Origin: Leptolyngbya sp. Prado105
Lineage (GTDB): Bacteria > Cyanobacteriota > Cyanobacteriia > Leptolyngbyales > Leptolyngbyaceae
NCBI GenBank assembly: GCA_025454375.1
Contig: JALOOO010000004.1
Location: 1 to 60,750 of the forward strand
Length of the DNA stretch: 60,750 bases
Direction of reading: 5' to 3'
Below are positions 1 to 60,750 of the stretch, in pieces (position 1 is the first letter of the stretch; every line of letters begins with the position of its first letter). The translations under genes were made by a program, and so were the position numbers. The notes beneath the pieces were generated by a model that saw only the letters and a program-made list of their open reading frames with translations, was not told the origin of the DNA and did not search any database.

Positions 1-1
1 C

Positions 2-286
2 ATTCCCAATGTGACCCAAGCGATCGCAGAGATCCATCGAGTACTAAAGCCTGGAGGAAGATTCTTTTTTGTCGAACATGGCTTGAGTTGTGAACGCAAT
101 GTTCAGATTTGGCAAGATCGACTGACTCCCATTCAGAAACGAATTGCTGGGGGATGTCATTTCAATCGAAACATTCGAGAGCTAGTTGAACGGCAGTTCG
201 ATCGAGTACGAGTCGATGAGTTTTATTTAGAAAATGTTCCGAAATTAACGGCGTACTTGTACAAGGGAACTGCCACAAAGCTTTAG
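2..286 (+). CDS. SAM-dependent methyltransferase, C-terminal part (5' end outside window)
   Basis: Only the last ~95 residues are present and the frame is open to the window edge, so the gene begins upstream. The visible stretch IHRVLKPGGRFFFVEHG is the typical strand/turn after motif III of class I SAM methyltransferases of the UbiE/Methyltransf_11 type. The tail with GGCHFNRNIRELVE resembles small-molecule or lipid methyltransferases, but the substrate cannot be told because the SAM-binding glycine motif lies outside. A GTG at 11 is in frame but lies inside the conserved domain and is not the start. The downstream neighbour is convergent. Confidence 0.7.
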   Translation: MPNVTQAIAEIHRVLKPGGRFFFVEHGLSCERNVQIWQDRLTPIQKRIAGGCHFNRNIRELVERQFDRVRVDEFYLENVPKLTAYLYKGTATKL

Positions 287-361
287 TAGAGATGTGGGAA
301 GTTTGTTTGTGCTGTTTGCGTCATAGAGATTACAGATAAGGCTCTCCAGTGCAAGATCTTC

Positions 362-1207
362 TTATTCTTCCTCTGAGATGCGTGCCTTTCGCTGCATGAT
401 CTCCTTGACGATTAATGTGACGACTGCTAGTAATGCCAGCAAGACCGCTGCCGAATAAGCAGACTCTGTCGCATACTGCTTATACTCCTCTTCAATAAAC
501 AGCGGCAAACTCTGAGTTTTACCCGCTAAATTTCCTGACACAACCGACACCGCTCCAAACTCACCCATTGCTCTCGCATTCGTCAAGATCACTCCATAAA
601 GCAATCCCCAGCGAATACTCGGCAAGGTAACGCGCCAAAACGTTTGCCAGTTGCTTGCGCCCAAAGTACTCGCAGCCTCTTCTTGCTCTGGTCCAATCTC
701 ATCCAACACAGGAATAACTTCTCGTGCAACAAAGGGCAAACTCACAAACAATGTCGCCAGTACCATACCCGGAAACGCAAAAATTACTTTGATATCCGCG
801 TCTCTGAGCAGAGGACCAAACCAACCATTTCGCCCATAAAGTAGAACAAGCATTAACCCGGCAACAACCGGAGAAATCGCAAAAGGCAGATCAATGATAC
901 TCAGCAGTAAAGCCCGACCTCGAAACTGTTTTCGTGCTAATGCCCAAGCTGTACAAAGACCAAAGACGATGTTGATTGGCACTGAAATTGCAGCAAGTGC
1001 GATCGTCAACTTTACTGCTGCAATAAAGTTGGGTTGCTGCAAGTTTGCGAGAAATGGACCGATTCCCTTCTTAAATGCTTGGTAGAAAACATTGATTGCA
1101 GGAATGTAAATCACAAGCGCTAGAAACACGATCGCAATCGTAATTAGAACAACCGAAACCCATTCGACCTTCTTCTTTGAACGAGAAGAACTTATAACTG
1201 CACTCAT
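362..1207 (-). CDS. cysW: Sulfate ABC transporter, permease subunit CysW
   Basis: 281 aa inner-membrane permease, the normal CysW length. Hydrophobic segments lie near residues 16-40, 64-88, 102-125, 145-162, 200-215 and 250-270. The cytoplasmic EAA loop that contacts the ATPase is seen at about 177-197 (EEAASTLGASNWQTFWRV). It pairs with CysT to move sulfate or thiosulfate delivered by the lipoprotein SbpA. The start is an ATG with AAGGAG upstream, 12 bp after the cysT stop, so it is the last gene of sbpA-cysT-cysW. The ATPase gene cysA is not next to it and must be elsewhere. Confidence 0.92.
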   Translation of the reverse strand: MSAVISSSRSKKKVEWVSVVLITIAIVFLALVIYIPAINVFYQAFKKGIGPFLANLQQPNFIAAVKLTIALAAISVPINIVFGLCTAWALARKQFRGRALLLSIIDLPFAISPVVAGLMLVLLYGRNGWFGPLLRDADIKVIFAFPGMVLATLFVSLPFVAREVIPVLDEIGPEQEEAASTLGASNWQTFWRVTLPSIRWGLLYGVILTNARAMGEFGAVSVVSGNLAGKTQSLPLFIEEEYKQYATESAYSAAVLLALLAVVTLIVKEIMQRKARISEEE

Positions 1208-1219
1208 GAAAATAGCTCC

Positions 1220-2101
1220 TTAATGTCCTACTCGTTTACTCGAAGTGCCCGAATCATACCGTCTCCCCCAAGCTTGCAAAAGATTCAGCCCCAATAGCAT
1301 CAACAGCGAAATCGCAAGTAACACAATCCCAATGACGGTTGCACCCGCATAGTCATACTGTTCCAAGCGTTGAAAAATCAATACAGGCGCAATCAAATCT
1401 CGAAACGGCGTATTCGACGCAACGATCACAGTCGAACCATACTCACCCACCGCCCGCGAAAATCCTAAAGCAATCCCAGTCAAAATTGCAGGCAGTAAAG
1501 GTGGCAAAATCACATGTCGAAACGTCTCCCACTCTGAAGCTCCCAAGCTCCAAGCCGCTTCTTCCGTCTCTTTTTCCATTTCTGCTAGCACAGGTTGTAC
1601 GGTGCGAATCACAAACGGCAAAGAGATAAAAATCATCGCAATGCCAACCCCCAATCGAGTGAAAGCAATCTTAATACCGAAGGGAGCAACCAGGGACCCA
1701 AGCCAACCATTCTCGCTGTAAACCGTTGCGATCGTTAACCCTGCAACCGCTGTAGGCAGTGCAAAAGGCAAATCAACGGAAGCATCAATAAACTTTTTGA
1801 GCGGAAAGTCGTATCGCACTAAGACCCAAGCAATTAATGTGCCGAACACACCATTGATCAAGGCTGAAATCAGAGCCGTTGTGAAGGTAATGTCATAGGT
1901 TGAAAGCGCGATCGGACTCGTTGCAATCCGCCAAAACTGCTCCAATCCCACCGTCGAGGCTTTCAAAAACATTGCAATCGTTGGAACAATCAGCATCACG
2001 AGCAAATACCCAATCATGATGCGCCAGGTCCAAGGAGCTTGAACAATCGATCGATAAGCAACTTTCCACACTGGAACCTTCTCAGAGTTAGCAGTAACCA
2101 T
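1220..2101 (-). CDS. cysT: Sulfate ABC transporter, permease subunit CysT (CysU)
   Basis: 293 aa membrane permease and partner of CysW. The EAA loop [18 protein letters not shown] is visible in the second half, with about six hydrophobic segments. I chose the ATG at 2101 (MVTANSEKV) rather than the longer frame to 2206, because the longer version would run 83 bases into the sbpA coding region and adds a charged, non-conserved leader. With this start the gene lies 22 bp downstream of the sbpA stop. Role: trans-membrane path for sulfate/thiosulfate. Regulation is probably by sulfur status as in other cyanobacteria, but no operator was identified. Confidence 0.9.
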
Positions 2102-2123
2102 ATCCTGAACTACTCCAAATGAA

Positions 2124-3149
2124 TTACTGTCTTGATGCCGCGATCGTTTGGTCAAACACGCCGCCTTCTTCAAAGAATTTCTTCTGAACTTTGCCCCAGC
2201 CCCCAAAGTCCTGAATCGTTGCCAAGTCCCTCACAGGTTGGAACTTGCCTACATTCTCACCCAGGGGGCGAAATCCTAATTTTGTGAATTCTGCCTGTGC
2301 TTCAGGGGTAAATAAGAACTGCGCGTAAGCTTCTGCGGCTGCACGAGTTCGATTGCGATCAACATTTTTATCGACAATTGCGAGCGGCGTATCGATCGAA
2401 ATATTCACTTCTGGAATGACATATTCCAGCTTAATGCCCTTCTGCTGCGCCAAGATGACCTCGTTTTCATAGTTAATCAGCGCATCACCCTGCCCCTGTT
2501 TTGCAAAAGCATCAGTCGCCTCTCGTGCATCTCTTGCAAGGACTGCAACGTTCTTGAACTCTTTCGCGACCAATGCCTGAGCTTTTGCTTCGTCATTGTT
2601 ATTGCGCTTCAAAGCATCATTCCAGAGCGCCATAAAATTCCAGCGTGCGCCGCCAGAAGTTTTCGGGTCAGGAGTCACCCACTTCACATCCTCGCGCGTC
2701 AGATCTTCAAACGATTTGATATTTTTGGGATTACCCGGACGAACGACGATCGCGGCAACAGTTTTGGCAACGATGCCGTTGTTTGGAACCTGGGTTGTCC
2801 AGTCTTGCCGGATCAAGCCTTCTCTGACAATTCTCTCCGTATCAGCGGCAACGGCTAAGTGCGTAATATCTGCATCCAGTCCGTCAATCACAGCGCGAGT
2901 TTGAGAGCCAGATGCGCCATAGCTGTAGCTAAAGATCACCGTTTGACCTTTTTCTTTTTTCCACTGCTCGACAAATCTCGGAATAATTGCATCATGCGCA
3001 GCTTTCGGCACGGCATAGCCGACCAGTGTAAGCGCAACACTTGAAGCCGCATTGCCGCTCCCGCAAGCTGCTATTGTCAAACTCAGCGTCATCCCTACCA
3101 GAAATAGGGCGATCGATTTGTATAAGATGCCAAACCGTCGAAACTTCAT
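2124..3149 (-). CDS. sbpA: Sulfate/thiosulfate-binding lipoprotein SbpA
   Basis: 341 aa extracytoplasmic solute-binding protein of the sulfate ABC transporter. Start ATG at 3149 follows AGGAGA at a normal distance; upstream in-frame starts add an unconserved leader. Residues 1-28 form a signal peptide ending in a lipobox (LTIAAC, Cys29), so it should be a membrane-anchored lipoprotein. Family segments are clear: [20 protein letters not shown] near 75-95 and the [13 protein letters not shown] loop around residue 170. First gene of the operon with cysT and cysW. A short inverted repeat, TTGCCT/AGGCAA (3160-3178), lies just upstream of the ribosome-binding site; its role is unknown. Confidence 0.93.
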
Positions 3150-3268
3150 CACATTCTCCTTGCCTTCGGATGAGGCAATCCCTATCCTATCGGGGAATGT
3201 TCGCGATCGCAATAAGAATCACCGATTTATTGACCGAGATATAGGAGATTCAATGCAGATCGAGTTTT

Positions 3269-3430
3269 ATGGATCATCTTGGAAGAGAATGGAAGTTTCA
3301 GAGAACAACGTTCAAGCTTAACCTGCGATTTTTAGGAGCTTTGTTCGCTAGTTGTGTCTCGCTGATGAGTTGCGCGACAAATTTTCGGACAGGTGCGACT
3401 GTAACCGCCGCAGTACAATTTTGCTGCTAG
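3269..3430 (+). CDS. Possible small lipoprotein, 53 aa
   Basis: A 53-codon open frame in the gap between sbpA and the amidase, too short for usual ORF cut-offs. The peptide has a basic start (KFQRTTFKLNLR), a hydrophobic stretch (FLGALFASCV) and a lipobox-like SLMSC at residues 31-35, then a short polar tail ending in FCC. That arrangement is what a tiny type II signal-peptide lipoprotein would show. There is no good ribosome-binding site at the ATG (3269), the signal-peptide n-region is long, and I do not recognise a family. It could be chance. Confidence 0.25.
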   Translation: MDHLGREWKFQRTTFKLNLRFLGALFASCVSLMSCATNFRTGATVTAAVQFCC

Positions 3431-3487
3431 CTCTGAATTTAAGGCAGTTTGTATGATACGGTGTCCCTTATTTCGTTTGCAACAGCA

Positions 3488-5236
3488 ATGAAGCGATTAT
3501 TCAGCGCGTTCGTTTTAGCAGTTCTAACCACGGTGTTCTCCATCTCGATCGCCTTATCAAAGCCCGCTCTTACGGTCGTTTATCCCCCCGCAACCCACGA
3601 AACGATCGCAAAACAGATTTTCTTTATCGGTTCCGCCCCCTCAAAAGGCGAAGTTCTGATTAATGGCAAACGCATTGATCGCAGTCCTCAAGGACATTTC
3701 GCCCCCAGTTTCCCGCTGCAAATGGGCGAAAATCAATTCTCCATTCGCTACGCAGGAGAAGAACTCAACATTAAAGTCAATCGCATCTCTAACGAACCGC
3801 CCGCACCCGTCGGACAATCGTTTGACAAAGATTCACTCACTCCTGAGGTCGATATCGCGCGACTCCCTGGAGAACCACTCTGCTTTAGCGCGATCGCCCC
3901 GCCAAATTCGATCGTCAATGTCAAACTCGCGAATCAAATGCTGCCTTTAACCGCACAAAGCGCGATCGCAACCCTTCCCTCAAATTCAGGCGTTCTCACC
4001 GGACTGACTCAGCCGACTGAAACGCGATCGACTCAATATGCAGGCTGCATCACGTCACAAACTAGCGGAGAGCTAGGAAAAGCAACGTATCTTTTAGGCA
4101 GTGTGAGTCAAGAAGCCCCTGGGAAAATTTCAGTCCTCGATCCTGCTCGGTTAGAAGTCGCAGAAGTAACATCTGAACAGGGGACGGCAAGAACCGGAGC
4201 CAGTACAGCTTTCTCACGATTAACTCCCTTACCCAAAGGAACAAGAGCAACGATTACAGCACGAGAAGGGGATTGGGTGCGCTTAGACTATGGCGGATGG
4301 ATACGATCGAGCGATGTGAAAATTGCGCCGGGATCGGCTCCAGTGCGATCGCTGATTCGAGGCATTACTTCAAAAATTGCAAAAGACTGGACAGAGATTC
4401 GATTCCCGTTGCAAACTCCTGTGCCGATTACCGTTGACCAGAATCAAAATCAATTTACGCTCACGCTCTACAATACGACTGCACAAACTGATACGATTCG
4501 GTTAAGTAATGATCCGACGATCGCTCGATTAGATTGGCAACAAGTGGAACCTGGAAAGATCGTATATCGCTTTAACCTCAAATCAAATCAACCGTGGGGA
4601 TATAAGCTGAGATACGAAGGGACAACATTAGTGTTATCGCTGAAACACCCGCCTCGGCTCCAAAGAAATTCACTCTCTGGCATAAAGATTCTGATTGACC
4701 CAGGACATGGCGGCAACGAAGATTTAGGGGCAAGAGGTGGAACAGGCTATCCAGAAAAAGAAGTCGCATTAATTACGAGCAAATTGCTGCGAGAAGAACT
4801 TGTAAAACGAGGTGCAACGGTTGTCATGACTCGTGAGGCAGATATCGATCTAGATTTAGCCCCAAGAGTCAGAAAAATCAATGAGACTGAACCGACGATC
4901 GCGCTTTCAGTTCATTACAATGCACTCCCTGATGACGGGGATGCGATAAATACCAAAGGCGTTGCAACCTTCTGGTATCAACCTCAAGCGCATGATTTAG
5001 CCGTATTCATGCACGATTATCTGGTGAAAAAGCTCGATCGACCTTCATATGGCGTGTACTGGAACAATCTAGCTCTGACCCGCCCAACCGCTGCGCCGAC
5101 TGTACTGTTAGAACTCGGCTTCATGATCAATCCCGATGAATTTGAATGGATTACGAATCCAATCGAGCAGAAGAAACTGGCAGCCACACTAGCAGATGGA
5201 GTCGTAGAATGGCTGACTCGATCGCAGAAATCTTGA
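3488..5236 (+). CDS. N-acetylmuramoyl-L-alanine amidase (Amidase_3), secreted
   Basis: 582 aa. Start chosen at ATG 3488 (MKRLFSAFVLAVL), which gives a clean signal peptide; the upstream TTG at 3449 adds a non-conserved leader. The N-terminal ~380 residues carry Ig-like/AMIN-like beta-rich regions and an SH3b-like stretch (TAREGDWVRLDYGGWI). The C-terminal zinc amidase domain (about residues 398-578) has the expected ligands in LIDPGHGG, the Glu of YPEKEVAL, SVHYNA and the catalytic Glu of LLELGFM. It cleaves the amide between MurNAc and the stem peptide, probably in cell separation or septal wall remodelling. Convergent with recJ. Confidence 0.88.
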   Translation: MKRLFSAFVLAVLTTVFSISIALSKPALTVVYPPATHETIAKQIFFIGSAPSKGEVLINGKRIDRSPQGHFAPSFPLQMGENQFSIRYAGEELNIKVNRISNEPPAPVGQSFDKDSLTPEVDIARLPGEPLCFSAIAPPNSIVNVKLANQMLPLTAQSAIATLPSNSGVLTGLTQPTETRSTQYAGCITSQTSGELGKATYLLGSVSQEAPGKISVLDPARLEVAEVTSEQGTARTGASTAFSRLTPLPKGTRATITAREGDWVRLDYGGWIRSSDVKIAPGSAPVRSLIRGITSKIAKDWTEIRFPLQTPVPITVDQNQNQFTLTLYNTTAQTDTIRLSNDPTIARLDWQQVEPGKIVYRFNLKSNQPWGYKLRYEGTTLVLSLKHPPRLQRNSLSGIKILIDPGHGGNEDLGARGGTGYPEKEVALITSKLLREELVKRGATVVMTREADIDLDLAPRVRKINETEPTIALSVHYNALPDDGDAINTKGVATFWYQPQAHDLAVFMHDYLVKKLDRPSYGVYWNNLALTRPTAAPTVLLELGFMINPDEFEWITNPIEQKKLAATLADGVVEWLTRSQKS

Positions 5237-5256
5237 TACCAATTTGAATGATTCAT

Positions 5257-5305
5257 GCCACAACTGCTTGGGGGATTCCCATCAATCCTACTAAGCAGTT
5301 GTGGC
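5257..5305. terminator. Perfect 13-bp stem hairpin between convergent amidase and recJ
   Basis: Arms GCCACAACTGCTT (5257-5269) and AAGCAGTTGTGGC (5293-5305) are perfect reverse complements around a 23-nt loop. It sits between the 3' ends of two convergent genes, where a bidirectional terminator would be expected. No T-run follows on either strand, so it may instead be an RNA-stabilising hairpin or a small repeat. Confidence 0.4.
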
Positions 5306-5385
5306 GCTAATAAGTTGATTGGGTATGAGATTGGCAATTTCAGCGCTTCGCGAGTGTAAAAAATGACTGCGAAGAAAGTGGTCAG

Positions 5386-7641
5386 TTAATTCATTGATTG
5401 ACTGACCATAGCTTGAATCGTACTCAGTGGAACCTGAGCAAAGTACTGTCGATGGAATTGCTCCTCTCGAACGGCATTTAAGAAAGGCTCGATCGTCACA
5501 TTAGCACTCATCTGCTCTCTGAAGCTGAAGCTAAATCCTTCTGGTAAGTAAGTTGCCTGAAAGCCAAGCGACTCTAGCGTTTGAATCCCCGCTTTTAATG
5601 CAATATCTCCAATCATCAGACGATCGTACAATTGCTGCCGAGTCGCAGTCTTCCCGGTTCGACTCAGATATTTTGCGATTCCAACGAAGGTTTGCCAGAT
5701 TTCAAGAGCAGGCAGGAACGTCGGCGGCGGATAAGCGATCGCCAAAGGACGATGCTGATCAAGTGCGCGTCTGTACCAGATCTTTAGCTCACTCCAGCTT
5801 GTCGGCACAGTTTTTAGCTCGATCGCGGTTTCCTCCTCCGGGCGCTGAGTCCGCCAATCTAATAGCCATTGTGTCTGAACTGGAGTAATCTCCTCACAAG
5901 CACGAACCGCGACGAGTCGAACCTCATAACGTTTGCGAAAGGTGTTGTTCTCAAGCTCTACAATGGCATCACAGCGCCCCATCGGAAGTTCATTGGCATA
6001 GTGCCCCCACCATATCCCTGGGAAACCTTGCTCGGCCGATTCATCATAAATCACGAACGGGGTGCGAATGTATTCGACTTTGCGCCCGTATAGGTCTTGA
6101 ATCTTGGTATTTCTCCCAGCTTGAAACCAACAGTTCCGAATCAGTAACTTTGGAATGGGATTGCCCATGCCGCAGGGTTCGATTAAGCGCAGTTCTTTGT
6201 AGAGGTCGAGCGTGAGTTCGCTGACGCTGACGCAGAGATCTGCTTGAATGATTGGCGTTGGAGGTTCGCTTTGTTGAAGTAATCTTTGATTAATCGCTTG
6301 AGCAAAAAGGGGGAGATTGTCGATCGCTAAACTCAGTCCCGCCGCAAACGGATGTCCACCAAAGCGATGTAAGAGATGGGACTGATCTTTCACGAGTTGA
6401 TAGAGATCAATTTGATTCGTCGATCGAGCCGATCCTCTGGCAAATTCATCATCCACGGTGAGTAAAATCGTTGGCTTGCCATATTCTTGAGCAATTTGAC
6501 CCGCGACCAGTCCAAGCACACCTGCACTCCATTGCTCATCCCAAAGCACAATCACGCCAGTTGTTGAGAGATCCAATTGAGCTAATTTTACTTTTGCTTG
6601 CTGTAAGACATCTTTTTGCAAAGCTTTACGGCGCGTATTTGCCAGTTCCGTTTCGTCTGCTAGCACTTTGCAGCGTTGAGCATCTTGACTCGTAAGCAGT
6701 TCTACACAAAAATGTGCGTCGCCTTGAATTCGGCTTACCGCATTGATTCGAGGACCTAAGCCAAAGGAAATATCAGTCGGGCGATCGCCCGATCGCTTAC
6801 AGAGTTCTAGCAATCTTGTAATCCCTGGGCGAGTTGCTTTGGGGGTAGATTGTTTCTGCAATTGCTCAATTCCTTTCTGAGCCAGATAACGGCAATCTCC
6901 TTTGAGTTCTACTAAATCTGCAATTAGCCCGATCGCGACGAGATCAAGCAGATTCTCGATCGGCTTTTCTGGGACTTCAGGCAATGCCTCATACAGGGCT
7001 TCGACAAGCTTGTAAGCCACGGCAACGCCAGAAAGTGAAGCAAAAGGGTGAGCTTTGTCGAGGGTGCGGGGATTGACGATCGCGATAACAGGCGGACGAG
7101 CATCAGGCAGAGTATGATGATCCGTCACAATTAGATCAATACCAAGACTTTGAGCATATCGAATCTCATCGATGTTCGTACTGCCCGTGTCGCAAGTTAC
7201 AATCACCTGGACATGCTTGAGTTGATCAATTCCAGTTTTGGACAGTCCATGGGATTCAGTAAACCGATTAGGAATGTAGTAAAACAGCGTTTGATTTTGA
7301 GCGAAGAACTGTCCCAAGCCATCCCAAAGCACTGCCGTTGAAGTCACTCCGTCCGCATCAAAATCTCCCCAAATCGCGATCGTTTCATTTTGCTCGATCG
7401 CCCTGACTAGCCGTTTTACTGCCCATTGCATTTCCTGACCAAATTCAGTTGCGCTCATCGGCTGATAGTGCGCGGCGAAGAGATATCCTGCTAACGATTC
7501 AATCTCTCGAATTCCTCGCGACCAGAGTAACTGCGGCAAATAGCGCCCCTCAATTCCTGAAGCCTGCCGTTTTACTGCCTGAACAAATGCTTCTGGAATC
7601 TCAGCTTGATAAATTTGCCATGAGAGGACAGGATCTGGCAT
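5386..7641 (-). CDS. recJ: Single-stranded-DNA-specific exonuclease RecJ
   Basis: 751 aa from ATG 7641; a TTG four codons upstream is possible. The DHH phosphoesterase core shows motif I (IAIWGDFDADGVTSTAVL, about residues 88-105), the CDTGS motif near 150 and DHH near 174-176, and the DHHA1 motif GGHPFAAG near 428-435, followed by an OB-fold region. The C-terminal ~170 residues are an extension common in cyanobacterial RecJ. It degrades ssDNA 5' to 3' in recombination and mismatch/base-excision repair, using Mn/Mg held by the Asp/His motifs. Its upstream region is occupied by a repeat element (7647-7790), so its promoter must lie within or beyond it. Confidence 0.93.
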   Translation of the reverse strand: MPDPVLSWQIYQAEIPEAFVQAVKRQASGIEGRYLPQLLWSRGIREIESLAGYLFAAHYQPMSATEFGQEMQWAVKRLVRAIEQNETIAIWGDFDADGVTSTAVLWDGLGQFFAQNQTLFYYIPNRFTESHGLSKTGIDQLKHVQVIVTCDTGSTNIDEIRYAQSLGIDLIVTDHHTLPDARPPVIAIVNPRTLDKAHPFASLSGVAVAYKLVEALYEALPEVPEKPIENLLDLVAIGLIADLVELKGDCRYLAQKGIEQLQKQSTPKATRPGITRLLELCKRSGDRPTDISFGLGPRINAVSRIQGDAHFCVELLTSQDAQRCKVLADETELANTRRKALQKDVLQQAKVKLAQLDLSTTGVIVLWDEQWSAGVLGLVAGQIAQEYGKPTILLTVDDEFARGSARSTNQIDLYQLVKDQSHLLHRFGGHPFAAGLSLAIDNLPLFAQAINQRLLQQSEPPTPIIQADLCVSVSELTLDLYKELRLIEPCGMGNPIPKLLIRNCWFQAGRNTKIQDLYGRKVEYIRTPFVIYDESAEQGFPGIWWGHYANELPMGRCDAIVELENNTFRKRYEVRLVAVRACEEITPVQTQWLLDWRTQRPEEETAIELKTVPTSWSELKIWYRRALDQHRPLAIAYPPPTFLPALEIWQTFVGIAKYLSRTGKTATRQQLYDRLMIGDIALKAGIQTLESLGFQATYLPEGFSFSFREQMSANVTIEPFLNAVREEQFHRQYFAQVPLSTIQAMVSQSMN

Positions 7642-7646
7642 GAGCG

Positions 7647-7790
7647 ATAGCAATCCGGTTTGAGTTGTAGAATTCGGAACTGCCCCTAAACCTCAAATTC
7701 TAGGAGTTAAAGATCTTGTCCCTCCCCAAACTTGAGGGCTGGGGGGCACAATCAACGATGCAACTTACGACTGATTTAGAACTGCTATAG
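7647..7790. repeat. MITE-like interspersed repeat, copy A
   Basis: A ~144-bp non-coding stretch directly upstream of recJ. Read on the minus strand from 7790 it begins CTATAGCAGTTCTAAATCAG, and nearly the same sequence recurs at 24277 and 37779. The other end (7647 onward, ATAGCAATCCGGTTTGAG) matches as an imperfect terminal inverted repeat (about 15 of 23 positions). No long open frame inside. Exact boundaries are approximate. Confidence 0.55.
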
Positions 7791-7856
7791 GAGAGCCGTA
7801 AATAGATCAGACAGTTGATCGATTCCATTCCTCATCCTAGACCAAAAATCAAGACA

Positions 7857-9176
7857 CTACTTGCTGTGAACCAGCGGATTGCCGCAGGCATCTCGTTCAG
7901 ACTCGATCGGAGAATCGATCGACACCTCTAAGCGCTGAAGAATGTCCCCGATCGGTAACGCAAATCCCAGCCCTTCGATCCCTTCACTGGCGATCTTTTC
8001 GGTCACAATGCCGATCACTTTGCCGTCGCGATTGAGCAAAGGACCGCCACTATTTCCCGGATTCACAGCCGTATCGGTTTGAATCAGACTGCGAGAAGCG
8101 TTGCGCCGAAACCCGCTGACAATTCCTTGCGTTACAGAATTTGAAAAAGAGAGCGGATTGCCGATCGCCACCACGGATTGCCCCACCCGCACGACATCCG
8201 TATGACAAATCGGCAACCCTGAAACCGGACTCACATCGCCTTCTAATTTCACCAAGGCTGCATCCGCAACAGCATCCCGCCGCAGGACTCGCCCATTCAC
8301 GAGACTGCCATCATAGAGCTTGACCTTGACCGAGAACGCAGAACCGACCACATGCTGATTGGTCATAATCAGCCCAGACGAATCGAGCAAAAATCCGCTG
8401 CCTTGTCCCTTGGCAGTGCGAATCTGCACAACTGAGGGAATCGCACGTCCGACCAGTTGCTCTAGCGTCAGGGGGTGAGCAGTTGCTGCGATCGCGGCAA
8501 TTTTGTAAGACTGGCTTGGAGGTTCTTCGATCGGACGATTCAGAAGTGCGACAAACTCAGGTTTAGCAAGTAACACCTTAAAGCTGGCTCGAATCGCTTC
8601 ATAGGTTGCTGCTGGATTATCAATTCCCTCTGCTTTGGCACTTCCCGTGATCTCTTGGCGGTACACCACTTTATTCAAATCTCGATCGAATAACTCCCAA
8701 CGAATGGCGCGATCATCCTGTGTATATTCGGTAAAAAATGAACTATAAGAATCGAGATGCACTTGAGTAATCGTTCCGCCGATCAAGAATCTCCCTGGTT
8801 CTGATGACTCGATTAGCTCTGCAAATAAAGATTGTGGATGCGATCGCAAAACATCAAACCCTGCTTGGCTCAGTTCATCCTCTAATAAATTCCGAACTGA
8901 GTTTTCTAACTGATCCTCCAGCCGTTCTGCTGCAACATAACGCTGCTGTCGAATTTTCAGTAGCCCATCATAGTGCCCTCCAATCAAAACACCCGGCAAC
9001 ACTCCAGAGCGAATCCTAGCAATTTCAACTTTCGCGCTGGGTTCTGGATTAAGCAGAGGGTGTAACGGTTCTGCTTGAATTGGAGCTTGCAGCAAAAAAA
9101 AGCATAAGACAACGGTACAGATCACACTCCAGACAGATGTCATCGCCATAATTTTAGAGTACTCAAAGCGGGTCAT
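7857..9176 (-). CDS. Secreted trypsin-like serine protease (Deg/HtrA-like, no PDZ) with N-terminal extra domain
   Basis: 439 aa with a signal peptide ending near APIQA (residue 35). Residues ~45-215 form an alpha/beta domain that I do not recognise, resembling envelope proteins of the CsgG/penicillin-binding-activator kind (LIGGTITQVH, a helix rich in charged residues). Residues ~235-420 are a chymotrypsin-fold S1C protease with the complete triad: His275 (NQHVV), Asp305 (VADAAL), Ser376 (GNSGGP). No PDZ domain follows, unlike DegP/HhoA. Likely a periplasmic quality-control or processing protease. Divergent from the kinase gene at 9418. Confidence 0.85.
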   Translation of the reverse strand: MTRFEYSKIMAMTSVWSVICTVVLCFFLLQAPIQAEPLHPLLNPEPSAKVEIARIRSGVLPGVLIGGHYDGLLKIRQQRYVAAERLEDQLENSVRNLLEDELSQAGFDVLRSHPQSLFAELIESSEPGRFLIGGTITQVHLDSYSSFFTEYTQDDRAIRWELFDRDLNKVVYRQEITGSAKAEGIDNPAATYEAIRASFKVLLAKPEFVALLNRPIEEPPSQSYKIAAIAATAHPLTLEQLVGRAIPSVVQIRTAKGQGSGFLLDSSGLIMTNQHVVGSAFSVKVKLYDGSLVNGRVLRRDAVADAALVKLEGDVSPVSGLPICHTDVVRVGQSVVAIGNPLSFSNSVTQGIVSGFRRNASRSLIQTDTAVNPGNSGGPLLNRDGKVIGIVTEKIASEGIEGLGFALPIGDILQRLEVSIDSPIESERDACGNPLVHSK

Positions 9177-9298
9177 CAGATCTTGCGGCTAAATGCTTAC
9201 GCTGTCAATCGAGAATGTACTGAATGATTCGTAATTTCTACGAAAAAGCAATGTTGAACATACGGATATTTGCGGTGCAGAGGATGATCGTATTCTGT

Positions 9299-9316
9299 AA
9301 AATCTTGCAAGATTTT
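9299..9316. promoter_or_regulatory. 18-bp perfect palindrome in divergent promoter region
   Basis: AAAATCTTGCAAGATTTT reads the same on both strands. It lies in the 241-bp gap between the divergent protease and kinase genes, about 100 bp before the kinase start and 120 bp before the protease start. It could be an operator for a dimeric regulator or a weak hairpin; no factor can be named. Confidence 0.35.
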
Positions 9317-9417
9317 TTCCTTAGACTCGCGCATTAAATCCCTCTAGTGAATAGAATTCGTCAAGCAGACGAGGAAAGAATATACGGAATCGCTATGATC
9401 AGAGGCGAAGTGAGTCG

Positions 9418-10773
9418 ATGACGACGCGAGGGGGACTCGGATCGATGCTGACGGCAGGACAAACGCTGTACGATCGCTATCAACTCCAAGAGAAATTAGG
9501 ACAGAGTGCTGGACGGCAAACCTGGCTAGCGCTCGATCTCAACACTCAGTCTGAGCCGATTATTCTCAAACTTTTGGCATTTGGCGATGAAATGCAGTGG
9601 GAAGATCTCAAACTCTTTGAGCGAGAATCTCAGATCTTAAGGCAGCTTGATCATCCTCGAATTCCCAAATGTCGAGACTCTTTTTCGATCGACGATCGCA
9701 TTCTCTGGTTTGGTTTGGTGCAGGACTACATCGCAGGGACTTCGCTGAAGCAGTTTATTCAAGATGGGAAAAGATTTACAGAAGAAGAAGTGCGAAAATT
9801 TGCGATCGAGATTCTAGAAATCTTGCAAGATTTGCACCAGCTTAATCCGCCGATTCTGCATCGCGATATCAAGCCGAGCAATTTAATCTTGAGTAAAGAC
9901 GAGCAGATTTATTTAATCGATTTTGGTGCAGTTCAGGATCGTGCGCCCGTTGAAGGTGGAACTTTTACGGTTGTTGGAACTTATGGCTATACGCCGATCG
10001 AGCAGTTTGGGGGTCGAGCCGTTGCGGCTTCCGATCTCTATGCGTTAGGCACCACATTGATTCATCTTTTGACGGGAACTGCACCAGCCGATCTGCCCCA
10101 GCGCTATTTGAGCATACAGTGGCGCGATCGGGTCACCTTAACGCCTACCTTTGCAGATTGGATTGATCGCTTAGCTCACCCCGATGTCGAGCAGCGATTT
10201 CAAACTGCGAATCAAGCGATTCAAGCTTTACAGTTAGCAGACGTATCCTCGTTTCATGCTGTGGAGCGTCCTAAAAATACAAGGGTTCAGCTTCAGCGAT
10301 CGAAAAAACGGCTGGAGATTGTCATCCCGAAGCAAAATCAAGAAGAAGAATCAAATTTTGAACTGTTGGGGTTAATGATGGCAGGTGTTGGACTCCCAGC
10401 TTTGATGTTTGCGCTGCCGATGTTTATGCTGCTGCTCGTTTTGGGGGTGGTAAGTTCAGCCGCTTGGATTTTACTCTTTGCGCTGATGGTGTTTTTAGTC
10501 TTTATTAGCCCATCGTTTCAGAGAACTTATGTCAAGTTCGATCGCAAAGAATTTGTCGTCGAAACTCAGCGATTTCGGGCGATGAGCAATCGGATGACCG
10601 GGGTGACTCGGCATATCCGCGATGTGCGTCGCGATCAGGGCAGAATTACGATTACATCCGGCCCCTATCGCAATGGATATCACCTGCATCAATTTGGAGA
10701 AGAACTGACCGACTTTGAGCAGGCTTGGGTGCTAAAAGAAATTCGATCGTGGTTAAAACTCAAGTCTGATTAA
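9418..10773 (+). CDS. Membrane-anchored serine/threonine protein kinase (Hanks type)
   Basis: 451 aa; ATG 9418, with an alternative ATG ten codons in (MLTAGQTLYDRY) that fits the family better. Kinase domain about 18-275: invariant Lys51 (IILKLLAF), catalytic HRDIKPSN (Asp150), DFG Asp168, and the cyanobacterial activation-loop form GTYGYTPIEQFGG. A linker leads to two transmembrane helices (about 316-343 and 344-366) and a ~85-residue C-terminal cytoplasmic-type domain. No extracellular sensor domain. This is the SpkB/C-like cyanobacterial class; its substrates are unknown. Convergent with the coiled-coil/TPR gene. Confidence 0.9.
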   Translation: MTTRGGLGSMLTAGQTLYDRYQLQEKLGQSAGRQTWLALDLNTQSEPIILKLLAFGDEMQWEDLKLFERESQILRQLDHPRIPKCRDSFSIDDRILWFGLVQDYIAGTSLKQFIQDGKRFTEEEVRKFAIEILEILQDLHQLNPPILHRDIKPSNLILSKDEQIYLIDFGAVQDRAPVEGGTFTVVGTYGYTPIEQFGGRAVAASDLYALGTTLIHLLTGTAPADLPQRYLSIQWRDRVTLTPTFADWIDRLAHPDVEQRFQTANQAIQALQLADVSSFHAVERPKNTRVQLQRSKKRLEIVIPKQNQEEESNFELLGLMMAGVGLPALMFALPMFMLLLVLGVVSSAAWILLFALMVFLVFISPSFQRTYVKFDRKEFVVETQRFRAMSNRMTGVTRHIRDVRRDQGRITITSGPYRNGYHLHQFGEELTDFEQAWVLKEIRSWLKLKSD

Positions 10774-10782
10774 TTTCTCAAC

Positions 10783-13122
10783 CTAAGCTTCTCGAACCAA
10801 TTGCAACTCTGGAGTCTCCACTGTCACAAACCGCTTCCGAAGCTTCTGAATCGCTGCGATCGCATGTTGATGTTTTGCCTGATCGCCCTGCACAGAAAAC
10901 AACCAAGCAGCTTCCTTCAAGTCTCGAATCGCGCCCGTTTTGTCACTGATCTTACTCCGAGCTAAGCCGCGATGAAAGTAAGCAACCGCATTCTTCGCAT
11001 CAATGCAAATCATTGCAGTAAAATCCTCGATCGCACCTAACGGATTCTCAAATTTCATCCGCGCCAGTCCACGCTGAAAATAAGCATTGAGGCAAGCGGG
11101 ATCGACCTGAATTGCATAGCTAAAATCCTCGATCGCATTCTTTTCCTCGCCCATCTGTACCCAGATCACGCCCCGGTTGCAGTAAGCACTACAGTCCTGT
11201 GAGTTACGAATGATCGCTCGATTTAAATCCGCGATCGCTTCTGCTCGATCTCCGAGTTCTAGCTTGATCAAAGCACGATTATTGTAAGCAATATAATGAT
11301 TCGGGTGAGTCTCAAGCACCTTAGAATAATCCTCGATCGCGCCGTGCCGATCTCCCATTTCATAGCGAGTAATCGCCCGGTTTAGATATGAATGAATATC
11401 TTTTGCATCCAAAACAGGCTGATCAAATCGATCAATTAATCCTCGAATCACCGTGCGATTTTGAGTCCGCACCCCTATAGCAAATTCAGGAAATGCAATA
11501 CTTGCAGTCGCAATTGGATGAATCCCCAACACAGCATAGCTTGAATCACAAACGAGGAAATTCTCATTCGTGCCAAGAATTTTGAAGCGGAATTGCTCAG
11601 GATAGTCGCGCTTGAGTTGAGTCAGTTGAAGCAGAATTTGCTTCAGATCGTTCTTCGCGATCGAAGGGGTTTCTCGATCAGAAATGAGTCTTGCTTGTTG
11701 AGGCGTTTGCCCGTCTCCCAAATGCCCCCAGCCGATATCTAATTGTCCCCCTCGATCGAGAAAGGCTTGGCAATTTTGCAAGAGTTCTGCATCTAAAGTC
11801 GCTCGATCGGGATAGGGAAACACAACAATCACACGAGATTGAGCCGAACTCAGTGCCGCTTGTAAGACCGCACGAGTATTGGCAAAGGGATCAGCCTGGG
11901 CTTGCGACAGATCAAAGATTAATTCATAGTCAGATTTTGGAGTACTCGATAGCTCTGAAAGCTGAGATTCAGTCATTTCCAAGCGCGATGTTAAGTACTT
12001 AATTTGATTTTGCAATGCGCCCATGTCTAGTTTTCCGGGCAAGTGCCTCATCCATTCCGCCAGCGTTTTTTGATGGCGATCGAGCGTTTGAGTTTGTTGT
12101 TGCACCCTGTCAAACTGCTCGTTCAAATAGCTCAAATGACCATTGAGCATCGTTTGCATTTCGGTATGCAAGTCTTTGAGGTTATCGCCTTCTTCTAACC
12201 GAGCTTCAAGCTGAGTCATCATGGTTTGTAGCTTCTTGATGTCAATTGCAGGCGAACCGGGATGACCCGTCATAGCCCGAGACGAGAGGGTTTCAATTTG
12301 CTTACGCAAAATAGCATTGACAGATTTGAGCGGTGCAACAGTCTGTTCTAGCGTTTGATGCTGCTGGCGAATTCTTTCAATCTCTGCCATGAGCTTCGCC
12401 ATATCTCGCCTTGAGACTAAATCCCCAACCATTTTGACCAGCCCATCGACTTCCTGTTTCAAAGCAGTCGCATCAAACGGCGAAGGCAAGCTGTTTAACC
12501 GTCGATGAATCTGATGCAGTTCATCCTGCATTAATCTTGGAATCACTTGCTTCTGACTGGTCGAAACATCTGCTAACTTCGATTCCAACTGAGCCACTTC
12601 TGTGCGGAGTGCTGCGATCTCTTTTTCTGTACTTTCGACTCGATTCATCGTTGCCAATCGGTTCAAATACTGAGAAACCGTTGCCATCGATTCTGACAAC
12701 TGCGAGTACTTGGTTTTGAGATAGTCTAATTCTTGCTCAAGCTGCTCATGATTTCGGCTCTCGATCGCACTCAATCGACTTGAGACACTGTGCTGCAATT
12801 GCGCGATCGCACTATCATGACGCTGCTGAATCGCTTTGCGAACACTGGCGAGATCGATGAAGCTTGGCAAGGTGCGAACTTGCTGATCTAAGGCTTTGAT
12901 ATCATGAGATAAGCGCTGATCAAGATGTGCAATGCTCTTGTTTGCAGATTTCAGTGTTTCTTGATCAAAACGGCGACGGTTTGTCACGTTCAAGAGCAAC
13001 AAAAAAGACATGGGAGCGGCAGTAAAAGCAAGCTGTTGATACGCGATCGACGCGACCGTTCCAACCCCTGAGCCAACCAATGCTAAGGATTCTGCCAGGT
13101 TCAACCATCTTCTATCTTTCAT
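10783..13122 (-). CDS. Coiled-coil / PLD-like / TPR protein, membrane-associated
   Basis: 779 aa from ATG 13122 (MKDRRWLNLAESL); an upstream ATG at 13170 adds 16 poorly conserved residues. Order: a hydrophobic hairpin at about 10-45; a long coiled coil (~55-400) of Gln/Leu/Glu heptads; an alpha/beta region (~410-570) resembling the phospholipase-D fold; then four to five TPR units (~585-750; e.g. YNNRALIKLELGDRAEAI). In the PLD-like part the HxKxxxxD signature is degenerate (NENFLVCD, His and Lys both replaced by Asn), so it is probably non-catalytic. Likely a scaffold. Convergent with the kinase, with only 9 bp between stops. Confidence 0.75.
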   Translation of the reverse strand: MKDRRWLNLAESLALVGSGVGTVASIAYQQLAFTAAPMSFLLLLNVTNRRRFDQETLKSANKSIAHLDQRLSHDIKALDQQVRTLPSFIDLASVRKAIQQRHDSAIAQLQHSVSSRLSAIESRNHEQLEQELDYLKTKYSQLSESMATVSQYLNRLATMNRVESTEKEIAALRTEVAQLESKLADVSTSQKQVIPRLMQDELHQIHRRLNSLPSPFDATALKQEVDGLVKMVGDLVSRRDMAKLMAEIERIRQQHQTLEQTVAPLKSVNAILRKQIETLSSRAMTGHPGSPAIDIKKLQTMMTQLEARLEEGDNLKDLHTEMQTMLNGHLSYLNEQFDRVQQQTQTLDRHQKTLAEWMRHLPGKLDMGALQNQIKYLTSRLEMTESQLSELSSTPKSDYELIFDLSQAQADPFANTRAVLQAALSSAQSRVIVVFPYPDRATLDAELLQNCQAFLDRGGQLDIGWGHLGDGQTPQQARLISDRETPSIAKNDLKQILLQLTQLKRDYPEQFRFKILGTNENFLVCDSSYAVLGIHPIATASIAFPEFAIGVRTQNRTVIRGLIDRFDQPVLDAKDIHSYLNRAITRYEMGDRHGAIEDYSKVLETHPNHYIAYNNRALIKLELGDRAEAIADLNRAIIRNSQDCSAYCNRGVIWVQMGEEKNAIEDFSYAIQVDPACLNAYFQRGLARMKFENPLGAIEDFTAMICIDAKNAVAYFHRGLARSKISDKTGAIRDLKEAAWLFSVQGDQAKHQHAIAAIQKLRKRFVTVETPELQLVREA

Positions 13123-13230
13123 TTGTCTATCCGCCCCTGAATAAGTCACTGAGTAATTAAAAGCACACATGCGCTATTGTCTTCTACAGTTGCTGCTTCA
13201 ACAAATCAGGAAATTGGTCGCAAAATTCTT

Positions 13231-13998
13231 ATGACGCTTAAGGCTCTCATTTTTGATGTAGATGGAACGCTTGCGGATACTGAACGAGATGGACATCGCG
13301 TCGCGTTTAACCGTGCTTTTGCGGATTTTGGCTTGGATTGGCATTGGTCGATCGCGCTTTACAATGATCTGCTCGAAGTTGCAGGCGGTAAAGAACGAAT
13401 CCAGCACTATGTCAAGACTTACGGGGCAAGTTTTCCTGCGTCGGATCTGCACCGCTTTGCTGCAAGGCTTCATGCCGCTAAGACAGCACATTATCAGATG
13501 CTGGTGAAAGAGGGATTGATCCCTTTGCGATCGGGGGTGCAGCGATTGCTTCGAGAGTCGCGAGAGGCAGGAATGAGACTCGCGATCGCGACGACGAGCC
13601 GTTTAGATAATGTGATTGCGCTGCTCGAAACGACGCTTTGCCCAGAGAGTCCAGATTGGTTTGAAATCATAGCGGCAGGAGATATTGTGGCGCAGAAAAA
13701 ACCTGCACCGGATATTTACTTATATGTATTGGAGAAATTGAATTTAGCAGCAGAGGATTGTATTGCGATCGAGGATTCTTATCAAGGCTTACAAGCGGCG
13801 CTGCAAGCGAATCTTAAAACGGTCATTACGCTAAATGATTACACCCGCAATCATAATTTTACGGGTGCTACGCTTGTGATTGATCAATTGGGAGAACCGG
13901 ATCAGCCGAGTCAAGTGATTTCAGGAGAACTGAGTCAGAGTTCTTATTTGTCTTTGAAGTCACTTCAAGACCTCTTCGAGCAAAAGGGCACGCAATGA
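13231..13998 (+). CDS. cbbY: HAD-superfamily sugar-phosphate phosphatase, CbbY type
   Basis: 255 aa from ATG 13231; the longer frame from 13177 adds an unconserved leader before the nucleophile motif. HAD motifs: DVDGTLADTE at residues 8-17 (nucleophile Asp8, acid Asp10), motif II in IATTS, Lys in KKPAPDIYLYVLEKL, and IEDSYQGLQAA. This fits the CbbY/CbbZ family, which in photosynthetic organisms dephosphorylates xylulose-1,5-bisphosphate, a misfire product of Rubisco. Phosphoglycolate phosphatase-like activity cannot be excluded. Divergent from the TPR protein, 108 bp apart. Confidence 0.82.
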   Translation: MTLKALIFDVDGTLADTERDGHRVAFNRAFADFGLDWHWSIALYNDLLEVAGGKERIQHYVKTYGASFPASDLHRFAARLHAAKTAHYQMLVKEGLIPLRSGVQRLLRESREAGMRLAIATTSRLDNVIALLETTLCPESPDWFEIIAAGDIVAQKKPAPDIYLYVLEKLNLAAEDCIAIEDSYQGLQAALQANLKTVITLNDYTRNHNFTGATLVIDQLGEPDQPSQVISGELSQSSYLSLKSLQDLFEQKGTQ

Positions 13999-14052
13999 AA
14001 GTTTATTCCCAGTAAATTTTGGGCGAGGGGCGCATATCTGTCTACACCAGAA

Positions 14053-14907
14053 CTACCAATTGCGCCAACCGCCCGTTGATTTTGCTGAGCGATCACTGAC
14101 CAACTTCTGATATTCCTGCGAACTCGCCCAACGATCGATTTCCCGCGCCCGCAATACCGGAACTGGATGCGACAACTGAGCCGTCTGCAACTGCTTCAGC
14201 ATCTCCCCAATCTCTGTCTTACTCACCTCGTCATAAGCCCGCGCTTGAGCAATGAACGCATCAAGATTCAACTGTTTTGCCAACGTTGGAGAGCCTCCCG
14301 TTAGCTTCATCATCACTGACATCGTAATTCGCGGATCTTGAGTTGCGAGTAATGCAGCCCGATCGCAAGTAAACTCGGCACATCTGACCCAATTCATAAT
14401 TTGCGCCTGCAACCCCTGAGTCAGAACGCCACCCATCGGGAGTTGTCCCGCCGCCAAAATCAACAAATTCGCCAAGGTCAAATAAACGCTGTGATCACAT
14501 TTCAAATGCCCTAACTCGTGGGCGATCACAGCTTGAATTTCTTCGAGCGTCAGCAAATCAATCAGCGACGTGTGCATCACAATAAACGGCTGCTTCCCTC
14601 GCATCGCAAAGGTATAAGCGTTCGGGACTGGATGCTGCCGTACATAGAGTTGAGGCACTTCCAAATCGAGAACGCTGCAAGCTTCCACCAAAAGCCGATG
14701 CAACTCTGGAAGCTGCTGTTCGCTGACGAGAATACTTGATGCAATATTTTCAAGATAAAAAAACTGTTCCGCCACATTTCCCAATAGCGATCGAATTGCT
14801 AGATCCAATCCAGGCAACTGTTTCAACGCTTGGGTCGCCTCTAAATCTAGAGGATGACGAAACTGATCTGCTTTTAGCCCAATCAGGGCTGACTTTGAGA
14901 AGGACAT
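14053..14907 (-). CDS. M48-family zinc metalloprotease
   Basis: 284 aa from ATG 14907 (MSFSKSALIG); the longer frame to 14988 has only a weak hydrophobic leader. The zinc motif HELGH is at residues 130-134 with the third ligand Glu178 in RCAEFTCDRA, typical of peptidase family M48 (HtpX/Ste24-like). There is one weak hydrophobic stretch (LANLLILAAGQL) behind the active site. A C-terminal RAREIDRW segment is conserved in this cyanobacterial subgroup. Probably a membrane-associated quality-control protease; the substrate is unknown. Upstream of it, on the same strand, lies murA, 104 bp away. Confidence 0.87.
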   Translation of the reverse strand: MSFSKSALIGLKADQFRHPLDLEATQALKQLPGLDLAIRSLLGNVAEQFFYLENIASSILVSEQQLPELHRLLVEACSVLDLEVPQLYVRQHPVPNAYTFAMRGKQPFIVMHTSLIDLLTLEEIQAVIAHELGHLKCDHSVYLTLANLLILAAGQLPMGGVLTQGLQAQIMNWVRCAEFTCDRAALLATQDPRITMSVMMKLTGGSPTLAKQLNLDAFIAQARAYDEVSKTEIGEMLKQLQTAQLSHPVPVLRAREIDRWASSQEYQKLVSDRSAKSTGGWRNW

Positions 14908-15011
14908 GCTAAGTAGTACAGAATCTCTCAAAGCTAGTATAACGAACTTAAGAATGGGGAGTGGGGAAAGGGAGGGAATGAATCCCAACGCTCCCTATCT
15001 CCCGTCTCTCC

Positions 15012-16397
15012 TCAATTCGCAACCTTAACTGGATTACCCGCAATATCCGTATCTAAGGCACGCTGAATTTTTGCACCCAATCCTCGCAGTTTCGCTTCGA
15101 TGTTGTCATAGCCGCGATCGAGGTGGTTCAACCCTTTCACTGTGGTCATGCCATCGGCAGCTAAGCCTGCAATCACAAGCGCTGCGGAAGCTCTTAGGTC
15201 AGTTCCTTGTACAGGCGCACCAGAAAGCTGAGGAACACCGCGCACGATCGCAATATTGCCTTTCAAGCGAATATCTGCACCCATGCGATTCAGTTCCGCC
15301 ACATGCTGAAGCCGATTCTCAAACAGCGTTTCCGTGATCATGCTGTCTCCTTCTGCCAGGGTCAGCAATGACATAAACGGCGCTTGCAGATCAGTCGGAA
15401 ATCCTGGGAAAGGAAGGGTTTCAATATCCGTTCCTCTGAAGGTTTTTGTCGGAAGAATCCTTACACAATCAGGGGCATCAATTGCGACATGAATGCCAAT
15501 TTCACTCAGTTTCGCGATCGCAGCGCTCAAATGATCCGGCACAACCGGAGATAGGCTAATTTCCGATCGCGTAATCGCACCCGCCATCAAGAAAGTTCCC
15601 GCTTCGATCCGATCTGGGACAACCGAATAATCGACTTCATGCAATTTGGGAACGCCATTGATCACAATCCGGTTGGTTCCTGCGCCTTGAATTTGCGCAC
15701 CCATTGCATTGCAGAAGTCGGCTAAATCGACTACCTCAGGCTCTTGAGCCGCATTCTCAATGATCGTTTCACCCTCGGCTAGGGTTGCTGCCATCATGAT
15801 GTTCTCAGTCGCCCCAACGCTCGGGAAATCGAGATAAATTCTTGCACCTGTCAGACGTTTGCGACTCCCTCGTACATAGGCATTGACGACACCGTGTTCG
15901 ATGATCACTTCTGCACCCAAGGCTTGCAATCCTTTGACATGCAAATCCACGGGGCGATCGCCGATCGAACATCCACCGGGCAAAGGCACTTGAGCTACAC
16001 CGAGTCGGGCAAGTAATGGACCAATGACAAAAAAGCTCGCTCGCAGTTGACTGACAATTTCGTAGGGCGCTTTCGATTGATTGATATTAGACGCATCCAA
16101 ATCAAGAATTCCAGCTTCTCGATCGTGCGCGACTTTCACGCCTAAAGCCGATAGGATTTCGCCAATGCGAGTAATATCGAGCAGTGAAGGGACATTTCGT
16201 AAGCGACAAGTTCCTGAGCAAAGAATCGACCCAGCCATGAGGACAAGGGCGGAATTTTTAGCCCCGCTGATCTTGACATGCCCACTCAGGGGTTGCTTGC
16301 CCCAAATATGCAATACAGAGGAAGTTTCTTCAGGTGAAGAATGGTCATTCGACAAATTGGGCGCGAGAATAATGGGTCTGTCCTCCTGGATCGGCAT
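15012..16397 (-). CDS. murA: UDP-N-acetylglucosamine 1-carboxyvinyltransferase MurA
   Basis: 461 aa from ATG 16397 ([10 protein letters not shown]); a TTG ten codons upstream is also in frame. First committed step of peptidoglycan synthesis: transfer of enolpyruvate from PEP to UDP-GlcNAc in the cytoplasm. Diagnostic features: [15 protein letters not shown] near the N-terminus, the catalytic cysteine Cys143 in [15 protein letters not shown] (the fosfomycin target), FPTDLQAPF and [14 protein letters not shown]. About 40 residues longer at the N-terminus than the E. coli enzyme. The tRNA-Leu gene is divergent upstream. Confidence 0.95.
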
Positions 16398-16542
16398 GGT
16401 GATGACTGCTAAGATTTGAGTCTTCAAAGTTGGTTTAGATTCTACCGGAAAGCAGGAAATTGTCCAGCATTACCCCGCGCAGCAAAGCATCGCAACTTGC
16501 ATTTTTTGCATCAATTTAGAAGAATTTAATTCTATAAATAGA

Positions 16543-16571
16543 TTGACAATTTCGATCCAATCCGTGATAAT
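16543..16571 (+). promoter_or_regulatory. Sigma70-type promoter of tRNA-Leu
   Basis: A perfect -35 TTGACA (16543-16548) and a -10 GATAAT (16566-16571) are separated by exactly 17 bp, placing transcription start near 16578, some 15 nt before the mature tRNA. This is the best match to a housekeeping promoter that I see in the window. Confidence 0.85.
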
Positions 16572-16592
16572 TGAAGATTGTGATACATAAAT

Positions 16593-16676
16593 GCGGGACT
16601 GGCGGAATTGGTAGACGCGCTAGATTCAGGTTCTAGTGTTCGCAAGGACTTCCGGGTTCAAGTCCCGGGTTCCGCA
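16593..16676 (+). tRNA. trnL-CAG: tRNA-Leu (anticodon CAG)
   Basis: 84 nt class II tRNA. Acceptor arms GCGGGAC and GTTCCGC pair with one G-U, followed by discriminator A; CCA is not encoded. D-arm GGCGGAATTGGTAGACGCG; anticodon stem CTAGA/TCTAG with loop TTCAGGT giving CAG; a long variable arm (TGTTCGCAAGGACTT region) typical of leucine tRNA; T-arm CCGGGTTCAAGTCCCGG. It has its own promoter upstream and a terminator downstream, so it is a single-gene transcript. Confidence 0.97.
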
Positions 16677-16687
16677 TCTAAAACGAG

Positions 16688-16719
16688 TGGGCTGTTCTCT
16701 TCCGAGACAGTCCATTTTT
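16688..16719 (+). terminator. Rho-independent terminator of tRNA-Leu
   Basis: Arms TGGGCTGTTCTC (16688-16699) and GAGACAGTCCA (16704-16714) form a GC-rich stem with one bulged T and a short loop, directly followed by TTTTT. It lies 11 nt after the tRNA. Confidence 0.8.
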
Positions 16720-16825
16720 AATGTGACTTTGCAAACTTGGTAGATCGAGAAACTACGGAGACTAACTAAACTTATCCTTATGAATCATCTCTAGACTATC
16801 GATAAAGTTTAATCAATCAAGTTCT

Positions 16826-17494
16826 CTATAGCTGCCCAGAGATAGGTTGACAGGTATTCATTCCTGAAGTCGATCGCACTGGGATGGGTTCGTCTCTTTG
16901 CAAGATCTGATGATCGACTCCTAAGGCTCTGACATCACAGATTGCTGTCGCACCGGGTGCAACGAGCAGCAGCATTCCGTCCACGCCTGTGTCGCGTAAA
17001 ACCTTGCCATTATCAAAGGCGACTTCGACGGATGCGACACTCGGAGAAAGGATCTCACCATAAAATACAGTATGTTTTTCCTTCGCTTTAGGTTCAGTGC
17101 GTCCGACGTTGTACTGAATCAGCTTTTTATTCGATTTTCCGGATTTGGATTTTTCAAAGTTCTGGCTGAGAGCGCTACCCGTGCCTGTCAAGTTCCATTC
17201 CATGCCCTGGCGTTTGACCACACGGTAGTTGAGAACAGGCTGAAGGCTCGATTCTTTCTGAAAGGTTGACGCTTCACCAGGACACTGACCTCGCGCGAGA
17301 GCAACAATTCCTTTCTCCCACTTGCGAACGGTGAGTACCTGAAAATCTTTTGCTTCTGCCTTCGATTCCCCTGGGCAGCTAAATGAGCGGCGTAGTATTT
17401 CTTCCGGGGTTGCCGCAACGATCGAGACAGCATTGTATCCAACGGTTCCAAGACAGATCAAACCCACCAAGCCGAACAGCCAGCGACGATTCAT
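16826..17494 (-). CDS. Hypothetical exported or membrane-anchored protein
   Basis: 222 aa. One hydrophobic segment at residues 5-28 (LFGLVGLICLGTVGYNAVSIV) could be a signal anchor. The rest is soluble and beta-rich, with four cysteines after the anchor (FSCPG, RGQCPGE, AICDV, NTCQP) that could form two disulfides outside the membrane. I do not recognise a family. ATG 17494 has GGAACTAAGGAG upstream, a good ribosome-binding site, supporting a real gene. The flanks are the tRNA terminator and a decayed region; no operon partner. Confidence 0.6.
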   Translation of the reverse strand: MNRRWLFGLVGLICLGTVGYNAVSIVAATPEEILRRSFSCPGESKAEAKDFQVLTVRKWEKGIVALARGQCPGEASTFQKESSLQPVLNYRVVKRQGMEWNLTGTGSALSQNFEKSKSGKSNKKLIQYNVGRTEPKAKEKHTVFYGEILSPSVASVEVAFDNGKVLRDTGVDGMLLLVAPGATAICDVRALGVDHQILQRDEPIPVRSTSGMNTCQPISGQL

Positions 17495-17590
17495 GCTCCT
17501 TAGTTCCTTGTGGTGACAAAAACTCAGACAACTCTAGAAATAGTTTGAACGCTTTCGAGTGATCCTATCTCTTTCTATGGGGGAGTTTTA

Positions 17591-17632
17591 GATTTGTTTA
17601 CACTGATTTGTCTACACTGATTTGTTTACACT
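17591..17632. repeat. Three tandem 14-bp direct repeats
   Basis: The unit GATTTGTTTACACT occurs three times head to tail (17591-17604, 17605-17618 with one C for T, 17619-17632). The stop codon of the malate dehydrogenase remnant (17626-17628, minus strand) lies inside the third copy, so the repeats form the 3' flank of that remnant. They may be slipped-strand duplications or binding-site iterons. Confidence 0.85.
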
Positions 17633-17811
17633 GTAGCTGCTAAAAGCTGATTTGCACGATCGAGATTCTGTTGTACGGATGCAGCGGAGATATGAAGTGC
17701 TTTGAGTTCAGATTCGCTGAGCTTGAGTTCCAAAATTTCTTCTATACCTCGACAGCCTAAGCGGCAGGGCACTCCGATAACTGAGCAATTTTGATTAAAA
17801 AGAGCGATCCC
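17626..17811 (-). pseudogene. 3' remnant of a malate/lactate dehydrogenase gene
   Basis: Reading the minus strand, about 52 codons from near 17787 to a TAA at 17628-17626 encode SVIGVPCRLGCRGIEEILEL followed by KLSESELKALHISAASVQQN and a short tail. The IGVP-RLG-GIEEILEL block with the SESELKAL helix is the characteristic C-terminus of NAD-dependent malate/lactate dehydrogenases. The nucleotide- and substrate-binding domains are absent, and the frame is closed upstream by a TGA at the palindrome. The frame is otherwise intact, so the loss looks recent. No start codon is available. Confidence 0.75.
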
Positions 17812-17836
17812 TCAGATCTGAGGGATCGCTCTTTTT
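17797..17836. terminator. 40-bp perfect palindrome / bidirectional terminator
   Basis: AAAAAGAGCGATCCCTCAGA and its exact reverse complement meet without a loop spacer, giving a 40-bp perfect dyad with 5 A on the left and 8 T on the right. On both strands this is a stem followed by a U-run, i.e. a strong intrinsic terminator in either direction. It separates the Uma2 remnant (and ndhO further upstream) from the malate dehydrogenase remnant. Confidence 0.8.
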
Positions 17837-17985
17837 TTTGAATCATATAGAAGTCGCAAGACCAATTCATCTAGCGGGTCAACGCTCCAGTATTCTTGGA
17901 TGTCCAAAACAGCATATTCAGAGCATTTGGCTCGATAGTCTGTAGTTTTGGTCGATTCGCTTACCAGGAATAAGCGACAGCGTTT
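17812..17985 (-). pseudogene. 3' remnant of a Uma2-family (DUF820) gene
   Basis: Minus-strand translation gives VSESTKTTDYRAKCSEYAVL followed by DIQEYWSVDPLDELVLRLLYD, then a TGA at 17812-17814. VSxST-TDYRxK-xEYA-xxIxEYWxVDP is the signature of the second half of Uma2 endonuclease-fold proteins, including the catalytic-region Glu and Lys. The first half is missing: an in-frame TGA lies at 17986-17988 and ndhO ends at 18004. The ~60-codon fragment is too short to be functional. Confidence 0.72.
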
Positions 17986-18003
17986 TCACGTCGCCGAAAC
18001 GCT

Positions 18004-18219
18004 CTATTTGAAGGATTCAAGTTGGTCTTGACGCAACCAGATGTTAGGGGTAGGGACTTTGCCGAATTTGACGAAAGCATAATCGCCTTTAATATCAACA
18101 ACTTCACCCTGCGTTTCAAAAATATAGCTGGGGAAGCGTGGATCACTTGCTTTCGCTTCAACGCTGTCTTCTAATTTTTCGCGCACAACGCGCACCATTT
18201 CGCCTTTCTTAATCGGCAT
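18004..18219 (-). CDS. ndhO: NAD(P)H-quinone oxidoreductase subunit O
   Basis: 71 aa, matching the usual NdhO size. Conserved segments: [20 protein letters not shown] at the N-terminus, [20 protein letters not shown] and [17 protein letters not shown] at the end. A small peripheral subunit of the ferredoxin-dependent NDH-1 complexes on the thylakoid membrane, which serve respiration and cyclic electron flow. Here it is a single-gene unit divergent from the DUF2231/oxidase operon. The 40-bp palindrome ~170 bp downstream is the likely terminator. Confidence 0.93.
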
Positions 18220-18426
18220 ACCATACCTCAGTGTTGCTCCAACTTATATTATGTTGCAAAAGTTGAATTGATTTCGATGTAACTTTACAAGGATTTCCAT
18301 AGAAAAATCTTGAGGCTTTCCAGACTCTTCTACCCAATGTCAAAGATTAAAACTTCTCTATGTCTTTAGAAGTATCTACACGATCGTCTTTTAAGTTATT
18401 CCTAGTCCTTGTACTTTTGCGAACTC

Positions 18427-18924
18427 GTGTTTGACTATTTGCCTCCGCTCAATGAGCATAATTTACCGTATCCCGACACGATTCATCCGATTGTGGTGCA
18501 TTTCGTGATCGCAATGGTGCTGTTTGCTTTTGTTTGCGATATTGCTGGCTACGTTACTCGTAATCCGAAACTGGCTGAGGTCAGTTGGTGGAACTTATTT
18601 TTTTCCACGATCGCGATTTTTATCGCAGTAATTTTTGGACAGGTTGAGGCGGGGCTGGCAGAGCCTTACAGTGCAGCAGTGGCAACGCTGAATTTACATA
18701 CGTTACTCGGATGGTCATTGTCTGGAATCCTGGCAGCGATCACCGGATGGCGCTATGTCATTCGATCTCAGAATCAGCCACAATTGCCGATACCTTACCT
18801 GATTGCAAGTGTTATTTTAGTCACTTTAGTTGTGGTTCAGACCTATCTCGGTGATTTAGTCGTGTGGGTGTATGGATTGCATACGGTTCCGGTTGTAGAA
18901 GCGGCGAGAGGAAGCAAGATATGA
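18427..18924 (+). CDS. DUF2231 membrane protein (first of pair, oxidase operon)
   Basis: 165 aa from GTG 18427 (FDYLPPLNEHNLPYPDTIHP); a TTG at 18409 is also in frame and the start is uncertain because neither has a clear ribosome-binding site. Four transmembrane helices, with the DUF2231 hallmark DTIHPIVVHFVIAMVLFAFV at the first helix and a His near helix 3 (LHTLLGWSLSG). In cyanobacteria such proteins are found next to the alternative respiratory oxidase, as here. The conserved His residues could bind haem, but this is not shown. The stop overlaps the next start (ATGA). Confidence 0.78.
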   Translation: MFDYLPPLNEHNLPYPDTIHPIVVHFVIAMVLFAFVCDIAGYVTRNPKLAEVSWWNLFFSTIAIFIAVIFGQVEAGLAEPYSAAVATLNLHTLLGWSLSGILAAITGWRYVIRSQNQPQLPIPYLIASVILVTLVVVQTYLGDLVVWVYGLHTVPVVEAARGSKI

Positions 18925-19517
18925 ATCAACTCGATCAGTTAGCCGAACAACTAGGAACAAATCATTTGCCCTACGTTGTGCCGATTCATCCGAATCTGGT
19001 GCATTTAACCTTGGGATTGTTCATTGTTGCGATCGCGTTTGATATCGTGGCAGTTCTGTTTCCAGTTGAGAAACCGTTGTTCAAATATTTAGCGATTCCA
19101 GCGACGCGATCGGGATTGTTTGATGTCGGTTGGTACAACATGCTGGGCGCGGCTGTGATTACTTTTTTCACGGTGGCATCCGGATTTTATGAGATTTTGC
19201 TCGCTGATCCTGTCCCCAATGTAAAAAGTGCTTGGGGATTAGGATCACTCGAAACTATGTTATGGCATGGAGTTGGAGGAGTTCTGCTGTTAACTCTAAT
19301 TGTTGGCATGACAGTGTGGCGAGGTTTTCAACGATTTGCATGGCGTAAAGACATGGCACGTCAAGTGCAGTGGAGCTACATCGCAGTAGGATTAGTCATC
19401 TTTGCCATTATGTTTTGGCAAGGAACATTAGGCGCACATTTAGGCGGCGAATTTGGCATTCATACTACGGCAGATCAGTTGATTAAAGCAGGCGAAAACC
19501 CAGATCTTCGACTCTAA
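18921..19517 (+). CDS. DUF2231 membrane protein (second of pair, oxidase operon)
   Basis: 198 aa from ATG 18921, overlapping the previous stop by 4 bp. Same family as its neighbour: VVPIHPNLVHLTLGLFIVAIA carries the HP-x-VH motif, and further His residues occur in the third helix region (MLWHGVGGVLLL) and near the C-terminus (GAHLGGEFGIHT). Four predicted transmembrane helices. Translational coupling and co-occurrence suggest the two form a heteromeric membrane partner or assembly factor of the oxidase encoded immediately downstream (7-bp gap). Confidence 0.8.
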   Translation: MNQLDQLAEQLGTNHLPYVVPIHPNLVHLTLGLFIVAIAFDIVAVLFPVEKPLFKYLAIPATRSGLFDVGWYNMLGAAVITFFTVASGFYEILLADPVPNVKSAWGLGSLETMLWHGVGGVLLLTLIVGMTVWRGFQRFAWRKDMARQVQWSYIAVGLVIFAIMFWQGTLGAHLGGEFGIHTTADQLIKAGENPDLRL

Positions 19518-19524
19518 AAAGCTT

Positions 19525-20451
19525 ATGAAACTTCGAGCAATTTTATCTTTGTCTTTATTTATTGGGTTTTTGACGATCGCAAGTCTCTGGACAGCCCAGC
19601 AAGCTCCTTCTTGGTTCCCTCCTCAAGCTTCGGCTGAGTCAAAGCTAATTGATGGTCTGTTTAGTACTTTGACCGGGATCGGAACCTTTATTCTGCTAGG
19701 AATCACGCTGATTCTCCTCTATGCAGTTCTGTTTCAGCGTGCCGAAAAATATGATTCGAGCGATGGTCCTGCGATCGAGGGAAATGTTCCGCTCGAAATT
19801 GCTTGGACAGCGATTCCATTGTTCTTAGTGCTGTGGATTGCATTTCATAGCTATGAGATTTATGAGACGATGGGCATTCGAGGTCCGATGGAGATTGTGC
19901 ATCTGCATCACCCGATGGAAATGCAGGCAGCTTATGCGGCTCCAGTCGAGCAGCCCGTGAGGGAAACCATTGATGTCACAGCAAAACAATGGGCTTGGGT
20001 GTTTCAGTATCCAGAACAGAAAGTAACGAGTACTGAATTGCATTTGCCGATTGATCGGCGAATTCGTCTGACAATGCACTCAGATGATGTGATCCACGGA
20101 TTCTTCGTCCCTGCTTTTCGGATCAAGCAGGATGTGATCCCCAATAAAACGATCGAGTTTGAGTTTACGCCAATTCGGACAGGAACTTATCGATTGCGAG
20201 ATTCAATGTATAGCGGAACCTACTTTGCTGCGAATCAGGCAGATATCGTTGTGGAATCGCTGCAAGACTATGAAAAATGGTTAGCCGATGCTGCAAGTCG
20301 CACGCCTTCGGCAGCGTATAACCAAGCCGCAGATGAATACGATCGCGCAGGTGAAAAAGCCTTAGTTCGAGGGTGGAAATCTATCCCGCCTGCGGCTCCG
20401 CCTGTTGTGAATTTTGCACCAAAACAAGAACCGACTAGCCCTCCTGCCTAA
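19525..20451 (+). CDS. ctaCII: Alternative (ARTO-type) terminal oxidase subunit II, lacking CuA
   Basis: 308 aa. N-terminal signal/anchor (residues 1-30), a second helix (~48-72) and a third (~90-108), then a cupredoxin domain (~148-250). The domain keeps the fold markers (AKQWAWVFQYPE, HGFFVPAFRIKQDVIP, GTYRLRDSMYSG) but has no Cys at all in the loop where canonical subunit II has CxxxCGxxHxxM. The CuA site is therefore absent. In Synechocystis this defines the alternative respiratory terminal oxidase, proposed to take electrons from quinol rather than cytochrome c. Followed by subunit I after 3 bp. Confidence 0.88.
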   Translation: MKLRAILSLSLFIGFLTIASLWTAQQAPSWFPPQASAESKLIDGLFSTLTGIGTFILLGITLILLYAVLFQRAEKYDSSDGPAIEGNVPLEIAWTAIPLFLVLWIAFHSYEIYETMGIRGPMEIVHLHHPMEMQAAYAAPVEQPVRETIDVTAKQWAWVFQYPEQKVTSTELHLPIDRRIRLTMHSDDVIHGFFVPAFRIKQDVIPNKTIEFEFTPIRTGTYRLRDSMYSGTYFAANQADIVVESLQDYEKWLADAASRTPSAAYNQAADEYDRAGEKALVRGWKSIPPAAPPVVNFAPKQEPTSPPA

Positions 20452-20454
20452 CCT

Positions 20455-22113
20455 ATGACAAATGCTCCCCCTGAAGCGATCGGGACTGTTCGCGAACAGC
20501 CATATCCCGGTGCGCCTGATAACTGGAAACGGTTTTTTACCTTTAGTACTGACCATAAAGTGATTGGGATTCAGTACATTGTGACTTCGTTTGTGTTCTT
20601 CTTGATCGGAGGACTACTCTCAATGGTGATGCGAGGAGAACTCGTCACACCAGATTCAGATTTAGTCGATCGCACGATTTACAACGCATTGTTCACGATG
20701 CACGGCTCGATCATGCTGTTTCTCTGGACATTTCCGATCTTAGTGGGACTGGGAAACTATCTTGTGCCCTTGATGATTGGGGCGAGAGATATGGCATTTC
20801 CACGATTGAACGCGGTGTCATTTTGGATGATCCCAGTCGTGGGAATTTTGATGCTGGCAAGCTTTCTTGTTCCCGGGGGTCCTTCTCAATCGGGGTGGTG
20901 GGCTTATCCACCTGTGAGCTTACAAAATCCGACTGGAAACTTGATCAATGGTCAGGTGCTATGGATTCTAGCCGTCGCAATTTCTGGCGTATCTTCGATT
21001 ATGGGTGGCGTGAACTTTGTCACGACGATTTTTAGAATGCGTGCGCCTGGAATGACGTGGTTCAAAACGCCAGCATTCGTTTGGGCGGTCTTGGCGGCAC
21101 AGTTAATTCAACTCTATGGATTGCCTGCTTTGACCGCGGGAGCCGTCATGCTGCTTTTTGATCTCACAGTTGGGACGAGCTTTTTTGCTCCAGAGCGCGG
21201 CGGAAATCCGATTCTCTACCAGCATTTTTTCTGGTTCTACTCGCATCCTGCCGTGTATGTGATGATTTTGCCTGTGTTTGGGGTTTTCTCGGAAGTGTTT
21301 CCGGTCTATGCGAGAAAGCCGCTGTTTGGCTATCGGATTGTTGCAGTTTCGTCGCTGTTGATTACGGCAGTTAGCGCGATCGTCTGGGTACATCACATGT
21401 ATACCAGTGGCACTCCGGGCTGGATGCGAATGCTGTTCATGCTTACTACGATGTTAGTCGCTGTCCCCACTGGCGTGAAGGTTTTTGCCTGGGTCGCGAC
21501 GATTTGGGGCGGCAAGCTGCGACTGACGACTGCAATGCTGTTTGCATTAGGGGGACTGACGAATTTTGTGTTTGCTGGAATTACGGGTGTGATGCTGGCT
21601 TCAGTCCCGATCGACATTCATGTGAACAATACTTACTTTGTGGTCGGGCATTTTCATTATGTAATTTATGGCGCGATCGTATTCGGAATCTATGCAGCGC
21701 TCTATCACTGGTTCCCGAAAATGACGGGGCGGATGTACTATGAAGGATTAGGCAAACTTCACTTTGCGCTGACATTTTTGGGCACATTTCTCTGCTTTGT
21801 GCCCATGCACTTTTCAGGACTAATGGGAATGCCTCGAAGAGTCGCCTCCTATGATCCTGAATTCGCATTTTGGAATGTGCTAGCAAGTTTAGGCGGATTT
21901 TTACTCGGAATCTCAACGTTACCGTTTATTCTCAATATGGTGAGTTCCTGGATTTTAGGAGAGAAAGCGCCAAGCAATCCTTGGAATGCGATCGGGTTAG
22001 AGTGGCTGACGACTTCTCCGCCTCCGGTTGAGAACTTCGAGAAGATTCCGACCGTGATTTCTCCACCTTACGGTTACGGCACAAATAAACCTTTGATCGC
22101 AGAACAGGAGTAG
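20455..22113 (+). CDS. ctaDII: Alternative terminal oxidase subunit I (A2-type haem-copper oxidase)
   Basis: 552 aa with 12 transmembrane helices. Haem and CuB ligands are complete: His83 (MHGSIM), His264 (YSHPAVY), His313-His314 (VHHMY), His399 and His401 (GHFHYV); the cross-linked Tyr268 is present. The D-channel glutamate of A1 oxidases (HPEV) is replaced: the helix reads YSHPAVY, the motif of A2-type oxidases where Tyr-Ser substitutes for the Glu. The K-channel Lys (PTGVKVFAW) is kept. It reduces O2 to water and pumps protons in the cytoplasmic or thylakoid membrane. Confidence 0.93.
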   Translation: MTNAPPEAIGTVREQPYPGAPDNWKRFFTFSTDHKVIGIQYIVTSFVFFLIGGLLSMVMRGELVTPDSDLVDRTIYNALFTMHGSIMLFLWTFPILVGLGNYLVPLMIGARDMAFPRLNAVSFWMIPVVGILMLASFLVPGGPSQSGWWAYPPVSLQNPTGNLINGQVLWILAVAISGVSSIMGGVNFVTTIFRMRAPGMTWFKTPAFVWAVLAAQLIQLYGLPALTAGAVMLLFDLTVGTSFFAPERGGNPILYQHFFWFYSHPAVYVMILPVFGVFSEVFPVYARKPLFGYRIVAVSSLLITAVSAIVWVHHMYTSGTPGWMRMLFMLTTMLVAVPTGVKVFAWVATIWGGKLRLTTAMLFALGGLTNFVFAGITGVMLASVPIDIHVNNTYFVVGHFHYVIYGAIVFGIYAALYHWFPKMTGRMYYEGLGKLHFALTFLGTFLCFVPMHFSGLMGMPRRVASYDPEFAFWNVLASLGGFLLGISTLPFILNMVSSWILGEKAPSNPWNAIGLEWLTTSPPPVENFEKIPTVISPPYGYGTNKPLIAEQE

Positions 22114-22119
22114 AAAGCC

Positions 22120-22728
22120 ATGACCGCAGAACAGTCGCTTGCGAAGTCTGTTGAAGCTGAGATTCGAGCAGAACAGGAACATGATGAAGCAGGAAATAGT
22201 AAGTTCGGCTTTATTGTGTTTTTACTATCCGAGAGTGTGATCTTTCTGAGCTTTTTTGCTGGCTACATTGTCTATAAAACGACGACACCGGATTGGTATC
22301 CTGTCGGTGTTACTGGACTTGAGACGAAAGATCCCTTGATCAATACGTTCATTCTGGTGTCGAGTAGCTTTGTAATCTATGTGGCTGAGCGATATCTACA
22401 CGATCAAAAGCTCTGGGGCTTTCGGATCTTTCTCCTCGCGACGATGGCAATGGGAGGTTACTTTCTCTATGGTCAAGCGATCGAGTGGAGTCATCTCTCA
22501 TTCGGCTTTACGACGGGCTTGTTTGGAGGTTCGTTCTACTTACTCACTGGATTTCACGGGTTACATGTTCTGACAGGCATTCTGCTGCAAGTTGTGATGC
22601 TGGGTCGATCGTTTATTCCGGGCAACTATGATGCGGGTTTTTTTGGGGTCGAAGCAACGTCGCTTTTTTGGCACTTTGTCGATGTGATTTGGATTATTTT
22701 GTACGTTCTGATCTATGTGTGGCAGTAG
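22120..22728 (+). CDS. ctaEII: Alternative terminal oxidase subunit III
   Basis: 202 aa with five predicted transmembrane helices, the short cyanobacterial/bacterial form of cytochrome oxidase subunit III. Family markers: the Glu in FLLSESVIFLSFFAGY, GSFYLLTGFHGLHVLTGI with the conserved His pair, and FWHFVDVIWIILYVLIYVWQ at the end. Begins 7 bp after subunit I and is followed after 16 bp by a GMC oxidoreductase, so it lies mid-operon. Confidence 0.92.
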   Translation: MTAEQSLAKSVEAEIRAEQEHDEAGNSKFGFIVFLLSESVIFLSFFAGYIVYKTTTPDWYPVGVTGLETKDPLINTFILVSSSFVIYVAERYLHDQKLWGFRIFLLATMAMGGYFLYGQAIEWSHLSFGFTTGLFGGSFYLLTGFHGLHVLTGILLQVVMLGRSFIPGNYDAGFFGVEATSLFWHFVDVIWIILYVLIYVWQ

Positions 22729-22743
22729 CTCTGGAGCAGTCTG

Positions 22744-24246
22744 ATGATTGTAGATGATCAATACTATGATGTGATTATTGTCGGGACAGGAGCAGGCGGC
22801 GGAACTCTAGCCCGCAAGCTTGCCCCGACGGGTAAAAAGATTCTGATTTTAGAACGGGGCGAATTTTTAGCAAAAGAAAGCTCAGAAGTTCAAGGTTCAG
22901 AACTGTTCAAAAAAGAGCAATTTCACGCCCCAGAGCAATGGTACGACGAGAATGGAGAGCCATTTTACCCGCAAACGAACTACGGTGTCGGGGGTAATAC
23001 CAAAATCTATAGCGGTGTTTTGATGCGAATGCGAGAGCGTGATTTTGAAACCGTGCAGCATCAAAACGGCATTTCTCCCGAATGGGGCTTGAAGTATAGT
23101 GATTTTGAGCCATACTATAGCGAAGCTGAGCAACTCTACCAGGTGCGGGGTAAATCTGGCGGTGACCCCACTGAACCGCTACATAGTAAAGACTATCTAT
23201 TCCCTGAGGTTGCTCACGAATCGCATATCCAAGCAGTCTGTGATGGACTCTCCGAGCAAGGCTTACATCCTGCTTATTTGCCTTTGGGATTAGGCGATCA
23301 GGGGCGCACTGATTCTGAAGATACGGGAGTTACGCCTGCTCTGAAGTTTGAGAATGTTACTTTGAAAACTTCGGCTCAAGTCGTTTCTCTGCATACAAAT
23401 CCTGCTGGCACAGTGGTTAAAGCGGTTCAAGCGAAGATCGGGGGTGAGTCTTATCTTTTCTTGGGTGACATTGTGGTGCTGTCCTGTGGGGCGATTAATT
23501 CAGCCGCATTGTTGCTACGATCGAGAAATGAAAAGCACCCGAACGGCATTGCGAACCGTTCTGATCAAGTCGGACGCAACTTAATGAAACAACAGCTTTC
23601 GGTTGTTGTGCAACTCATGGCAGATGCAAATTCTGGCTTGTTTCAGCGAACGGTGAGCGTGAATGATTTCTACTGGGGGGACAAAGATTATGCCTACCCG
23701 ATGGGACATGTGCAAAACTCTGGTGGCATCTTACAGGATGTAATTTTTACTGAAGCACCTCCGATTCTTTCCCTACTTTCGCGCGTGCTGCCTGATTTTG
23801 GCTTGCGTCAATTAGCAACTCGATCGCTCGGGTGGTGGTTGCAAACTGAAGACTTACCGAATCCGAATAATCGAGTCCGCTATGTCGGAGAAAAGCTGCA
23901 TCTCGATTTCACACCCAGCAATGTGGAAGCCCACGATCGCTTAGTATATCGCTGGATTGATGTGTTGAAAAAAGTCGAAGCTTCGCAGCCTTCGGTGTTT
24001 AATCGAACGGCGCATCCTCGTAGCGATATGCCTGTGGCGGTGGTCGCGCATCAGTGTGGGACTTGTCGATTTGGTGAAGATCCGCAGACTTCTGTGTTGG
24101 ATCTCAACTGTCGCGCTCATGAGGTGGAAAATCTCTATGTTGTGGATAGTAGCTTTTTTCCGTCGAGTTCGAGTGTGAGTCCGGGATTGACGGTGATTGC
24201 GAATGCGTTGCGGGTTGGGGAGCATTTAATCGATCAGATGAAGTAG
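22744..24246 (+). CDS. GMC-family FAD-dependent oxidoreductase
   Basis: 500 aa. The FAD-binding Rossmann motif is at residues ~10-37 (VIIVGTGAGGGTLARKLA then ILILERG). GGNTKIYSGVLMRMRERDF matches the FAD-flanking GMC region, and the C-terminal GMC box HQCGTCRFGEDP with VVDSSFFPSSSSVSPGLT contains the catalytic-region His. No signal peptide. Such enzymes oxidise alcohol groups (choline, sugars and related); the substrate here cannot be assigned. Its position 16 bp after ctaEII suggests co-transcription and a possible electron path from its substrate to the quinone pool and oxidase; this is inference. Confidence 0.82.
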   Translation: MIVDDQYYDVIIVGTGAGGGTLARKLAPTGKKILILERGEFLAKESSEVQGSELFKKEQFHAPEQWYDENGEPFYPQTNYGVGGNTKIYSGVLMRMRERDFETVQHQNGISPEWGLKYSDFEPYYSEAEQLYQVRGKSGGDPTEPLHSKDYLFPEVAHESHIQAVCDGLSEQGLHPAYLPLGLGDQGRTDSEDTGVTPALKFENVTLKTSAQVVSLHTNPAGTVVKAVQAKIGGESYLFLGDIVVLSCGAINSAALLLRSRNEKHPNGIANRSDQVGRNLMKQQLSVVVQLMADANSGLFQRTVSVNDFYWGDKDYAYPMGHVQNSGGILQDVIFTEAPPILSLLSRVLPDFGLRQLATRSLGWWLQTEDLPNPNNRVRYVGEKLHLDFTPSNVEAHDRLVYRWIDVLKKVEASQPSVFNRTAHPRSDMPVAVVAHQCGTCRFGEDPQTSVLDLNCRAHEVENLYVVDSSFFPSSSSVSPGLTVIANALRVGEHLIDQMK

Positions 24247-24276
24247 CTCCTTTGCTTTGAGGGTAAGAACTCGGTA

Positions 24277-24378
24277 CTATAGCAGTTTTAAATTAGTCGT
24301 GAAACGCAGAATCTGTTGTGCCGCCAAAGGGCTACGAAGCACTCAATCCTGTTTACACCTGATTTAGAATTGCTGTAG
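24277..24378. repeat. MITE-like interspersed repeat, copy B
   Basis: A ~102-bp non-coding element. The left end CTATAGCAGTTTTAAATTAG and right end CTGATTTAGAATTGCTGTAG are imperfect terminal inverted repeats (about 17 of 20 positions). The left end matches copy A over its first ~24 bases with three differences, and both share a downstream GTTGTGCC/ATTGTGCC block. It fills most of the gap between the GMC gene and the glycosyltransferase operon, which converge. Confidence 0.65.
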
Positions 24379-24403
24379 ATCACCGTAGCCAATCGATTTG
24401 CTA

Positions 24404-25480
24404 CTAATCCTTAGGGCGATCGACGATCAATCTAGGCTTAGGTGGAGCAGACAGCACAGATTCCCAAAGAGCGCGATATTTTGCAGCCATTGCTTCTGAT
24501 GTCCATTGTTCCAAAGCATCTTGACGCGCTTGCTGCCCGAGTTTTATTCTCAATTCAGACTGATCACGAAACTGTGCTAAGGCTCGAGCAAGTCCATTAA
24601 TGTCGTTTTTCTCAATCAGCAATCCGGTTCTATCAGGGACGATCGCTTCTGGCATACTTCCGACACGAGTTGCGATGACAGGCTTTTCCGCGAGCATTGC
24701 TTCGACCATTGCAAGCGGGAAGCCTTCTGAGCGAGAGGGCATTGCGACAACATCAAATTCTGCTAGGTGAGCGCGGGGATGATCAACCCAACCGCGAAAC
24801 TGAACTCGATCGCGAATTCCAAGCTCGATCGCTAATTTTTCTAGATTCGATCGTTCGTCTCCTTCGCCTAAAATCACGGCTTGAACCTTCTCAACTTGGG
24901 CGAGTGCTTGGAGTAAGATATCGTGTGCTTTCATTGCGTCTAATCGCCCAATGCTGCCAACAATCATGGGAGAACTCGATCGAGGGGGAGCAGGTGCAAC
25001 TGAATCGGGGACACCATTGGGGATTGAGAGGACTGAGTTGCGTCCTAGCGCGTAGAAATTTTCCATCAGTTCTGCGCTTTTTTGACCGACTGCGACATGG
25101 GCATCGACTCGGAGACAGAGTGCGCGAGTTGTCCAAAGTGTGGCTGCATCGGTTGTTCTTAAGGGAAGTTGATCGACTCGAAGGATGCGGAGTTGCGGCA
25201 GAAACAGAGCCGCTGTGAGTCCTAGCCGATTTGCCCAGGGGGTACAGCAGTTAAAATGAATGATATCGAACTTGCGGAAGACGCGCAGGTGATGTGCAAA
25301 GTTAGAGAGTTTGATCGGCTTTGAGTTGGGACGACATTTTGCGATCGCGTCAATGACAGGGGGGTGAATTCCAGCGATTGTAATTTGCATCTCAGGCGGA
25401 ACAGTTGCAAGCAAATTGCCTAAGCTGATCTCTGCTCCTCCAATTCCAGCAGCATCGGTGTAAACGAGAATGTGAGTCAT
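24404..25480 (-). CDS. Glycosyltransferase family 4 (distal gene of heptose/GT operon)
   Basis: 358 aa, GT-B fold. N-terminal domain begins ILVYTDAAGIGGAEISLGN, the glycine-rich acceptor loop; the C-terminal nucleotide-sugar domain has VGSIGRLDAMKAHDIL and the EX7E motif in SRSEGFPLAMVEAMLAEKPV (Glu spaced 8 apart). Retaining mechanism expected. Its start overlaps the preceding gene by 4 bp (ATGA). It is the last gene of the minus-strand operon. Donor and acceptor unknown. Confidence 0.87.
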   Translation of the reverse strand: MTHILVYTDAAGIGGAEISLGNLLATVPPEMQITIAGIHPPVIDAIAKCRPNSKPIKLSNFAHHLRVFRKFDIIHFNCCTPWANRLGLTAALFLPQLRILRVDQLPLRTTDAATLWTTRALCLRVDAHVAVGQKSAELMENFYALGRNSVLSIPNGVPDSVAPAPPRSSSPMIVGSIGRLDAMKAHDILLQALAQVEKVQAVILGEGDERSNLEKLAIELGIRDRVQFRGWVDHPRAHLAEFDVVAMPSRSEGFPLAMVEAMLAEKPVIATRVGSMPEAIVPDRTGLLIEKNDINGLARALAQFRDQSELRIKLGQQARQDALEQWTSEAMAAKYRALWESVLSAPPKPRLIVDRPKD

Positions 25481-26685
25481 TGTACCGCTTGATAAATCGC
25501 TAAATGTCGATCAGCAATGTTCTTCCAACTGAAATCTTGACTAAACTGCTGAGCCGCTTGGCTCAATCGATTTCTCAGGTCGTGATCTTCGAGAAGTAAA
25601 ATCAGCTTTTCGGCGAGAGCATCACTCGATCGAGTCAGGACAAGCTTTAATGCAGGATTGTTTTCTAACTTTGGATCGCTTGGAGTAGAGCGGGTTGCAA
25701 CAATCGGCAGAGCGTGAGCCATGAGTGCGAGTAAAGAACCACTCTTTAGCGTCACTCCATGATTGAAAGGGATCACGCCGATGTCAGAGCCTAAAAGCAT
25801 TTGAGAGACAGATTCGTTCTGCAAATAGCCTGTCATTTCTACAGCAGTGGTCAGTTTGAGGTCTTGGATCAGTTGCTTTAATTTGTTCCAATAGTTTTCT
25901 GCTTGCTCTCCCGGAAGTGATAAGCTCTCGACTCCTCCAATCAACAGTAACCGGGCTTGGGGATGACAAGTGAGAACCTGCTGAAAAGCGTGGAGCAGAA
26001 CTTCCAGTCCTTTAACTGGATGTAAGAAGCCGAAAAAAGCGATGACAGGCGTATCTGTTGACCAGTGATACGATTGGCGCAGATGTTGTCTCGACGAGCC
26101 TCGATCGAGCTTTGCAACCTCGACATTTGCGCCAATCGGAATCTGATGCAGTGAGGCTTTGAGATTTGGCAATCGGGTCTGAATCGTCGTTTGGGCGATT
26201 TCATTGGTTGTAATAATCGCATTGCTATAAGTTAGGAGAAATCCATCTTCTCGATCCCACCAGCCGCGATTCTGTCCCCACATTTTCAAGTGTTCTATCC
26301 ATTGAGGTGGGATGCCTTGCGGTTGCCATTCCCACCAGCCGTATTCATGAATTGTTGTAATGATGGGCGCTTTAAACCTGAGCGATCGCAGTAGCGGAGG
26401 AAGTAAAAACATTGAGCGATCGAATTGATAAGTTCCCGCTGCATGTTGGATGTGTAGAATGTCGGTCTGAGTTTTACAAATCGCTTGGGCAAGAGGAAGT
26501 AAGTTTGCTATATTCCAATGTGCGATCGCGCCTTGAACAGTTGGATCAGAGGTTGCGGCTGCATGAGTGGTCAGAACCGTTGAGTGCATCCCACGCTGGG
26601 TTAGATAGTGTCTGAGATGGGCTGTATAGTCGGCAACACCACAATGCTCTGGTCGATAAGTTCCGGCGATAAAAGTAATGTTCAT
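25477..26685 (-). CDS. Glycosyltransferase family 4
   Basis: 402 aa. Starts MNITFIAGTYRPEHCGVADY, the form common in GT4 enzymes with an N-terminal GVADYT loop. The C-terminal half has FFGFLHPVKGLEVLLHAF and a region (IGVIPFNHGVTLKSGSLLAL) where the usual EX7E is weakly conserved, with Lys-Ser-Gly contacts as in mannosyltransferase-like members. Four-bp overlaps with neighbours on both sides show translational coupling. Confidence 0.83.
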   Translation of the reverse strand: MNITFIAGTYRPEHCGVADYTAHLRHYLTQRGMHSTVLTTHAAATSDPTVQGAIAHWNIANLLPLAQAICKTQTDILHIQHAAGTYQFDRSMFLLPPLLRSLRFKAPIITTIHEYGWWEWQPQGIPPQWIEHLKMWGQNRGWWDREDGFLLTYSNAIITTNEIAQTTIQTRLPNLKASLHQIPIGANVEVAKLDRGSSRQHLRQSYHWSTDTPVIAFFGFLHPVKGLEVLLHAFQQVLTCHPQARLLLIGGVESLSLPGEQAENYWNKLKQLIQDLKLTTAVEMTGYLQNESVSQMLLGSDIGVIPFNHGVTLKSGSLLALMAHALPIVATRSTPSDPKLENNPALKLVLTRSSDALAEKLILLLEDHDLRNRLSQAAQQFSQDFSWKNIADRHLAIYQAVQ

Positions 26686-28691
26686 AGGAGTTCCAGGCTA
26701 GCTTCAACGATCGCAGAAGCAGGAATGTCTAAACATTGCAAAGTGTAAGGACAGGTCATTAAATAGCAAGGACTACAAACCGTGGGTCGGCGGAGTAATC
26801 GGTGATTGCTACGGCGCGGCTGCCATTGAGATTCTTGCTCGGTTCCAGCAAAGAGAACGACTTGCGGCGTTTCCGTTGCGTCGGCAATGTGCATGACTGA
26901 AGTATTGTTTGTTAGAACAAGTTTGGCGTTTGCGATTAAATTTGTCAGTTCTGCAAGCGTTGTTTTTCCAATTTGATCAATCGCTCGATCGCCTAATTTT
27001 GCTAGTAAAGCTTGAGCTTTTGGGCGATCTTTCTCAACGCCTGTTACTACAATGGGATAGCCTGTTTTCTCAGCGAGTGTTAAAGCTGCATCAGCAAAGC
27101 GATCGAGCGAATAGTTGCGAGATTGACAGCTTGTCCAGGGATTGAGAAGAATGTAGTCAGGTAAGATAGGCGGGGGTTCAGGGATTTTGAGCGCGAGATG
27201 TCGATCGAGAACTTTGACCCCAATTGATTCGATGAGTGCGAGATTGCGATCGACTTGATGTACTGAGTCTGGAAGTGCTGAAATCGAATGGGTGAGTGTT
27301 CCGAAGTCTTGTTCTTTTGATTCTCCAAGACGCAGAGAAATGCCTGCGAGAGCGCAAAGTAAGCCAGCAGGATGAGGAGATTGGCTAAAGCTCGTTAGGA
27401 TGATGACTGCATCGAATTCTTTGAGTCTTTCGATCAGTTTCCATTCGCGATCGGGATCGAAGCTAAGCGCGCCTAAGTCTTGCCACAAAACTCGCCAGGG
27501 AAGGATTTCGTCTACCCAAGGGAGCAAGGGAGCAGTTAATGCACCTGAAGGACTTGTCATTAAGGTAATTTTACTTTCAGGTAAGTTTTCTCGCAGGGCT
27601 TTTAGGGCAGGACTTGTCATGATCACATCGCCAATGTTGTCGAGCCGCATGACGAGAAGGTTGCGGACGGATTGCCATTCAAGAAGGAGTCGATCGTTGT
27701 TTTGTGCATCAGCAGACATTCCCGATTTAGCAGGCATTTCCGGAATTGCAGCTAGCACATCCGCAGGCAAAATCGCCTCCATACAGCTATCCCACTCGTA
27801 AGGACACTCACCGCTATACCAGCAGCATTGCTCCGTGAAGTTCTGAATAATCCGCTTTGGGCATTCAGGAAAAGCTTGTAAATCCCGATGAGGAGCAACA
27901 TGACCATAGCGACCCGCCCAAGAAGGACCAAACAACGTAATCGTTGGAACATTCAACGCAGCAGCCATGTGAGCGAGTCCGGTATCATTCGCGATCGCAA
28001 AATCTGCCTCTGCTAAAACACTGGCTAGCTCTCGTAACGAGCCACGCTGCCAAAGCTGAGCCGTTCCACCGATCCCTGAAACAATCTGCTCTGCCTGTGC
28101 TAAATCTTCACCGACTGGAACGATGATTGTGCCCTGATAGCGTTCATTTAAAGCTCGCCCTAGCTCAATAAAACGACCCGCTGACCAGCGTTTAATCTTC
28201 ATGCCCGCCTCTGTGCAGAGAAAGATCAGCGGACGGTACAATGCACCTAACTTTTTACGAGCGATCGCTCTTTCAGTTGGACTCAAGTAAATTTCAGATT
28301 TTGGCATCTCATGGATTACATTTTCTGCTAGTAAAATCTCAAGAAATCTTTGACTGACTAGCTGATTGTCCGGTGGAGAACGCCATAAGTTTGTAATCGC
28401 TGGGTAGTTCTGAAGAATTTCCGCAATTCCGCCATAAGTTGTATCTGAAATAATCAGATCAAATGTTTCTTGAGCAAGTAAGTTCTCTACAGCTTGCCGC
28501 GCCTGTCCTTTTGGGGCACAGATTACAGAGTCAACTAAAGGATCAAGGGTTAGAAGACTATCTCCTGGCGAAAATGTGAGAACAGTCATATGAGCTTGAG
28601 AGTGCGCTCGAGCCAGTGCATGAATGGCGCTGAGCGCAATTACTAAGTCGCCAATTCCTCCTAAAAGCTCAATAAACAGAATCTTTTTCAT
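26682..28691 (-). CDS. Tandem GT9 (heptosyltransferase-family) fusion protein
   Basis: 669 aa made of two full GT9 units. Unit 1 (about 1-330): ELLGGIGDLVIALSAIHALA at the N-terminus and the ADP-heptose-binding-type ANDTGLAHMAAALNVPTI near 243-260. Unit 2 (about 340-669): MRLDNIGDVIMTSPALKALR and TNNTSVMHIADATETPQVVL. Each ends in a Cys-rich tail (CCWYSGECPYEWDSC; CSPCYLMTCPYTLQC), as in other cyanobacterial GT9 proteins. GT9 normally adds heptose from ADP-heptose to LPS core. Two units in one chain could add successive residues. Overlaps its neighbours by 4 bp. Confidence 0.88.
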   Translation of the reverse strand: MKKILFIELLGGIGDLVIALSAIHALARAHSQAHMTVLTFSPGDSLLTLDPLVDSVICAPKGQARQAVENLLAQETFDLIISDTTYGGIAEILQNYPAITNLWRSPPDNQLVSQRFLEILLAENVIHEMPKSEIYLSPTERAIARKKLGALYRPLIFLCTEAGMKIKRWSAGRFIELGRALNERYQGTIIVPVGEDLAQAEQIVSGIGGTAQLWQRGSLRELASVLAEADFAIANDTGLAHMAAALNVPTITLFGPSWAGRYGHVAPHRDLQAFPECPKRIIQNFTEQCCWYSGECPYEWDSCMEAILPADVLAAIPEMPAKSGMSADAQNNDRLLLEWQSVRNLLVMRLDNIGDVIMTSPALKALRENLPESKITLMTSPSGALTAPLLPWVDEILPWRVLWQDLGALSFDPDREWKLIERLKEFDAVIILTSFSQSPHPAGLLCALAGISLRLGESKEQDFGTLTHSISALPDSVHQVDRNLALIESIGVKVLDRHLALKIPEPPPILPDYILLNPWTSCQSRNYSLDRFADAALTLAEKTGYPIVVTGVEKDRPKAQALLAKLGDRAIDQIGKTTLAELTNLIANAKLVLTNNTSVMHIADATETPQVVLFAGTEQESQWQPRRSNHRLLRRPTVCSPCYLMTCPYTLQCLDIPASAIVEASLELL

Positions 28692-29485
28692 ACTTGCAAA
28701 AGCTGAGGAGCATCTTGACTACGATCGACAATAGTAGTGGGCAACTCTTGGTGATAAGCTCCAGAAGGCAGAATTCCGCAGCCGCCATACTTTTCCATCA
28801 CACGCAACTGAGCAAGTACATCTTCACCACAGTGATTCGGCGGAAGTTGCTTCCAGAATTCAAATCCACCGACACTTCTAAGCTTAGTAGTATCATACAA
28901 AACGCAACCTGCGACCCAGGCAACTCGATAAGGACGAGGTTGATCCGGTGTGATGTTCAATTGTTCTTGAACGTGATAAACGTTTGCGGCATTGTGTAAG
29001 CGGTAGCGTTCCCATTCTAGAGTTCTTGATCGGACACTTTCAGGCTGGACTGTACCTTCCCAGAATTCGATCTGTTGCTGATGCGGGCGGATATCTTCTC
29101 GAAAACTTAGCCCAATCAGTGCTGAGCCAACAAATCCACAGTTTTCGGTCTGAATCGTTTGTAGTAAATTCTGAATGTTCCAGGGTTCAAGAATGACATC
29201 ATCATCTAAGCAGAGAACATAGGGCGCAGTCGCTTGATCGAGTAAGAACTGACGCTGTTCTGCCATGCCCCGGCGCGGAAGGTGTTTATGAGCGATGACT
29301 GCGTTTCCATGCGATCGCAGAACGCACACTGCTGCTTTGACTTCTCCAGAATTGAGCGGATCACTGTTTTCCGTTTGGTCAGAGATGATGACGCGAAAAT
29401 CTCGCCAAGTCTGAGCGCATAAGCTAGTTAAAGTAACTGCTAACGCATAAGGTCGATTGTAGGTAGGAATTAAAATATCAATCAT
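28688..29485 (-). CDS. Glycosyltransferase family 2
   Basis: 265 aa GT-A fold inverting transferase. IDILIPTYNRPYALAVTLTS opens the nucleotide-binding half; the metal-binding DXD-type motif is CLDDDVILEP around residues 92-101; the catalytic-base region is HCGEDVLAQLRVM. No transmembrane helices. Coupled to both neighbours by 4-bp overlaps. Sugar specificity cannot be read. Confidence 0.88.
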   Translation of the reverse strand: MIDILIPTYNRPYALAVTLTSLCAQTWRDFRVIISDQTENSDPLNSGEVKAAVCVLRSHGNAVIAHKHLPRRGMAEQRQFLLDQATAPYVLCLDDDVILEPWNIQNLLQTIQTENCGFVGSALIGLSFREDIRPHQQQIEFWEGTVQPESVRSRTLEWERYRLHNAANVYHVQEQLNITPDQPRPYRVAWVAGCVLYDTTKLRSVGGFEFWKQLPPNHCGEDVLAQLRVMEKYGGCGILPSGAYHQELPTTIVDRSQDAPQLLQV

Positions 29486-30540
29486 GCGCGTGCAAGGGTA
29501 GGGAATGCTAAAAGTTCGATCGCAGCTTGGACAACTTGTTCGGGTTTTACTAATCTCAAACAGTGAGAATGTTCTTCTGGGCAGATGCTTTTATAGCAAA
29601 ATCGGCACTCTACATCGTGATAAAGTGTCCGATTCGGTACGTTCCAGGGGGTGTGTTGGGGATTCGTCAGTGCGTAGAGATCCACGACTGGCGTTTGAAC
29701 CGCAGCCGCGATATGAACTGGAGCCGTATTATTTGAGATTAACAACGGCGCAAAGGATAGCAGTGCGCTCAGTTCGCTCAGCGTTAAGCGATCGACGAGT
29801 GAATAGCTCGGCTGTGTCATTCTAGATTGAATCGATCGTACAAGTTCTCGCTCATCTCCCGTCCCAGTAAAGATGATTTGAATTCCCAGTTCTAAGAGAG
29901 ATTCTGCAACCGTTGCGAACAGTTCTGGTGGGTAGCGGCGAGATATTGCAGTTGCACCTGGATGAATGATAATCCAGGGCTGAGGAATGTTCTGCACTAG
30001 GGATTGAACTCGCAGAATCGACTGTCGATCGACGTTTAATTTCAGCCGTGTATCCTCAATTTCACAGCCAATGCTTGCAACAAGATCAAGCTGGCGACGA
30101 ACTTCGTGCCGAATCAACTGATCCGGTTCTGGATCTTTGATCCAGTCGGTTAGTAACTGGTAAGGATTTTCATGACAGTGAGCTAATCTCAGCGGAATGC
30201 CTGCCATGTAGCAGAGAAATGCAGAGGGCAGTGGGTTCTGACTATAAACTGTGAAAATGATTGCGGCATCAAAGTGCGCCTCCCTTAACTGCTCGATCAT
30301 GTCGAATTCGGACTGGCTATCTACCCTGGGTGCTGTCGCTTTGAGCCAGGGCGAATCATACACAATCAGGTGATCAATGTCAGAGATCAGCGGTGCAATG
30401 CACGAACCCGCGCTCGAAGTCATCAGAGTGATTTGCCGATTTTCTCGCTTTAAAGCACGAATCGCAGGAGTCGTCATCACGACATCTCCAATCGTATCGA
30501 GTCGGATGCAAAGAATGTTTTGAGCAGTATTCCAGTTCAT
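29482..30540 (-). CDS. Glycosyltransferase family 9 (heptosyltransferase family)
   Basis: 352 aa from ATG 30540 (MNWNTAQNILCIRLDTIGDV), which overlaps the hldE stop as ATGA; the longer frame to 30696 merely runs antisense into hldE. GT9 markers: LDTIGDVVMTTPAIRALKR, IIHPGATAISRRYPPELFA (donor phosphate contact), and SNNTAPVHIAAAVQTPVVDL. A Cys-rich C-terminal tail (CRFCYKSICPEEHSHC) as in its paralogues. Placed directly after hldE, consistent with use of ADP-heptose; substrate by family inference only. Confidence 0.88.
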   Translation of the reverse strand: MNWNTAQNILCIRLDTIGDVVMTTPAIRALKRENRQITLMTSSAGSCIAPLISDIDHLIVYDSPWLKATAPRVDSQSEFDMIEQLREAHFDAAIIFTVYSQNPLPSAFLCYMAGIPLRLAHCHENPYQLLTDWIKDPEPDQLIRHEVRRQLDLVASIGCEIEDTRLKLNVDRQSILRVQSLVQNIPQPWIIIHPGATAISRRYPPELFATVAESLLELGIQIIFTGTGDERELVRSIQSRMTQPSYSLVDRLTLSELSALLSFAPLLISNNTAPVHIAAAVQTPVVDLYALTNPQHTPWNVPNRTLYHDVECRFCYKSICPEEHSHCLRLVKPEQVVQAAIELLAFPTLARA

Positions 30541-32012
30541 AGCTGCAAGGCGCGAATTTGATGAATTAAGCGAGTCGTCGAACGATTCTCCACATAGGGC
30601 AAAATTTTCACAATGCCGCCTAGCTCCTCGACTAAGTTCGCTTCTGGCAAAGTTTCTCGCCTGTAGTCGCCTCCTTTTACATAAACATTGGGACAAATAA
30701 TCTGAATCAAATTGTGCGGAGTCGGTTCAGCAAAAGGAACAACATGATCAATGCAATGCAGCGCAGCCAGAACCGTTAAACGATCGCACAGTGGATTCAC
30801 AGGTCGATTCTTTCCCTTAAGTCGTTGGATGCTCTCGTCTGTATTGACTCCCACAATCAAAACATCGCCTAAAGCTTTTGCTTGAGTCAGATAAGCGACA
30901 TGTCCCGGATGCAGAATGTCAAAACACCCATTGGTAAAGACAATCCGCTGACCTGCTAATCGATACGATCGAATGGAAGTGGCGAGATCAGATTGATCAA
31001 TGATGATTTTATTAAACTGTGCGTCGTCAATCAGGGCTTGCCGTAAGCCTTCAACATTACAACTCGTTGTCCCCGGTTGCTGAACGACAAGATTTGTAGC
31101 CGTTGCCGCTAGGGTCGCAGCGTCTTCGGTCGAAGCATTGGCGGCAAGCGCGAGCGTAAAGGCGCTGATGTAGGTATCTCCTGCCCCTGATGTTTGATTC
31201 GAGGGTGCAGGGCGGGTTGCTGTGCGAATTGCAGGGTGATTCGATTCAAAGACGATCGCGCCTTCAGTATCGAGCGTTACGGCTACAATTGAGGCTCCGG
31301 TTTGCTCAGACAAAGCTTGGCGATGAGGAACAATCTGATCGACTCGCGATTGGATTTGCTTGGGCAGATTGAGCAGTGCAGTTGCTTCGTCGTAGTTCGG
31401 TTTTACAACGGTTGGCTTGAGCGATCGATATTTTTCTAATCTTCGCGAGTCAATGACTAATTTACACCGATGCTGAGACTGCAATTCGCTCAAAGTCGAG
31501 ATGATGCGATCGCTTAAGATGCCTGCACTATAGTCGGAAACAATAATGGCATCATAGCGAGAGTATTGATTAATTAAGCGATCGATGACTTGCTGTTCTA
31601 AGTCGGGTGGGAGATCGGTTGCAGTGCCTTGATCAAGTCGAACGAGAATTTGTGAGCCTGCTACGACTCGCTGTTTTGCAAGCGTGGCTCGATCGCTCTG
31701 TAAAACATGCTCGGTCGAAACACCTCTTTGCTCTAGTGCAATTCGCAGACTTTCGCCTTCCGGGTCGCGCCCAATTACAGAAAGCAATGCTACTTTTCCA
31801 CCCAGACTGGCAATATTTGCAGCAGTATTTGCGGCACCTCCTGGCAGATCTTGGCACTGATATATGTTGATTACAGGTGCAGGCGCATCTCGACACAAGC
31901 GATCGCTACTGCCGTTCATATAGCGATCGAGAATTGCATCGCCTAGAACGAGAACAGAACAGGATTGCCATTGATCAATCCAGTGAATGAGATCTAGCGT
32001 AGAACGACTCAT
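30537..32012 (-). CDS. hldE: Bifunctional heptose-7-phosphate kinase / heptose-1-phosphate adenylyltransferase HldE
   Basis: 491 aa. N-terminal PfkB-family kinase (about 1-325): VLGDAILDRYMNG, DLPGGAANTAANIASLGGKV, and the anion hole/catalytic base TSGAGDTYISAF. C-terminal nucleotidyltransferase (about 345-491): IVFTNGCFDILHPGHVAYL (HxGH) and VNTDESIQRLKG. Together they convert D-glycero-manno-heptose-7-phosphate to the 1,7-bisphosphate and, after GmhB, the 1-phosphate to ADP-heptose. It overlaps gmhB by 4 bp, and its stop overlaps the next GT9. Confidence 0.93.
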   Translation of the reverse strand: MSRSTLDLIHWIDQWQSCSVLVLGDAILDRYMNGSSDRLCRDAPAPVINIYQCQDLPGGAANTAANIASLGGKVALLSVIGRDPEGESLRIALEQRGVSTEHVLQSDRATLAKQRVVAGSQILVRLDQGTATDLPPDLEQQVIDRLINQYSRYDAIIVSDYSAGILSDRIISTLSELQSQHRCKLVIDSRRLEKYRSLKPTVVKPNYDEATALLNLPKQIQSRVDQIVPHRQALSEQTGASIVAVTLDTEGAIVFESNHPAIRTATRPAPSNQTSGAGDTYISAFTLALAANASTEDAATLAATATNLVVQQPGTTSCNVEGLRQALIDDAQFNKIIIDQSDLATSIRSYRLAGQRIVFTNGCFDILHPGHVAYLTQAKALGDVLIVGVNTDESIQRLKGKNRPVNPLCDRLTVLAALHCIDHVVPFAEPTPHNLIQIICPNVYVKGGDYRRETLPEANLVEELGGIVKILPYVENRSTTRLIHQIRALQL

Positions 32013-32557
32013 AATCTTTGTAGGGAGGGTTGACGGATTGCTAGGATGATTTGTGCGGCTTCATGCAGATTAGAGACAATATGGTGCGGTAAGCGATCGC
32101 TTTGAAGTTGCCATTCGGTTTCGTTGCCGTTGTCGATGAGAATGGAGCGGCAGCCTGCGGCTCGACCAGCTGCAACATCTTTGAGAATGACTCCAAAAAA
32201 CCAGGACTGGCTTAGATCGATGTCGTGATCTAAAGCGGCTTGATGCAGCATTCCGGGTTTTGGTTTCCGGCAGTTGCAGTGTGCTAAATGGGGACAGTAG
32301 TAAAAATCGCAAAGCTCGACTCCAATTTCATTCAGCATGGAGTGAATTTTTTGCATCACAGGGATTAGAGCCGATTCGGGGAAATAACCGCGTGCAACTC
32401 CAGACTGGTTAGAAATGACGATCAAGGGATAGTCTGATAAGAGCTTGAGGGCTGCGATCGCACCCTGGGTGAATGTTATGCGATCGGGATCGACATTGTA
32501 GGGAATGTCTTCGATCAAGGTTCCGTCTTTGTCGAGAAAGATAGCAGGGTGTGGCAT
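32009..32557 (-). CDS. gmhB: D-glycero-D-manno-heptose-1,7-bisphosphate 7-phosphatase GmhB
   Basis: 182 aa HAD phosphatase of the histidinol-phosphatase-like subclass. Motif I FLDKDGTLIEDIPYNV (Asp nucleophile, Asp acid), VISNQSGVARGYF, the zinc-loop ligands in CPHLAHCNCRKPKPGM, and GVILKDVAAGRAAGC as motif IV. It removes the 7-phosphate between the two HldE reactions. Motif IV reads LKD where the family usually has GD, a mild oddity. Overlaps hldE by 4 bp. Confidence 0.9.
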   Translation of the reverse strand: MPHPAIFLDKDGTLIEDIPYNVDPDRITFTQGAIAALKLLSDYPLIVISNQSGVARGYFPESALIPVMQKIHSMLNEIGVELCDFYYCPHLAHCNCRKPKPGMLHQAALDHDIDLSQSWFFGVILKDVAAGRAAGCRSILIDNGNETEWQLQSDRLPHHIVSNLHEAAQIILAIRQPSLQRL

Positions 32558-32566
32558 AGTTCTCTA

Positions 32567-33292
32567 TTAGGGCCAAGAAGTCTCTCGCATTGGCAAAACG
32601 GTTACCTCCGGAATCACCGTCTCCCCAGGCTGCATCAATACATATCGAATCGTCTCTGCTACATTCCGCGGATCTTGTAGTACTCCTGGATCAGTTTCAG
32701 GAAAGCGATCGAGAATAAATGGCGTTCTCATTCCTCCGGCTACTATCGCACTCACTTTTACTCCATACGATCGCGCTTCGACATGCAGTGCATGGTTTAA
32801 TCCCATGAGTCCCCACTTGCTTGCATGATAAGCAGAGGCATTCGCCCAAGCGCGTTTTGCAGCCGTTGAAGCAACATTGACGATATGCCCGCCTCCTTGC
32901 TGCTTCATCATGGGCAGCAGCATTTTAGCTAGGACAAAGGGCGCTCTCAAATTCACTTGCATCACGCGATCCCAATCCGCGATCGATAATTCCTCGATCG
33001 GGACAGTCTTATCTGTCCCTGCATTGTTGATCAGTACGTCAATTCGACCATATTGATCGACAATTTTTTGAATCGCAGTCTCAATCTGCTGATCCTGTGT
33101 AATGTCCAGTGGAAGTGCCATTGCCTCAAATCCGCGATCGCGAATTTCTCTCACCACTTTCTCCGCCATTTCTCCGTTTAAGTCGGCTGCAATCACGGTT
33201 GCTCCCGCTTCTGCTAAAACCTGACAGATTGCGGCTCCTAATCCTTGTCCGCCACCTGTGACAAACACAATCTTATTGTTCAAAGTTTCCAT
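32567..33292 (-). CDS. Classical short-chain dehydrogenase/reductase
   Basis: 241 aa, NAD(P)-binding Rossmann fold. TGGGQGLG at residues 12-19, an acidic Asp after beta-2 (AADLNGE) pointing to NAD, NNAGT near 88-92, catalytic Ser (NVASTAA), and YHASK (Tyr, Lys). The 3-oxoacyl-ACP reductase/glucose dehydrogenase-like subgroup. It is not the extended ~310-residue HldD epimerase. Lying between gmhB and the GT4-GmhA fusion (gaps of 9 and 14 bp), it may modify a sugar in this pathway; substrate unknown. Confidence 0.85.
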   Translation of the reverse strand: METLNNKIVFVTGGGQGLGAAICQVLAEAGATVIAADLNGEMAEKVVREIRDRGFEAMALPLDITQDQQIETAIQKIVDQYGRIDVLINNAGTDKTVPIEELSIADWDRVMQVNLRAPFVLAKMLLPMMKQQGGGHIVNVASTAAKRAWANASAYHASKWGLMGLNHALHVEARSYGVKVSAIVAGGMRTPFILDRFPETDPGVLQDPRNVAETIRYVLMQPGETVIPEVTVLPMRETSWP

Positions 33293-33306
33293 TATCTCAA
33301 TCGCTC

Positions 33307-35217
33307 CTAGAGTGTTTCGGCAAGGGTTGGAATGTTAGAACTGAGTTCGGTCGCTGCAACGCGAAGCATTTTGGGTTCTTCTGAATGAATCTCATTTTTC
33401 AGAAGCTGCTGCTCAATCAGTTCACACAGTAAATGAATGATCAGAATCTGCACTTCTTGAATTCGTTGACCTTCCTGCGATGGAACGACGATCGGAATCG
33501 TTGCTTTACGATAGACATCGCCTCCATCTTTTCCCAGTAATGCGATCGAGGTTAAGTTCAAACGTTCCGCGACATCAAAGGCTGCAATTAGATTCTGAGA
33601 ACGCCCGCTCGTACTAATCCCAATTACTAAATCACCCGGCTTCGCAAAGGTTTCAATCTGACGCGCAAAGATATCTTCGTAGCCAATATCATTCGCCCAA
33701 GCGGTTAAAAAGGTCGTATCAGCGCTGAGTGCCATCGCAGGCAATCCTGCTCGATGATGGGGATAAGCAAACCGCCCTACTAGCTCAGCCGCAAAATGTT
33801 GGGCATCCGCAGCACTCCCGCCATTGCCACAAATCAAAACCTTGCTACCTTTGAAAAAGCATTGGCTCATCGCTTGCGAGGCAGATTGAATTGCCGGACG
33901 AAGTAATCGCTTTGATCGATGAATCGCTTTGATCAAGGAATCAAATCCTGCATCGATTAAAGCAACCTGCTCAGTCTCAATCGGTTTCAAGTCGCCTAGC
34001 ACTTCTTCATACAAAGCCGCAACCGCACTCGTGACTTTCTGCCAGGTAAAATGATCCTGCGATCGCCGAATCCCTTGACGACCCATCAAACTAATCAGAT
34101 GGGGATGTTCAAACAGATGCACTAAGCGATCTGCGATCGCTTCTGGCTGATTCGGAGGAATTAAAAACCCGGTTTCACCTGACTTGACTGTAAATTTAAC
34201 GCCACCCACATTTGCCCCAATGACTGGAGTACCGCAAGCCATTGCTTCGATTGGCGTGATTCCAAACGGCTCATACCAGGGAGTTGTAATGAAAACATCC
34301 GCAGCACTATAGTAATATTTCAGCACTTCTCGACCTTTACGACCGACAAAAGTTACTTGAGATTCGATTCCTAGCTCTTGAGCGATCGCAATTAATCGCC
34401 CAATTTCTGGAGTTGCTTCCGCATCGGGTGAATCCGTCTCGCCCCCAACAATCAGCAACCGTGCAGGAGTCCGCTCTTGCTTCAAAAACTCAGCAAACCC
34501 TCGAATCACCGTATCGACTCCTTTGCGAGGAACCATCCGCCCCAGTTGTAAAATCAACCGCTCATGCGAAGGGAGTCCCAAAGTTAAGCGGGCACGAATC
34601 TTATCGATCGCCCAAAATTCCGTCGGATCAAACCCACAAGGAATAATGCAAATTCGACTCGGATCGGCGTTATAGAAAGCAAGTAGGTCTTCTCGATCTT
34701 GAGGACATTCTGCAATGATGTAATCGGCTTCTCTCACCAGTCGATCTTCGATCGCAAACCGCTCATCCGGAAAGCTATCGGCAGACCCTTGATACTGTCG
34801 CCGCACTCGCCCCAATGCGTGAAACGTAATCACAAAGGGCGTTCCTGTCATGCGTTTAATTTCTGCTGCAACTAAACCTGACATCCAGAAATTCGCATGA
34901 ATTAAGTCATAGGCACGAGTCTCACACCACTCTAGAACTTCATGCGTAAATTCTTCCATGTGAGGAAGTAATGCTTCTTTTGGCAAGGAGACGGGCGCTC
35001 CAGCAGAGATATGAATGACTCGTACCCCTTGTAGCCAGTCCACAACTTCTGGGAGCGCAATATCATCGCGACGAGTAAACACATCCACGTCATAACCGAT
35101 CGCTGCCAAATGCTTTGCAAGTTGTCCAACATAAACATTTTGACCACCGCTATCAACGCCGCCAAATATTCCGAGAGGAGACGCATGTTCGCTAATGAGA
35201 GCAATTCGTTTTGTCAT
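33307..35217 (-). CDS. GT4 glycosyltransferase fused to phosphoheptose isomerase (GmhA)
   Basis: 636 aa with two domains. Residues ~1-410 are a GT4 of the sucrose-phosphate-synthase/MshA-like type: GGVDSGGQNVYVGQLAKHLA, ITFHALGRVRRQY, LQLGRMVPRKGVDTVIRGF and the EX7E motif EPFGITPIEAMACGTPVIG. Residues ~430-610 are a SIS-fold GmhA: ICGNGGSAADAQHFAAELVG with the substrate-loop Asp/His, and GISTSGRSQNLI. GmhA makes D-glycero-manno-heptose-7-phosphate from sedoheptulose-7-phosphate, the first pathway step. The junction is in frame with no internal stop. No separate gmhA occurs in the window. Confidence 0.9.
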   Translation of the reverse strand: MTKRIALISEHASPLGIFGGVDSGGQNVYVGQLAKHLAAIGYDVDVFTRRDDIALPEVVDWLQGVRVIHISAGAPVSLPKEALLPHMEEFTHEVLEWCETRAYDLIHANFWMSGLVAAEIKRMTGTPFVITFHALGRVRRQYQGSADSFPDERFAIEDRLVREADYIIAECPQDREDLLAFYNADPSRICIIPCGFDPTEFWAIDKIRARLTLGLPSHERLILQLGRMVPRKGVDTVIRGFAEFLKQERTPARLLIVGGETDSPDAEATPEIGRLIAIAQELGIESQVTFVGRKGREVLKYYYSAADVFITTPWYEPFGITPIEAMACGTPVIGANVGGVKFTVKSGETGFLIPPNQPEAIADRLVHLFEHPHLISLMGRQGIRRSQDHFTWQKVTSAVAALYEEVLGDLKPIETEQVALIDAGFDSLIKAIHRSKRLLRPAIQSASQAMSQCFFKGSKVLICGNGGSAADAQHFAAELVGRFAYPHHRAGLPAMALSADTTFLTAWANDIGYEDIFARQIETFAKPGDLVIGISTSGRSQNLIAAFDVAERLNLTSIALLGKDGGDVYRKATIPIVVPSQEGQRIQEVQILIIHLLCELIEQQLLKNEIHSEEPKMLRVAATELSSNIPTLAETL

Positions 35218-35222
35218 AGTTT

Positions 35223-36185
35223 TTAGTAGCTATTTACGAGAAATACCGATTCGCAAACCCTTTCAAAAACTGCATTCCAGTCTTGAATAAAGCGCTGAAT
35301 CCCAAAACGCGATCGAGCGCTTTCTTTGGCGGCGGCTCCAAGTTGTTGCGCGAGTTCGGGATGGTCAATTAGCACTTGCATCTGTTCGATCAAGCGATCT
35401 AAATTAGTATCGACGTAGCCTGAGACTCCGTTTTCGATCACAGTAGCTAGCTCGGTTGTCGCAAGACCTACGATCGGTAAGCCTGCCATCATGGCTTCAC
35501 AGACAGCTAAGCCTAAGCTGGTGTAGCGCACTGGATGAAAGAAAAATCGATACTGTGCCTGAAATTCTGGAAGTTGGGCGTGAGGAATTTCGCCGAGTCC
35601 ACCCATAGATTCTGCACCCATCCCTACGAGATCCAGCGGAATCGATCGCTTTACCTGCTTAAAGATATCGACTCCAAGCCTTCTGCCTCTTGTTCTCAGT
35701 CCGTTTGCAACCACAAGCCCTCTGGGAATGCTGCCTGTATATTCGACTTCTGGTTGGGTTACTCCATGTTCAATGACACAGGTTGGTGTGTTGCCACAGT
35801 CCCACATCAATCGATTGAAGTGCGTGACATGGACAAGCAACGTTTCAGCGTCATCGACAATATGCTGAGTATCGGTGGGATGTTCGCGAGGTGGATCATG
35901 CTCTAAGTAAAGCTTAGGAAGCTGCCGCTGGACATCAGATAAGATTTCAAACTGATCTTCGAGATAGTTCCGGCGCGATTGGAATAAAATACAGTCAAAT
36001 TCCTGTGATCGCACTGCTTCGGCTGGAATGTCATGCACATTATCGCCCCAGGCAAAGCCAGGTAGCCGACCGCCATAGCCTTCTGGATGTCCAGGCTTCG
36101 TTGGTAAGTAAAAGTCGTGTGGAGCCTGGGTGAGATAGTAAAGATAACTGCCATGAACATGCCAGGTTAGAATTCTAAGTCGCAT
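35223..36185 (-). CDS. Glycosyltransferase, GT4-like
   Basis: 320 aa. N-terminal half is divergent (RILTWHVHGSYLYYLTQAPH, then LYLEHDPPREHPTDTQHIV). The C-terminal half shows a GT-B sugar-nucleotide domain: IPRGLVVANGLRTRGRR, RFFFHPVRYTSLGLAVCEAM with Glu in the EX7E-like position, and MAGLPIVGLATTELATVI. Start ATG 36185 overlaps the upstream truncated GT9 by 19 bp. Sequences of this shape are seen with cyanobacterial exopolysaccharide clusters; acceptor unknown. Confidence 0.8.
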   Translation of the reverse strand: MRLRILTWHVHGSYLYYLTQAPHDFYLPTKPGHPEGYGGRLPGFAWGDNVHDIPAEAVRSQEFDCILFQSRRNYLEDQFEILSDVQRQLPKLYLEHDPPREHPTDTQHIVDDAETLLVHVTHFNRLMWDCGNTPTCVIEHGVTQPEVEYTGSIPRGLVVANGLRTRGRRLGVDIFKQVKRSIPLDLVGMGAESMGGLGEIPHAQLPEFQAQYRFFFHPVRYTSLGLAVCEAMMAGLPIVGLATTELATVIENGVSGYVDTNLDRLIEQMQVLIDHPELAQQLGAAAKESARSRFGIQRFIQDWNAVFERVCESVFLVNSY

Positions 36186-36544
36186 GATTTTAGTAAATGT
36201 AAATGATAGTCAGCAGCAGGAACCGCAATCGGTTTAATCCAAGTTGATAGCACTCCTCCAGCAAATTCCACAGATTGCCCAATTCGGATCGGAATGCCTG
36301 CGAGATAGCACAAATAAGCGAGAGAATAGCAGGATTGATGCGGCTGAGTGAAAATCAGCACTGCTTGAAATGCCCTCTGACGCAGAATTTCAATCAAATC
36401 AAATGGAGTCGAAATCTTCTGATTATCAAGACAATATTCGTCTCTGTTCCAAGTGAGCATCGATCGATAGCAGCATGTTTCTAACAGAGGTTCAATCTCC
36501 GCAGCATCAAAGCTACAAGCAATCAAAAGGTCTTTAAGCCGCAT
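36167..36544 (-). pseudogene. Truncated GT9-like fragment
   Basis: 125 codons from ATG 36544, overlapping the upstream GT9 stop by 11 bp. Its centre (LRQRAFQAVLIFTQPHQSCY then SLAYLCYLAGIPIRIG) aligns with residues ~95-165 of the complete GT9 at 29482-30540 and with unit 2 of the tandem GT9. It lacks both the N-terminal IGD loop and the whole C-terminal ADP-heptose-binding half, so it should not be an active transferase. It could be a decayed copy or a stand-alone partner piece kept by translational coupling. Confidence 0.6.
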
Positions 36545-37523
36545 ACGACACCCCCAAATCGAGTAAGTCAAAGGCTTCTCTCAGGACGTGATCAGGAAGT
36601 GCTCGATCGAGTGTGACAATTCGATGCTTCTGACGATCGAGCGGCGACCAGCGAGCCGGATCAGACTTTGAAAAAATCACAACGCTTTTAACTTGCAGCG
36701 CATCTACTAGATGAGACACGCCTGTATCATTACAAATCAAGAGGTGTGACTGTTTGAGTAAGCTTGCTAGGGTGTCTAGATCTGTCTTACCTGTCAAATC
36801 AATAACAGCACCATTCATGGCTTTAGCAATGCTCTGGTTTAAGACAGCTTCTGAATCGGTTCCCGTCAAGACAATTTGAAACCCCTGAATTGATAGTACC
36901 TCTGCCACCTGAGCAAAAAACTGGGGTGACCAGCATTTATCAGCAGCACTCGCACCTGGGTGAAGACAGAGATAAGGACGATCGAGAACAGGGTTCCAAT
37001 CTGCCGCCTTGACTGGAAATTCTAGATGCTCTCCACAAGTCGGAATGTTCAAATATTCCAGCAATCGCAGCGATCGTCGAACTTCCGGTTCATCATCTGG
37101 ATATGGGAAAAAATTAGAGTGAGGAGGCTGACCTAAACAGAAACCAGCCGTTACTTTTGCTCCTAATTGCAAGACAAGCGGGTTCATACAAGAGCCGTTC
37201 CCGTGCATTTGCAGTGCAAGATCAAACTGATATGACCTGGCTTCTGCTAAAAATGCAGCAGTTCGGCTTGCCTGGTAAGGCACTTCGGGAATGTTCGGAA
37301 ATCCAGGAAACTCCAGCCAACGATCGAGAAACTCATCGAATCGACTGACGAGTTCTCGTACAGATGGTAATCCGATCAGCGTGATTTCAGCCCTCGGAAA
37401 AGCTTTCCGAATCGCTCTCAAGGCAGGAACGCTACAGAGAAAATCGCCCAGACCGGGCAATGCTCGAACGATCGCTATTTTTTGAGGAGGACAAGCATTC
37501 ATCACAGCGTCAATAAAATTCAT
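36534..37523 (-). CDS. Glycosyltransferase family 9 (first gene of heptose/GT operon)
   Basis: 329 aa. VRALPGLGDFLCSVPALRAI is the GT9 N-terminal loop; LCLHPGASAADKCWSPQFFA contacts the donor; ICNDTGVSHLVDALQVKSVV is the ADP-heptose-binding block. No Cys-rich tail, unlike the other GT9 proteins here. ATG 37523 lacks a clear ribosome-binding site and an internal ATG seven codons in is possible. It begins the minus-strand operon, divergent from the CdaR-like regulator gene. Confidence 0.87.
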   Translation of the reverse strand: MNFIDAVMNACPPQKIAIVRALPGLGDFLCSVPALRAIRKAFPRAEITLIGLPSVRELVSRFDEFLDRWLEFPGFPNIPEVPYQASRTAAFLAEARSYQFDLALQMHGNGSCMNPLVLQLGAKVTAGFCLGQPPHSNFFPYPDDEPEVRRSLRLLEYLNIPTCGEHLEFPVKAADWNPVLDRPYLCLHPGASAADKCWSPQFFAQVAEVLSIQGFQIVLTGTDSEAVLNQSIAKAMNGAVIDLTGKTDLDTLASLLKQSHLLICNDTGVSHLVDALQVKSVVIFSKSDPARWSPLDRQKHRIVTLDRALPDHVLREAFDLLDLGVSYAA

Positions 37524-37564
37524 CTGTACTGAAAATTATTGTGTCGGCTGCGGATTTGGATTGC

Positions 37565-37623
37565 ATTGTGCATTTGCCTAAATCGCAGCTTACTATCTGC
37601 CGTAAAAATTGTGCAAATGCCTA
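37565..37623. promoter_or_regulatory. Paired 16-bp direct repeats upstream of the heptose/GT operon
   Basis: ATTGTGCATTTGCCTA (37565-37580) and ATTGTGCAAATGCCTA (37608-37623) match at 14 of 16 positions. Their starts are 43 bp apart, about four helical turns. The cores GCATTTGC and GCAAATGC are also reverse complements. They sit 42-100 bp before the first operon gene and could be operators for the divergent regulator; unproven. The remaining ~210 bp of this 312-bp gap hold repeat copy C and otherwise nothing recognised. Confidence 0.4.
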
Positions 37624-37778
37624 CGAGAAAAGCATTTCTCTACCCTATGATTTTAACTTTACTTCAAAAGATAGATGATCTAGTAATTTTTCAATTCTTT
37701 TGGGCATTTCTCTCTTTAGACTGACTCTCCAAATCGAAGAAAGTCTTATAAAACAAATGATTCGACCTTTGCTAAAAA

Positions 37779-37812
37779 TATAGCAGAGTCTAAATCAGCC
37801 GTAAGTTGCATC
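37779..37812. repeat. MITE-like repeat, copy C (one end only)
   Basis: TATAGCAGAGTCTAAATCAG followed by CCGTAAGTTGCATC matches copy A (minus-strand reading) at about 30 of 33 positions with a one-base insertion. The opposite inverted end is not found, so this is a solo end or a truncated copy. It ends 24 bp before the ATG of the CdaR-like gene and therefore lies in its leader. Confidence 0.5.
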
Positions 37813-37835
37813 TCTATCTCTGATCTCACAAACCC

Positions 37836-39029
37836 ATGCTAAAGATAGAGCCTAAACTAGAAATGTCCGATCGCTTTTTACAAATTGCTAGCACTGTAAC
37901 AGGAACGATCGCAAAACTGCTCTATGTGCCTGTCTCTGTGACGAATGGGCGCGGAATTGTTGTAACCAGCAGCGAAGTTCAACAGATTGGGACTCTGTTG
38001 AGTTTGCAAGAGCAGATTGATCAAGCGCTTCGTATCCCATTTCGCTATGGGTCAGAAGCCGGAGAAGTCATTGTCGGAATGTCCTCTCACCCGGCTCTAC
38101 TCTCCCCCCAACTCACTCAGGCTCTAGTCGAGTTAATCGTGCAGCAAACGACGGCTCAAAGCTCGTCCAATCATTATGAGCTAAAAAATCAATTTATTCA
38201 TGATTTACTCCACTATCAAGGGGGAGACGAGTCTATTATTTTTAATCAAGCAAAACGCCTAGGAATTGATCTCAGTCCGCCTCGTGCAGTAATTCTGATT
38301 GATGCGGCACACTATATTTTAGAGGACGCCTCAGATCTCGATCCGCAACTGCAAGCACTCAAACAACAGCGCCGCATCCAGACCATTATCAATAGTATTA
38401 TTAGTTTCTTTCACCTTCCCAACGACACGATCTGTGCGGATTTGGGACAAGGTAGAGTCTGTGTCCTAAAAGCAAGCGATACTAAAAATTTGGACTTGTG
38501 GGCAGGCTGTAGCGATCGCCAAAGACATGATTCGTCTTGGGCAAATCTCTCTGCGCTCAAACGAGCGGCTGATGCGCTGCGAGTGCGACTGCATGAAGAT
38601 ACAGGCAGTGCGATTACAATCGGAATTGGGCGGTATCATCCCGGCTTAGAAGGACTCGCTCGATCGTATGAAGATGCAAGAGTAGCACTGTCTTTGGGCA
38701 ATCGGCTACAGCGGCACAATCATGTCCATTGTCTTTCAGAATTAGGAATTGTAGCCTTTGTCGGGATTGCAGATGAAACGGTCAAAATCGAACTTGCAAA
38801 ATACTTACTGAGTCCGCTCGATCATGAGCCAGAGCTAATCGCAACGATCGAGGCTTTCTTTCTAGAAGATTGCTGCTGTGGCTCAACGGCAAAACGCTTG
38901 TATATTCATCGCAACACGCTCACCTATCGACTCGAAAAGATCGCATCACTCATTGGTTTAGATCCACGTAAGTTTGATGATGCAGTTCAGATCCGACTCT
39001 CTTTACTTTTAAGATCGCTTACTAAGTAG
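37836..39029 (+). CDS. PucR/CdaR-family transcriptional regulator
   Basis: 397 aa. An N-terminal sugar-diacid-recognition-like domain (about 10-110; FLQIASTVTGTIAKLLYVPV, RIPFRYGSEAGEVIVGM), a middle GGDEF-related region (IGIGRYHPGLEGLARSYEDA), and a C-terminal PucR helix-turn-helix (about 345-395; GSTAKRLYIHRNTLTYRLEK). Such proteins activate or repress sugar-acid or carbohydrate genes on sensing a small ligand. It is divergent from the heptose/GT operon and upstream of the exoprotein gene, so either could be its target. Confidence 0.83.
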   Translation: MLKIEPKLEMSDRFLQIASTVTGTIAKLLYVPVSVTNGRGIVVTSSEVQQIGTLLSLQEQIDQALRIPFRYGSEAGEVIVGMSSHPALLSPQLTQALVELIVQQTTAQSSSNHYELKNQFIHDLLHYQGGDESIIFNQAKRLGIDLSPPRAVILIDAAHYILEDASDLDPQLQALKQQRRIQTIINSIISFFHLPNDTICADLGQGRVCVLKASDTKNLDLWAGCSDRQRHDSSWANLSALKRAADALRVRLHEDTGSAITIGIGRYHPGLEGLARSYEDARVALSLGNRLQRHNHVHCLSELGIVAFVGIADETVKIELAKYLLSPLDHEPELIATIEAFFLEDCCCGSTAKRLYIHRNTLTYRLEKIASLIGLDPRKFDDAVQIRLSLLLRSLTK

Positions 39030-39163
39030 CTCTCAGTTCAGAATTCGAGTCAAGTCTATACTAATGCGATCGGGACTTGTCAATAGATCTGGAGTCTGTC
39101 GCGATCGCAGAAGCAGCAGGGTACTCTACATCTGAAGATCTGTGCTTTAGAGGGTTACAAGAG

Positions 39164-41605
39164 ATGATGCGGGTAGGACTCTATCTCGGGTTAGTTAGCT
39201 TGGGGACACTTTCAATCTTAGAACAGGTTCATGCTCAGAGTGTTGTTCCCGATAGTTCACTCGGCACGATCGTCACAGGCAGCCCCAACTTCGCAATCAC
39301 TGGGGGAACTCGCCCCAATAATGGTCCCAATCTATTCCATAGCTTCAGCCAATTTTCCATTCCCACAGGTGGCACAGCAGCATTTAACAATGCACCTGAT
39401 ATCGTCAATATTTTCGGTCGCGTGACAGGTGGCACAGCGTCTAACATTGATGGCATCCTTCAGGCAAATGGAACTGCCAACCTGTTTCTGCTCAATCCTG
39501 CGGGAATTTTATTCGGGACAAATGCTCGCTTGAATATTGGAGGATCATTTGTCGGAACTACTGCGAATAGTATTCAATTTGCCGATGGGTCACAATTCAT
39601 TGCAACAAATTCGACTCCAGCTCCACTGTTAACGATGAGTGTTCCCATCGGTTTGCAGATGGGGCAAAACTCTAGCCGCATTCAGGTACAAGGTCAAGGG
39701 CATCAGTTGAAGCATCCTCCCATCTTCGCAGAAGCTGCGACTCGTGATCCGATGCAAGTCGGCTTAAAAGTGCAGCCAGGGAGAACCTTAGCTCTGATTG
39801 GCAATGGAATTCAACTCGATCGTGGTGTGCTAATTGCAGAAAGTGGACAGGTGAAACTGGGAAGTTTGAGTGCAGGAACTGTCCATCTCAATTCAACCCT
39901 GCCTCAATGGAACTTTAGTACAGACAATACTGCAACATTCTCGAATATTCATCTGACGCAATCAGCCCTCATTGATGCCAGCGGCAATCCTGGAGGATCA
40001 ATTCATCTACAAGGAAAAGACATTCAGCTTCAAAATAGTTCAATTCTGTTTGTTCAGCACTATGGCACGCAAGCAGCAGGGCGGATTCAAGTCAAAGCAG
40101 ATTTACTAGAACTGAGCGGTGCGCTCCCCAACAAAGATCAAAGTTTAATTCTCAGTGAAAATCTTGGCACTAGCCCTGGCGCTCATATCGATATTTCAGC
40201 CCGACAAATTGTGGCACGAGACGGGGGTGAAATTCTTTCTACAACCTTCCGAAATAGAGGAATGGGGGGTGATGTCTCAGTCAATGCGCGTGAATCGATT
40301 CAACTTTTTGGCGTTTCGCCCTTTGATGGCACTCGCTTTAGTGGCATTGGTGCGCCCTCTAACTTTGGAGGCGGTCGAGGGGGCAACATCTCGATTACAA
40401 CAGGAGATTTTATCGCGAGGAATGGAGCAGGAGTGATTTCTCGCGTACTGGGTGGACAGGGAACTGGCACAATTCAGATTCGTTCAAATACGATTTCTCT
40501 CATTGGCGAGAATCCTGTGATTGCTGGGAATAGCAGTATTATTTCTTCAACGTTTCTGGGTGGAGATGCAGGCTCAATCGTGATTGATACAGGGCGAATT
40601 GTTCTCGGAGCATCAGGAGCAATTTCTGCAAGTACTTCTGGGTCTGGCAATGCGGGGAGTTTAACAATTAATGCACGAGAATCGATCGAGATTGATGGCT
40701 CGAATGTGAGCTTAGCATTACCGAGCCGCATCTCAGCTTCTGGACAACAGCTCGCTCTGCGATTCCGACAGATTTTTGGGCTGCCTGCTTTGCCAACTGG
40801 AAACGGTGGTAACTTAGTCGTGAACTCGCCTAAGATTACAGTCCGGAACCAAGGATTCATTGCGGCTGAGAATGTCGGAAGTGGCAATGCTGGCTATCTC
40901 AAGGTTCAAGCCAACTCAATTTTACTAGAGCAACACGGTCAAATTAGAACTTCGACAACTTCTGGACAAGGTGGGAATCTAGAGCTTACAGCACGAGAGT
41001 CGCTGATCATGCGACAGAACAGCTTAATCAGTGCAAGAGCAGGCGAACGGGGAAATGGCGGGAATGTTTTGATCAATGCCCCAATTATTGCTGGGTTTGA
41101 AAATAGCGACATTATTGCAAATGCCGTTCGCGGTCGCGGAGGCAATACTCAGATTACGACTCAGGGCATTGTTGGGCTTCAATTTCGCCCTCAACGCACG
41201 TCAGAGAGCGACATGACTGCAAGTTCCGAATTTGGGGTTAATGGCTCGGTTCAGGTTGACAATGTTGGCGTTGATCCAAATTCTGGTTTAGTCGAATTGT
41301 CAGAAACGCTGCTCGATACTAACCAGGGAGTTGCCGCAGGTTGCTCATCGACTCAAAATAGCAGTTTTATCATCACTGGGCGGGGTGGGACTCCTGAAAA
41401 TCCTACTGAACAAGTTTTGCGCGATCGTCCTTGGGTTGATCTTCGTCCTCCTACTCGCTCAAAGCTCACCCTGACCCAAACGTCGCCTCTTCCATCCGAG
41501 CCTTTAATCGAAGCGACCTCCTGGTATCGCAATCCTCAAACAGGCAAGGTCGAATTGATTGCCGCACAACCGAGCAGATCAACTCAACCTGTCACCTGTA
41601 GCTAA
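39164..41605 (+). CDS. Two-partner-secretion exoprotein (filamentous haemagglutinin N-terminal domain)
   Basis: 813 aa from ATG 39164, which opens a signal peptide (MMRVGLYLGLVSLG ... EQVHAQS); the TTG at 39077 adds an unconserved leader. The TPS/haemagglutination-activity domain (about 28-165) has NLFHSFSQFSIPTGGTAAFN and NLFLLNPAGILFGTNARLNI. The rest is a right-handed beta-helix with repeated turns such as SGNAGSLTINARESIEI and GNGGNVLINAP. The C-terminal ~60 residues hold Cys and Pro/Trp. Exported across the outer membrane by a TpsB partner, which is not in this window. A surface or secreted adhesin role is likely. Confidence 0.87.
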   Translation: MMRVGLYLGLVSLGTLSILEQVHAQSVVPDSSLGTIVTGSPNFAITGGTRPNNGPNLFHSFSQFSIPTGGTAAFNNAPDIVNIFGRVTGGTASNIDGILQANGTANLFLLNPAGILFGTNARLNIGGSFVGTTANSIQFADGSQFIATNSTPAPLLTMSVPIGLQMGQNSSRIQVQGQGHQLKHPPIFAEAATRDPMQVGLKVQPGRTLALIGNGIQLDRGVLIAESGQVKLGSLSAGTVHLNSTLPQWNFSTDNTATFSNIHLTQSALIDASGNPGGSIHLQGKDIQLQNSSILFVQHYGTQAAGRIQVKADLLELSGALPNKDQSLILSENLGTSPGAHIDISARQIVARDGGEILSTTFRNRGMGGDVSVNARESIQLFGVSPFDGTRFSGIGAPSNFGGGRGGNISITTGDFIARNGAGVISRVLGGQGTGTIQIRSNTISLIGENPVIAGNSSIISSTFLGGDAGSIVIDTGRIVLGASGAISASTSGSGNAGSLTINARESIEIDGSNVSLALPSRISASGQQLALRFRQIFGLPALPTGNGGNLVVNSPKITVRNQGFIAAENVGSGNAGYLKVQANSILLEQHGQIRTSTTSGQGGNLELTARESLIMRQNSLISARAGERGNGGNVLINAPIIAGFENSDIIANAVRGRGGNTQITTQGIVGLQFRPQRTSESDMTASSEFGVNGSVQVDNVGVDPNSGLVELSETLLDTNQGVAAGCSSTQNSSFIITGRGGTPENPTEQVLRDRPWVDLRPPTRSKLTLTQTSPLPSEPLIEATSWYRNPQTGKVELIAAQPSRSTQPVTCS

Positions 41606-41714
41606 ATCAAGCGGCTGATGCGAATGGCGCTAAGTCTGAATTGAAGGGGTCACTTCAGTTCTTCTACTTATCAATTCGGCACGATGGCGATCTTCTATAC
41701 GTACCTCACAAAAA

Positions 41715-41770
41715 TTAATCCATTGTTATCCCCTCTTTAACGTTCATTCTCATTCATCCTTAACCTTGTG
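41715..41770 (+). promoter_or_regulatory. Pho box upstream of alkaline phosphatase
   Basis: TTAATCCA (41715), TTATCCCC (41726) and TTAACGTT (41737) recur at an 11-bp period, and a consensus CTTAACCT follows at 41759, 22 bp after the third. This fits the tandem PyTTAAPyC(T/A) repeats with 3-bp spacers bound by PhoB/SphR in cyanobacteria, and the adjacent gene encodes phosphatases, so phosphate-starvation control is likely. The rest of this 318-bp gap (41606-41923) shows no terminator and one short alternative frame from 41805. Confidence 0.55.
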
Positions 41771-41923
41771 GTGAGATTCTCCTGGTGGAAAGCTCAGATG
41801 ACTCATGACCATTGCTGAAGCGCAATTTCAGCAGGATCAAACCGTTTCTCGTCGTCTACCCAGAGGTCAAACGCGGCGATCACCCTCGATTTCCAAGTTC
41901 CTCAGATTCCCCCACCTCAGGTT

Positions 41924-44900
41924 ATGTCAAACAATCACGTTATTTTCATCCATCCCGACGGCACTAGCCCTGCTCACTACGCGGCTGCCCGTTTCGCAAG
42001 TCAAGGTCCCGACGGCAGACTCAACTGGGATACCCTTTCCAATGCCGGAGTCTACCTCGGTCACATGAAAAATCAGCTGACCGGAACTTCCAACGCGGGT
42101 GCAGTCACTCATGCCAATGGCGTAAAGGTCTATGCAGAATCCTTTGGCTTAGATGAGCAAGGCAATCCAGTACAATCACTCTCTAGTCTAAATAATTGTG
42201 CGATCGCCCCCGGCACAACCATCATGGAAGAAGCCGTCGGCGCACATAAAGTAACGGCTCTAATCAATTCTGGTTTTATTGCAGAACCTGGAACCGGAGC
42301 TTTTGCAGCCCAGACCGGATCGCCTAATACAACTGCGCCATCCTTCCCCCGACAAAACTTAGCTGTGATCACCGAGCAAATTCTCGAATCCGGTGTGAAC
42401 TTCATCATGGGTGGCGGTGAACTCCACATGCTGCCTGTCGGCACAACAGGGCGACATGTCACGGCTGAGATTGACGCTCGATTCAGTACTGGCGATGCTG
42501 CAATTATCAACCGCCCTCAAGAAAACCTGATTGAAAAAGCAAAATCGCTCGGATACACCGTTGTCTACACCCGCGATGAACTATTCGCCCTACTCGATCC
42601 AGCAAAAACATCTACCCCTCCCCAAAAAGTTCTAGGAGTATTTGCTGCCATTCACACCTTCAACGATCAGCCAGAAGAAGCTCTAGCAGCAACAAACACA
42701 CCGTTCTATCTCCCGACTGCACCAACAATTGGAGAAATGGCAGATGTGTCTCAACGTTTGATGGAGCAGCATCCAAATTTTGGCAATGGATCTCTAATGG
42801 TGCTAGAAGAAGAAGGCACTGATAATTTTGGCAATGTCAACAATGCACCTGGCACGATCGAGGCTTTACTCCGCGCAGATGAAGCGATCGGGGTTGCTTT
42901 AGGCTTTATTGAACGCAATCCGAATACGCTGCTGATTACTGCGGCAGATAGTGATGCAGGTGGATTACAAGTTGTCGATCGTCCGGCGGGTCAACCCGTT
43001 GGCACACTGAACACAAATGCCAATGCAGACGGTGCATTCAGAAATCCACTAGACGGTCAGACGGGAACAAACTCCCAACCTTTTGTAGCAGCCCCAGATG
43101 CCAGTGGCGATCGCTTTCCCTTTGGAATTGGTTGGGTCGGCACCCCTGACTTTGCGGGATCGATCGTCTCTAAAGCACATGGGTTGAATGCAGACAAACT
43201 CGGCTCAACGGTAGACAACACAGATATCTATCGCTTGATGTATGAAACACTCTTTGGAACAGAGCTACCTGCATTAGTTGAAGCTCCAACTCCAGCCCCC
43301 CAAGCAAGTCAGCTTACTGGAAACGTAATCTTCATCCATCCCGATGGAACGAGTCCTGCTTACTATGCTGCTGCAAGATTTACGGATCAAGGTCCCGATG
43401 GCAGATTGAACTGGGATATGATGTCCAACGCAGGAGTCTATCTCGGTCATATGGAGAATCAGTTGACTGGAACCTCCAATGCTGGAGCCGTCACTCATGC
43501 GAATGGGGTAAAAGTCGATCGTACTTCTTACGGTCTCAATCCTGATGGCAGTCTTGTCACTTCGCTCTCAGGCGAAACGGGCAAAACCATTATGGATGAA
43601 GCCCGCGAAGCTGGAAAAGCAACTGCAATTATCAATTCTGGTTTTATTGCAGAACCAGGAAGTGGTGCTTTCCTCGCAAAAGCTCCGAATCGGAATAACT
43701 TCGCCAATATCACAGAGCAAATCATTCGCTCTGGAACGAATGTCATTCTCGGTGGCGGCGAATTGCACATGCTTCCCGTTGGCACAACAGGACGTTACGT
43801 GACGGCTGAAGTTGATGCAGAAAATCGCGATCCGTTAGAACGCCCTACAATCAACTTAATCGATTTAGCAAAATCTTTGGGCTACAACATCGTTTATACA
43901 TTGGACGAACTCAAAGCATTGCCCACTGATTCCGAAAAAGTCCTGGGTGTATTTGCCTCAGAGAATACTTACAACGATCGCACTGAGTCAGAACTTGCCG
44001 CAGCAGGACTGGGATTCTATGGACAACCCAACAATCCCAATCCACCGACTGTGGCTGACATGCTTCAAGAAACGCTGAGATTCGTCTCTACTGATCAAGA
44101 CGGATTCTTTGTCGTCCTCGAAGAAGAAGGCACAGATAACTTTGGCAATGACAACAATGCAGGCGGCGCGATCGAGGCAGTTCGGCGCGCGGATGCTGCC
44201 ATGGGTGTTGCAATGGATTTTATTCGCAACCATGATCCGAATACTTTGTTAATCACTGCCGCAGATAGTGAAGCAGGCGGATTGCAAGTCTATCAACCGA
44301 CTCCTTTTGCTCCAGGGTTCAAATCGATCGAAGACACTGTTCCATCGATCAATGTCAATCCTGCTCCCCCTGCAACCCCACCGAGAAACACACTCGATGG
44401 AGTCAATGGTAATACTGCTCCTTGGACTGCTTTTGAGGCGAAAGACAGCTTAGCAGGTGCAGTTGGCAATTTTGGCATTGGCTGGGTTGGAACCCCTGAT
44501 TTCCCCGGCAGCATTGTTTCTAAGACCTATGGATTAAATGCTGATCTGTTACCCAGTACGTTGGACAATACTGAAATCTACCGTCTCATGTATCAAACCC
44601 TATTCGGCAGAAGATTGTCGGATTTGGTTGATGCTAAAGGCGGCGAGAAAACGATCGAGATTACCTTAGACGCAGGATTCCGCACTGTCCTAAACTTCAG
44701 CAGCGGTCGTTCTATAGCTTCAGAAGCCGACACGCTGAAATTTACAGGAGAAGGCTTAACGGCTGAAAATCTTCGCTTAACTCAAGATGGGGACGATCTC
44801 ATTGTTAGCTTTAACGGAATCTCAAATACAGGAGCCGTACTCAAAGATGTCCAATTTCAAGATCTCTTCAATGTCTCCTTTGGCGCAACAGCAACGAGCA

Positions 44901-45046
44901 ATGCTGCAATTCAGCAAGAAGCAGCAGCGATCGCGCAATCGAATGGCTCTAGCTTCACTCAACCGGGTATGCTACCCAGAACTGATTTGGATGTTAGCGC
45001 ACCCATTCGATTTGCTAGCGGTAATGCACCCCTCATGACTGTTTAA
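41924..45046 (+). CDS. Tandem-duplicated alkaline phosphatase (PhoA superfamily)
   Basis: 1040 aa with two homologous ~450-residue phosphatase units (about 1-455 and 464-920) and a ~115-residue C-terminal beta-rich tail. Both units have VIFIHPDGTSP (metal-binding Asp), LTGTSNAGAVTHANG (nucleophile Ser region), GGGELHMLPVGTTGR and LEEEGTDNFGN. The usual metal-site ADH motif reads AADSDAGG/AADSEAGG. The final His motif is SKAHGLNAD in unit 1 but SKTYGLNAD in unit 2, so unit 2 may be impaired. The first ATG in frame falls at the very edge of the fold, with no signal peptide; a frameshifted leader is possible. Releases phosphate from organic esters outside the cell. Confidence 0.82.
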   Translation: MSNNHVIFIHPDGTSPAHYAAARFASQGPDGRLNWDTLSNAGVYLGHMKNQLTGTSNAGAVTHANGVKVYAESFGLDEQGNPVQSLSSLNNCAIAPGTTIMEEAVGAHKVTALINSGFIAEPGTGAFAAQTGSPNTTAPSFPRQNLAVITEQILESGVNFIMGGGELHMLPVGTTGRHVTAEIDARFSTGDAAIINRPQENLIEKAKSLGYTVVYTRDELFALLDPAKTSTPPQKVLGVFAAIHTFNDQPEEALAATNTPFYLPTAPTIGEMADVSQRLMEQHPNFGNGSLMVLEEEGTDNFGNVNNAPGTIEALLRADEAIGVALGFIERNPNTLLITAADSDAGGLQVVDRPAGQPVGTLNTNANADGAFRNPLDGQTGTNSQPFVAAPDASGDRFPFGIGWVGTPDFAGSIVSKAHGLNADKLGSTVDNTDIYRLMYETLFGTELPALVEAPTPAPQASQLTGNVIFIHPDGTSPAYYAAARFTDQGPDGRLNWDMMSNAGVYLGHMENQLTGTSNAGAVTHANGVKVDRTSYGLNPDGSLVTSLSGETGKTIMDEAREAGKATAIINSGFIAEPGSGAFLAKAPNRNNFANITEQIIRSGTNVILGGGELHMLPVGTTGRYVTAEVDAENRDPLERPTINLIDLAKSLGYNIVYTLDELKALPTDSEKVLGVFASENTYNDRTESELAAAGLGFYGQPNNPNPPTVADMLQETLRFVSTDQDGFFVVLEEEGTDNFGNDNNAGGAIEAVRRADAAMGVAMDFIRNHDPNTLLITAADSEAGGLQVYQPTPFAPGFKSIEDTVPSINVNPAPPATPPRNTLDGVNGNTAPWTAFEAKDSLAGAVGNFGIGWVGTPDFPGSIVSKTYGLNADLLPSTLDNTEIYRLMYQTLFGRRLSDLVDAKGGEKTIEITLDAGFRTVLNFSSGRSIASEADTLKFTGEGLTAENLRLTQDGDDLIVSFNGISNTGAVLKDVQFQDLFNVSFGATATSNAAIQQEAAAIAQSNGSSFTQPGMLPRTDLDVSAPIRFASGNAPLMTV

Positions 45047-45068
45047 GGTATCAGAACTGTTGAAGTAG

Positions 45069-45111
45069 AAAGCTCTCTAACTTTGTCTAAGGGGTTAGAG
45101 AGCTTTTTTTT
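45069..45111 (+). terminator. Rho-independent terminator after alkaline phosphatase
   Basis: AGCTCTCTAAC (45071-45081) and GTTAGAGAGCT (45094-45104) are perfect reverse complements around a 12-nt loop, followed by eight T. It lies 25 bp after the phosphatase stop. Confidence 0.9.
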
Positions 45112-45204
45112 GAACGACGCAAAATCACTCAAACTCATCTTTGAGGCATCGATTCTTGAAGTTCTTTCAAGCTAAGCTAGAGAAATCGTCTTGGAGAATC
45201 GATC

Positions 45205-45474
45205 GTGCAATCCAACAAAGGCAGTTATAAGGGCATTTATCGCAACGGAGTTGTTCATCCAGAAGAACCCGTTGCAGTCTCAGACGGGCAAAAAGTGATC
45301 TTCAGTCTTGTTGAGCCTGAAGTTCCGGAGAACCAGAGCGATACGGAAGAAATTGCCGAAGGTTGGCTTCAACTTAGGCAAATTATAGAAGACTGCCAGA
45401 TTGAAACAGGCGTTTCTGATCTCGCTCATCAACATGATCACTACTTACACGGCACACCGAAGCAAGAGTCGTGA
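45205..45474 (+). CDS. Antitoxin-like protein of a VapBC-type pair
   Basis: 89 aa from GTG 45205. The first half, KGSYKGIYRNGVVHPEEPVA then VSDGQKVIFSLVEPE, is a short beta-rich module like the DUF104-type antitoxins that precede PIN-domain genes in cyanobacteria; the second half is acidic and presumably binds the toxin. The stop overlaps the following GTG start by 4 bp (GTGA), the usual toxin-antitoxin coupling. A start at GTG without a strong ribosome-binding site is uncertain. Confidence 0.6.
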   Translation: MQSNKGSYKGIYRNGVVHPEEPVAVSDGQKVIFSLVEPEVPENQSDTEEIAEGWLQLRQIIEDCQIETGVSDLAHQHDHYLHGTPKQES

Positions 45475-45674
45475 GTACTAATGCCAGCTTACAAATTATT
45501 CCGCTTAGTTCTGATTTACTCAATCTAGGCTGGATGCTCTATTCCCAAAGATTAGATCAGGACTGGGGACTAACCGATTGCATTAGTTTTATTGTCATGA
45601 TGAATGAGGGCATTACCGAGGCTTTTACCTCCGATCGACATTTTGAACAGGCTGGATTCTCTAAGCTCATGTAG
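45471..45674 (+). pseudogene. VapC-like PIN-domain toxin, internally truncated
   Basis: 67 aa. Residues ~8-67 match the second half of PIN-domain ribonucleases: IIPLSSDLLNLGWMLYSQRL, DWGLTDCISFIVM (the conserved Asp of the acidic site) and EAFTSDRHFEQAGF. A full VapC is ~130 aa; the first half with the N-terminal catalytic Asp is missing, although the overlapping start with the antitoxin is preserved. This suggests an internal deletion of ~60-75 codons. Probably inactive as an RNase. Confidence 0.7.
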
Positions 45675-45715
45675 CCAAATCGTATACATTAAAAACATGG
45701 CATTGGAGAAACGCG

Positions 45716-45892
45716 ATGTTTAACTTGGGCTGGGTCGAGATTGGAGTGATTTGCCTCGTGGCATTATTAGTTTTTGGACCAAAGAAAATTCCTGAATTAG
45801 GCGGAACCTTCGGCAAAACCCTGCGGAATTTCAAAGAAGGCATGACCCAAACCGAGGAACCGGACGAAATCGAACCCGGAGACGATCGCTAA
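45716..45892 (+). CDS. tatA: Sec-independent (Tat) translocase protein TatA/E-like
   Basis: 58 aa, below common ORF cut-offs. MFNLGWVEIGVICLVALLVF gives the single N-terminal transmembrane helix; GPKKIPELGGTFGKTLRNFK is the hallmark hinge (FGPKKIPELG) and amphipathic helix; the acidic tail is short. TatA oligomers form the passage for folded proteins with twin-arginine signals in plasma and thylakoid membranes. GGAGAAA precedes the ATG. Single gene, 176 bp before clpC. Short for TatA (usually 60-90), so TatE-like is possible. Confidence 0.9.
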   Translation: MFNLGWVEIGVICLVALLVFGPKKIPELGGTFGKTLRNFKEGMTQTEEPDEIEPGDDR

Positions 45893-46068
45893 ATCCTTAA
45901 GTACGGTCGTCCTGAGAAAATAGTCGGTTATCCTCCCTCGTTGGTTTACAAACTCCCCCAGTAGAGTGGGGTGTAGAACTACAGAAAAGTTTACAACTAT
46001 AAGTAGTTCACACTCCTCTGTAGTTGGCAAGCTCGTCAACGCAGACCTCGCATAGTGGAGAAAGCCCG

Positions 46069-48519
46069 ATGTTTGAATACTTCACCGATCAGGCGATCGA
46101 GACCATCATGTTTGCCCAAGAAGAAGCCCGTCGGCTGCGGCAAAACTCTGTGGGCACAGAAGCAGTGTTACTGGGCTTACTCAGACAGGATGACACGATC
46201 GCAGTATCGGTTCTGAATGAATTGGGCGCAGATTTGGTCACAGTGCGCTCTGAGGTTGAGAAGATTGTTGGTTTTGGAAATGGCTCGTCGTTTGGAGAAC
46301 TCCCCTTTACGCCCAAAACGCGCCAAATCCTTGAAAGAGCGCTACAACAAGCCCAAATGATGGGAATGCGCTACGTTCGCGCAGAACACATTTTGCTCGC
46401 ATTAGTGGATGATAACCAAGGCGTTGCAATCAAAGTCCTGAACCAGTTGGGTCTAAATCCGGCTGAAATTCGTGCCCAAGTCACTCGCGCTCAAGCCGAA
46501 CCCGCAGCAGTTGGCAAACCCAATGCCCCGCGCAAAGCCCCTTCTTCAAAGAAATTGCCTGCTCTCAACGAGTTTGGTACAAATCTGACTCAGATGGCGG
46601 CAGAAGGCAAACTCGACCCAATGATCGGACGACAGAAAGAACTCGATCGCGTAATTCAAATTCTGGGTCGTCGATCGAAAAATAACCCCGTCTTAGTAGG
46701 CGAACCCGGTGTTGGTAAGACGGCGATCGCGGAAGGGTTAGCCCAGCGAATTCAGGATCAAGTGGTGCCGGAAATCCTGCAAGACAAGTTGGTTTTCATG
46801 TTGGATATGGGCGGATTGCTGGCTGGAACTCGCTTTAGAGGCGAATTCGAGGAGCGCATGAAGCAGATCCTCGATGAAGTCCAGCAAGCGGGGAATGTCA
46901 TTTTAGTGATTGACGAAGTTCATACCCTGGTCGGCGCAGGTGCGACCGGAGGTGGAATGGATGCGGCAAATCTGATGAAGCCTGCCCTCGCACGCGGTCT
47001 GTTGCAGTGCATTGGCGCAACGACTTTGAATGAGTATCGTCAATATATTGAGCAGGATGCTGCATTAGAAAGACGATTCCAACCTGTGATGGTGGGAGAA
47101 CCGAGTGTTGAAGAAACGATCGAGATTCTTCGTGGATTACGCGATCGCTACGAGCAACATCACCAATTGCTAATCGACGATGGCGCAGTCGAAGCGGCAG
47201 CAAAATTAGCCGATCGCTACATTACAGATCGATTTTTACCGGATAAAGCGATCGATTTAATCGACGAAGCAGGTTCTCTGGTTCGATTGCGAAATACCAA
47301 TCCAGCCTTGAAAGCCTTGAAGAAAGAACTGCGGCAAGTGCAAAAAGAAAAGCAAGCCACAGTCGCGGCTCAAGACTTCGATAAAGCGGGACAATTGCGC
47401 GATCGAGAATTAGAGCTAGAACGCGAATTATCCGCAGGTGTTCCAGAGGCAGCAATGCCCACGGTGAGCGAAGAAGATATCGCGCAAGTCGTCGCTTCTT
47501 GGACAGGCGTTCCGGTTAGTAAGCTGACCGAATCTGAATCAGCAATGCTGCTGCATCTAGACGATGTGCTGCATCAGCGAGTGATTGGACAAGATGAAGC
47601 TGTGACAGCCGCCGCACGGGCAATTAAGCGATCGAGAGTTGGGTTGCAAAGCCCCGATCGCCCGATCGCATCGTTTATCTTCTCTGGACCGACAGGAGTG
47701 GGTAAGACCGAACTTGCGAAAGCTTTAGCGGCTGCGGTGTTTGGGTCTGAGGATTCGATGATTCGGCTAGACATGTCCGAATACATGGAGTCGCACACGG
47801 TTTCAAAATTGATTGGCTCGCCTCCGGGCTATATCGGCTATGACGAAGGCGGACAGTTGACCGAAGCTGTTCGACGCAATCCCTACACGGTGATTCTGTT
47901 CGATGAAGTCGAAAAAGCGCACCCAGATGTCTTTAACATGATGCTGCAACTGCTGGATGACGGTCGATTGACCGATGCCAAAGGTCGCACCGTCAGCTTC
48001 AAGAACACCTTACTGATCATGACCTCAAACCTCGGCTCGAAAGTGATCGAGAAAGGCGGGACAGGGTTAGGGTTTGAGTTCGGGAATGCTCCTGCGGAGT
48101 CGGCTCAGTATAACCGAATCCGTACTCTGGTCAACGACGAGTTAAAGCAATACTTCCGTCCAGAGTTTCTCAATCGGATCGATGACATTATCGTATTCCG
48201 TCAATTGACTCGCCCTGAAGTAGTTCAGATTGCTGACTTGATGATTCAAGATGCCGCGACTCGAATTGCAGAGCAAGGAATTATACTCGAAGTCACCGAT
48301 CGCTTTAAAGAACGAGTGGTCGTGGACGGATACAACCCCAGTTATGGGGCGCGTCCCTTGCGTCGTGCGATCGCTCGATTACTCGAAGATAGTTTGGCAG
48401 AAGCCTTCCTAGCAGGGCACATTCAAGCCGGAGACACCGCGATCGCTGATGTTGATGACGATCAGCAAGTGGTGATCAAACCCGTAAAATCACCCGTCTC
48501 GATCGCCGCCTCTGCTTAA
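46069..48519 (+). CDS. clpC: ATP-dependent Clp protease ATP-binding subunit ClpC
   Basis: 816 aa from ATG 46069 ([20 protein letters not shown]), preceded by GTGGAGAA; the longer frame from 46024 is not conserved. Double Clp N-domain (1-150), AAA1 with Walker [10 protein letters not shown] near 210-218, a UVR-type coiled middle domain (~410-450), AAA2 with GPTGVGKTE near 545, and the ClpP-contact region. An essential HSP100 unfoldase in cyanobacteria and chloroplasts, feeding substrates to ClpP3/R. An imperfect inverted repeat AACTACAG/CTGTAGTT (45977-46025) lies in its leader. Confidence 0.96.
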
Positions 48520-48555
48520 TCTCTTTGCGTAGATTTACGCTTTATCTCTCTTTAT

Positions 48556-48586
48556 AAACCCCTGTATTGTCACAGGGGTTTTTCTT
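48556..48586 (+). terminator. Rho-independent terminator after clpC
   Basis: AAACCCCTGT (48556-48565) pairs with ACAGGGGTTT (48572-48581) across a 6-nt loop and continues into a T-rich run. It lies 36 bp after the clpC stop. Confidence 0.9.
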
Positions 48587-48702
48587 TGTTCTTCACATTC
48601 GTGATAAACCAATGAAAAGCGAGTGAAGATGCTGTAAAGCATTCCTGTTTGACTTCTTGATACAAGGAAAATTACGTAGTAGAGGTTGAGTAGGTCTTAA
48701 TC

Positions 48703-49722
48703 ATGGCAAATCAGGTTACAGTCGTTATCCCCGTTTATAACGTTGAAGCATATATCTACCAAGCAATTGAGTCGGTGTTGGCACAAACCTATCCGTACTT
48801 CGAGGTGATATTAGTCAACGACGGCTCGAAGGATCGCAGTATTGAGATATGTCAAAAATTTGACGATCCGAGAATTAAAATCCTGCATCAAGAGAACCAA
48901 GGTCCTGCTGCTGCTCGCAACCACGGCATTCGTCATGCAGTCGGTGAATATGTGGCGTTTTTGGATGGGGATGACCTCTGGACACCGGATAAGCTCGCCA
49001 AGCACGTCGATCATCTCGATCGCAATCCTGAAGTCGGTGTGAGTTTCTGTCCTTCTCGATTTATCGATGATCAAGGCGACTCGATCGGTCTCTACCAAAT
49101 CACCAAAATGGCGGGCATTACCCCAATGGATCTGCTGTGCCGCACGCCAATCGGCAATGGTTCAGTTCCGGTGATTCGCAAGTCTGTTTTAGAGGCGATC
49201 AGCTTTGTGAATGAAGCAGGCGAGACGCATTATTTCAACCCCGATCGCCGACTGCACCCGTCTGAGGATGTCGATTGCTGGTTACGCATCGCGCTGAAGA
49301 CGCAGTGCAAGTTTGAAGGGGTTGCGGAGGCCTTGACGCTCTATCGGGTAAGTTCCGCTTCTTGTTCTGCACAATTGACCAAGAAATTAAACTCCTGGGA
49401 AGCGATGCTGAAAGATTTAGAAACCTGGGCACCCGAGGAAAGTAAAGGGTGGTATGCACCTGCAATGGCCTATCAGTTTCGACATTTAGCCCGTCGATCG
49501 GTGTCGTTAAGAGATGGCGCAGAGGCGGTCAAACTGATGCACCAAGCGATCGCAACGTACCGCAGGATTCTCCTTGAAGAACCGAGTCGCACACTCCAGA
49601 CTTTAGCCGCAGCCTATTTATTGCAAATTCTGCCTCGCCAGTTGTATCAGAAATTTGAAGCCATTGCGGTTCAACTGACTGGAGCAATGCAACGGTATCG
49701 GATGAACTCTGAGTTGAGTTAG
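48703..49722 (+). CDS. Glycosyltransferase family 2
   Basis: 339 aa. GT-A domain in the first ~230 residues: VTVVIPVYNVEAYIYQAIES, VILVNDGSKDRS, the metal-binding FLDGDDLWTP near 86-95, and the catalytic-base region HPSEDVDCWLRIA. The C-terminal ~100 residues are helical without a recognised domain and no clear membrane helix. Inverting sugar transfer onto a lipid- or polymer-bound acceptor is expected; substrate unknown. Single gene, separated from clpC by its terminator and convergent with the hydrolase. Confidence 0.88.
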   Translation: MANQVTVVIPVYNVEAYIYQAIESVLAQTYPYFEVILVNDGSKDRSIEICQKFDDPRIKILHQENQGPAAARNHGIRHAVGEYVAFLDGDDLWTPDKLAKHVDHLDRNPEVGVSFCPSRFIDDQGDSIGLYQITKMAGITPMDLLCRTPIGNGSVPVIRKSVLEAISFVNEAGETHYFNPDRRLHPSEDVDCWLRIALKTQCKFEGVAEALTLYRVSSASCSAQLTKKLNSWEAMLKDLETWAPEESKGWYAPAMAYQFRHLARRSVSLRDGAEAVKLMHQAIATYRRILLEEPSRTLQTLAAAYLLQILPRQLYQKFEAIAVQLTGAMQRYRMNSELS

Positions 49723-49802
49723 TCTGCCTTCAAATGGCAATTTAGTGGATACGCAGTGGCATAGAGCGTCGAACGGCTGCACAAGTTTTGAGAGCGGGCT
49801 GT

Positions 49803-50657
49803 CTATAGGATTGCTGGACTTGAAATTTCTAAGAATTCGTTGACGTAACGCAGATAAGTCTCTGGATCTTCCAACATTGGGAAATGAGCCGTATTTGGAA
49901 TCACGACATGCTGAACTCGATCGCTCAATTCTGCCGCCTGTCTGCCCATCTCCGCCGGAATGATTTTGTCGTACTCTCCTGAAATCAGTAAAGTCGGGAC
50001 CGTAATTCGAGAAAACTCCCCTGGCATCGTCTCTGCGGCTTCTTTGCTCACAGCCGAAAACATCGTTCCCAGTGCCGCAGGCTCATCTGCCATGAGAAAG
50101 TCATCTAAAAATGCTCGACTTATCTCTCGCGGCACAGATTGATGCAGAAATCGCTGCATGAACAATCGATCGGTAAATGGCAAACGATAGAGCCACGGAT
50201 AGCGAAATTTGACAACATAGCCGCCAAATTGATGAAACGTTTTGAAGGCTCTTTCTTGATATTCAAAAATGCCACTACAGGTCAAAATCGCTCGATCGAC
50301 AAATTCCGCATATCGATTCAGAAATAAAACGGCGATCGAAGATCCAGTCGAATGCGCATTCAAACATACATTCTGAAGCCGCAGCGTAACCAGTAATCCT
50401 ACTAAATCTCTGACATATACATCGAGTTCATACGTTGACTCGGGCGCATTATCCATTCTCGATCGCCCAAATCCGCGCATATCGTACAGCAGACAGTCGA
50501 AATGATTAGCCAGAGATCGAGCCGTACTCTCCCAATATCGAGCCGAGCCACCCCAACCATGCACAAAAACTAAAACTGGCTTACCGCTCGGTTGATCGCC
50601 GGATGCGGTAAGCCATTCGTAATAGTGATTAAAGCCGTTTACAGAGATGTAAGCCAT
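49803..50657 (-). CDS. Alpha/beta-hydrolase fold protein
   Basis: 284 aa from ATG 50657 (MAYISVNGFNHYYEWL); the longer frame to 50789 runs antisense into clpX and is rejected. Oxyanion region VLVFVHGWGGSARYW, nucleophile elbow LNAHSTGSSIAVL, Asp in SGEYDKIIPAEM and the catalytic His in PNTAHFPMLEDP give a complete triad. Resembles esterases and C-C hydrolases of the AB_hydrolase_1 group. The nucleophile elbow reads HSTGS rather than the common GxSxG. Substrate unknown. Downstream of clpX on the same strand, 64 bp away, possibly co-transcribed. Confidence 0.82.
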   Translation of the reverse strand: MAYISVNGFNHYYEWLTASGDQPSGKPVLVFVHGWGGSARYWESTARSLANHFDCLLYDMRGFGRSRMDNAPESTYELDVYVRDLVGLLVTLRLQNVCLNAHSTGSSIAVLFLNRYAEFVDRAILTCSGIFEYQERAFKTFHQFGGYVVKFRYPWLYRLPFTDRLFMQRFLHQSVPREISRAFLDDFLMADEPAALGTMFSAVSKEAAETMPGEFSRITVPTLLISGEYDKIIPAEMGRQAAELSDRVQHVVIPNTAHFPMLEDPETYLRYVNEFLEISSPAIL

Positions 50658-50721
50658 TCGTCGGATTGAAACATTTCCAGAATTTAGAGTATCACCGGAA
50701 TTTCGATCTGGCTCTAAAGCT

Positions 50722-52056
50722 TTATGCTGATTCCGGTTTTGGGAGTGATGAGGGGTGTAGAAGCAGTTCGGCAGTCGATCGCTTCTCAACCATTTCTCTT
50801 GTAATCGTGCAGCGAGTCACATCTTTGCGCGAAGGTAACTCGTACATAATATCGAGCATCATCTCTTCGACAATACTGCGAAGCGCCCGCGCTCCGGTCT
50901 TACGGCGATACGCTTCTTGAGCGATCGCAGTTACCGCATCGGGTTTGAACTCAAGCTGCACATTGTCCATTTTTAGCAATTTCTGGAATTGCTTCACGAG
51001 CGCGTTCTTCGGTTCAGTCAGAATTTCAGACAGTGCTTTTTCATCTAATGGATCAACAACTGCCATTACAGGAATCCGTCCAATGAATTCAGGAATTAAC
51101 CCAAATTTCACCAGATCGTCCGGTTCTAAGTGTTGCAGCACATCAGCAGTGCGCTTCTCTTTCGACTGTTCGCCTGCTTGGACAAATCCCATCGATCGCT
51201 TGCCTAAGCGCTGTTCTACGGCTTTATCGAGTCCAACAAATGCACCCCCGCAAATAAACAAAATATTGCTGGTGTCGATCTGGATACAGTCCTGATAGGG
51301 ATGTTTGCGACCCCCTTGAGGCGGAACATTCGCGATCGTGCCTTCCAACATTTTTAGCAGCGCTTGCTGAACGCCTTCGCCGGAGACATCGCGAGTAATC
51401 GAGGGATTCTCACTCTTGCGGGCAATCTTATCAATTTCGTCAATATAGATAATTCCACGTTGCGCCTCTTCAACATCGAGATCCGCGACCTGTAAGAGAC
51501 GAAGCAGAATATTTTCAACGTCTTCGCCTACATAGCCTGCTTCTGTCAAGGTCGTCGCATCTGCAACCGCAAATGGAACATCTAAAATCTCAGCTAAGGT
51601 CTGAGCCAAGAGCGTTTTACCGCATCCAGTTGGACCTATCAGCAAAATATTCGATTTCTGCAACTCAACAGAGTCATCCGGAGACTTGCCGCTACTTTTC
51701 GCCTGCAAGAAACTCAACCGCTTGTAGTGGTTGTAGACCGCGACCGAGAGAACTTTTTTCGCCTCGTCTTGACCGATCACATGCTCATCCAGATATTTCT
51801 TGATCTCGCGCGGTTTTGGCAACTGATTTAGAGAAATATTGGCAGAGCGTGTTCGCCGTTTTTCGGGCGCTTGCTCTCGACGCGGCACAGGTTGTGGAGC
51901 AGCGCTGGAGTCAAACAACTCCTCATCCAAAATCTCGTTACACAAATCCACACATTCATCGCATATGTAAACCCCAGGTCCAGCGATTAGCTTACGGACT
52001 TGCTCTTGAGATTTGCCACAAAAAGAACATTTCAGATGGGAGTCGTACTTTGACAT
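50722..52056 (-). CDS. clpX: ATP-dependent Clp protease ATP-binding subunit ClpX
   Basis: 444 aa. N-terminal zinc-binding domain with Cys10, Cys13, Cys32 and Cys35 (CSFCG...CDEC), Walker A GPTGCGKT at 141-148, Walker [13 protein letters not shown], the pore loop region ([10 protein letters not shown]), the ClpP-docking IGF-type loop and sensor-2 [11 protein letters not shown]. It unfolds substrates and feeds them to ClpP1/P2. It follows clpP by 9 bp, giving the common order tig-clpP-clpX. Confidence 0.96.
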
Positions 52057-52065
52057 AGCTGCCTC

Positions 52066-52761
52066 TTATCTTACTGCGGCGACAGGTTCCCCAGCTTTGG
52101 GAAGGTTCTGCCGAGAAATCACTTGATCAATTAAGCCGTATTGCTTAGCTTCGTCGGCAGACATAAAGAAGTCGCGCTCCGTGTCTGCTTCGATGCGTTC
52201 AAACGGCTGTCCAGTGTGCTGAGCAAGTAGCTCATTGAGCTTGCGCTTATGATAGAGGATTTCTTTCGCCTGGATCTCGATGTCCACAGCTTGCCCTTGG
52301 GCACCGCCTAAAGGTTGGTGGATCATAATTCGAGAACTGGGCAAAGACATCCGCTTCCCTGGAGTCCCACCCGAAAGCAGAAACGCTCCCATACTAGCAG
52401 CGAGTCCAAAACAAATGGTCACGACATCGCAACTCACTTGCTGCATCGTGTCATAGATTGCCATCCCTGCTGTGACCGAGCCACCGGGGGAATTGATATA
52501 GATCTGAATGTCTTTTTCAGGATCTTCGGCTTCGAGAAATAGCAATTGCGCGACTAAGGAATCGGCTACGCTATCGTCGATCGCGCTTCCCAAAAAGATG
52601 ATGCGCTCCCGCAATAGACGGGAGTAGATGTCAAAGGCACGTTCGCCCCGTCCTGACTGCTCAACCACCATCGGGACGACGTTGGTTGGGGCAGATTGAG
52701 AGACGACATCAAGCGTGCTGAGGTTCTGAATCGTGTAGTCGAGAGAGTGAGAGTTATACAT
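52066..52761 (-). CDS. clpP: ATP-dependent Clp protease proteolytic subunit ClpP
   Basis: 231 aa from ATG 52761 ([10 protein letters not shown]); a TTG- or ATG-extended version adds ten residues and is unlikely. Catalytic triad Ser123 (GLAASMGAF), His148 (IMIHQPLGG) and Asp197 (ADTERDFFM). The ~30-residue N-terminal extension before the conserved [12 protein letters not shown] is typical of the ClpX-linked cyanobacterial isoform (ClpP2 type). Forms the tetradecameric protease chamber. Operon with clpX (9-bp gap), 91 bp after tig. Confidence 0.95.
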
Positions 52762-52852
52762 GAGGCAAGCGGCTACGTTCCACAAGTTCAATTCTAGCCA
52801 ACAAACGCTAAGTTATCCGGCACACATCCGAATGCTTACAGATTTGATGGAT

Positions 52853-54247
52853 CTATTCAACCACTTCGACTTCGACTGCTTCGGCTTCTTCCTCGTCGTC
52901 AAAGCCTTCTTCATCTTTTTTCAACGTTCCAGAGGGAACGAGTTCGACCGTTGAATTTGCAATCAGCCAATCCATGATCTTTTCTTTGAGCAGGTCTTCT
53001 TCAACCGCGCTTCTGAGGCGATCCATATCGATGTCGCGCCCTGCCAATTCGGTGAGAAGTTCCTGAATTCTGGTGTTTAGTTCTTCTTCTTCGACTTTGA
53101 GCGATTCTTTTTTGGCGACTTCTCCAAGGGCGAGGGTGCGTTTGATCCGCTCGATCGCATCGGGTCTAGAACGCTCTTTTAACATCGGAATCGTGTCTTT
53201 GTTGAGCAGGCGTTTGATGTCGATTCCTTGCTGCTGAAGCTGCATAGCAGTCTGCGTCACCATGTATTCGACTTCGCGTTCGATCATGGTTTCAGGCAGA
53301 TCGGCTTCAACTTGGTTCAGCAACTCATTGAGCAGTGCTTCTTCTTTGTTGGTTTTGGTCTGCTGTTCGGCTTCGTCGTTAAAGCGTTTTTCGAGCGCTT
53401 CACGCATTTCGGCGATCGTTTCAAATTCGTCTCCACTCGCTTCTTTCGCAAAGTCATCATCGACTTCAGGAAGTTCTTTGCCTTTGAGTTCTTTAAGGGT
53501 GATCTCAAATTTTGCAGGTCGTCCAGCAAGCTGTTCTTGGGGATAGTCTTCTGGGAAGGCGACGGAGATTTCTTTGGTTTCGCCAGGGTTCATGCCAAAG
53601 ATTCCGTCAATAAAGCCTTCAATGAAGCGACCGTCTTCGAGTTCAAGCTGAAAATCTGTCGCTTCGCCACCTGGGACTTCAATTTCTTCTTCGCCCTCTG
53701 CGGGAATGAAGCGTCCTTTGAAATCGATCACGGAAACATCACCTCTCTGAGCGGGGCGATCCTCGATCGGGATCAAAGTCGCCATCTGAGTGCGGTAATT
53801 CTCAATGACGGAGTCTACTTTCTCGGGATCGGGTTTCACTTCTTCTGCTTGAACAGTGAAATCCTTGTACTGTTTGAGGTGTACTTCCGGCGGGACATCA
53901 ACCGATGCAGAGAAGGTCAGCGCTTCACCTGGCTTGTAGTTGACCACGAGTTCATCAAAGGATGACTTCAGTTGAAAATTACCCAGCGCGTCAATTTTTT
54001 CCTGTTTGATCGCTTCTTTAAGGGCAGCATCAACCAATTCTTCGACAACTGAGGCGTGAATCCGCGCTGAGCCGATTCGCTGAATCAGCACCTGTTTCGG
54101 CACTTTGCCTTTACGGAACCCAGGAATATTTAGCGATCGAGTGAAATCGTTTAGAACTCGATCGTAAGTTTTCTGAGACAGTTCTGGCGTAATTTCTATT
54201 TCTAACCCGACTTGACTGGCGGGAAGTTTTTCCTGGGTAACTTTCAT
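52853..54247 (-). CDS. tig: Trigger factor (ribosome-associated chaperone, PPIase)
   Basis: 464 aa from ATG 54247 (MKVTQEKLPASQVGLEIEI); the TTG at 54262 is also in frame. N-terminal ribosome-binding domain with the signature GFRKGKVPKQVL (contacts L23) near 44-55, FKBP-type PPIase domain about 155-245, then the long helical C-terminal arms and a highly acidic tail (DEEGFDDEEEAEAVEVEVVE). Binds nascent chains at the exit tunnel. First gene of the tig-clpP-clpX group. Divergent from rne, with a 631-bp gap. Confidence 0.95.
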   Translation of the reverse strand: MKVTQEKLPASQVGLEIEITPELSQKTYDRVLNDFTRSLNIPGFRKGKVPKQVLIQRIGSARIHASVVEELVDAALKEAIKQEKIDALGNFQLKSSFDELVVNYKPGEALTFSASVDVPPEVHLKQYKDFTVQAEEVKPDPEKVDSVIENYRTQMATLIPIEDRPAQRGDVSVIDFKGRFIPAEGEEEIEVPGGEATDFQLELEDGRFIEGFIDGIFGMNPGETKEISVAFPEDYPQEQLAGRPAKFEITLKELKGKELPEVDDDFAKEASGDEFETIAEMREALEKRFNDEAEQQTKTNKEEALLNELLNQVEADLPETMIEREVEYMVTQTAMQLQQQGIDIKRLLNKDTIPMLKERSRPDAIERIKRTLALGEVAKKESLKVEEEELNTRIQELLTELAGRDIDMDRLRSAVEEDLLKEKIMDWLIANSTVELVPSGTLKKDEEGFDDEEEAEAVEVEVVE

Positions 54248-54533
54248 CGGCGTAAGTGACAAAGAATGCGAATTTCTACCAAGCAGTAAGCTATACTAAC
54301 CGATTCTAGTCACGGTTGCGCGATCCAGTCGGATGAATCTTAAGATTTAGAAGATTAAATCAATTAGAAAAGGTCTGGAGCAAGAATTCGGGAGTTTGCG
54401 CCGGGATGGGCAGGAACATCTTCTTCCGCAATTCTTAAAATTCCAGTTGAGATTTTGCAGCCTGATTTTTCCAAAGAGAAACTATACATCAAAATCGAAT
54501 CGTTAAAAATGGTACAGAGGTAGATTCGCACGC

Positions 54534-54539
54534 TATAAT
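54534..54539 (+). promoter_or_regulatory. Candidate -10 element of rne-rnhB
   Basis: A perfect TATAAT lies 340 bp before the rne ATG. At 17-bp spacing upstream the sequence is GGTACA (54511-54516), a poor -35. If used, it yields a ~330-nt 5' leader, in line with the long rne leaders known from other cyanobacteria. Confidence 0.4.
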
Positions 54540-54545
54540 GCTTTG

Positions 54546-54878
54546 CATCACAAGCTGAGGTGAGCTAGGAATCCCCGTAGATGCTGTCGGGAGATGGTCT
54601 TAGAGTCTTACTCATCTTGTCTGCCAGATTTTCGCTATTCTTCATCCGGATGCAGTGTGCGTAAACTTTTGCGATCGCTGCCTTGCTTGATCGAAGTTCA
54701 CTCGTTGGCTGTCCATCATCATTTGGCGAGAATCGGCTTGAGGTTGTCGGTTTTAGAACCCCTCAAGCAGAAAACCGCCCAGATTCATGTCATTTTGTGC
54801 GCCTGTATTTTTGTTCGTTAACGCGATCGTCCGTTAAAACTTCAAACCTTCGATCGCGCTCAGTTTTGAGGAAATTGA
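54546..54878 (+). promoter_or_regulatory. Long 5' leader of rne with interleaved complementary segments
   Basis: Between the TATAAT and the rne start there is no convincing coding frame. Near the middle, GCTTGAGG (54736-54743) pairs perfectly with CCTCAAGC (54761-54768), and CGGTTTT (54748-54754) pairs with AAAACCG (54771-54777). The two stems are interleaved, so they either form a pseudoknot or exclude each other. The end of the leader carries GAGGAAA before the ATG. In Synechocystis and E. coli the rne leader mediates autoregulation by RNase E cleavage; the same may hold here. The part nearer to tig (54248-54533) shows nothing recognisable. Confidence 0.45.
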
Positions 54879-57044
54879 ATGCCTAAGCAAATTGTGATTG
54901 CTGAGCAGCATAGAATTGCTGCTGTATTTTCAGAAGATCAGATTCAAGAATTAATCGTTGCAACTGGAAGTCACCAGGTCAGTGACATTTATTTAGGAAT
55001 TGTCGAAAACGTCTTGCCCGGAATCGATGCTGCATTTGTCAATATTGGAGACTCGGAGCGCAATGGATTCATTCATGTCTCAGATTTAGGACCCTTACGC
55101 TTAAAACGTGCCGCTGGTTCTATCACTGAATTGCTAGCGCCTCAGCAGAAAGTTCTCGTTCAAGTCATGAAGGAGCCGACCGGAAATAAAGGTCCGCGCC
55201 TGACTGGAAACATTTCAATGCCGGGTCGGTATTTGGTGTTGATGCCTTACGGTCGCGGGGTAAATCTTTCCCGTCGAATTCGCAGCGAAAATGAGCGGAA
55301 CCGATTGCGAGCCTTAGCGATTTTGGTCAAACCTGCGGGAATGGGAATCGTCATCCGCACCGAAGCCGAAGGAATGCCTGAAGAGGCAATCATGGAAGAC
55401 TTAGAAGCGCTGCAACGGCAATGGGAAGCGATTCTGCAAGAAGCAAGTTCGACCCGCGCCCCGGCTCTACTCAATCGCGATGATGACTTCATTCAAAAGG
55501 TTCTCCGTGATGTTTATAGTTCAGATGTCAACCGGATTGTCGTCGATTCTCATACTGGACTGAAGCGGGTTAAACAACAACTGCTCAACTGGGGCAGTGG
55601 GAAAACGCCTCCCGGAATTCTCATCGATCATCACCGCGATCGCATTCCAATCCTCGATTATTTCCGCGTCAATGCCGCCATTCGTGAAGCGCTCAAACCG
55701 AGAGTCGATCTTCCTTCTGGCGGTTACATTATTATTGAGCGCACTGAAGCCTTGACGGTCATCGACGTAAACTCAGGATCTTTTACGCGATCGGCAACCG
55801 CAAGAGAAACCGTTCTCTGGACAAACTGCGAAGCGGCAACTGAAATCGCTCGACAATTGCGTCTGCGAAACATTGCAGGGGTGATCATCGTAGATTTTAT
55901 CGATATGGATATGCGTCGCGACCAGTTGCAGGTCTTAGAGCATTTCAACAAGGCACTGCGATCGGATAAAGCCAAACCGCAGATCTCTCAACTGTCCGAA
56001 CTAGGACTCGTCGAACTGACTCGAAAACGTCAAGGAAAAAACATTTACGAACTCTTTGGTCGTCCTTGCCCGACCTGTGGCGGGTTAGGTCATGTCGTCC
56101 ACTTACCGGGTGAGACAGATTCTCCCGAAGAGTTTGAATCCTTGGAACAGCGTCCTGCGGCTCGTTATGCCGATCGAGACTCTTCCGTTCGTCGCATCGA
56201 ATCTCGTCGCGAAGCCCCAGCCGCTACAGAATCATTCTGGGACGGAGACGATTTAGAAGGCGATGCAGACAATTCAGATCTCGAACTCTTGCATCATCCG
56301 AGTTATCAAGAACGCGGTCGATCGGCAAAAAGAACTCGCCATCGTCGCCAGGATACCCCTCGTGAATCAAGTCGTGCTGAGACTCCTGTCCGGGAAGCAA
56401 CGCCAAGACCGTCTCGCTGGGAAGAATCCGGCAGCAGTCGTCCCTCGGTGTCTGCACCGACTTTGGTTTCTCGATCGAACGGTGATTTTCCAGCAGCAGA
56501 AGCGATTGTCGAAACTCCGACTGAAGAAGCACCCCGCGAAAATCGCTACGAAGATCGGCGAGGCGGACGCTCTCAAAGACGCGATCGCTTTAACAAGACT
56601 CCTTCTGAACCACCTGAATCGGTCTATGTCGAGATGACTCCCGATGAGCAGGATGTGTACGCTTGGATGGGAATTTCACCCTTGATCCTGTCGAATCAAG
56701 AAGTGAAGAATCCGAAAAATACGATCGTTTCCGTTCTGCTACCCGGTGAAGCACCGCCTCCTGAAACCGTTCAGACAGCGGCTCCCCTTGCTGTCGAAGC
56801 ACCTTCTGTCGAGGAAACTGAAGCATTTGACGAACCCGCGTTCGACGAAGCGATGTTTGAAGCACCCGTCTTTGAAGCGCCCATCTCAAAAGCTCCAATT
56901 CTTAAAACTCCTGTTTTTGAAGAGCCTGTAGAACCGGAGATTCTACCTGCCGCAGAAGAGACAGAACCCGACCCAGAACCCGAAGAAGGAACTCCAGTCC
57001 GTCGTCGCCGTCGTCGATCGTCAGCGGCAACCGACTCCGAGTAA
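54879..57044 (+). CDS. rne: Ribonuclease E/G
   Basis: 721 aa. Catalytic half (about 1-415): S1 domain with [20 protein letters not shown], 5'-sensor region, metal-binding Asp in [12 protein letters not shown] and [12 protein letters not shown], and the zinc-link CPTCGGLG. The C-terminal half is non-conserved, acidic and Arg-rich, with a run of degenerate EAPVFEAPI-type repeats (~630-680). It ends in [14 protein letters not shown]; the RRRRRRSSA nonapeptide is the known docking site for polynucleotide phosphorylase in cyanobacterial RNase E. Central enzyme of RNA processing and decay. Followed by rnhB after one base. Confidence 0.95.
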
Positions 57045-57045
57045 C

Positions 57046-57687
57046 ATGCCGCAGAATCCGACTCTAGAAATCGAGCAGTCTTTGTGGAAGCAAGGACTGC
57101 TTCGGATTGCAGGGGTAGATGAGGCAGGTCTGGGCTGTCTTGCAGGTCCGATTGTTGCTGCAACCGTTCTCTTACCTGCTCATTGCGAAATGCTCGAAGG
57201 AGTCAGGGATTCTAAGTTGCTGTCTGCATCTCAGAGAGCGCGATTGTTTGATGCTGTGAAGTCGAGCGCGCTCTGCGTTGGAGTGGGAATTGCAACGGTT
57301 CGAGAAATCGAGCAGATCAATGTGCTTCGCGCTTCTCATTTAGCAATGCAGCGTGCTTTAAGTCGGATTGCACCTTACGATCACGCCTTGATCGATGGTC
57401 GTCCGATTAAGCAAGTGGATTTAGGTTCCCATACTGCAATCATTGATGGAGATGCAACCTGTTATGCGATCGCATCTGCCTCGATCATTGCCAAAGTCAG
57501 ACGCGATCGATTCATGCAGCGCCTCGCAAAACGCCATCCCGGTTACGGTTGGGAAAAAAACGCAGGCTATGGGACAAAACAACACCTAGGCGCGATTGAA
57601 TCGCTTGGAATTACGCCTTATCACCGTAAAACCTATGCGCCAGTGCAGAAAGCGATCCAGCAATTGCAGCTTAATTTAGAGGATTAA
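57046..57687 (+). CDS. rnhB: Ribonuclease HII
   Basis: 213 aa. [20 protein letters not shown] carries the catalytic Asp25-Glu26 pair, the third acid is in HALIDGRPI, and [13 protein letters not shown] with [15 protein letters not shown] complete the family. It removes ribonucleotides and RNA primers from RNA-DNA hybrids. The start is one base after the rne stop, so the two are translationally coupled, the usual cyanobacterial rne-rnhB arrangement. Its 3' end overlaps the convergent DUF1997 gene by 17 bp. Confidence 0.95.
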
Positions 57688-58252
57688 CCACGATCGAAGG
57701 ATCTCGCACCGCATCGGGTGCCATTTGCACTGCAACCCAGTTTCGATAATCGCTGAGTAACTGCTGCATCAGTCTTTGCTTAATCGTAGATAAAACGCTG
57801 AGCAGTAAGCCATTTCCGGTCGTTTCGATCAATGGACGAGGCATAAAGGTAAACGGAGGCGGAAGCTCCACTTCAACCGTGAGATTCGCTAACCCTTTTA
57901 GATAGGTTTCTCCCTGCTTCTGGCAGGGTGATAACTGCCCCTTGAGATCGAACAAAAACTTATCGTTAATATATTCAATGCCGCGCAATTCGCAGGCGGC
58001 TGATTGAATATTAATTGCGGCTTCTTCATTTGCCCAAACTCTCATGTCCACGACGGGTTGAATACTCAGCGTCATGAAGTTGAGCGATCGCATCTTAAGC
58101 CGATAAAGGTCTGTTCCTAATGACTCAATCTGGCTAGAAGCCGCAAGTGCATTCACAACCCGCTGCGGTTGGCGCAGGTAATTTGTAATATGAATGGGCT
58201 GCTCTGGAACAACCATTTCAACTCCCAGAGAGGCGGAAAACCGAGTATCCAT
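57671..58252 (-). CDS. DUF1997-family protein
   Basis: 193 aa from ATG 58252 (MDTRFSASLGVEMVVPEQPI); a TTG ten codons upstream is in frame. DUF1997 proteins are found in cyanobacteria and plastid-bearing eukaryotes, function unknown. Visible family features are the N-terminal beta-rich half (DLYRLKMRSLNFMTLSIQP) and ELPPPFTFMPRPLIETTGNG near the C-terminus, followed by an amphipathic helix. No signal peptide or membrane segment. A lipid- or pigment-binding fold is possible, but this is speculation. Overlaps the rnhB 3' end. Confidence 0.85.
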   Translation of the reverse strand: MDTRFSASLGVEMVVPEQPIHITNYLRQPQRVVNALAASSQIESLGTDLYRLKMRSLNFMTLSIQPVVDMRVWANEEAAINIQSAACELRGIEYINDKFLFDLKGQLSPCQKQGETYLKGLANLTVEVELPPPFTFMPRPLIETTGNGLLLSVLSTIKQRLMQQLLSDYRNWVAVQMAPDAVRDPSIVVNPLN

Positions 58253-58422
58253 TCGCAAAGATTCAGGGAAGGGTTTTATCAATTATGAACTAATTTTAAG
58301 GGGCTTCTCATCTATATAAGTCATCCTACTGAAATATAAACATAATTAGTTATACAAAAGATTATTGTTTTACAAAACTCAGCAGAGTATATAGAGTACT
58401 GAATCATTTTTAGGAAACGGCG

Positions 58423-59268
58423 ATGACTATCTCGATCGCACATTTAGGACCTCATGGAACCTATGCCGAAGCTGCTGCTCTGAAATATCTGACTTGGTTA
58501 ACGCAAATCCAGCATCAAGCTGCATTGCTCTGTCCTTATCCCAGTATTACGCAATCTTTAGAAGCTGTGGCAAAGGAGCAAGCTCAGTTTGCAGTTGTTC
58601 CGATCGAGAATTCGATCGAAGGGAGTGTGACAATGACCCTGGATGCTCTATGGCGACTCGATACCTTACGGATTCAACATACGATCGTGTTACCGATTCA
58701 TCATGCTTTGTTGTCTATTGCGTCTGATCTGGGTGAAATTCAAACTGTCTATTCTCATCCCCAAGCGCTGGCGCAATGTCAAAACTGGCTCGATCGCAAT
58801 TTACCAAAGGCTCAAGTCATTGCGGCAAATTCGACGACTGAGGCGTTACAGCATCTAGGGGAAAATCAAACGATCGCGGCGATTTCTTCACAGAGGGCAG
58901 CTCAGCTTTACAGTCTGCCTGTTCTTGCCTTTCCGATTAATGATCATCCAGAGAACTGCACTCGATTTATTGTCGTGAGTCTTGCGGATTCACCAGGTGG
59001 AAGTCGAACTTCGATCGCATTTAGTGTGAGTGCGAATCAACCGGGGGTGTTGGTGAAGCCGTTGCAGATTTTTGCAGAAAAAGGGATTAATCTGAGTCGC
59101 ATCGAGTCAAGACCCACGAAGCGATCGCTCGGGGATTATGTTTTCTTTGTGGATTTAGAAGCCGATACCCGACAAGATGCAATTCAGTCTGCCTTAGCGG
59201 AGTTGGAGCATTGCACCGAAACGCTGAAAATCTTCGGAAGTTATGACGTTTTACCCGCGATCGGTTAG
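58423..59268 (+). CDS. pheA: Prephenate dehydratase
   Basis: 281 aa, monofunctional form without chorismate mutase. Starts IAHLGPHGTYAEAAALKYL; the substrate site shows VVPIENSIEGSVTMTLDAL and DHPENCTRFIVVS. The C-terminal ACT regulatory domain (about 195-275) has the ESRP motif (LSRIESRPTKRSLGDYVFF), which binds phenylalanine for feedback inhibition. Converts prephenate to phenylpyruvate in phenylalanine synthesis. The upstream 170-bp gap is AT-rich with no certain promoter. Confidence 0.95.
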   Translation: MTISIAHLGPHGTYAEAAALKYLTWLTQIQHQAALLCPYPSITQSLEAVAKEQAQFAVVPIENSIEGSVTMTLDALWRLDTLRIQHTIVLPIHHALLSIASDLGEIQTVYSHPQALAQCQNWLDRNLPKAQVIAANSTTEALQHLGENQTIAAISSQRAAQLYSLPVLAFPINDHPENCTRFIVVSLADSPGGSRTSIAFSVSANQPGVLVKPLQIFAEKGINLSRIESRPTKRSLGDYVFFVDLEADTRQDAIQSALAELEHCTETLKIFGSYDVLPAIG

Positions 59269-59392
59269 ATGCTTGTAAGAGTATGTTTTGAAAGTATCGT
59301 TTAGTGCATTGCCCCCACTCCCGAATTGTAAGTCTGGGGCAAAATGAAATACAACGCAGGGCTTTTTATACCTTTCAAACCTCCTTGAGAGA

Positions 59393-59974
59393 TTATGCAA
59401 TCGCTCTGCGAAATTCTCGGAATGCTTCGACTCTTGAAGTTTGAGCCATCAAGACACAGCGAGTTAGCAAATCAATATCAAGATCCATTAGTGTAGGAAG
59501 TTCGCTTCGATCGATTCTTCTATAGCCATCTTCTTGCAGATGATAGAGAGTGAATACGCCATCTTCCCAGAACCACACTTCAGGTACGCCTAAGGCTTGA
59601 TACCGATCTAATTTGTTCAGTCCGCCACTCGTGAAGACAACTTCAATTGATAAATCAGGAAAGCTTCTCTTTTGCCCTATCCAGTAAGATTCGTCTGCCT
59701 GCGCCGATGCAATTCCCTGCCGTTCTTGTGTCATTGAACCAGCCGGAATAAACTCAACCCCCTTTTCAGCAAGAAAGAATTCGATCAGGAACCCGATTAT
59801 GGTTTTGAAAAATTCGTGATCTTCTCCAGGCATCAGTAGTTCGATCGTACCGTTGTAATAAAATAGGCGCAGCCCAGAACAGCCCTCAAATCCTTGCTGA
59901 ATGAGCTTGAACTGTTCCCAAGTGCAATTGTTATAAACAATTCGTTGGTCAATCATTTTGTTGAGTAACTGCAT
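59393..59974 (-). CDS. Uma2-family (DUF820) putative endonuclease-fold protein
   Basis: 193 aa from ATG 59974 (MQLLNKMIDQRIVYNNCTWE), the size usual for Uma2; the longer frame from 60130 adds 52 residues without family similarity. PD-(D/E)XK-like layout: Glu in YYNGTIELLMPGEDHEFFKT, Asp in FPDLSIEVVFTSGGLNKLDR with the Glu-x-Lys-type positions, and YQALGVPEVWFWEDG. These proteins are very numerous in cyanobacteria, role unknown, and were proposed to derive from restriction-type nucleases or transposon-linked genes. The LysxxExY helix reads KLDRYQALG, a common variant. Confidence 0.82.
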   Translation of the reverse strand: MQLLNKMIDQRIVYNNCTWEQFKLIQQGFEGCSGLRLFYYNGTIELLMPGEDHEFFKTIIGFLIEFFLAEKGVEFIPAGSMTQERQGIASAQADESYWIGQKRSFPDLSIEVVFTSGGLNKLDRYQALGVPEVWFWEDGVFTLYHLQEDGYRRIDRSELPTLMDLDIDLLTRCVLMAQTSRVEAFREFRRAIA

Positions 59975-60148
59975 TGTGATGCTTTTCCCCAATCGCTCTT
60001 TTTTACTTTGAATATGCTGCTCTGCAATGATCCGGACAGGAATTGTCTTGCCAGCAGAAGTCTCGATCGCAATTCCAAAGAGATTTTCAAAGAAAAATTC
60101 CTTCTGCATGATGGCGTAATGCACCATCAAATCAAGAATAGATCAAAC

Positions 60149-60750
60149 TTACTCCGCAACGTCTTTTAGAGTATCTTTTAGAACAGTTCTCGCTGCCAGA
60201 TGATTCCGAGTCGAAGTTAGGATTTCAGATTCACGCTCTAATCGCGCTTCTGTGTCTTGCAATTCGAGTAAGGCTTGCTGCTCGTCTGGAACATTGTGCA
60301 AGTTACTCGCAATCCAGTAGGAAAGCTCTGTCGGCAATTCTGGAATGTCTTCGGGCAGATCAATTTCTTGTCCAGAAAGCTTTTCTGTCAACCTCACCAC
60401 ATCATGCAAGAGTTGATTGACTCCTTTTGCCAAAGGTCTAAGGTCGATCGCGGGAGGATTATCTTCTATCCATTCCACTAACCCAACGCGATACGGCTTC
60501 TCGCGCGTATATTCCAAGACTCTAAAGCGCTGCTGTCCAAGCGTCAGAATCTTCATGCGATCGTCTTGTAATCGCTGAAACTGCACAATTTCTGCACAGC
60601 ATCCAACCGATGCAGGCTGTCCTTTCACCGGATCCCACATCAACACTCCAAATCGGCGATCGCTGTCCAGAATCGTATTCATCATCATTCGGTAGCGAAA
60701 CTCGAAAATATGGAGCGGCAAAGGGCGACCTGGAAACAAAACCAGATCAG
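60149..60750 (-). CDS. LON substrate-binding-domain protein (5' end outside window)
   Basis: About 200 residues are visible and the frame stays open to the window edge (LVLFPGRPLPLHIFEFRYR), so the true start lies beyond it; the TTG at 60739 is internal. FPGRPLPLHIFEFRY, DRRFGVLMW, VGCCAEIVQFQRL and TLGQQRFRVLEY define the LON N-terminal domain. There is no AAA or protease domain: it ends in a helical ~90-residue tail with ELPTELSYWIASNL, as in stand-alone cyanobacterial/plant LON-domain proteins. Function unknown, perhaps substrate binding. Confidence 0.85.
   Translation of the reverse strand, partial: DLVLFPGRPLPLHIFEFRYRMMMNTILDSDRRFGVLMWDPVKGQPASVGCCAEIVQFQRLQDDRMKILTLGQQRFRVLEYTREKPYRVGLVEWIEDNPPAIDLRPLAKGVNQLLHDVVRLTEKLSGQEIDLPEDIPELPTELSYWIASNLHNVPDEQQALLELQDTEARLERESEILTSTRNHLAARTVLKDTLKDVAE

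What the first reader, a model, noticed from the sequence alone, without database searches (positions are those of the whole stretch)
24404..37523. Twelve-ORF ADP-heptose / glycosyltransferase operon in a cyanobacterium
All ORFs run on the minus strand, and seven of them (24404-32557) are joined by six successive 4-bp overlaps. GmhA (fused), HldE and GmhB form an ADP-heptose pathway, together with five GT9-type regions, three stand-alone GT4-like enzymes, one GT2 and an SDR. Cyanobacterial LPS cores are generally described as poor in or free of heptose, so what these heptoses decorate is an open question. A heptose-containing exopolysaccharide, S-layer or secreted glycoconjugate is the most likely output. 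No Wzx/Wzy, ABC exporter or ligase is present, so export must be encoded elsewhere.
Basis: partly seen in the sequence, partly recalled or inferred. Interest (0 to 1): 0.8.

Follow-up and report, generated by a model that had tools for sequence, protein, structure and literature searches.

The report
Regulated heptose-sugar operon in cyanobacteria
A dozen co-oriented genes in a cyanobacterium appear to make an unusual seven-carbon sugar and build it into a still unknown sugar chain; the same gene set, probably with its own control switch, recurs in many other cyanobacteria although reviews say these bacteria lack heptose in their outer coat.

Summary
In detail: twelve minus-strand ORFs at 24404-37523, six 4-bp overlaps, GmhA, HldE, GmhB and GT9 regions, the fifth only half a domain. 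The grouping is not chance. In 37 other genomes picked by their GT4-GmhA hit (i), j is beside it in 37, h and l in 36, and the order recurs wholly or in part. Fusion-type GmhA occurs in 48 of 388 genomes of the class. Pathway active-site motifs are conserved. No HldD reaches its cut-off in 21 carriers, and no WaaA (Kdo transferase) is found in 26 genomes. (1) The GT4 fused to GmhA is of the sucrose-phosphate-synthase/MshA type, whose known acceptors are sugar phosphates. (2) A CdaR/PucR-type regulator accompanies 29 of 37 loci, and paired palindromes 43 bp apart stand upstream of l or j in 28 of 37 regions scanned. In congeners the set is split over several loci but largely retained. The final glycan and its destination are unknown: lipid-linked core-like glycan, soluble heptoside and exopolysaccharide remain open. 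No paper in my (partly capped) search listings describes this cluster.

The parts
24404..25480 (-). a: stand-alone GT4 glycosyltransferase
   Evidence: PF00534 E 6.9e-36; found in 14 of 37 comparison loci, many cut by contig or fetch ends
25477..26685 (-). b: stand-alone GT4 glycosyltransferase
   Evidence: PF00534 E 6e-19; 16 of 37 loci
26682..28691 (-). c: tandem GT9-GT9 protein; N-half with a DTG motif, C-half with an NNTS variant
   Evidence: PF01075 two stretches, TIGR02195 140.2 bits over cut-off 134.6; 25 of 37 loci (one search says 26, one of which, L081, is a k-like fragment); motif counts, n=17
28688..29485 (-). d: GT2 glycosyltransferase
   Evidence: PF00535 E 1.6e-16; 26 of 37 loci
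29482..30540 (-). e: GT9 heptosyltransferase-like (start at internal ATG, 4-bp overlap with hldE)
   Evidence: PF01075 E 8.7e-34; TIGR02195 132.3 bits, just below cut-off 134.6; orthologue in 46 of 388 class genomes
30537..32012 (-). f: HldE, heptose-7-P kinase + heptose-1-P adenylyltransferase
   Evidence: TIGR02199 196.7 bits over 181.5; GAGD in 34/34, HxGH in all 20 of 34 sequences that hold the domain; at 27 of 37 loci, 19 full and 8 kinase-only
32009..32557 (-). g: GmhB-like heptose bisphosphate phosphatase
   Evidence: PRK08942 135.2 bits, cut-off 178; DxD and C-x-H...C-x-C loop in 30/30; 28 of 37 loci
32567..33292 (-). h: classical short-chain dehydrogenase, Ser-Tyr-Lys present; not an HldD-type extended SDR
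   Evidence: PF00106 E 1.7e-60; S142, Y155, K159 and D37 in 37/37; 36 of 37 loci
33307..35217 (-). i: fusion of SPS/MshA-type GT4 (about 1-408) and GmhA sedoheptulose-7-P isomerase (about 421-608)
   Evidence: TIGR03449 295.6 bits (cut-off 462.5), PRK13936 196.6 bits; PDB 6kih sucrose-phosphate synthase and 1tk9 GmhA; active-site residues 35/35; 37 of 37 loci, by selection
35223..36185 (-). j: divergent GT4-like glycosyltransferase
   Evidence: PF00534 E 4.4e-11; 37 of 37 loci
36167..36571 (-). k: half-GT9 (N-domain only, likely start ATG 36544), without the C-terminal domain
   Evidence: hhalign to e residues 3-164, prob 98.9; AlphaFold pLDDT 86.5; Foldseek: GT9 3tov at rank 4, prob 0.99, E 0.017, TM 0.56, ranks 1-3 unrelated names; at least 26 of 37 loci
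36534..37523 (-). l: GT9 heptosyltransferase-like, first gene of the operon
   Evidence: PF01075 E 6.8e-29; TIGR02193 82.5 bits, cut-off 185.3; NDTG in 37/37; 36 of 37 loci
37565..37582 (-). probable operator, site 2 (core 12-mer 37565-37576, CAAATGCACAAT; palindromic mate degenerate)
   Evidence: exact 14-mer KGCAWWTGCMCAAT at 3 places in the whole own genome, two of them here
37608..37625 (-). probable operator, site 1 (core 12-mer 37608-37619, CATTTGCACAAT), 43 bp from site 2
   Evidence: pairs with this spacing in 19 of 23 lineage-A regions upstream of l and 9 of 14 lineage-B regions upstream of j
37836..39029 (+). m: CdaR/PucR-type transcriptional regulator, divergent from l
   Evidence: PF13556 E 4.3e-18, PF17853 E 8.5e-17; CdaR 86.9 bits, below cut-off 612; a homologue at 29 of 37 loci, inside the operon in lineage B

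Best explanation
The locus is one regulated pathway unit. GmhA (C-terminal half of i) takes sedoheptulose 7-phosphate (a Calvin-cycle intermediate) to D-glycero-D-manno-heptose 7-P. [quoted passage not shown] Lacking HldD, the cell uses this D,D form directly. Up to nine glycosyltransferase domains (four GT9, four GT4, one GT2, plus the half-GT9) then assemble a heptose-rich oligosaccharide in the cytoplasm on a Kdo-free acceptor. I judge a lipid acceptor at the inner membrane (lipid A disaccharide or a glycolipid), exported by housekeeping machinery, the likeliest, because the set resembles an LPS-core (waa) set without polymerase, flippase or ligase. The CdaR/PucR-type regulator m probably controls it through the paired palindromes. 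Shown: gene content, conservation, conserved active-site motifs, co-retention, no HldD over cut-off and no WaaA hit in the genomes searched, conserved paired motif. Inferred: substrate flow, acceptor, export, regulator-operator contact.
For: Pathway; GmhA H474/E478/Q587/H595 in 35/35 (roles from passages of PMC5387315, placed by the 5i01 alignment); HldE and GmhB motifs. HldE-type adenylyltransferase domain in 35 of 35 fusion-bearing genomes tested, against 2 of 5 without the fusion. HldD over cut-off in 0 of 21 carriers; PF04413 (WaaA N-domain, name recalled) in 0 of 26 genomes, 3 of 14 control genomes positive. Linkage: order conserved; where the locus is split in congeners, f/e, c/b/a and an HldC lie elsewhere in those examined; fusion and e co-occur 41/7/5/335 of 388, and the 5 e-only genomes hold the same operon, cut at contig ends or incomplete at i. 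Regulation.
Against: No product, transcript or enzyme assay exists here. Several members miss curated equivalog cut-offs. Cyanobacterial LPS is mostly reported without heptose. The e protein and the C-half of c have NNT in place of DTG, and the His after DTG in the N-half of c is Arg in 12 of 17 sequences, so donors may differ. The SPS/MshA-type GT4 fits a soluble sugar-phosphate acceptor better than a lipid. In the 388-genome survey the adenylyltransferase was not found in 5 of 48 fusion genomes (drafts of 410-680 contigs, and the tool scored at most 9 candidates a genome). The adenylyltransferase also occurs in 92 genomes without the fusion. Genomes are related, so Fisher values overstate significance.
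Confidence: 0.45

Rival explanations
1. The product is a soluble heptose-containing oligosaccharide or secondary metabolite primed on a sugar phosphate. The SPS-like GT4 half of the fusion glycosylates the isomerase's substrate or product (sedoheptulose 7-P or manno-heptose 7-P), as sucrose-phosphate synthase does with fructose 6-P, and the other transferases extend it in the cytoplasm.
For: Closest solved relatives of the GT4 half are Tll1590 sucrose-phosphate synthase (E 6.1e-75) and MshA-type 3c48/3c4q (about 2e-65; the name MshA is recalled). The TeSPS positions that bind the sugar phosphate (R105, R178) and are needed for catalysis (H158, E331) are K, R, H, E in 35 of 35 fusions (roles from passages of PMC7264703). 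The cluster's GT4s a, b, j and four of five more distant GT4s of the same genome lack both phosphate positions; the fifth has an Arg at one (alignment of distant GT4s is uncertain). Fusion to a ketose-phosphate isomerase. No lipid-carrier or export gene within the operon.
Against: The Tyr and Ser of SPS beside the site are replaced by Phe110 and Ala134, invariant in the 14 fusions, so part of the site may be lost. Such a priming step does not explain why GmhB, HldE and GT9s are co-retained. The genome has a separate SPS-like gene with the SPS residues (L052 9193-10617).
Confidence: 0.25
2. An exopolysaccharide or O-antigen repeat unit containing heptose, polymerised and exported by Wzx/Wzy or ABC genes located elsewhere.
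For: Nine GT domains can build a repeat unit; that cyanobacterial export genes can be unlinked is recalled, not from a call.
Against: No initiating phosphoglycosyl transferase, flippase or polymerase among the 12 ORFs or the genes recurring with them. Unlabelled flanking ORFs of the 37 loci were not family-searched and the whole genome was not searched for exporters.
Confidence: 0.17
3. Protein heptosylation, for instance of the neighbouring two-partner-secretion exoprotein (39077-41605).
For: TPS domain E 3.6e-65 beside the regulator; a distant TPS protein also lies near the c-b-a locus in two congeners (L174, L175).
Against: The GT9s fall far below the autotransporter O-heptosyltransferase model (c 18.8, l 26.1 bits against 200); no homologue of this TPS gene was labelled in the stretches fetched around the other loci.
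Confidence: 0.06
4. The GmhA/HldE/GmhB homologues act on another sugar and no heptose is made.
For: Scores below several equivalog cut-offs.
Against: Zinc, kinase, nucleotidyl and phosphatase motifs conserved; three pathway steps together with GT9s.
Confidence: 0.07

Closest known systems
LPS inner-core (waa/rfa) and ADP-L,D-heptose pathway of Proteobacteria (recalled)
   Same: GmhA, HldE, GmhB and several GT9 plus GT4/GT2 enzymes; no flippase or polymerase in the set
   Different: No WaaA hit and no HldD over cut-off in the genomes tested; GmhA fused to a GT4; CdaR/PucR-type regulator and probable operator; accessory, in 48 of 388 genomes
Cyanobacterial sucrose-phosphate synthase Tll1590 (PDB 6kih) and MshA-type 3c4q
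   Same: GT4 fold and active-site residues of the N-half of i
   Different: Fused to GmhA; Phe110 and Ala134 where Tll1590 has Tyr and Ser; the genome has a separate SPS-like gene
GDP-D-alpha-heptose route (HddC, reported for Synechocystis slr0007; passages of PMC5946031)
   Same: Starts from S7P through GmhA (recalled)
   Different: Here the nucleotidyltransferase is of the HldE (ADP, beta) type
Other GmhA-type isomerases in the phylum
   Same: 29-57% identical isomerase domains (84 matching genomes including the 3 fusions)
   Different: Open frames of 179-368 aa, not 540-770 aa, and at most 164.7 bits against 211 or more for the fusion type (a few fusion-type frames are shorter, 390-465 aa, in drafts)

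Membership tests
ADP-heptose biosynthesis pathway | GmhA zinc/catalytic residues | tested here: met
   H474, E478, Q587, H595 in 35 of 35; roles PMC5387315; family score below cut-off
ADP-heptose biosynthesis pathway | HldE kinase and adenylyltransferase | tested here: met
   TIGR02199 over cut-off; kinase model 242.3 below 345; GAGD and HxGH conserved
ADP-heptose biosynthesis pathway | GmhB phosphatase | tested here: inconclusive
   Best model 135.2 bits, cut-off 178; HAD and zinc-loop motifs conserved
ADP-heptose biosynthesis pathway | HldD 6-epimerase (L,D branch) | tested here: not met
   0 of 21 genomes over cut-off, best 137.9 vs 274.6 bits; related extended SDRs below cut-off in all 21
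Classical LPS inner core (waa) cluster | Kdo transferase WaaA in the genome | tested here: not met
   PF04413 in 0 of 26 genomes (21 carriers, 5 non-carriers); E. coli, Caulobacter, Bacteroides positive
Classical LPS inner core (waa) cluster | Heptose attached to lipid-A core | not testable with these tools
   needs chemistry
SPS/MshA GT4 clade | Catalytic His/Glu and basic residues for phosphate and UDP | tested here: met
   7 positions invariant in 35 of 35, R105 being K
Sucrose-phosphate synthase | Tyr and Ser of Tll1590 beside the sugar-phosphate site | tested here: not met
   F110 and A134 invariant in 14 fusions and differing from Tll1590; that these two contact the phosphate is recalled, not from a call
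Autotransporter heptosyltransferase (BAHT) | TIGR04414 over cut-off | tested here: not met
   18.8 and 26.1 bits against 200
Wzx/Wzy or ABC polysaccharide cluster | Flippase, polymerase or exporter within the operon | tested here: not met
   none among the 12 ORFs or the genes recurring with them; rest of the genome and unlabelled flanks not searched

The most novel reading that the evidence does not exclude
The GT4-GmhA fusion is a bifunctional enzyme that glycosylates a heptose phosphate (or sedoheptulose 7-P) in the manner of sucrose-phosphate synthase. It draws directly on a Calvin-cycle intermediate to start a new class of D,D-heptose oligosaccharides, made only when a CdaR/PucR-type sensor acting at a double operator senses a metabolite.
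Probability: 0.2. Interest if true: 0.8.

Novelty: new variant of a known kind. Interest (0 to 1): 0.6.

Why it matters
Reviews describe cyanobacterial LPS as free of heptose and Kdo, with few exceptions. A conserved operon for D,D-heptose transfer in 48 of 388 sampled genomes of the class (25 of 160 genera) makes that statement directly testable in cultured strains; Phormidium tenue FACHB-886 carries it. It offers a defined entry point: one fusion gene, one regulator and one probable operator. ADP-D,D-heptose is described as a molecule that triggers innate immunity (abstract of PMC10948575 as shown in the listing), so its production by cyanobacteria could bear on how their extracts act on animal cells.

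Tried and rejected
Rejected: k as a random broken pseudogene; a half-GT9 is retained in at least 26 of 37 loci, although absent between l and j in a subclade (L077, L079, L080, L082-L084). Phage or plasmid origin: the GmhA part of the fusion matched 163 plasmid and 11 phage records, all below 60% identity and none covering 80% of the query; a viral-contig scan with the fusion alignment found none. Composition as evidence of transfer: none, GC 47.7% in the operon against 47.4 and 47.8% in the flanks, although the tree puts the window's copy inside another family. Protein heptosylation: considered, scored low. The 8-mer TGCMCAAT is not enriched in the window (7 found, 5.17 expected), and exact 14-mer matches also occur in the two non-carriers searched (G060 5, G308 2); only pairing and position carry the case. 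A wider regulon: of the 30 sites held as loci most lie inside an ORF or have no 43-bp partner (some are the operon's own promoter), and no exporter was found that way. The AlphaFold model of the fusion was poor (mean pLDDT 70.8, pTM 0.54) and not used. The class-wide e search gave false negatives (one search scored at most 5 candidates a genome; G448 has e in L114). Papers: search listings, of which searches list only the best 25 of 30, 12 of 22, 12 of 35, 15 of 97 and 20 of 34; passages only of PMC4515613, PMC4390846, PMC5177637, PMC3087551, PMC7264703, PMC9909042, PMC5387315, PMC4971617, PMC2211374, PMC5946031. No title, abstract start or passage that I saw describes the GT4-GmhA fusion or this operon; subscription papers and preprints were not searched.


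Full report
Observation. Family scans give, from the promoter side: l GT9, k short protein, j GT4, i GT4-GmhA fusion, h SDR, g GmhB-like, f HldE, e GT9, d GT2, c GT9-GT9, b GT4, a GT4. It lacks the C-terminal domain that in GT9 enzymes binds ADP-heptose (recalled).

Conservation. I compared 37 other genomes (41 loci fetched, 4 duplicates dropped). They were picked because they hit i or its GmhA part, so i in 37 of 37 is by construction. Beside it stand j in 37, l and h in 36, m (regulator) in 29, g and e in 28, f in 27 (19 full, 8 kinase-only), k and d in 26, c in 25 (one search counts 26; L081 is a k-like fragment), b in 16, a in 14. The order l-k-j-i-h-g-f-e-d-c-b-a recurs, complete or in part. 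Several loci stop at contig ends or at the edge of the fetched stretch, so the lower counts are minima. Named carriers are Phormidium tenue FACHB-886, MAG C42_A2020_086, filamentous cyanobacterium CCP2, MAG RM1_2_2, and MAG SM1_4_3 (a 3-kb contig, not among the 37). In 6 congeners (G309-G314) and G185 the main locus holds only l, k, m, j, i, h. Of the rest, kinase plus e were found elsewhere in G309, G310, G311, G312, G314 and G185 (with g in G185), c-b-a in G309 and G310 and a, b and the C-half of c in G185, and a stand-alone HldC in those six. I did not look for d, nor for g in the congeners.

Distribution. The fusion-type GmhA domain (211 bits or more) is in 48 of 388 genomes of the class and 25 of 160 genera; in 3 of 292 genomes drawn from the phylum, where 84 have some GmhA; and in 17 of 42 genomes of the order, in one of which (G319) the ORF is split. 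An orthologue of e is in 46 of 388. The two overlap 41/7/5/335. The five e-only genomes hold this operon, cut by contig ends or, in G340, incomplete at i. Of the seven fusion-only genomes G448 has e (L114) and G313 a piece of it. Genomes are related, so the Fisher p of 2e-42 is only descriptive. The HldE/HldC adenylyltransferase domain is in 135 of 388, so it is wider than the operon: 43 of the 48 fusion genomes and 92 others. In a separate search it was in 35 of 35 fusion genomes, against 2 of 5 non-carriers.

Active sites. In 35 fusion proteins GmhA residues H474, E478, Q587 and H595 are invariant; they align (5i01) with the zinc and catalytic residues H61, E65, Q175, H183 of the gonococcal enzyme (passages of PMC5387315). 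HldE GAGD is in 34 of 34 and HxGH in all 20 sequences that carry the domain; GmhB and SDR motifs are kept too. l and the N-half of c have the DTG motif expected at an ADP-heptose site (recalled from WaaC/WaaF), but in c the following His is Arg in 12 of 17; e and the C-half of c have NNT.

Which heptose. Of 21 carriers none has an HldD over cut-off (best 137.9 bits against 274.6), so the D-glycero form should be the end product. Of 26 genomes none has a PF04413 (WaaA) match. A classical Kdo-heptose core is therefore unlikely, in line with reviews saying that cyanobacterial LPS lacks Kdo and heptose (passages). The same review reports D-glycero-D-manno-heptose in Spirulina platensis LPS.

The fusion. 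The GT4 half is closest among solved structures to the cyanobacterial sucrose-phosphate synthase Tll1590 and then to 3c48/3c4q (MshA, name recalled). The Tll1590 residues reported to hold the sugar phosphate (R105, R178), UDP (R249, R253, E339) and to be needed for catalysis (H158, E331; passages of PMC7264703) are K80, R153, R227, R231, E324, H133, E316 in 35 of 35 fusions. The GT4s a, b and j lack the two phosphate positions. Of seven other GT4 hits of the genome, the two most similar to SPS keep both, one keeps an Arg at the first, and four keep neither. Against a full SPS-like site, Tyr and Ser of Tll1590 are Phe110 and Ala134, invariant in the 14 fusions. The genome has a separate SPS-like gene (L052 9193-10617). 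A sugar-phosphate acceptor is plausible, not shown.

Regulation. m, a CdaR/PucR-type regulator (below the CdaR cut-off), stands at 29 of 37 loci: where present in lineage A, upstream or divergent; in the 14 lineage-B loci inside the operon before j. Shared words upstream of l in 20 lineage-A regions led to the consensus CAWWTGCMCAAT, half of an 18-bp palindrome. Pairs 41-44 bp apart occur in 19 of 23 lineage-A regions. Leaving out four discovery loci, 15 of 32 regions have a pair (13 of the 32 are lineage B, without pairs at this place), while 200 rounds of dinucleotide shuffles never gave more than 1. Some of these regions had contributed to the words, so that test is not fully blind. In lineage B the same pair stands upstream of j, at or near the end of m: 9 of 14 loci, shuffles at most 1. 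I looked there after one exact hit in G309, and several of these 14 are close relatives. In the window's genome the exact 14-mer occurs three times, two of them here; other genomes, non-carriers G060 and G308 included, have one to nine unpaired or paired matches. That m binds the pair is inference.

Origin. This suggests transfer or deep paralogy. GC content gives no hint. The plasmid, phage and viral searches found no fusion-type match.

Interpretation. Pathway and unit are well supported (I would put about 0.85 on D,D-heptose transfer by a co-regulated set). The destination is not. The set looks like a core-assembly cluster without polymerase, flippase or ligase, which favours a lipid-linked Kdo-free oligosaccharide; the SPS-like fusion favours a soluble, phosphosugar-primed heptoside. 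Flanking genes of some comparison loci were looked at only as sequences, without family searches, so a linked exporter in single loci is not excluded.

Noticed in passing
window 37565-37625 and upstream of l or j in related loci: Paired 18-bp palindromes (ATTGKGCAWWTGCMCAAT) 43 bp apart; a candidate operator for the CdaR/PucR-type regulator.
   Followed up: yes
window 36167-36571 and at least 26 other loci: A conserved half-length GT9 (N-domain only) next to a full GT9; may be an acceptor-binding partner or a decaying paralogue.
   Followed up: partly
L015 18705-20042, L070 13901-15241, L100 17770-19113, L108 1503-2843: A glutathione-reductase-like gene (named by eye, no family search) lies downstream of c in four loci, in three of them before b.
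   Followed up: no
L159-L167: Stand-alone HldC with similar-sized neighbours (a response-regulator-like ORF on one side, by eye) in most of the nine loci fetched; HldC without the operon is common in the class.
   Followed up: no
L085, L086: G306 and G327 carry a second, unfused GmhA next to a GmhB-like gene, in addition to the fusion locus.
   Followed up: no
window 39077-41605: Two-partner-secretion exoprotein beside the regulator; distant TPS proteins also lie near the split c-b-a locus of two congeners (L174, L175).
   Followed up: partly
window 18864-24246: Cytochrome c oxidase genes (subunits I and II; the third by eye) followed by a GMC oxidoreductase, convergent with the operon.
   Followed up: no
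L079 9463-10977: A transposase-like ORF (by eye) sits between i and h in one relative.
   Followed up: no
other classes of the phylum, (for example G130, G182, G196): GmhA-type domains in open frames of about 330-370 aa, so other, shorter GmhA fusions may exist.
   Followed up: no
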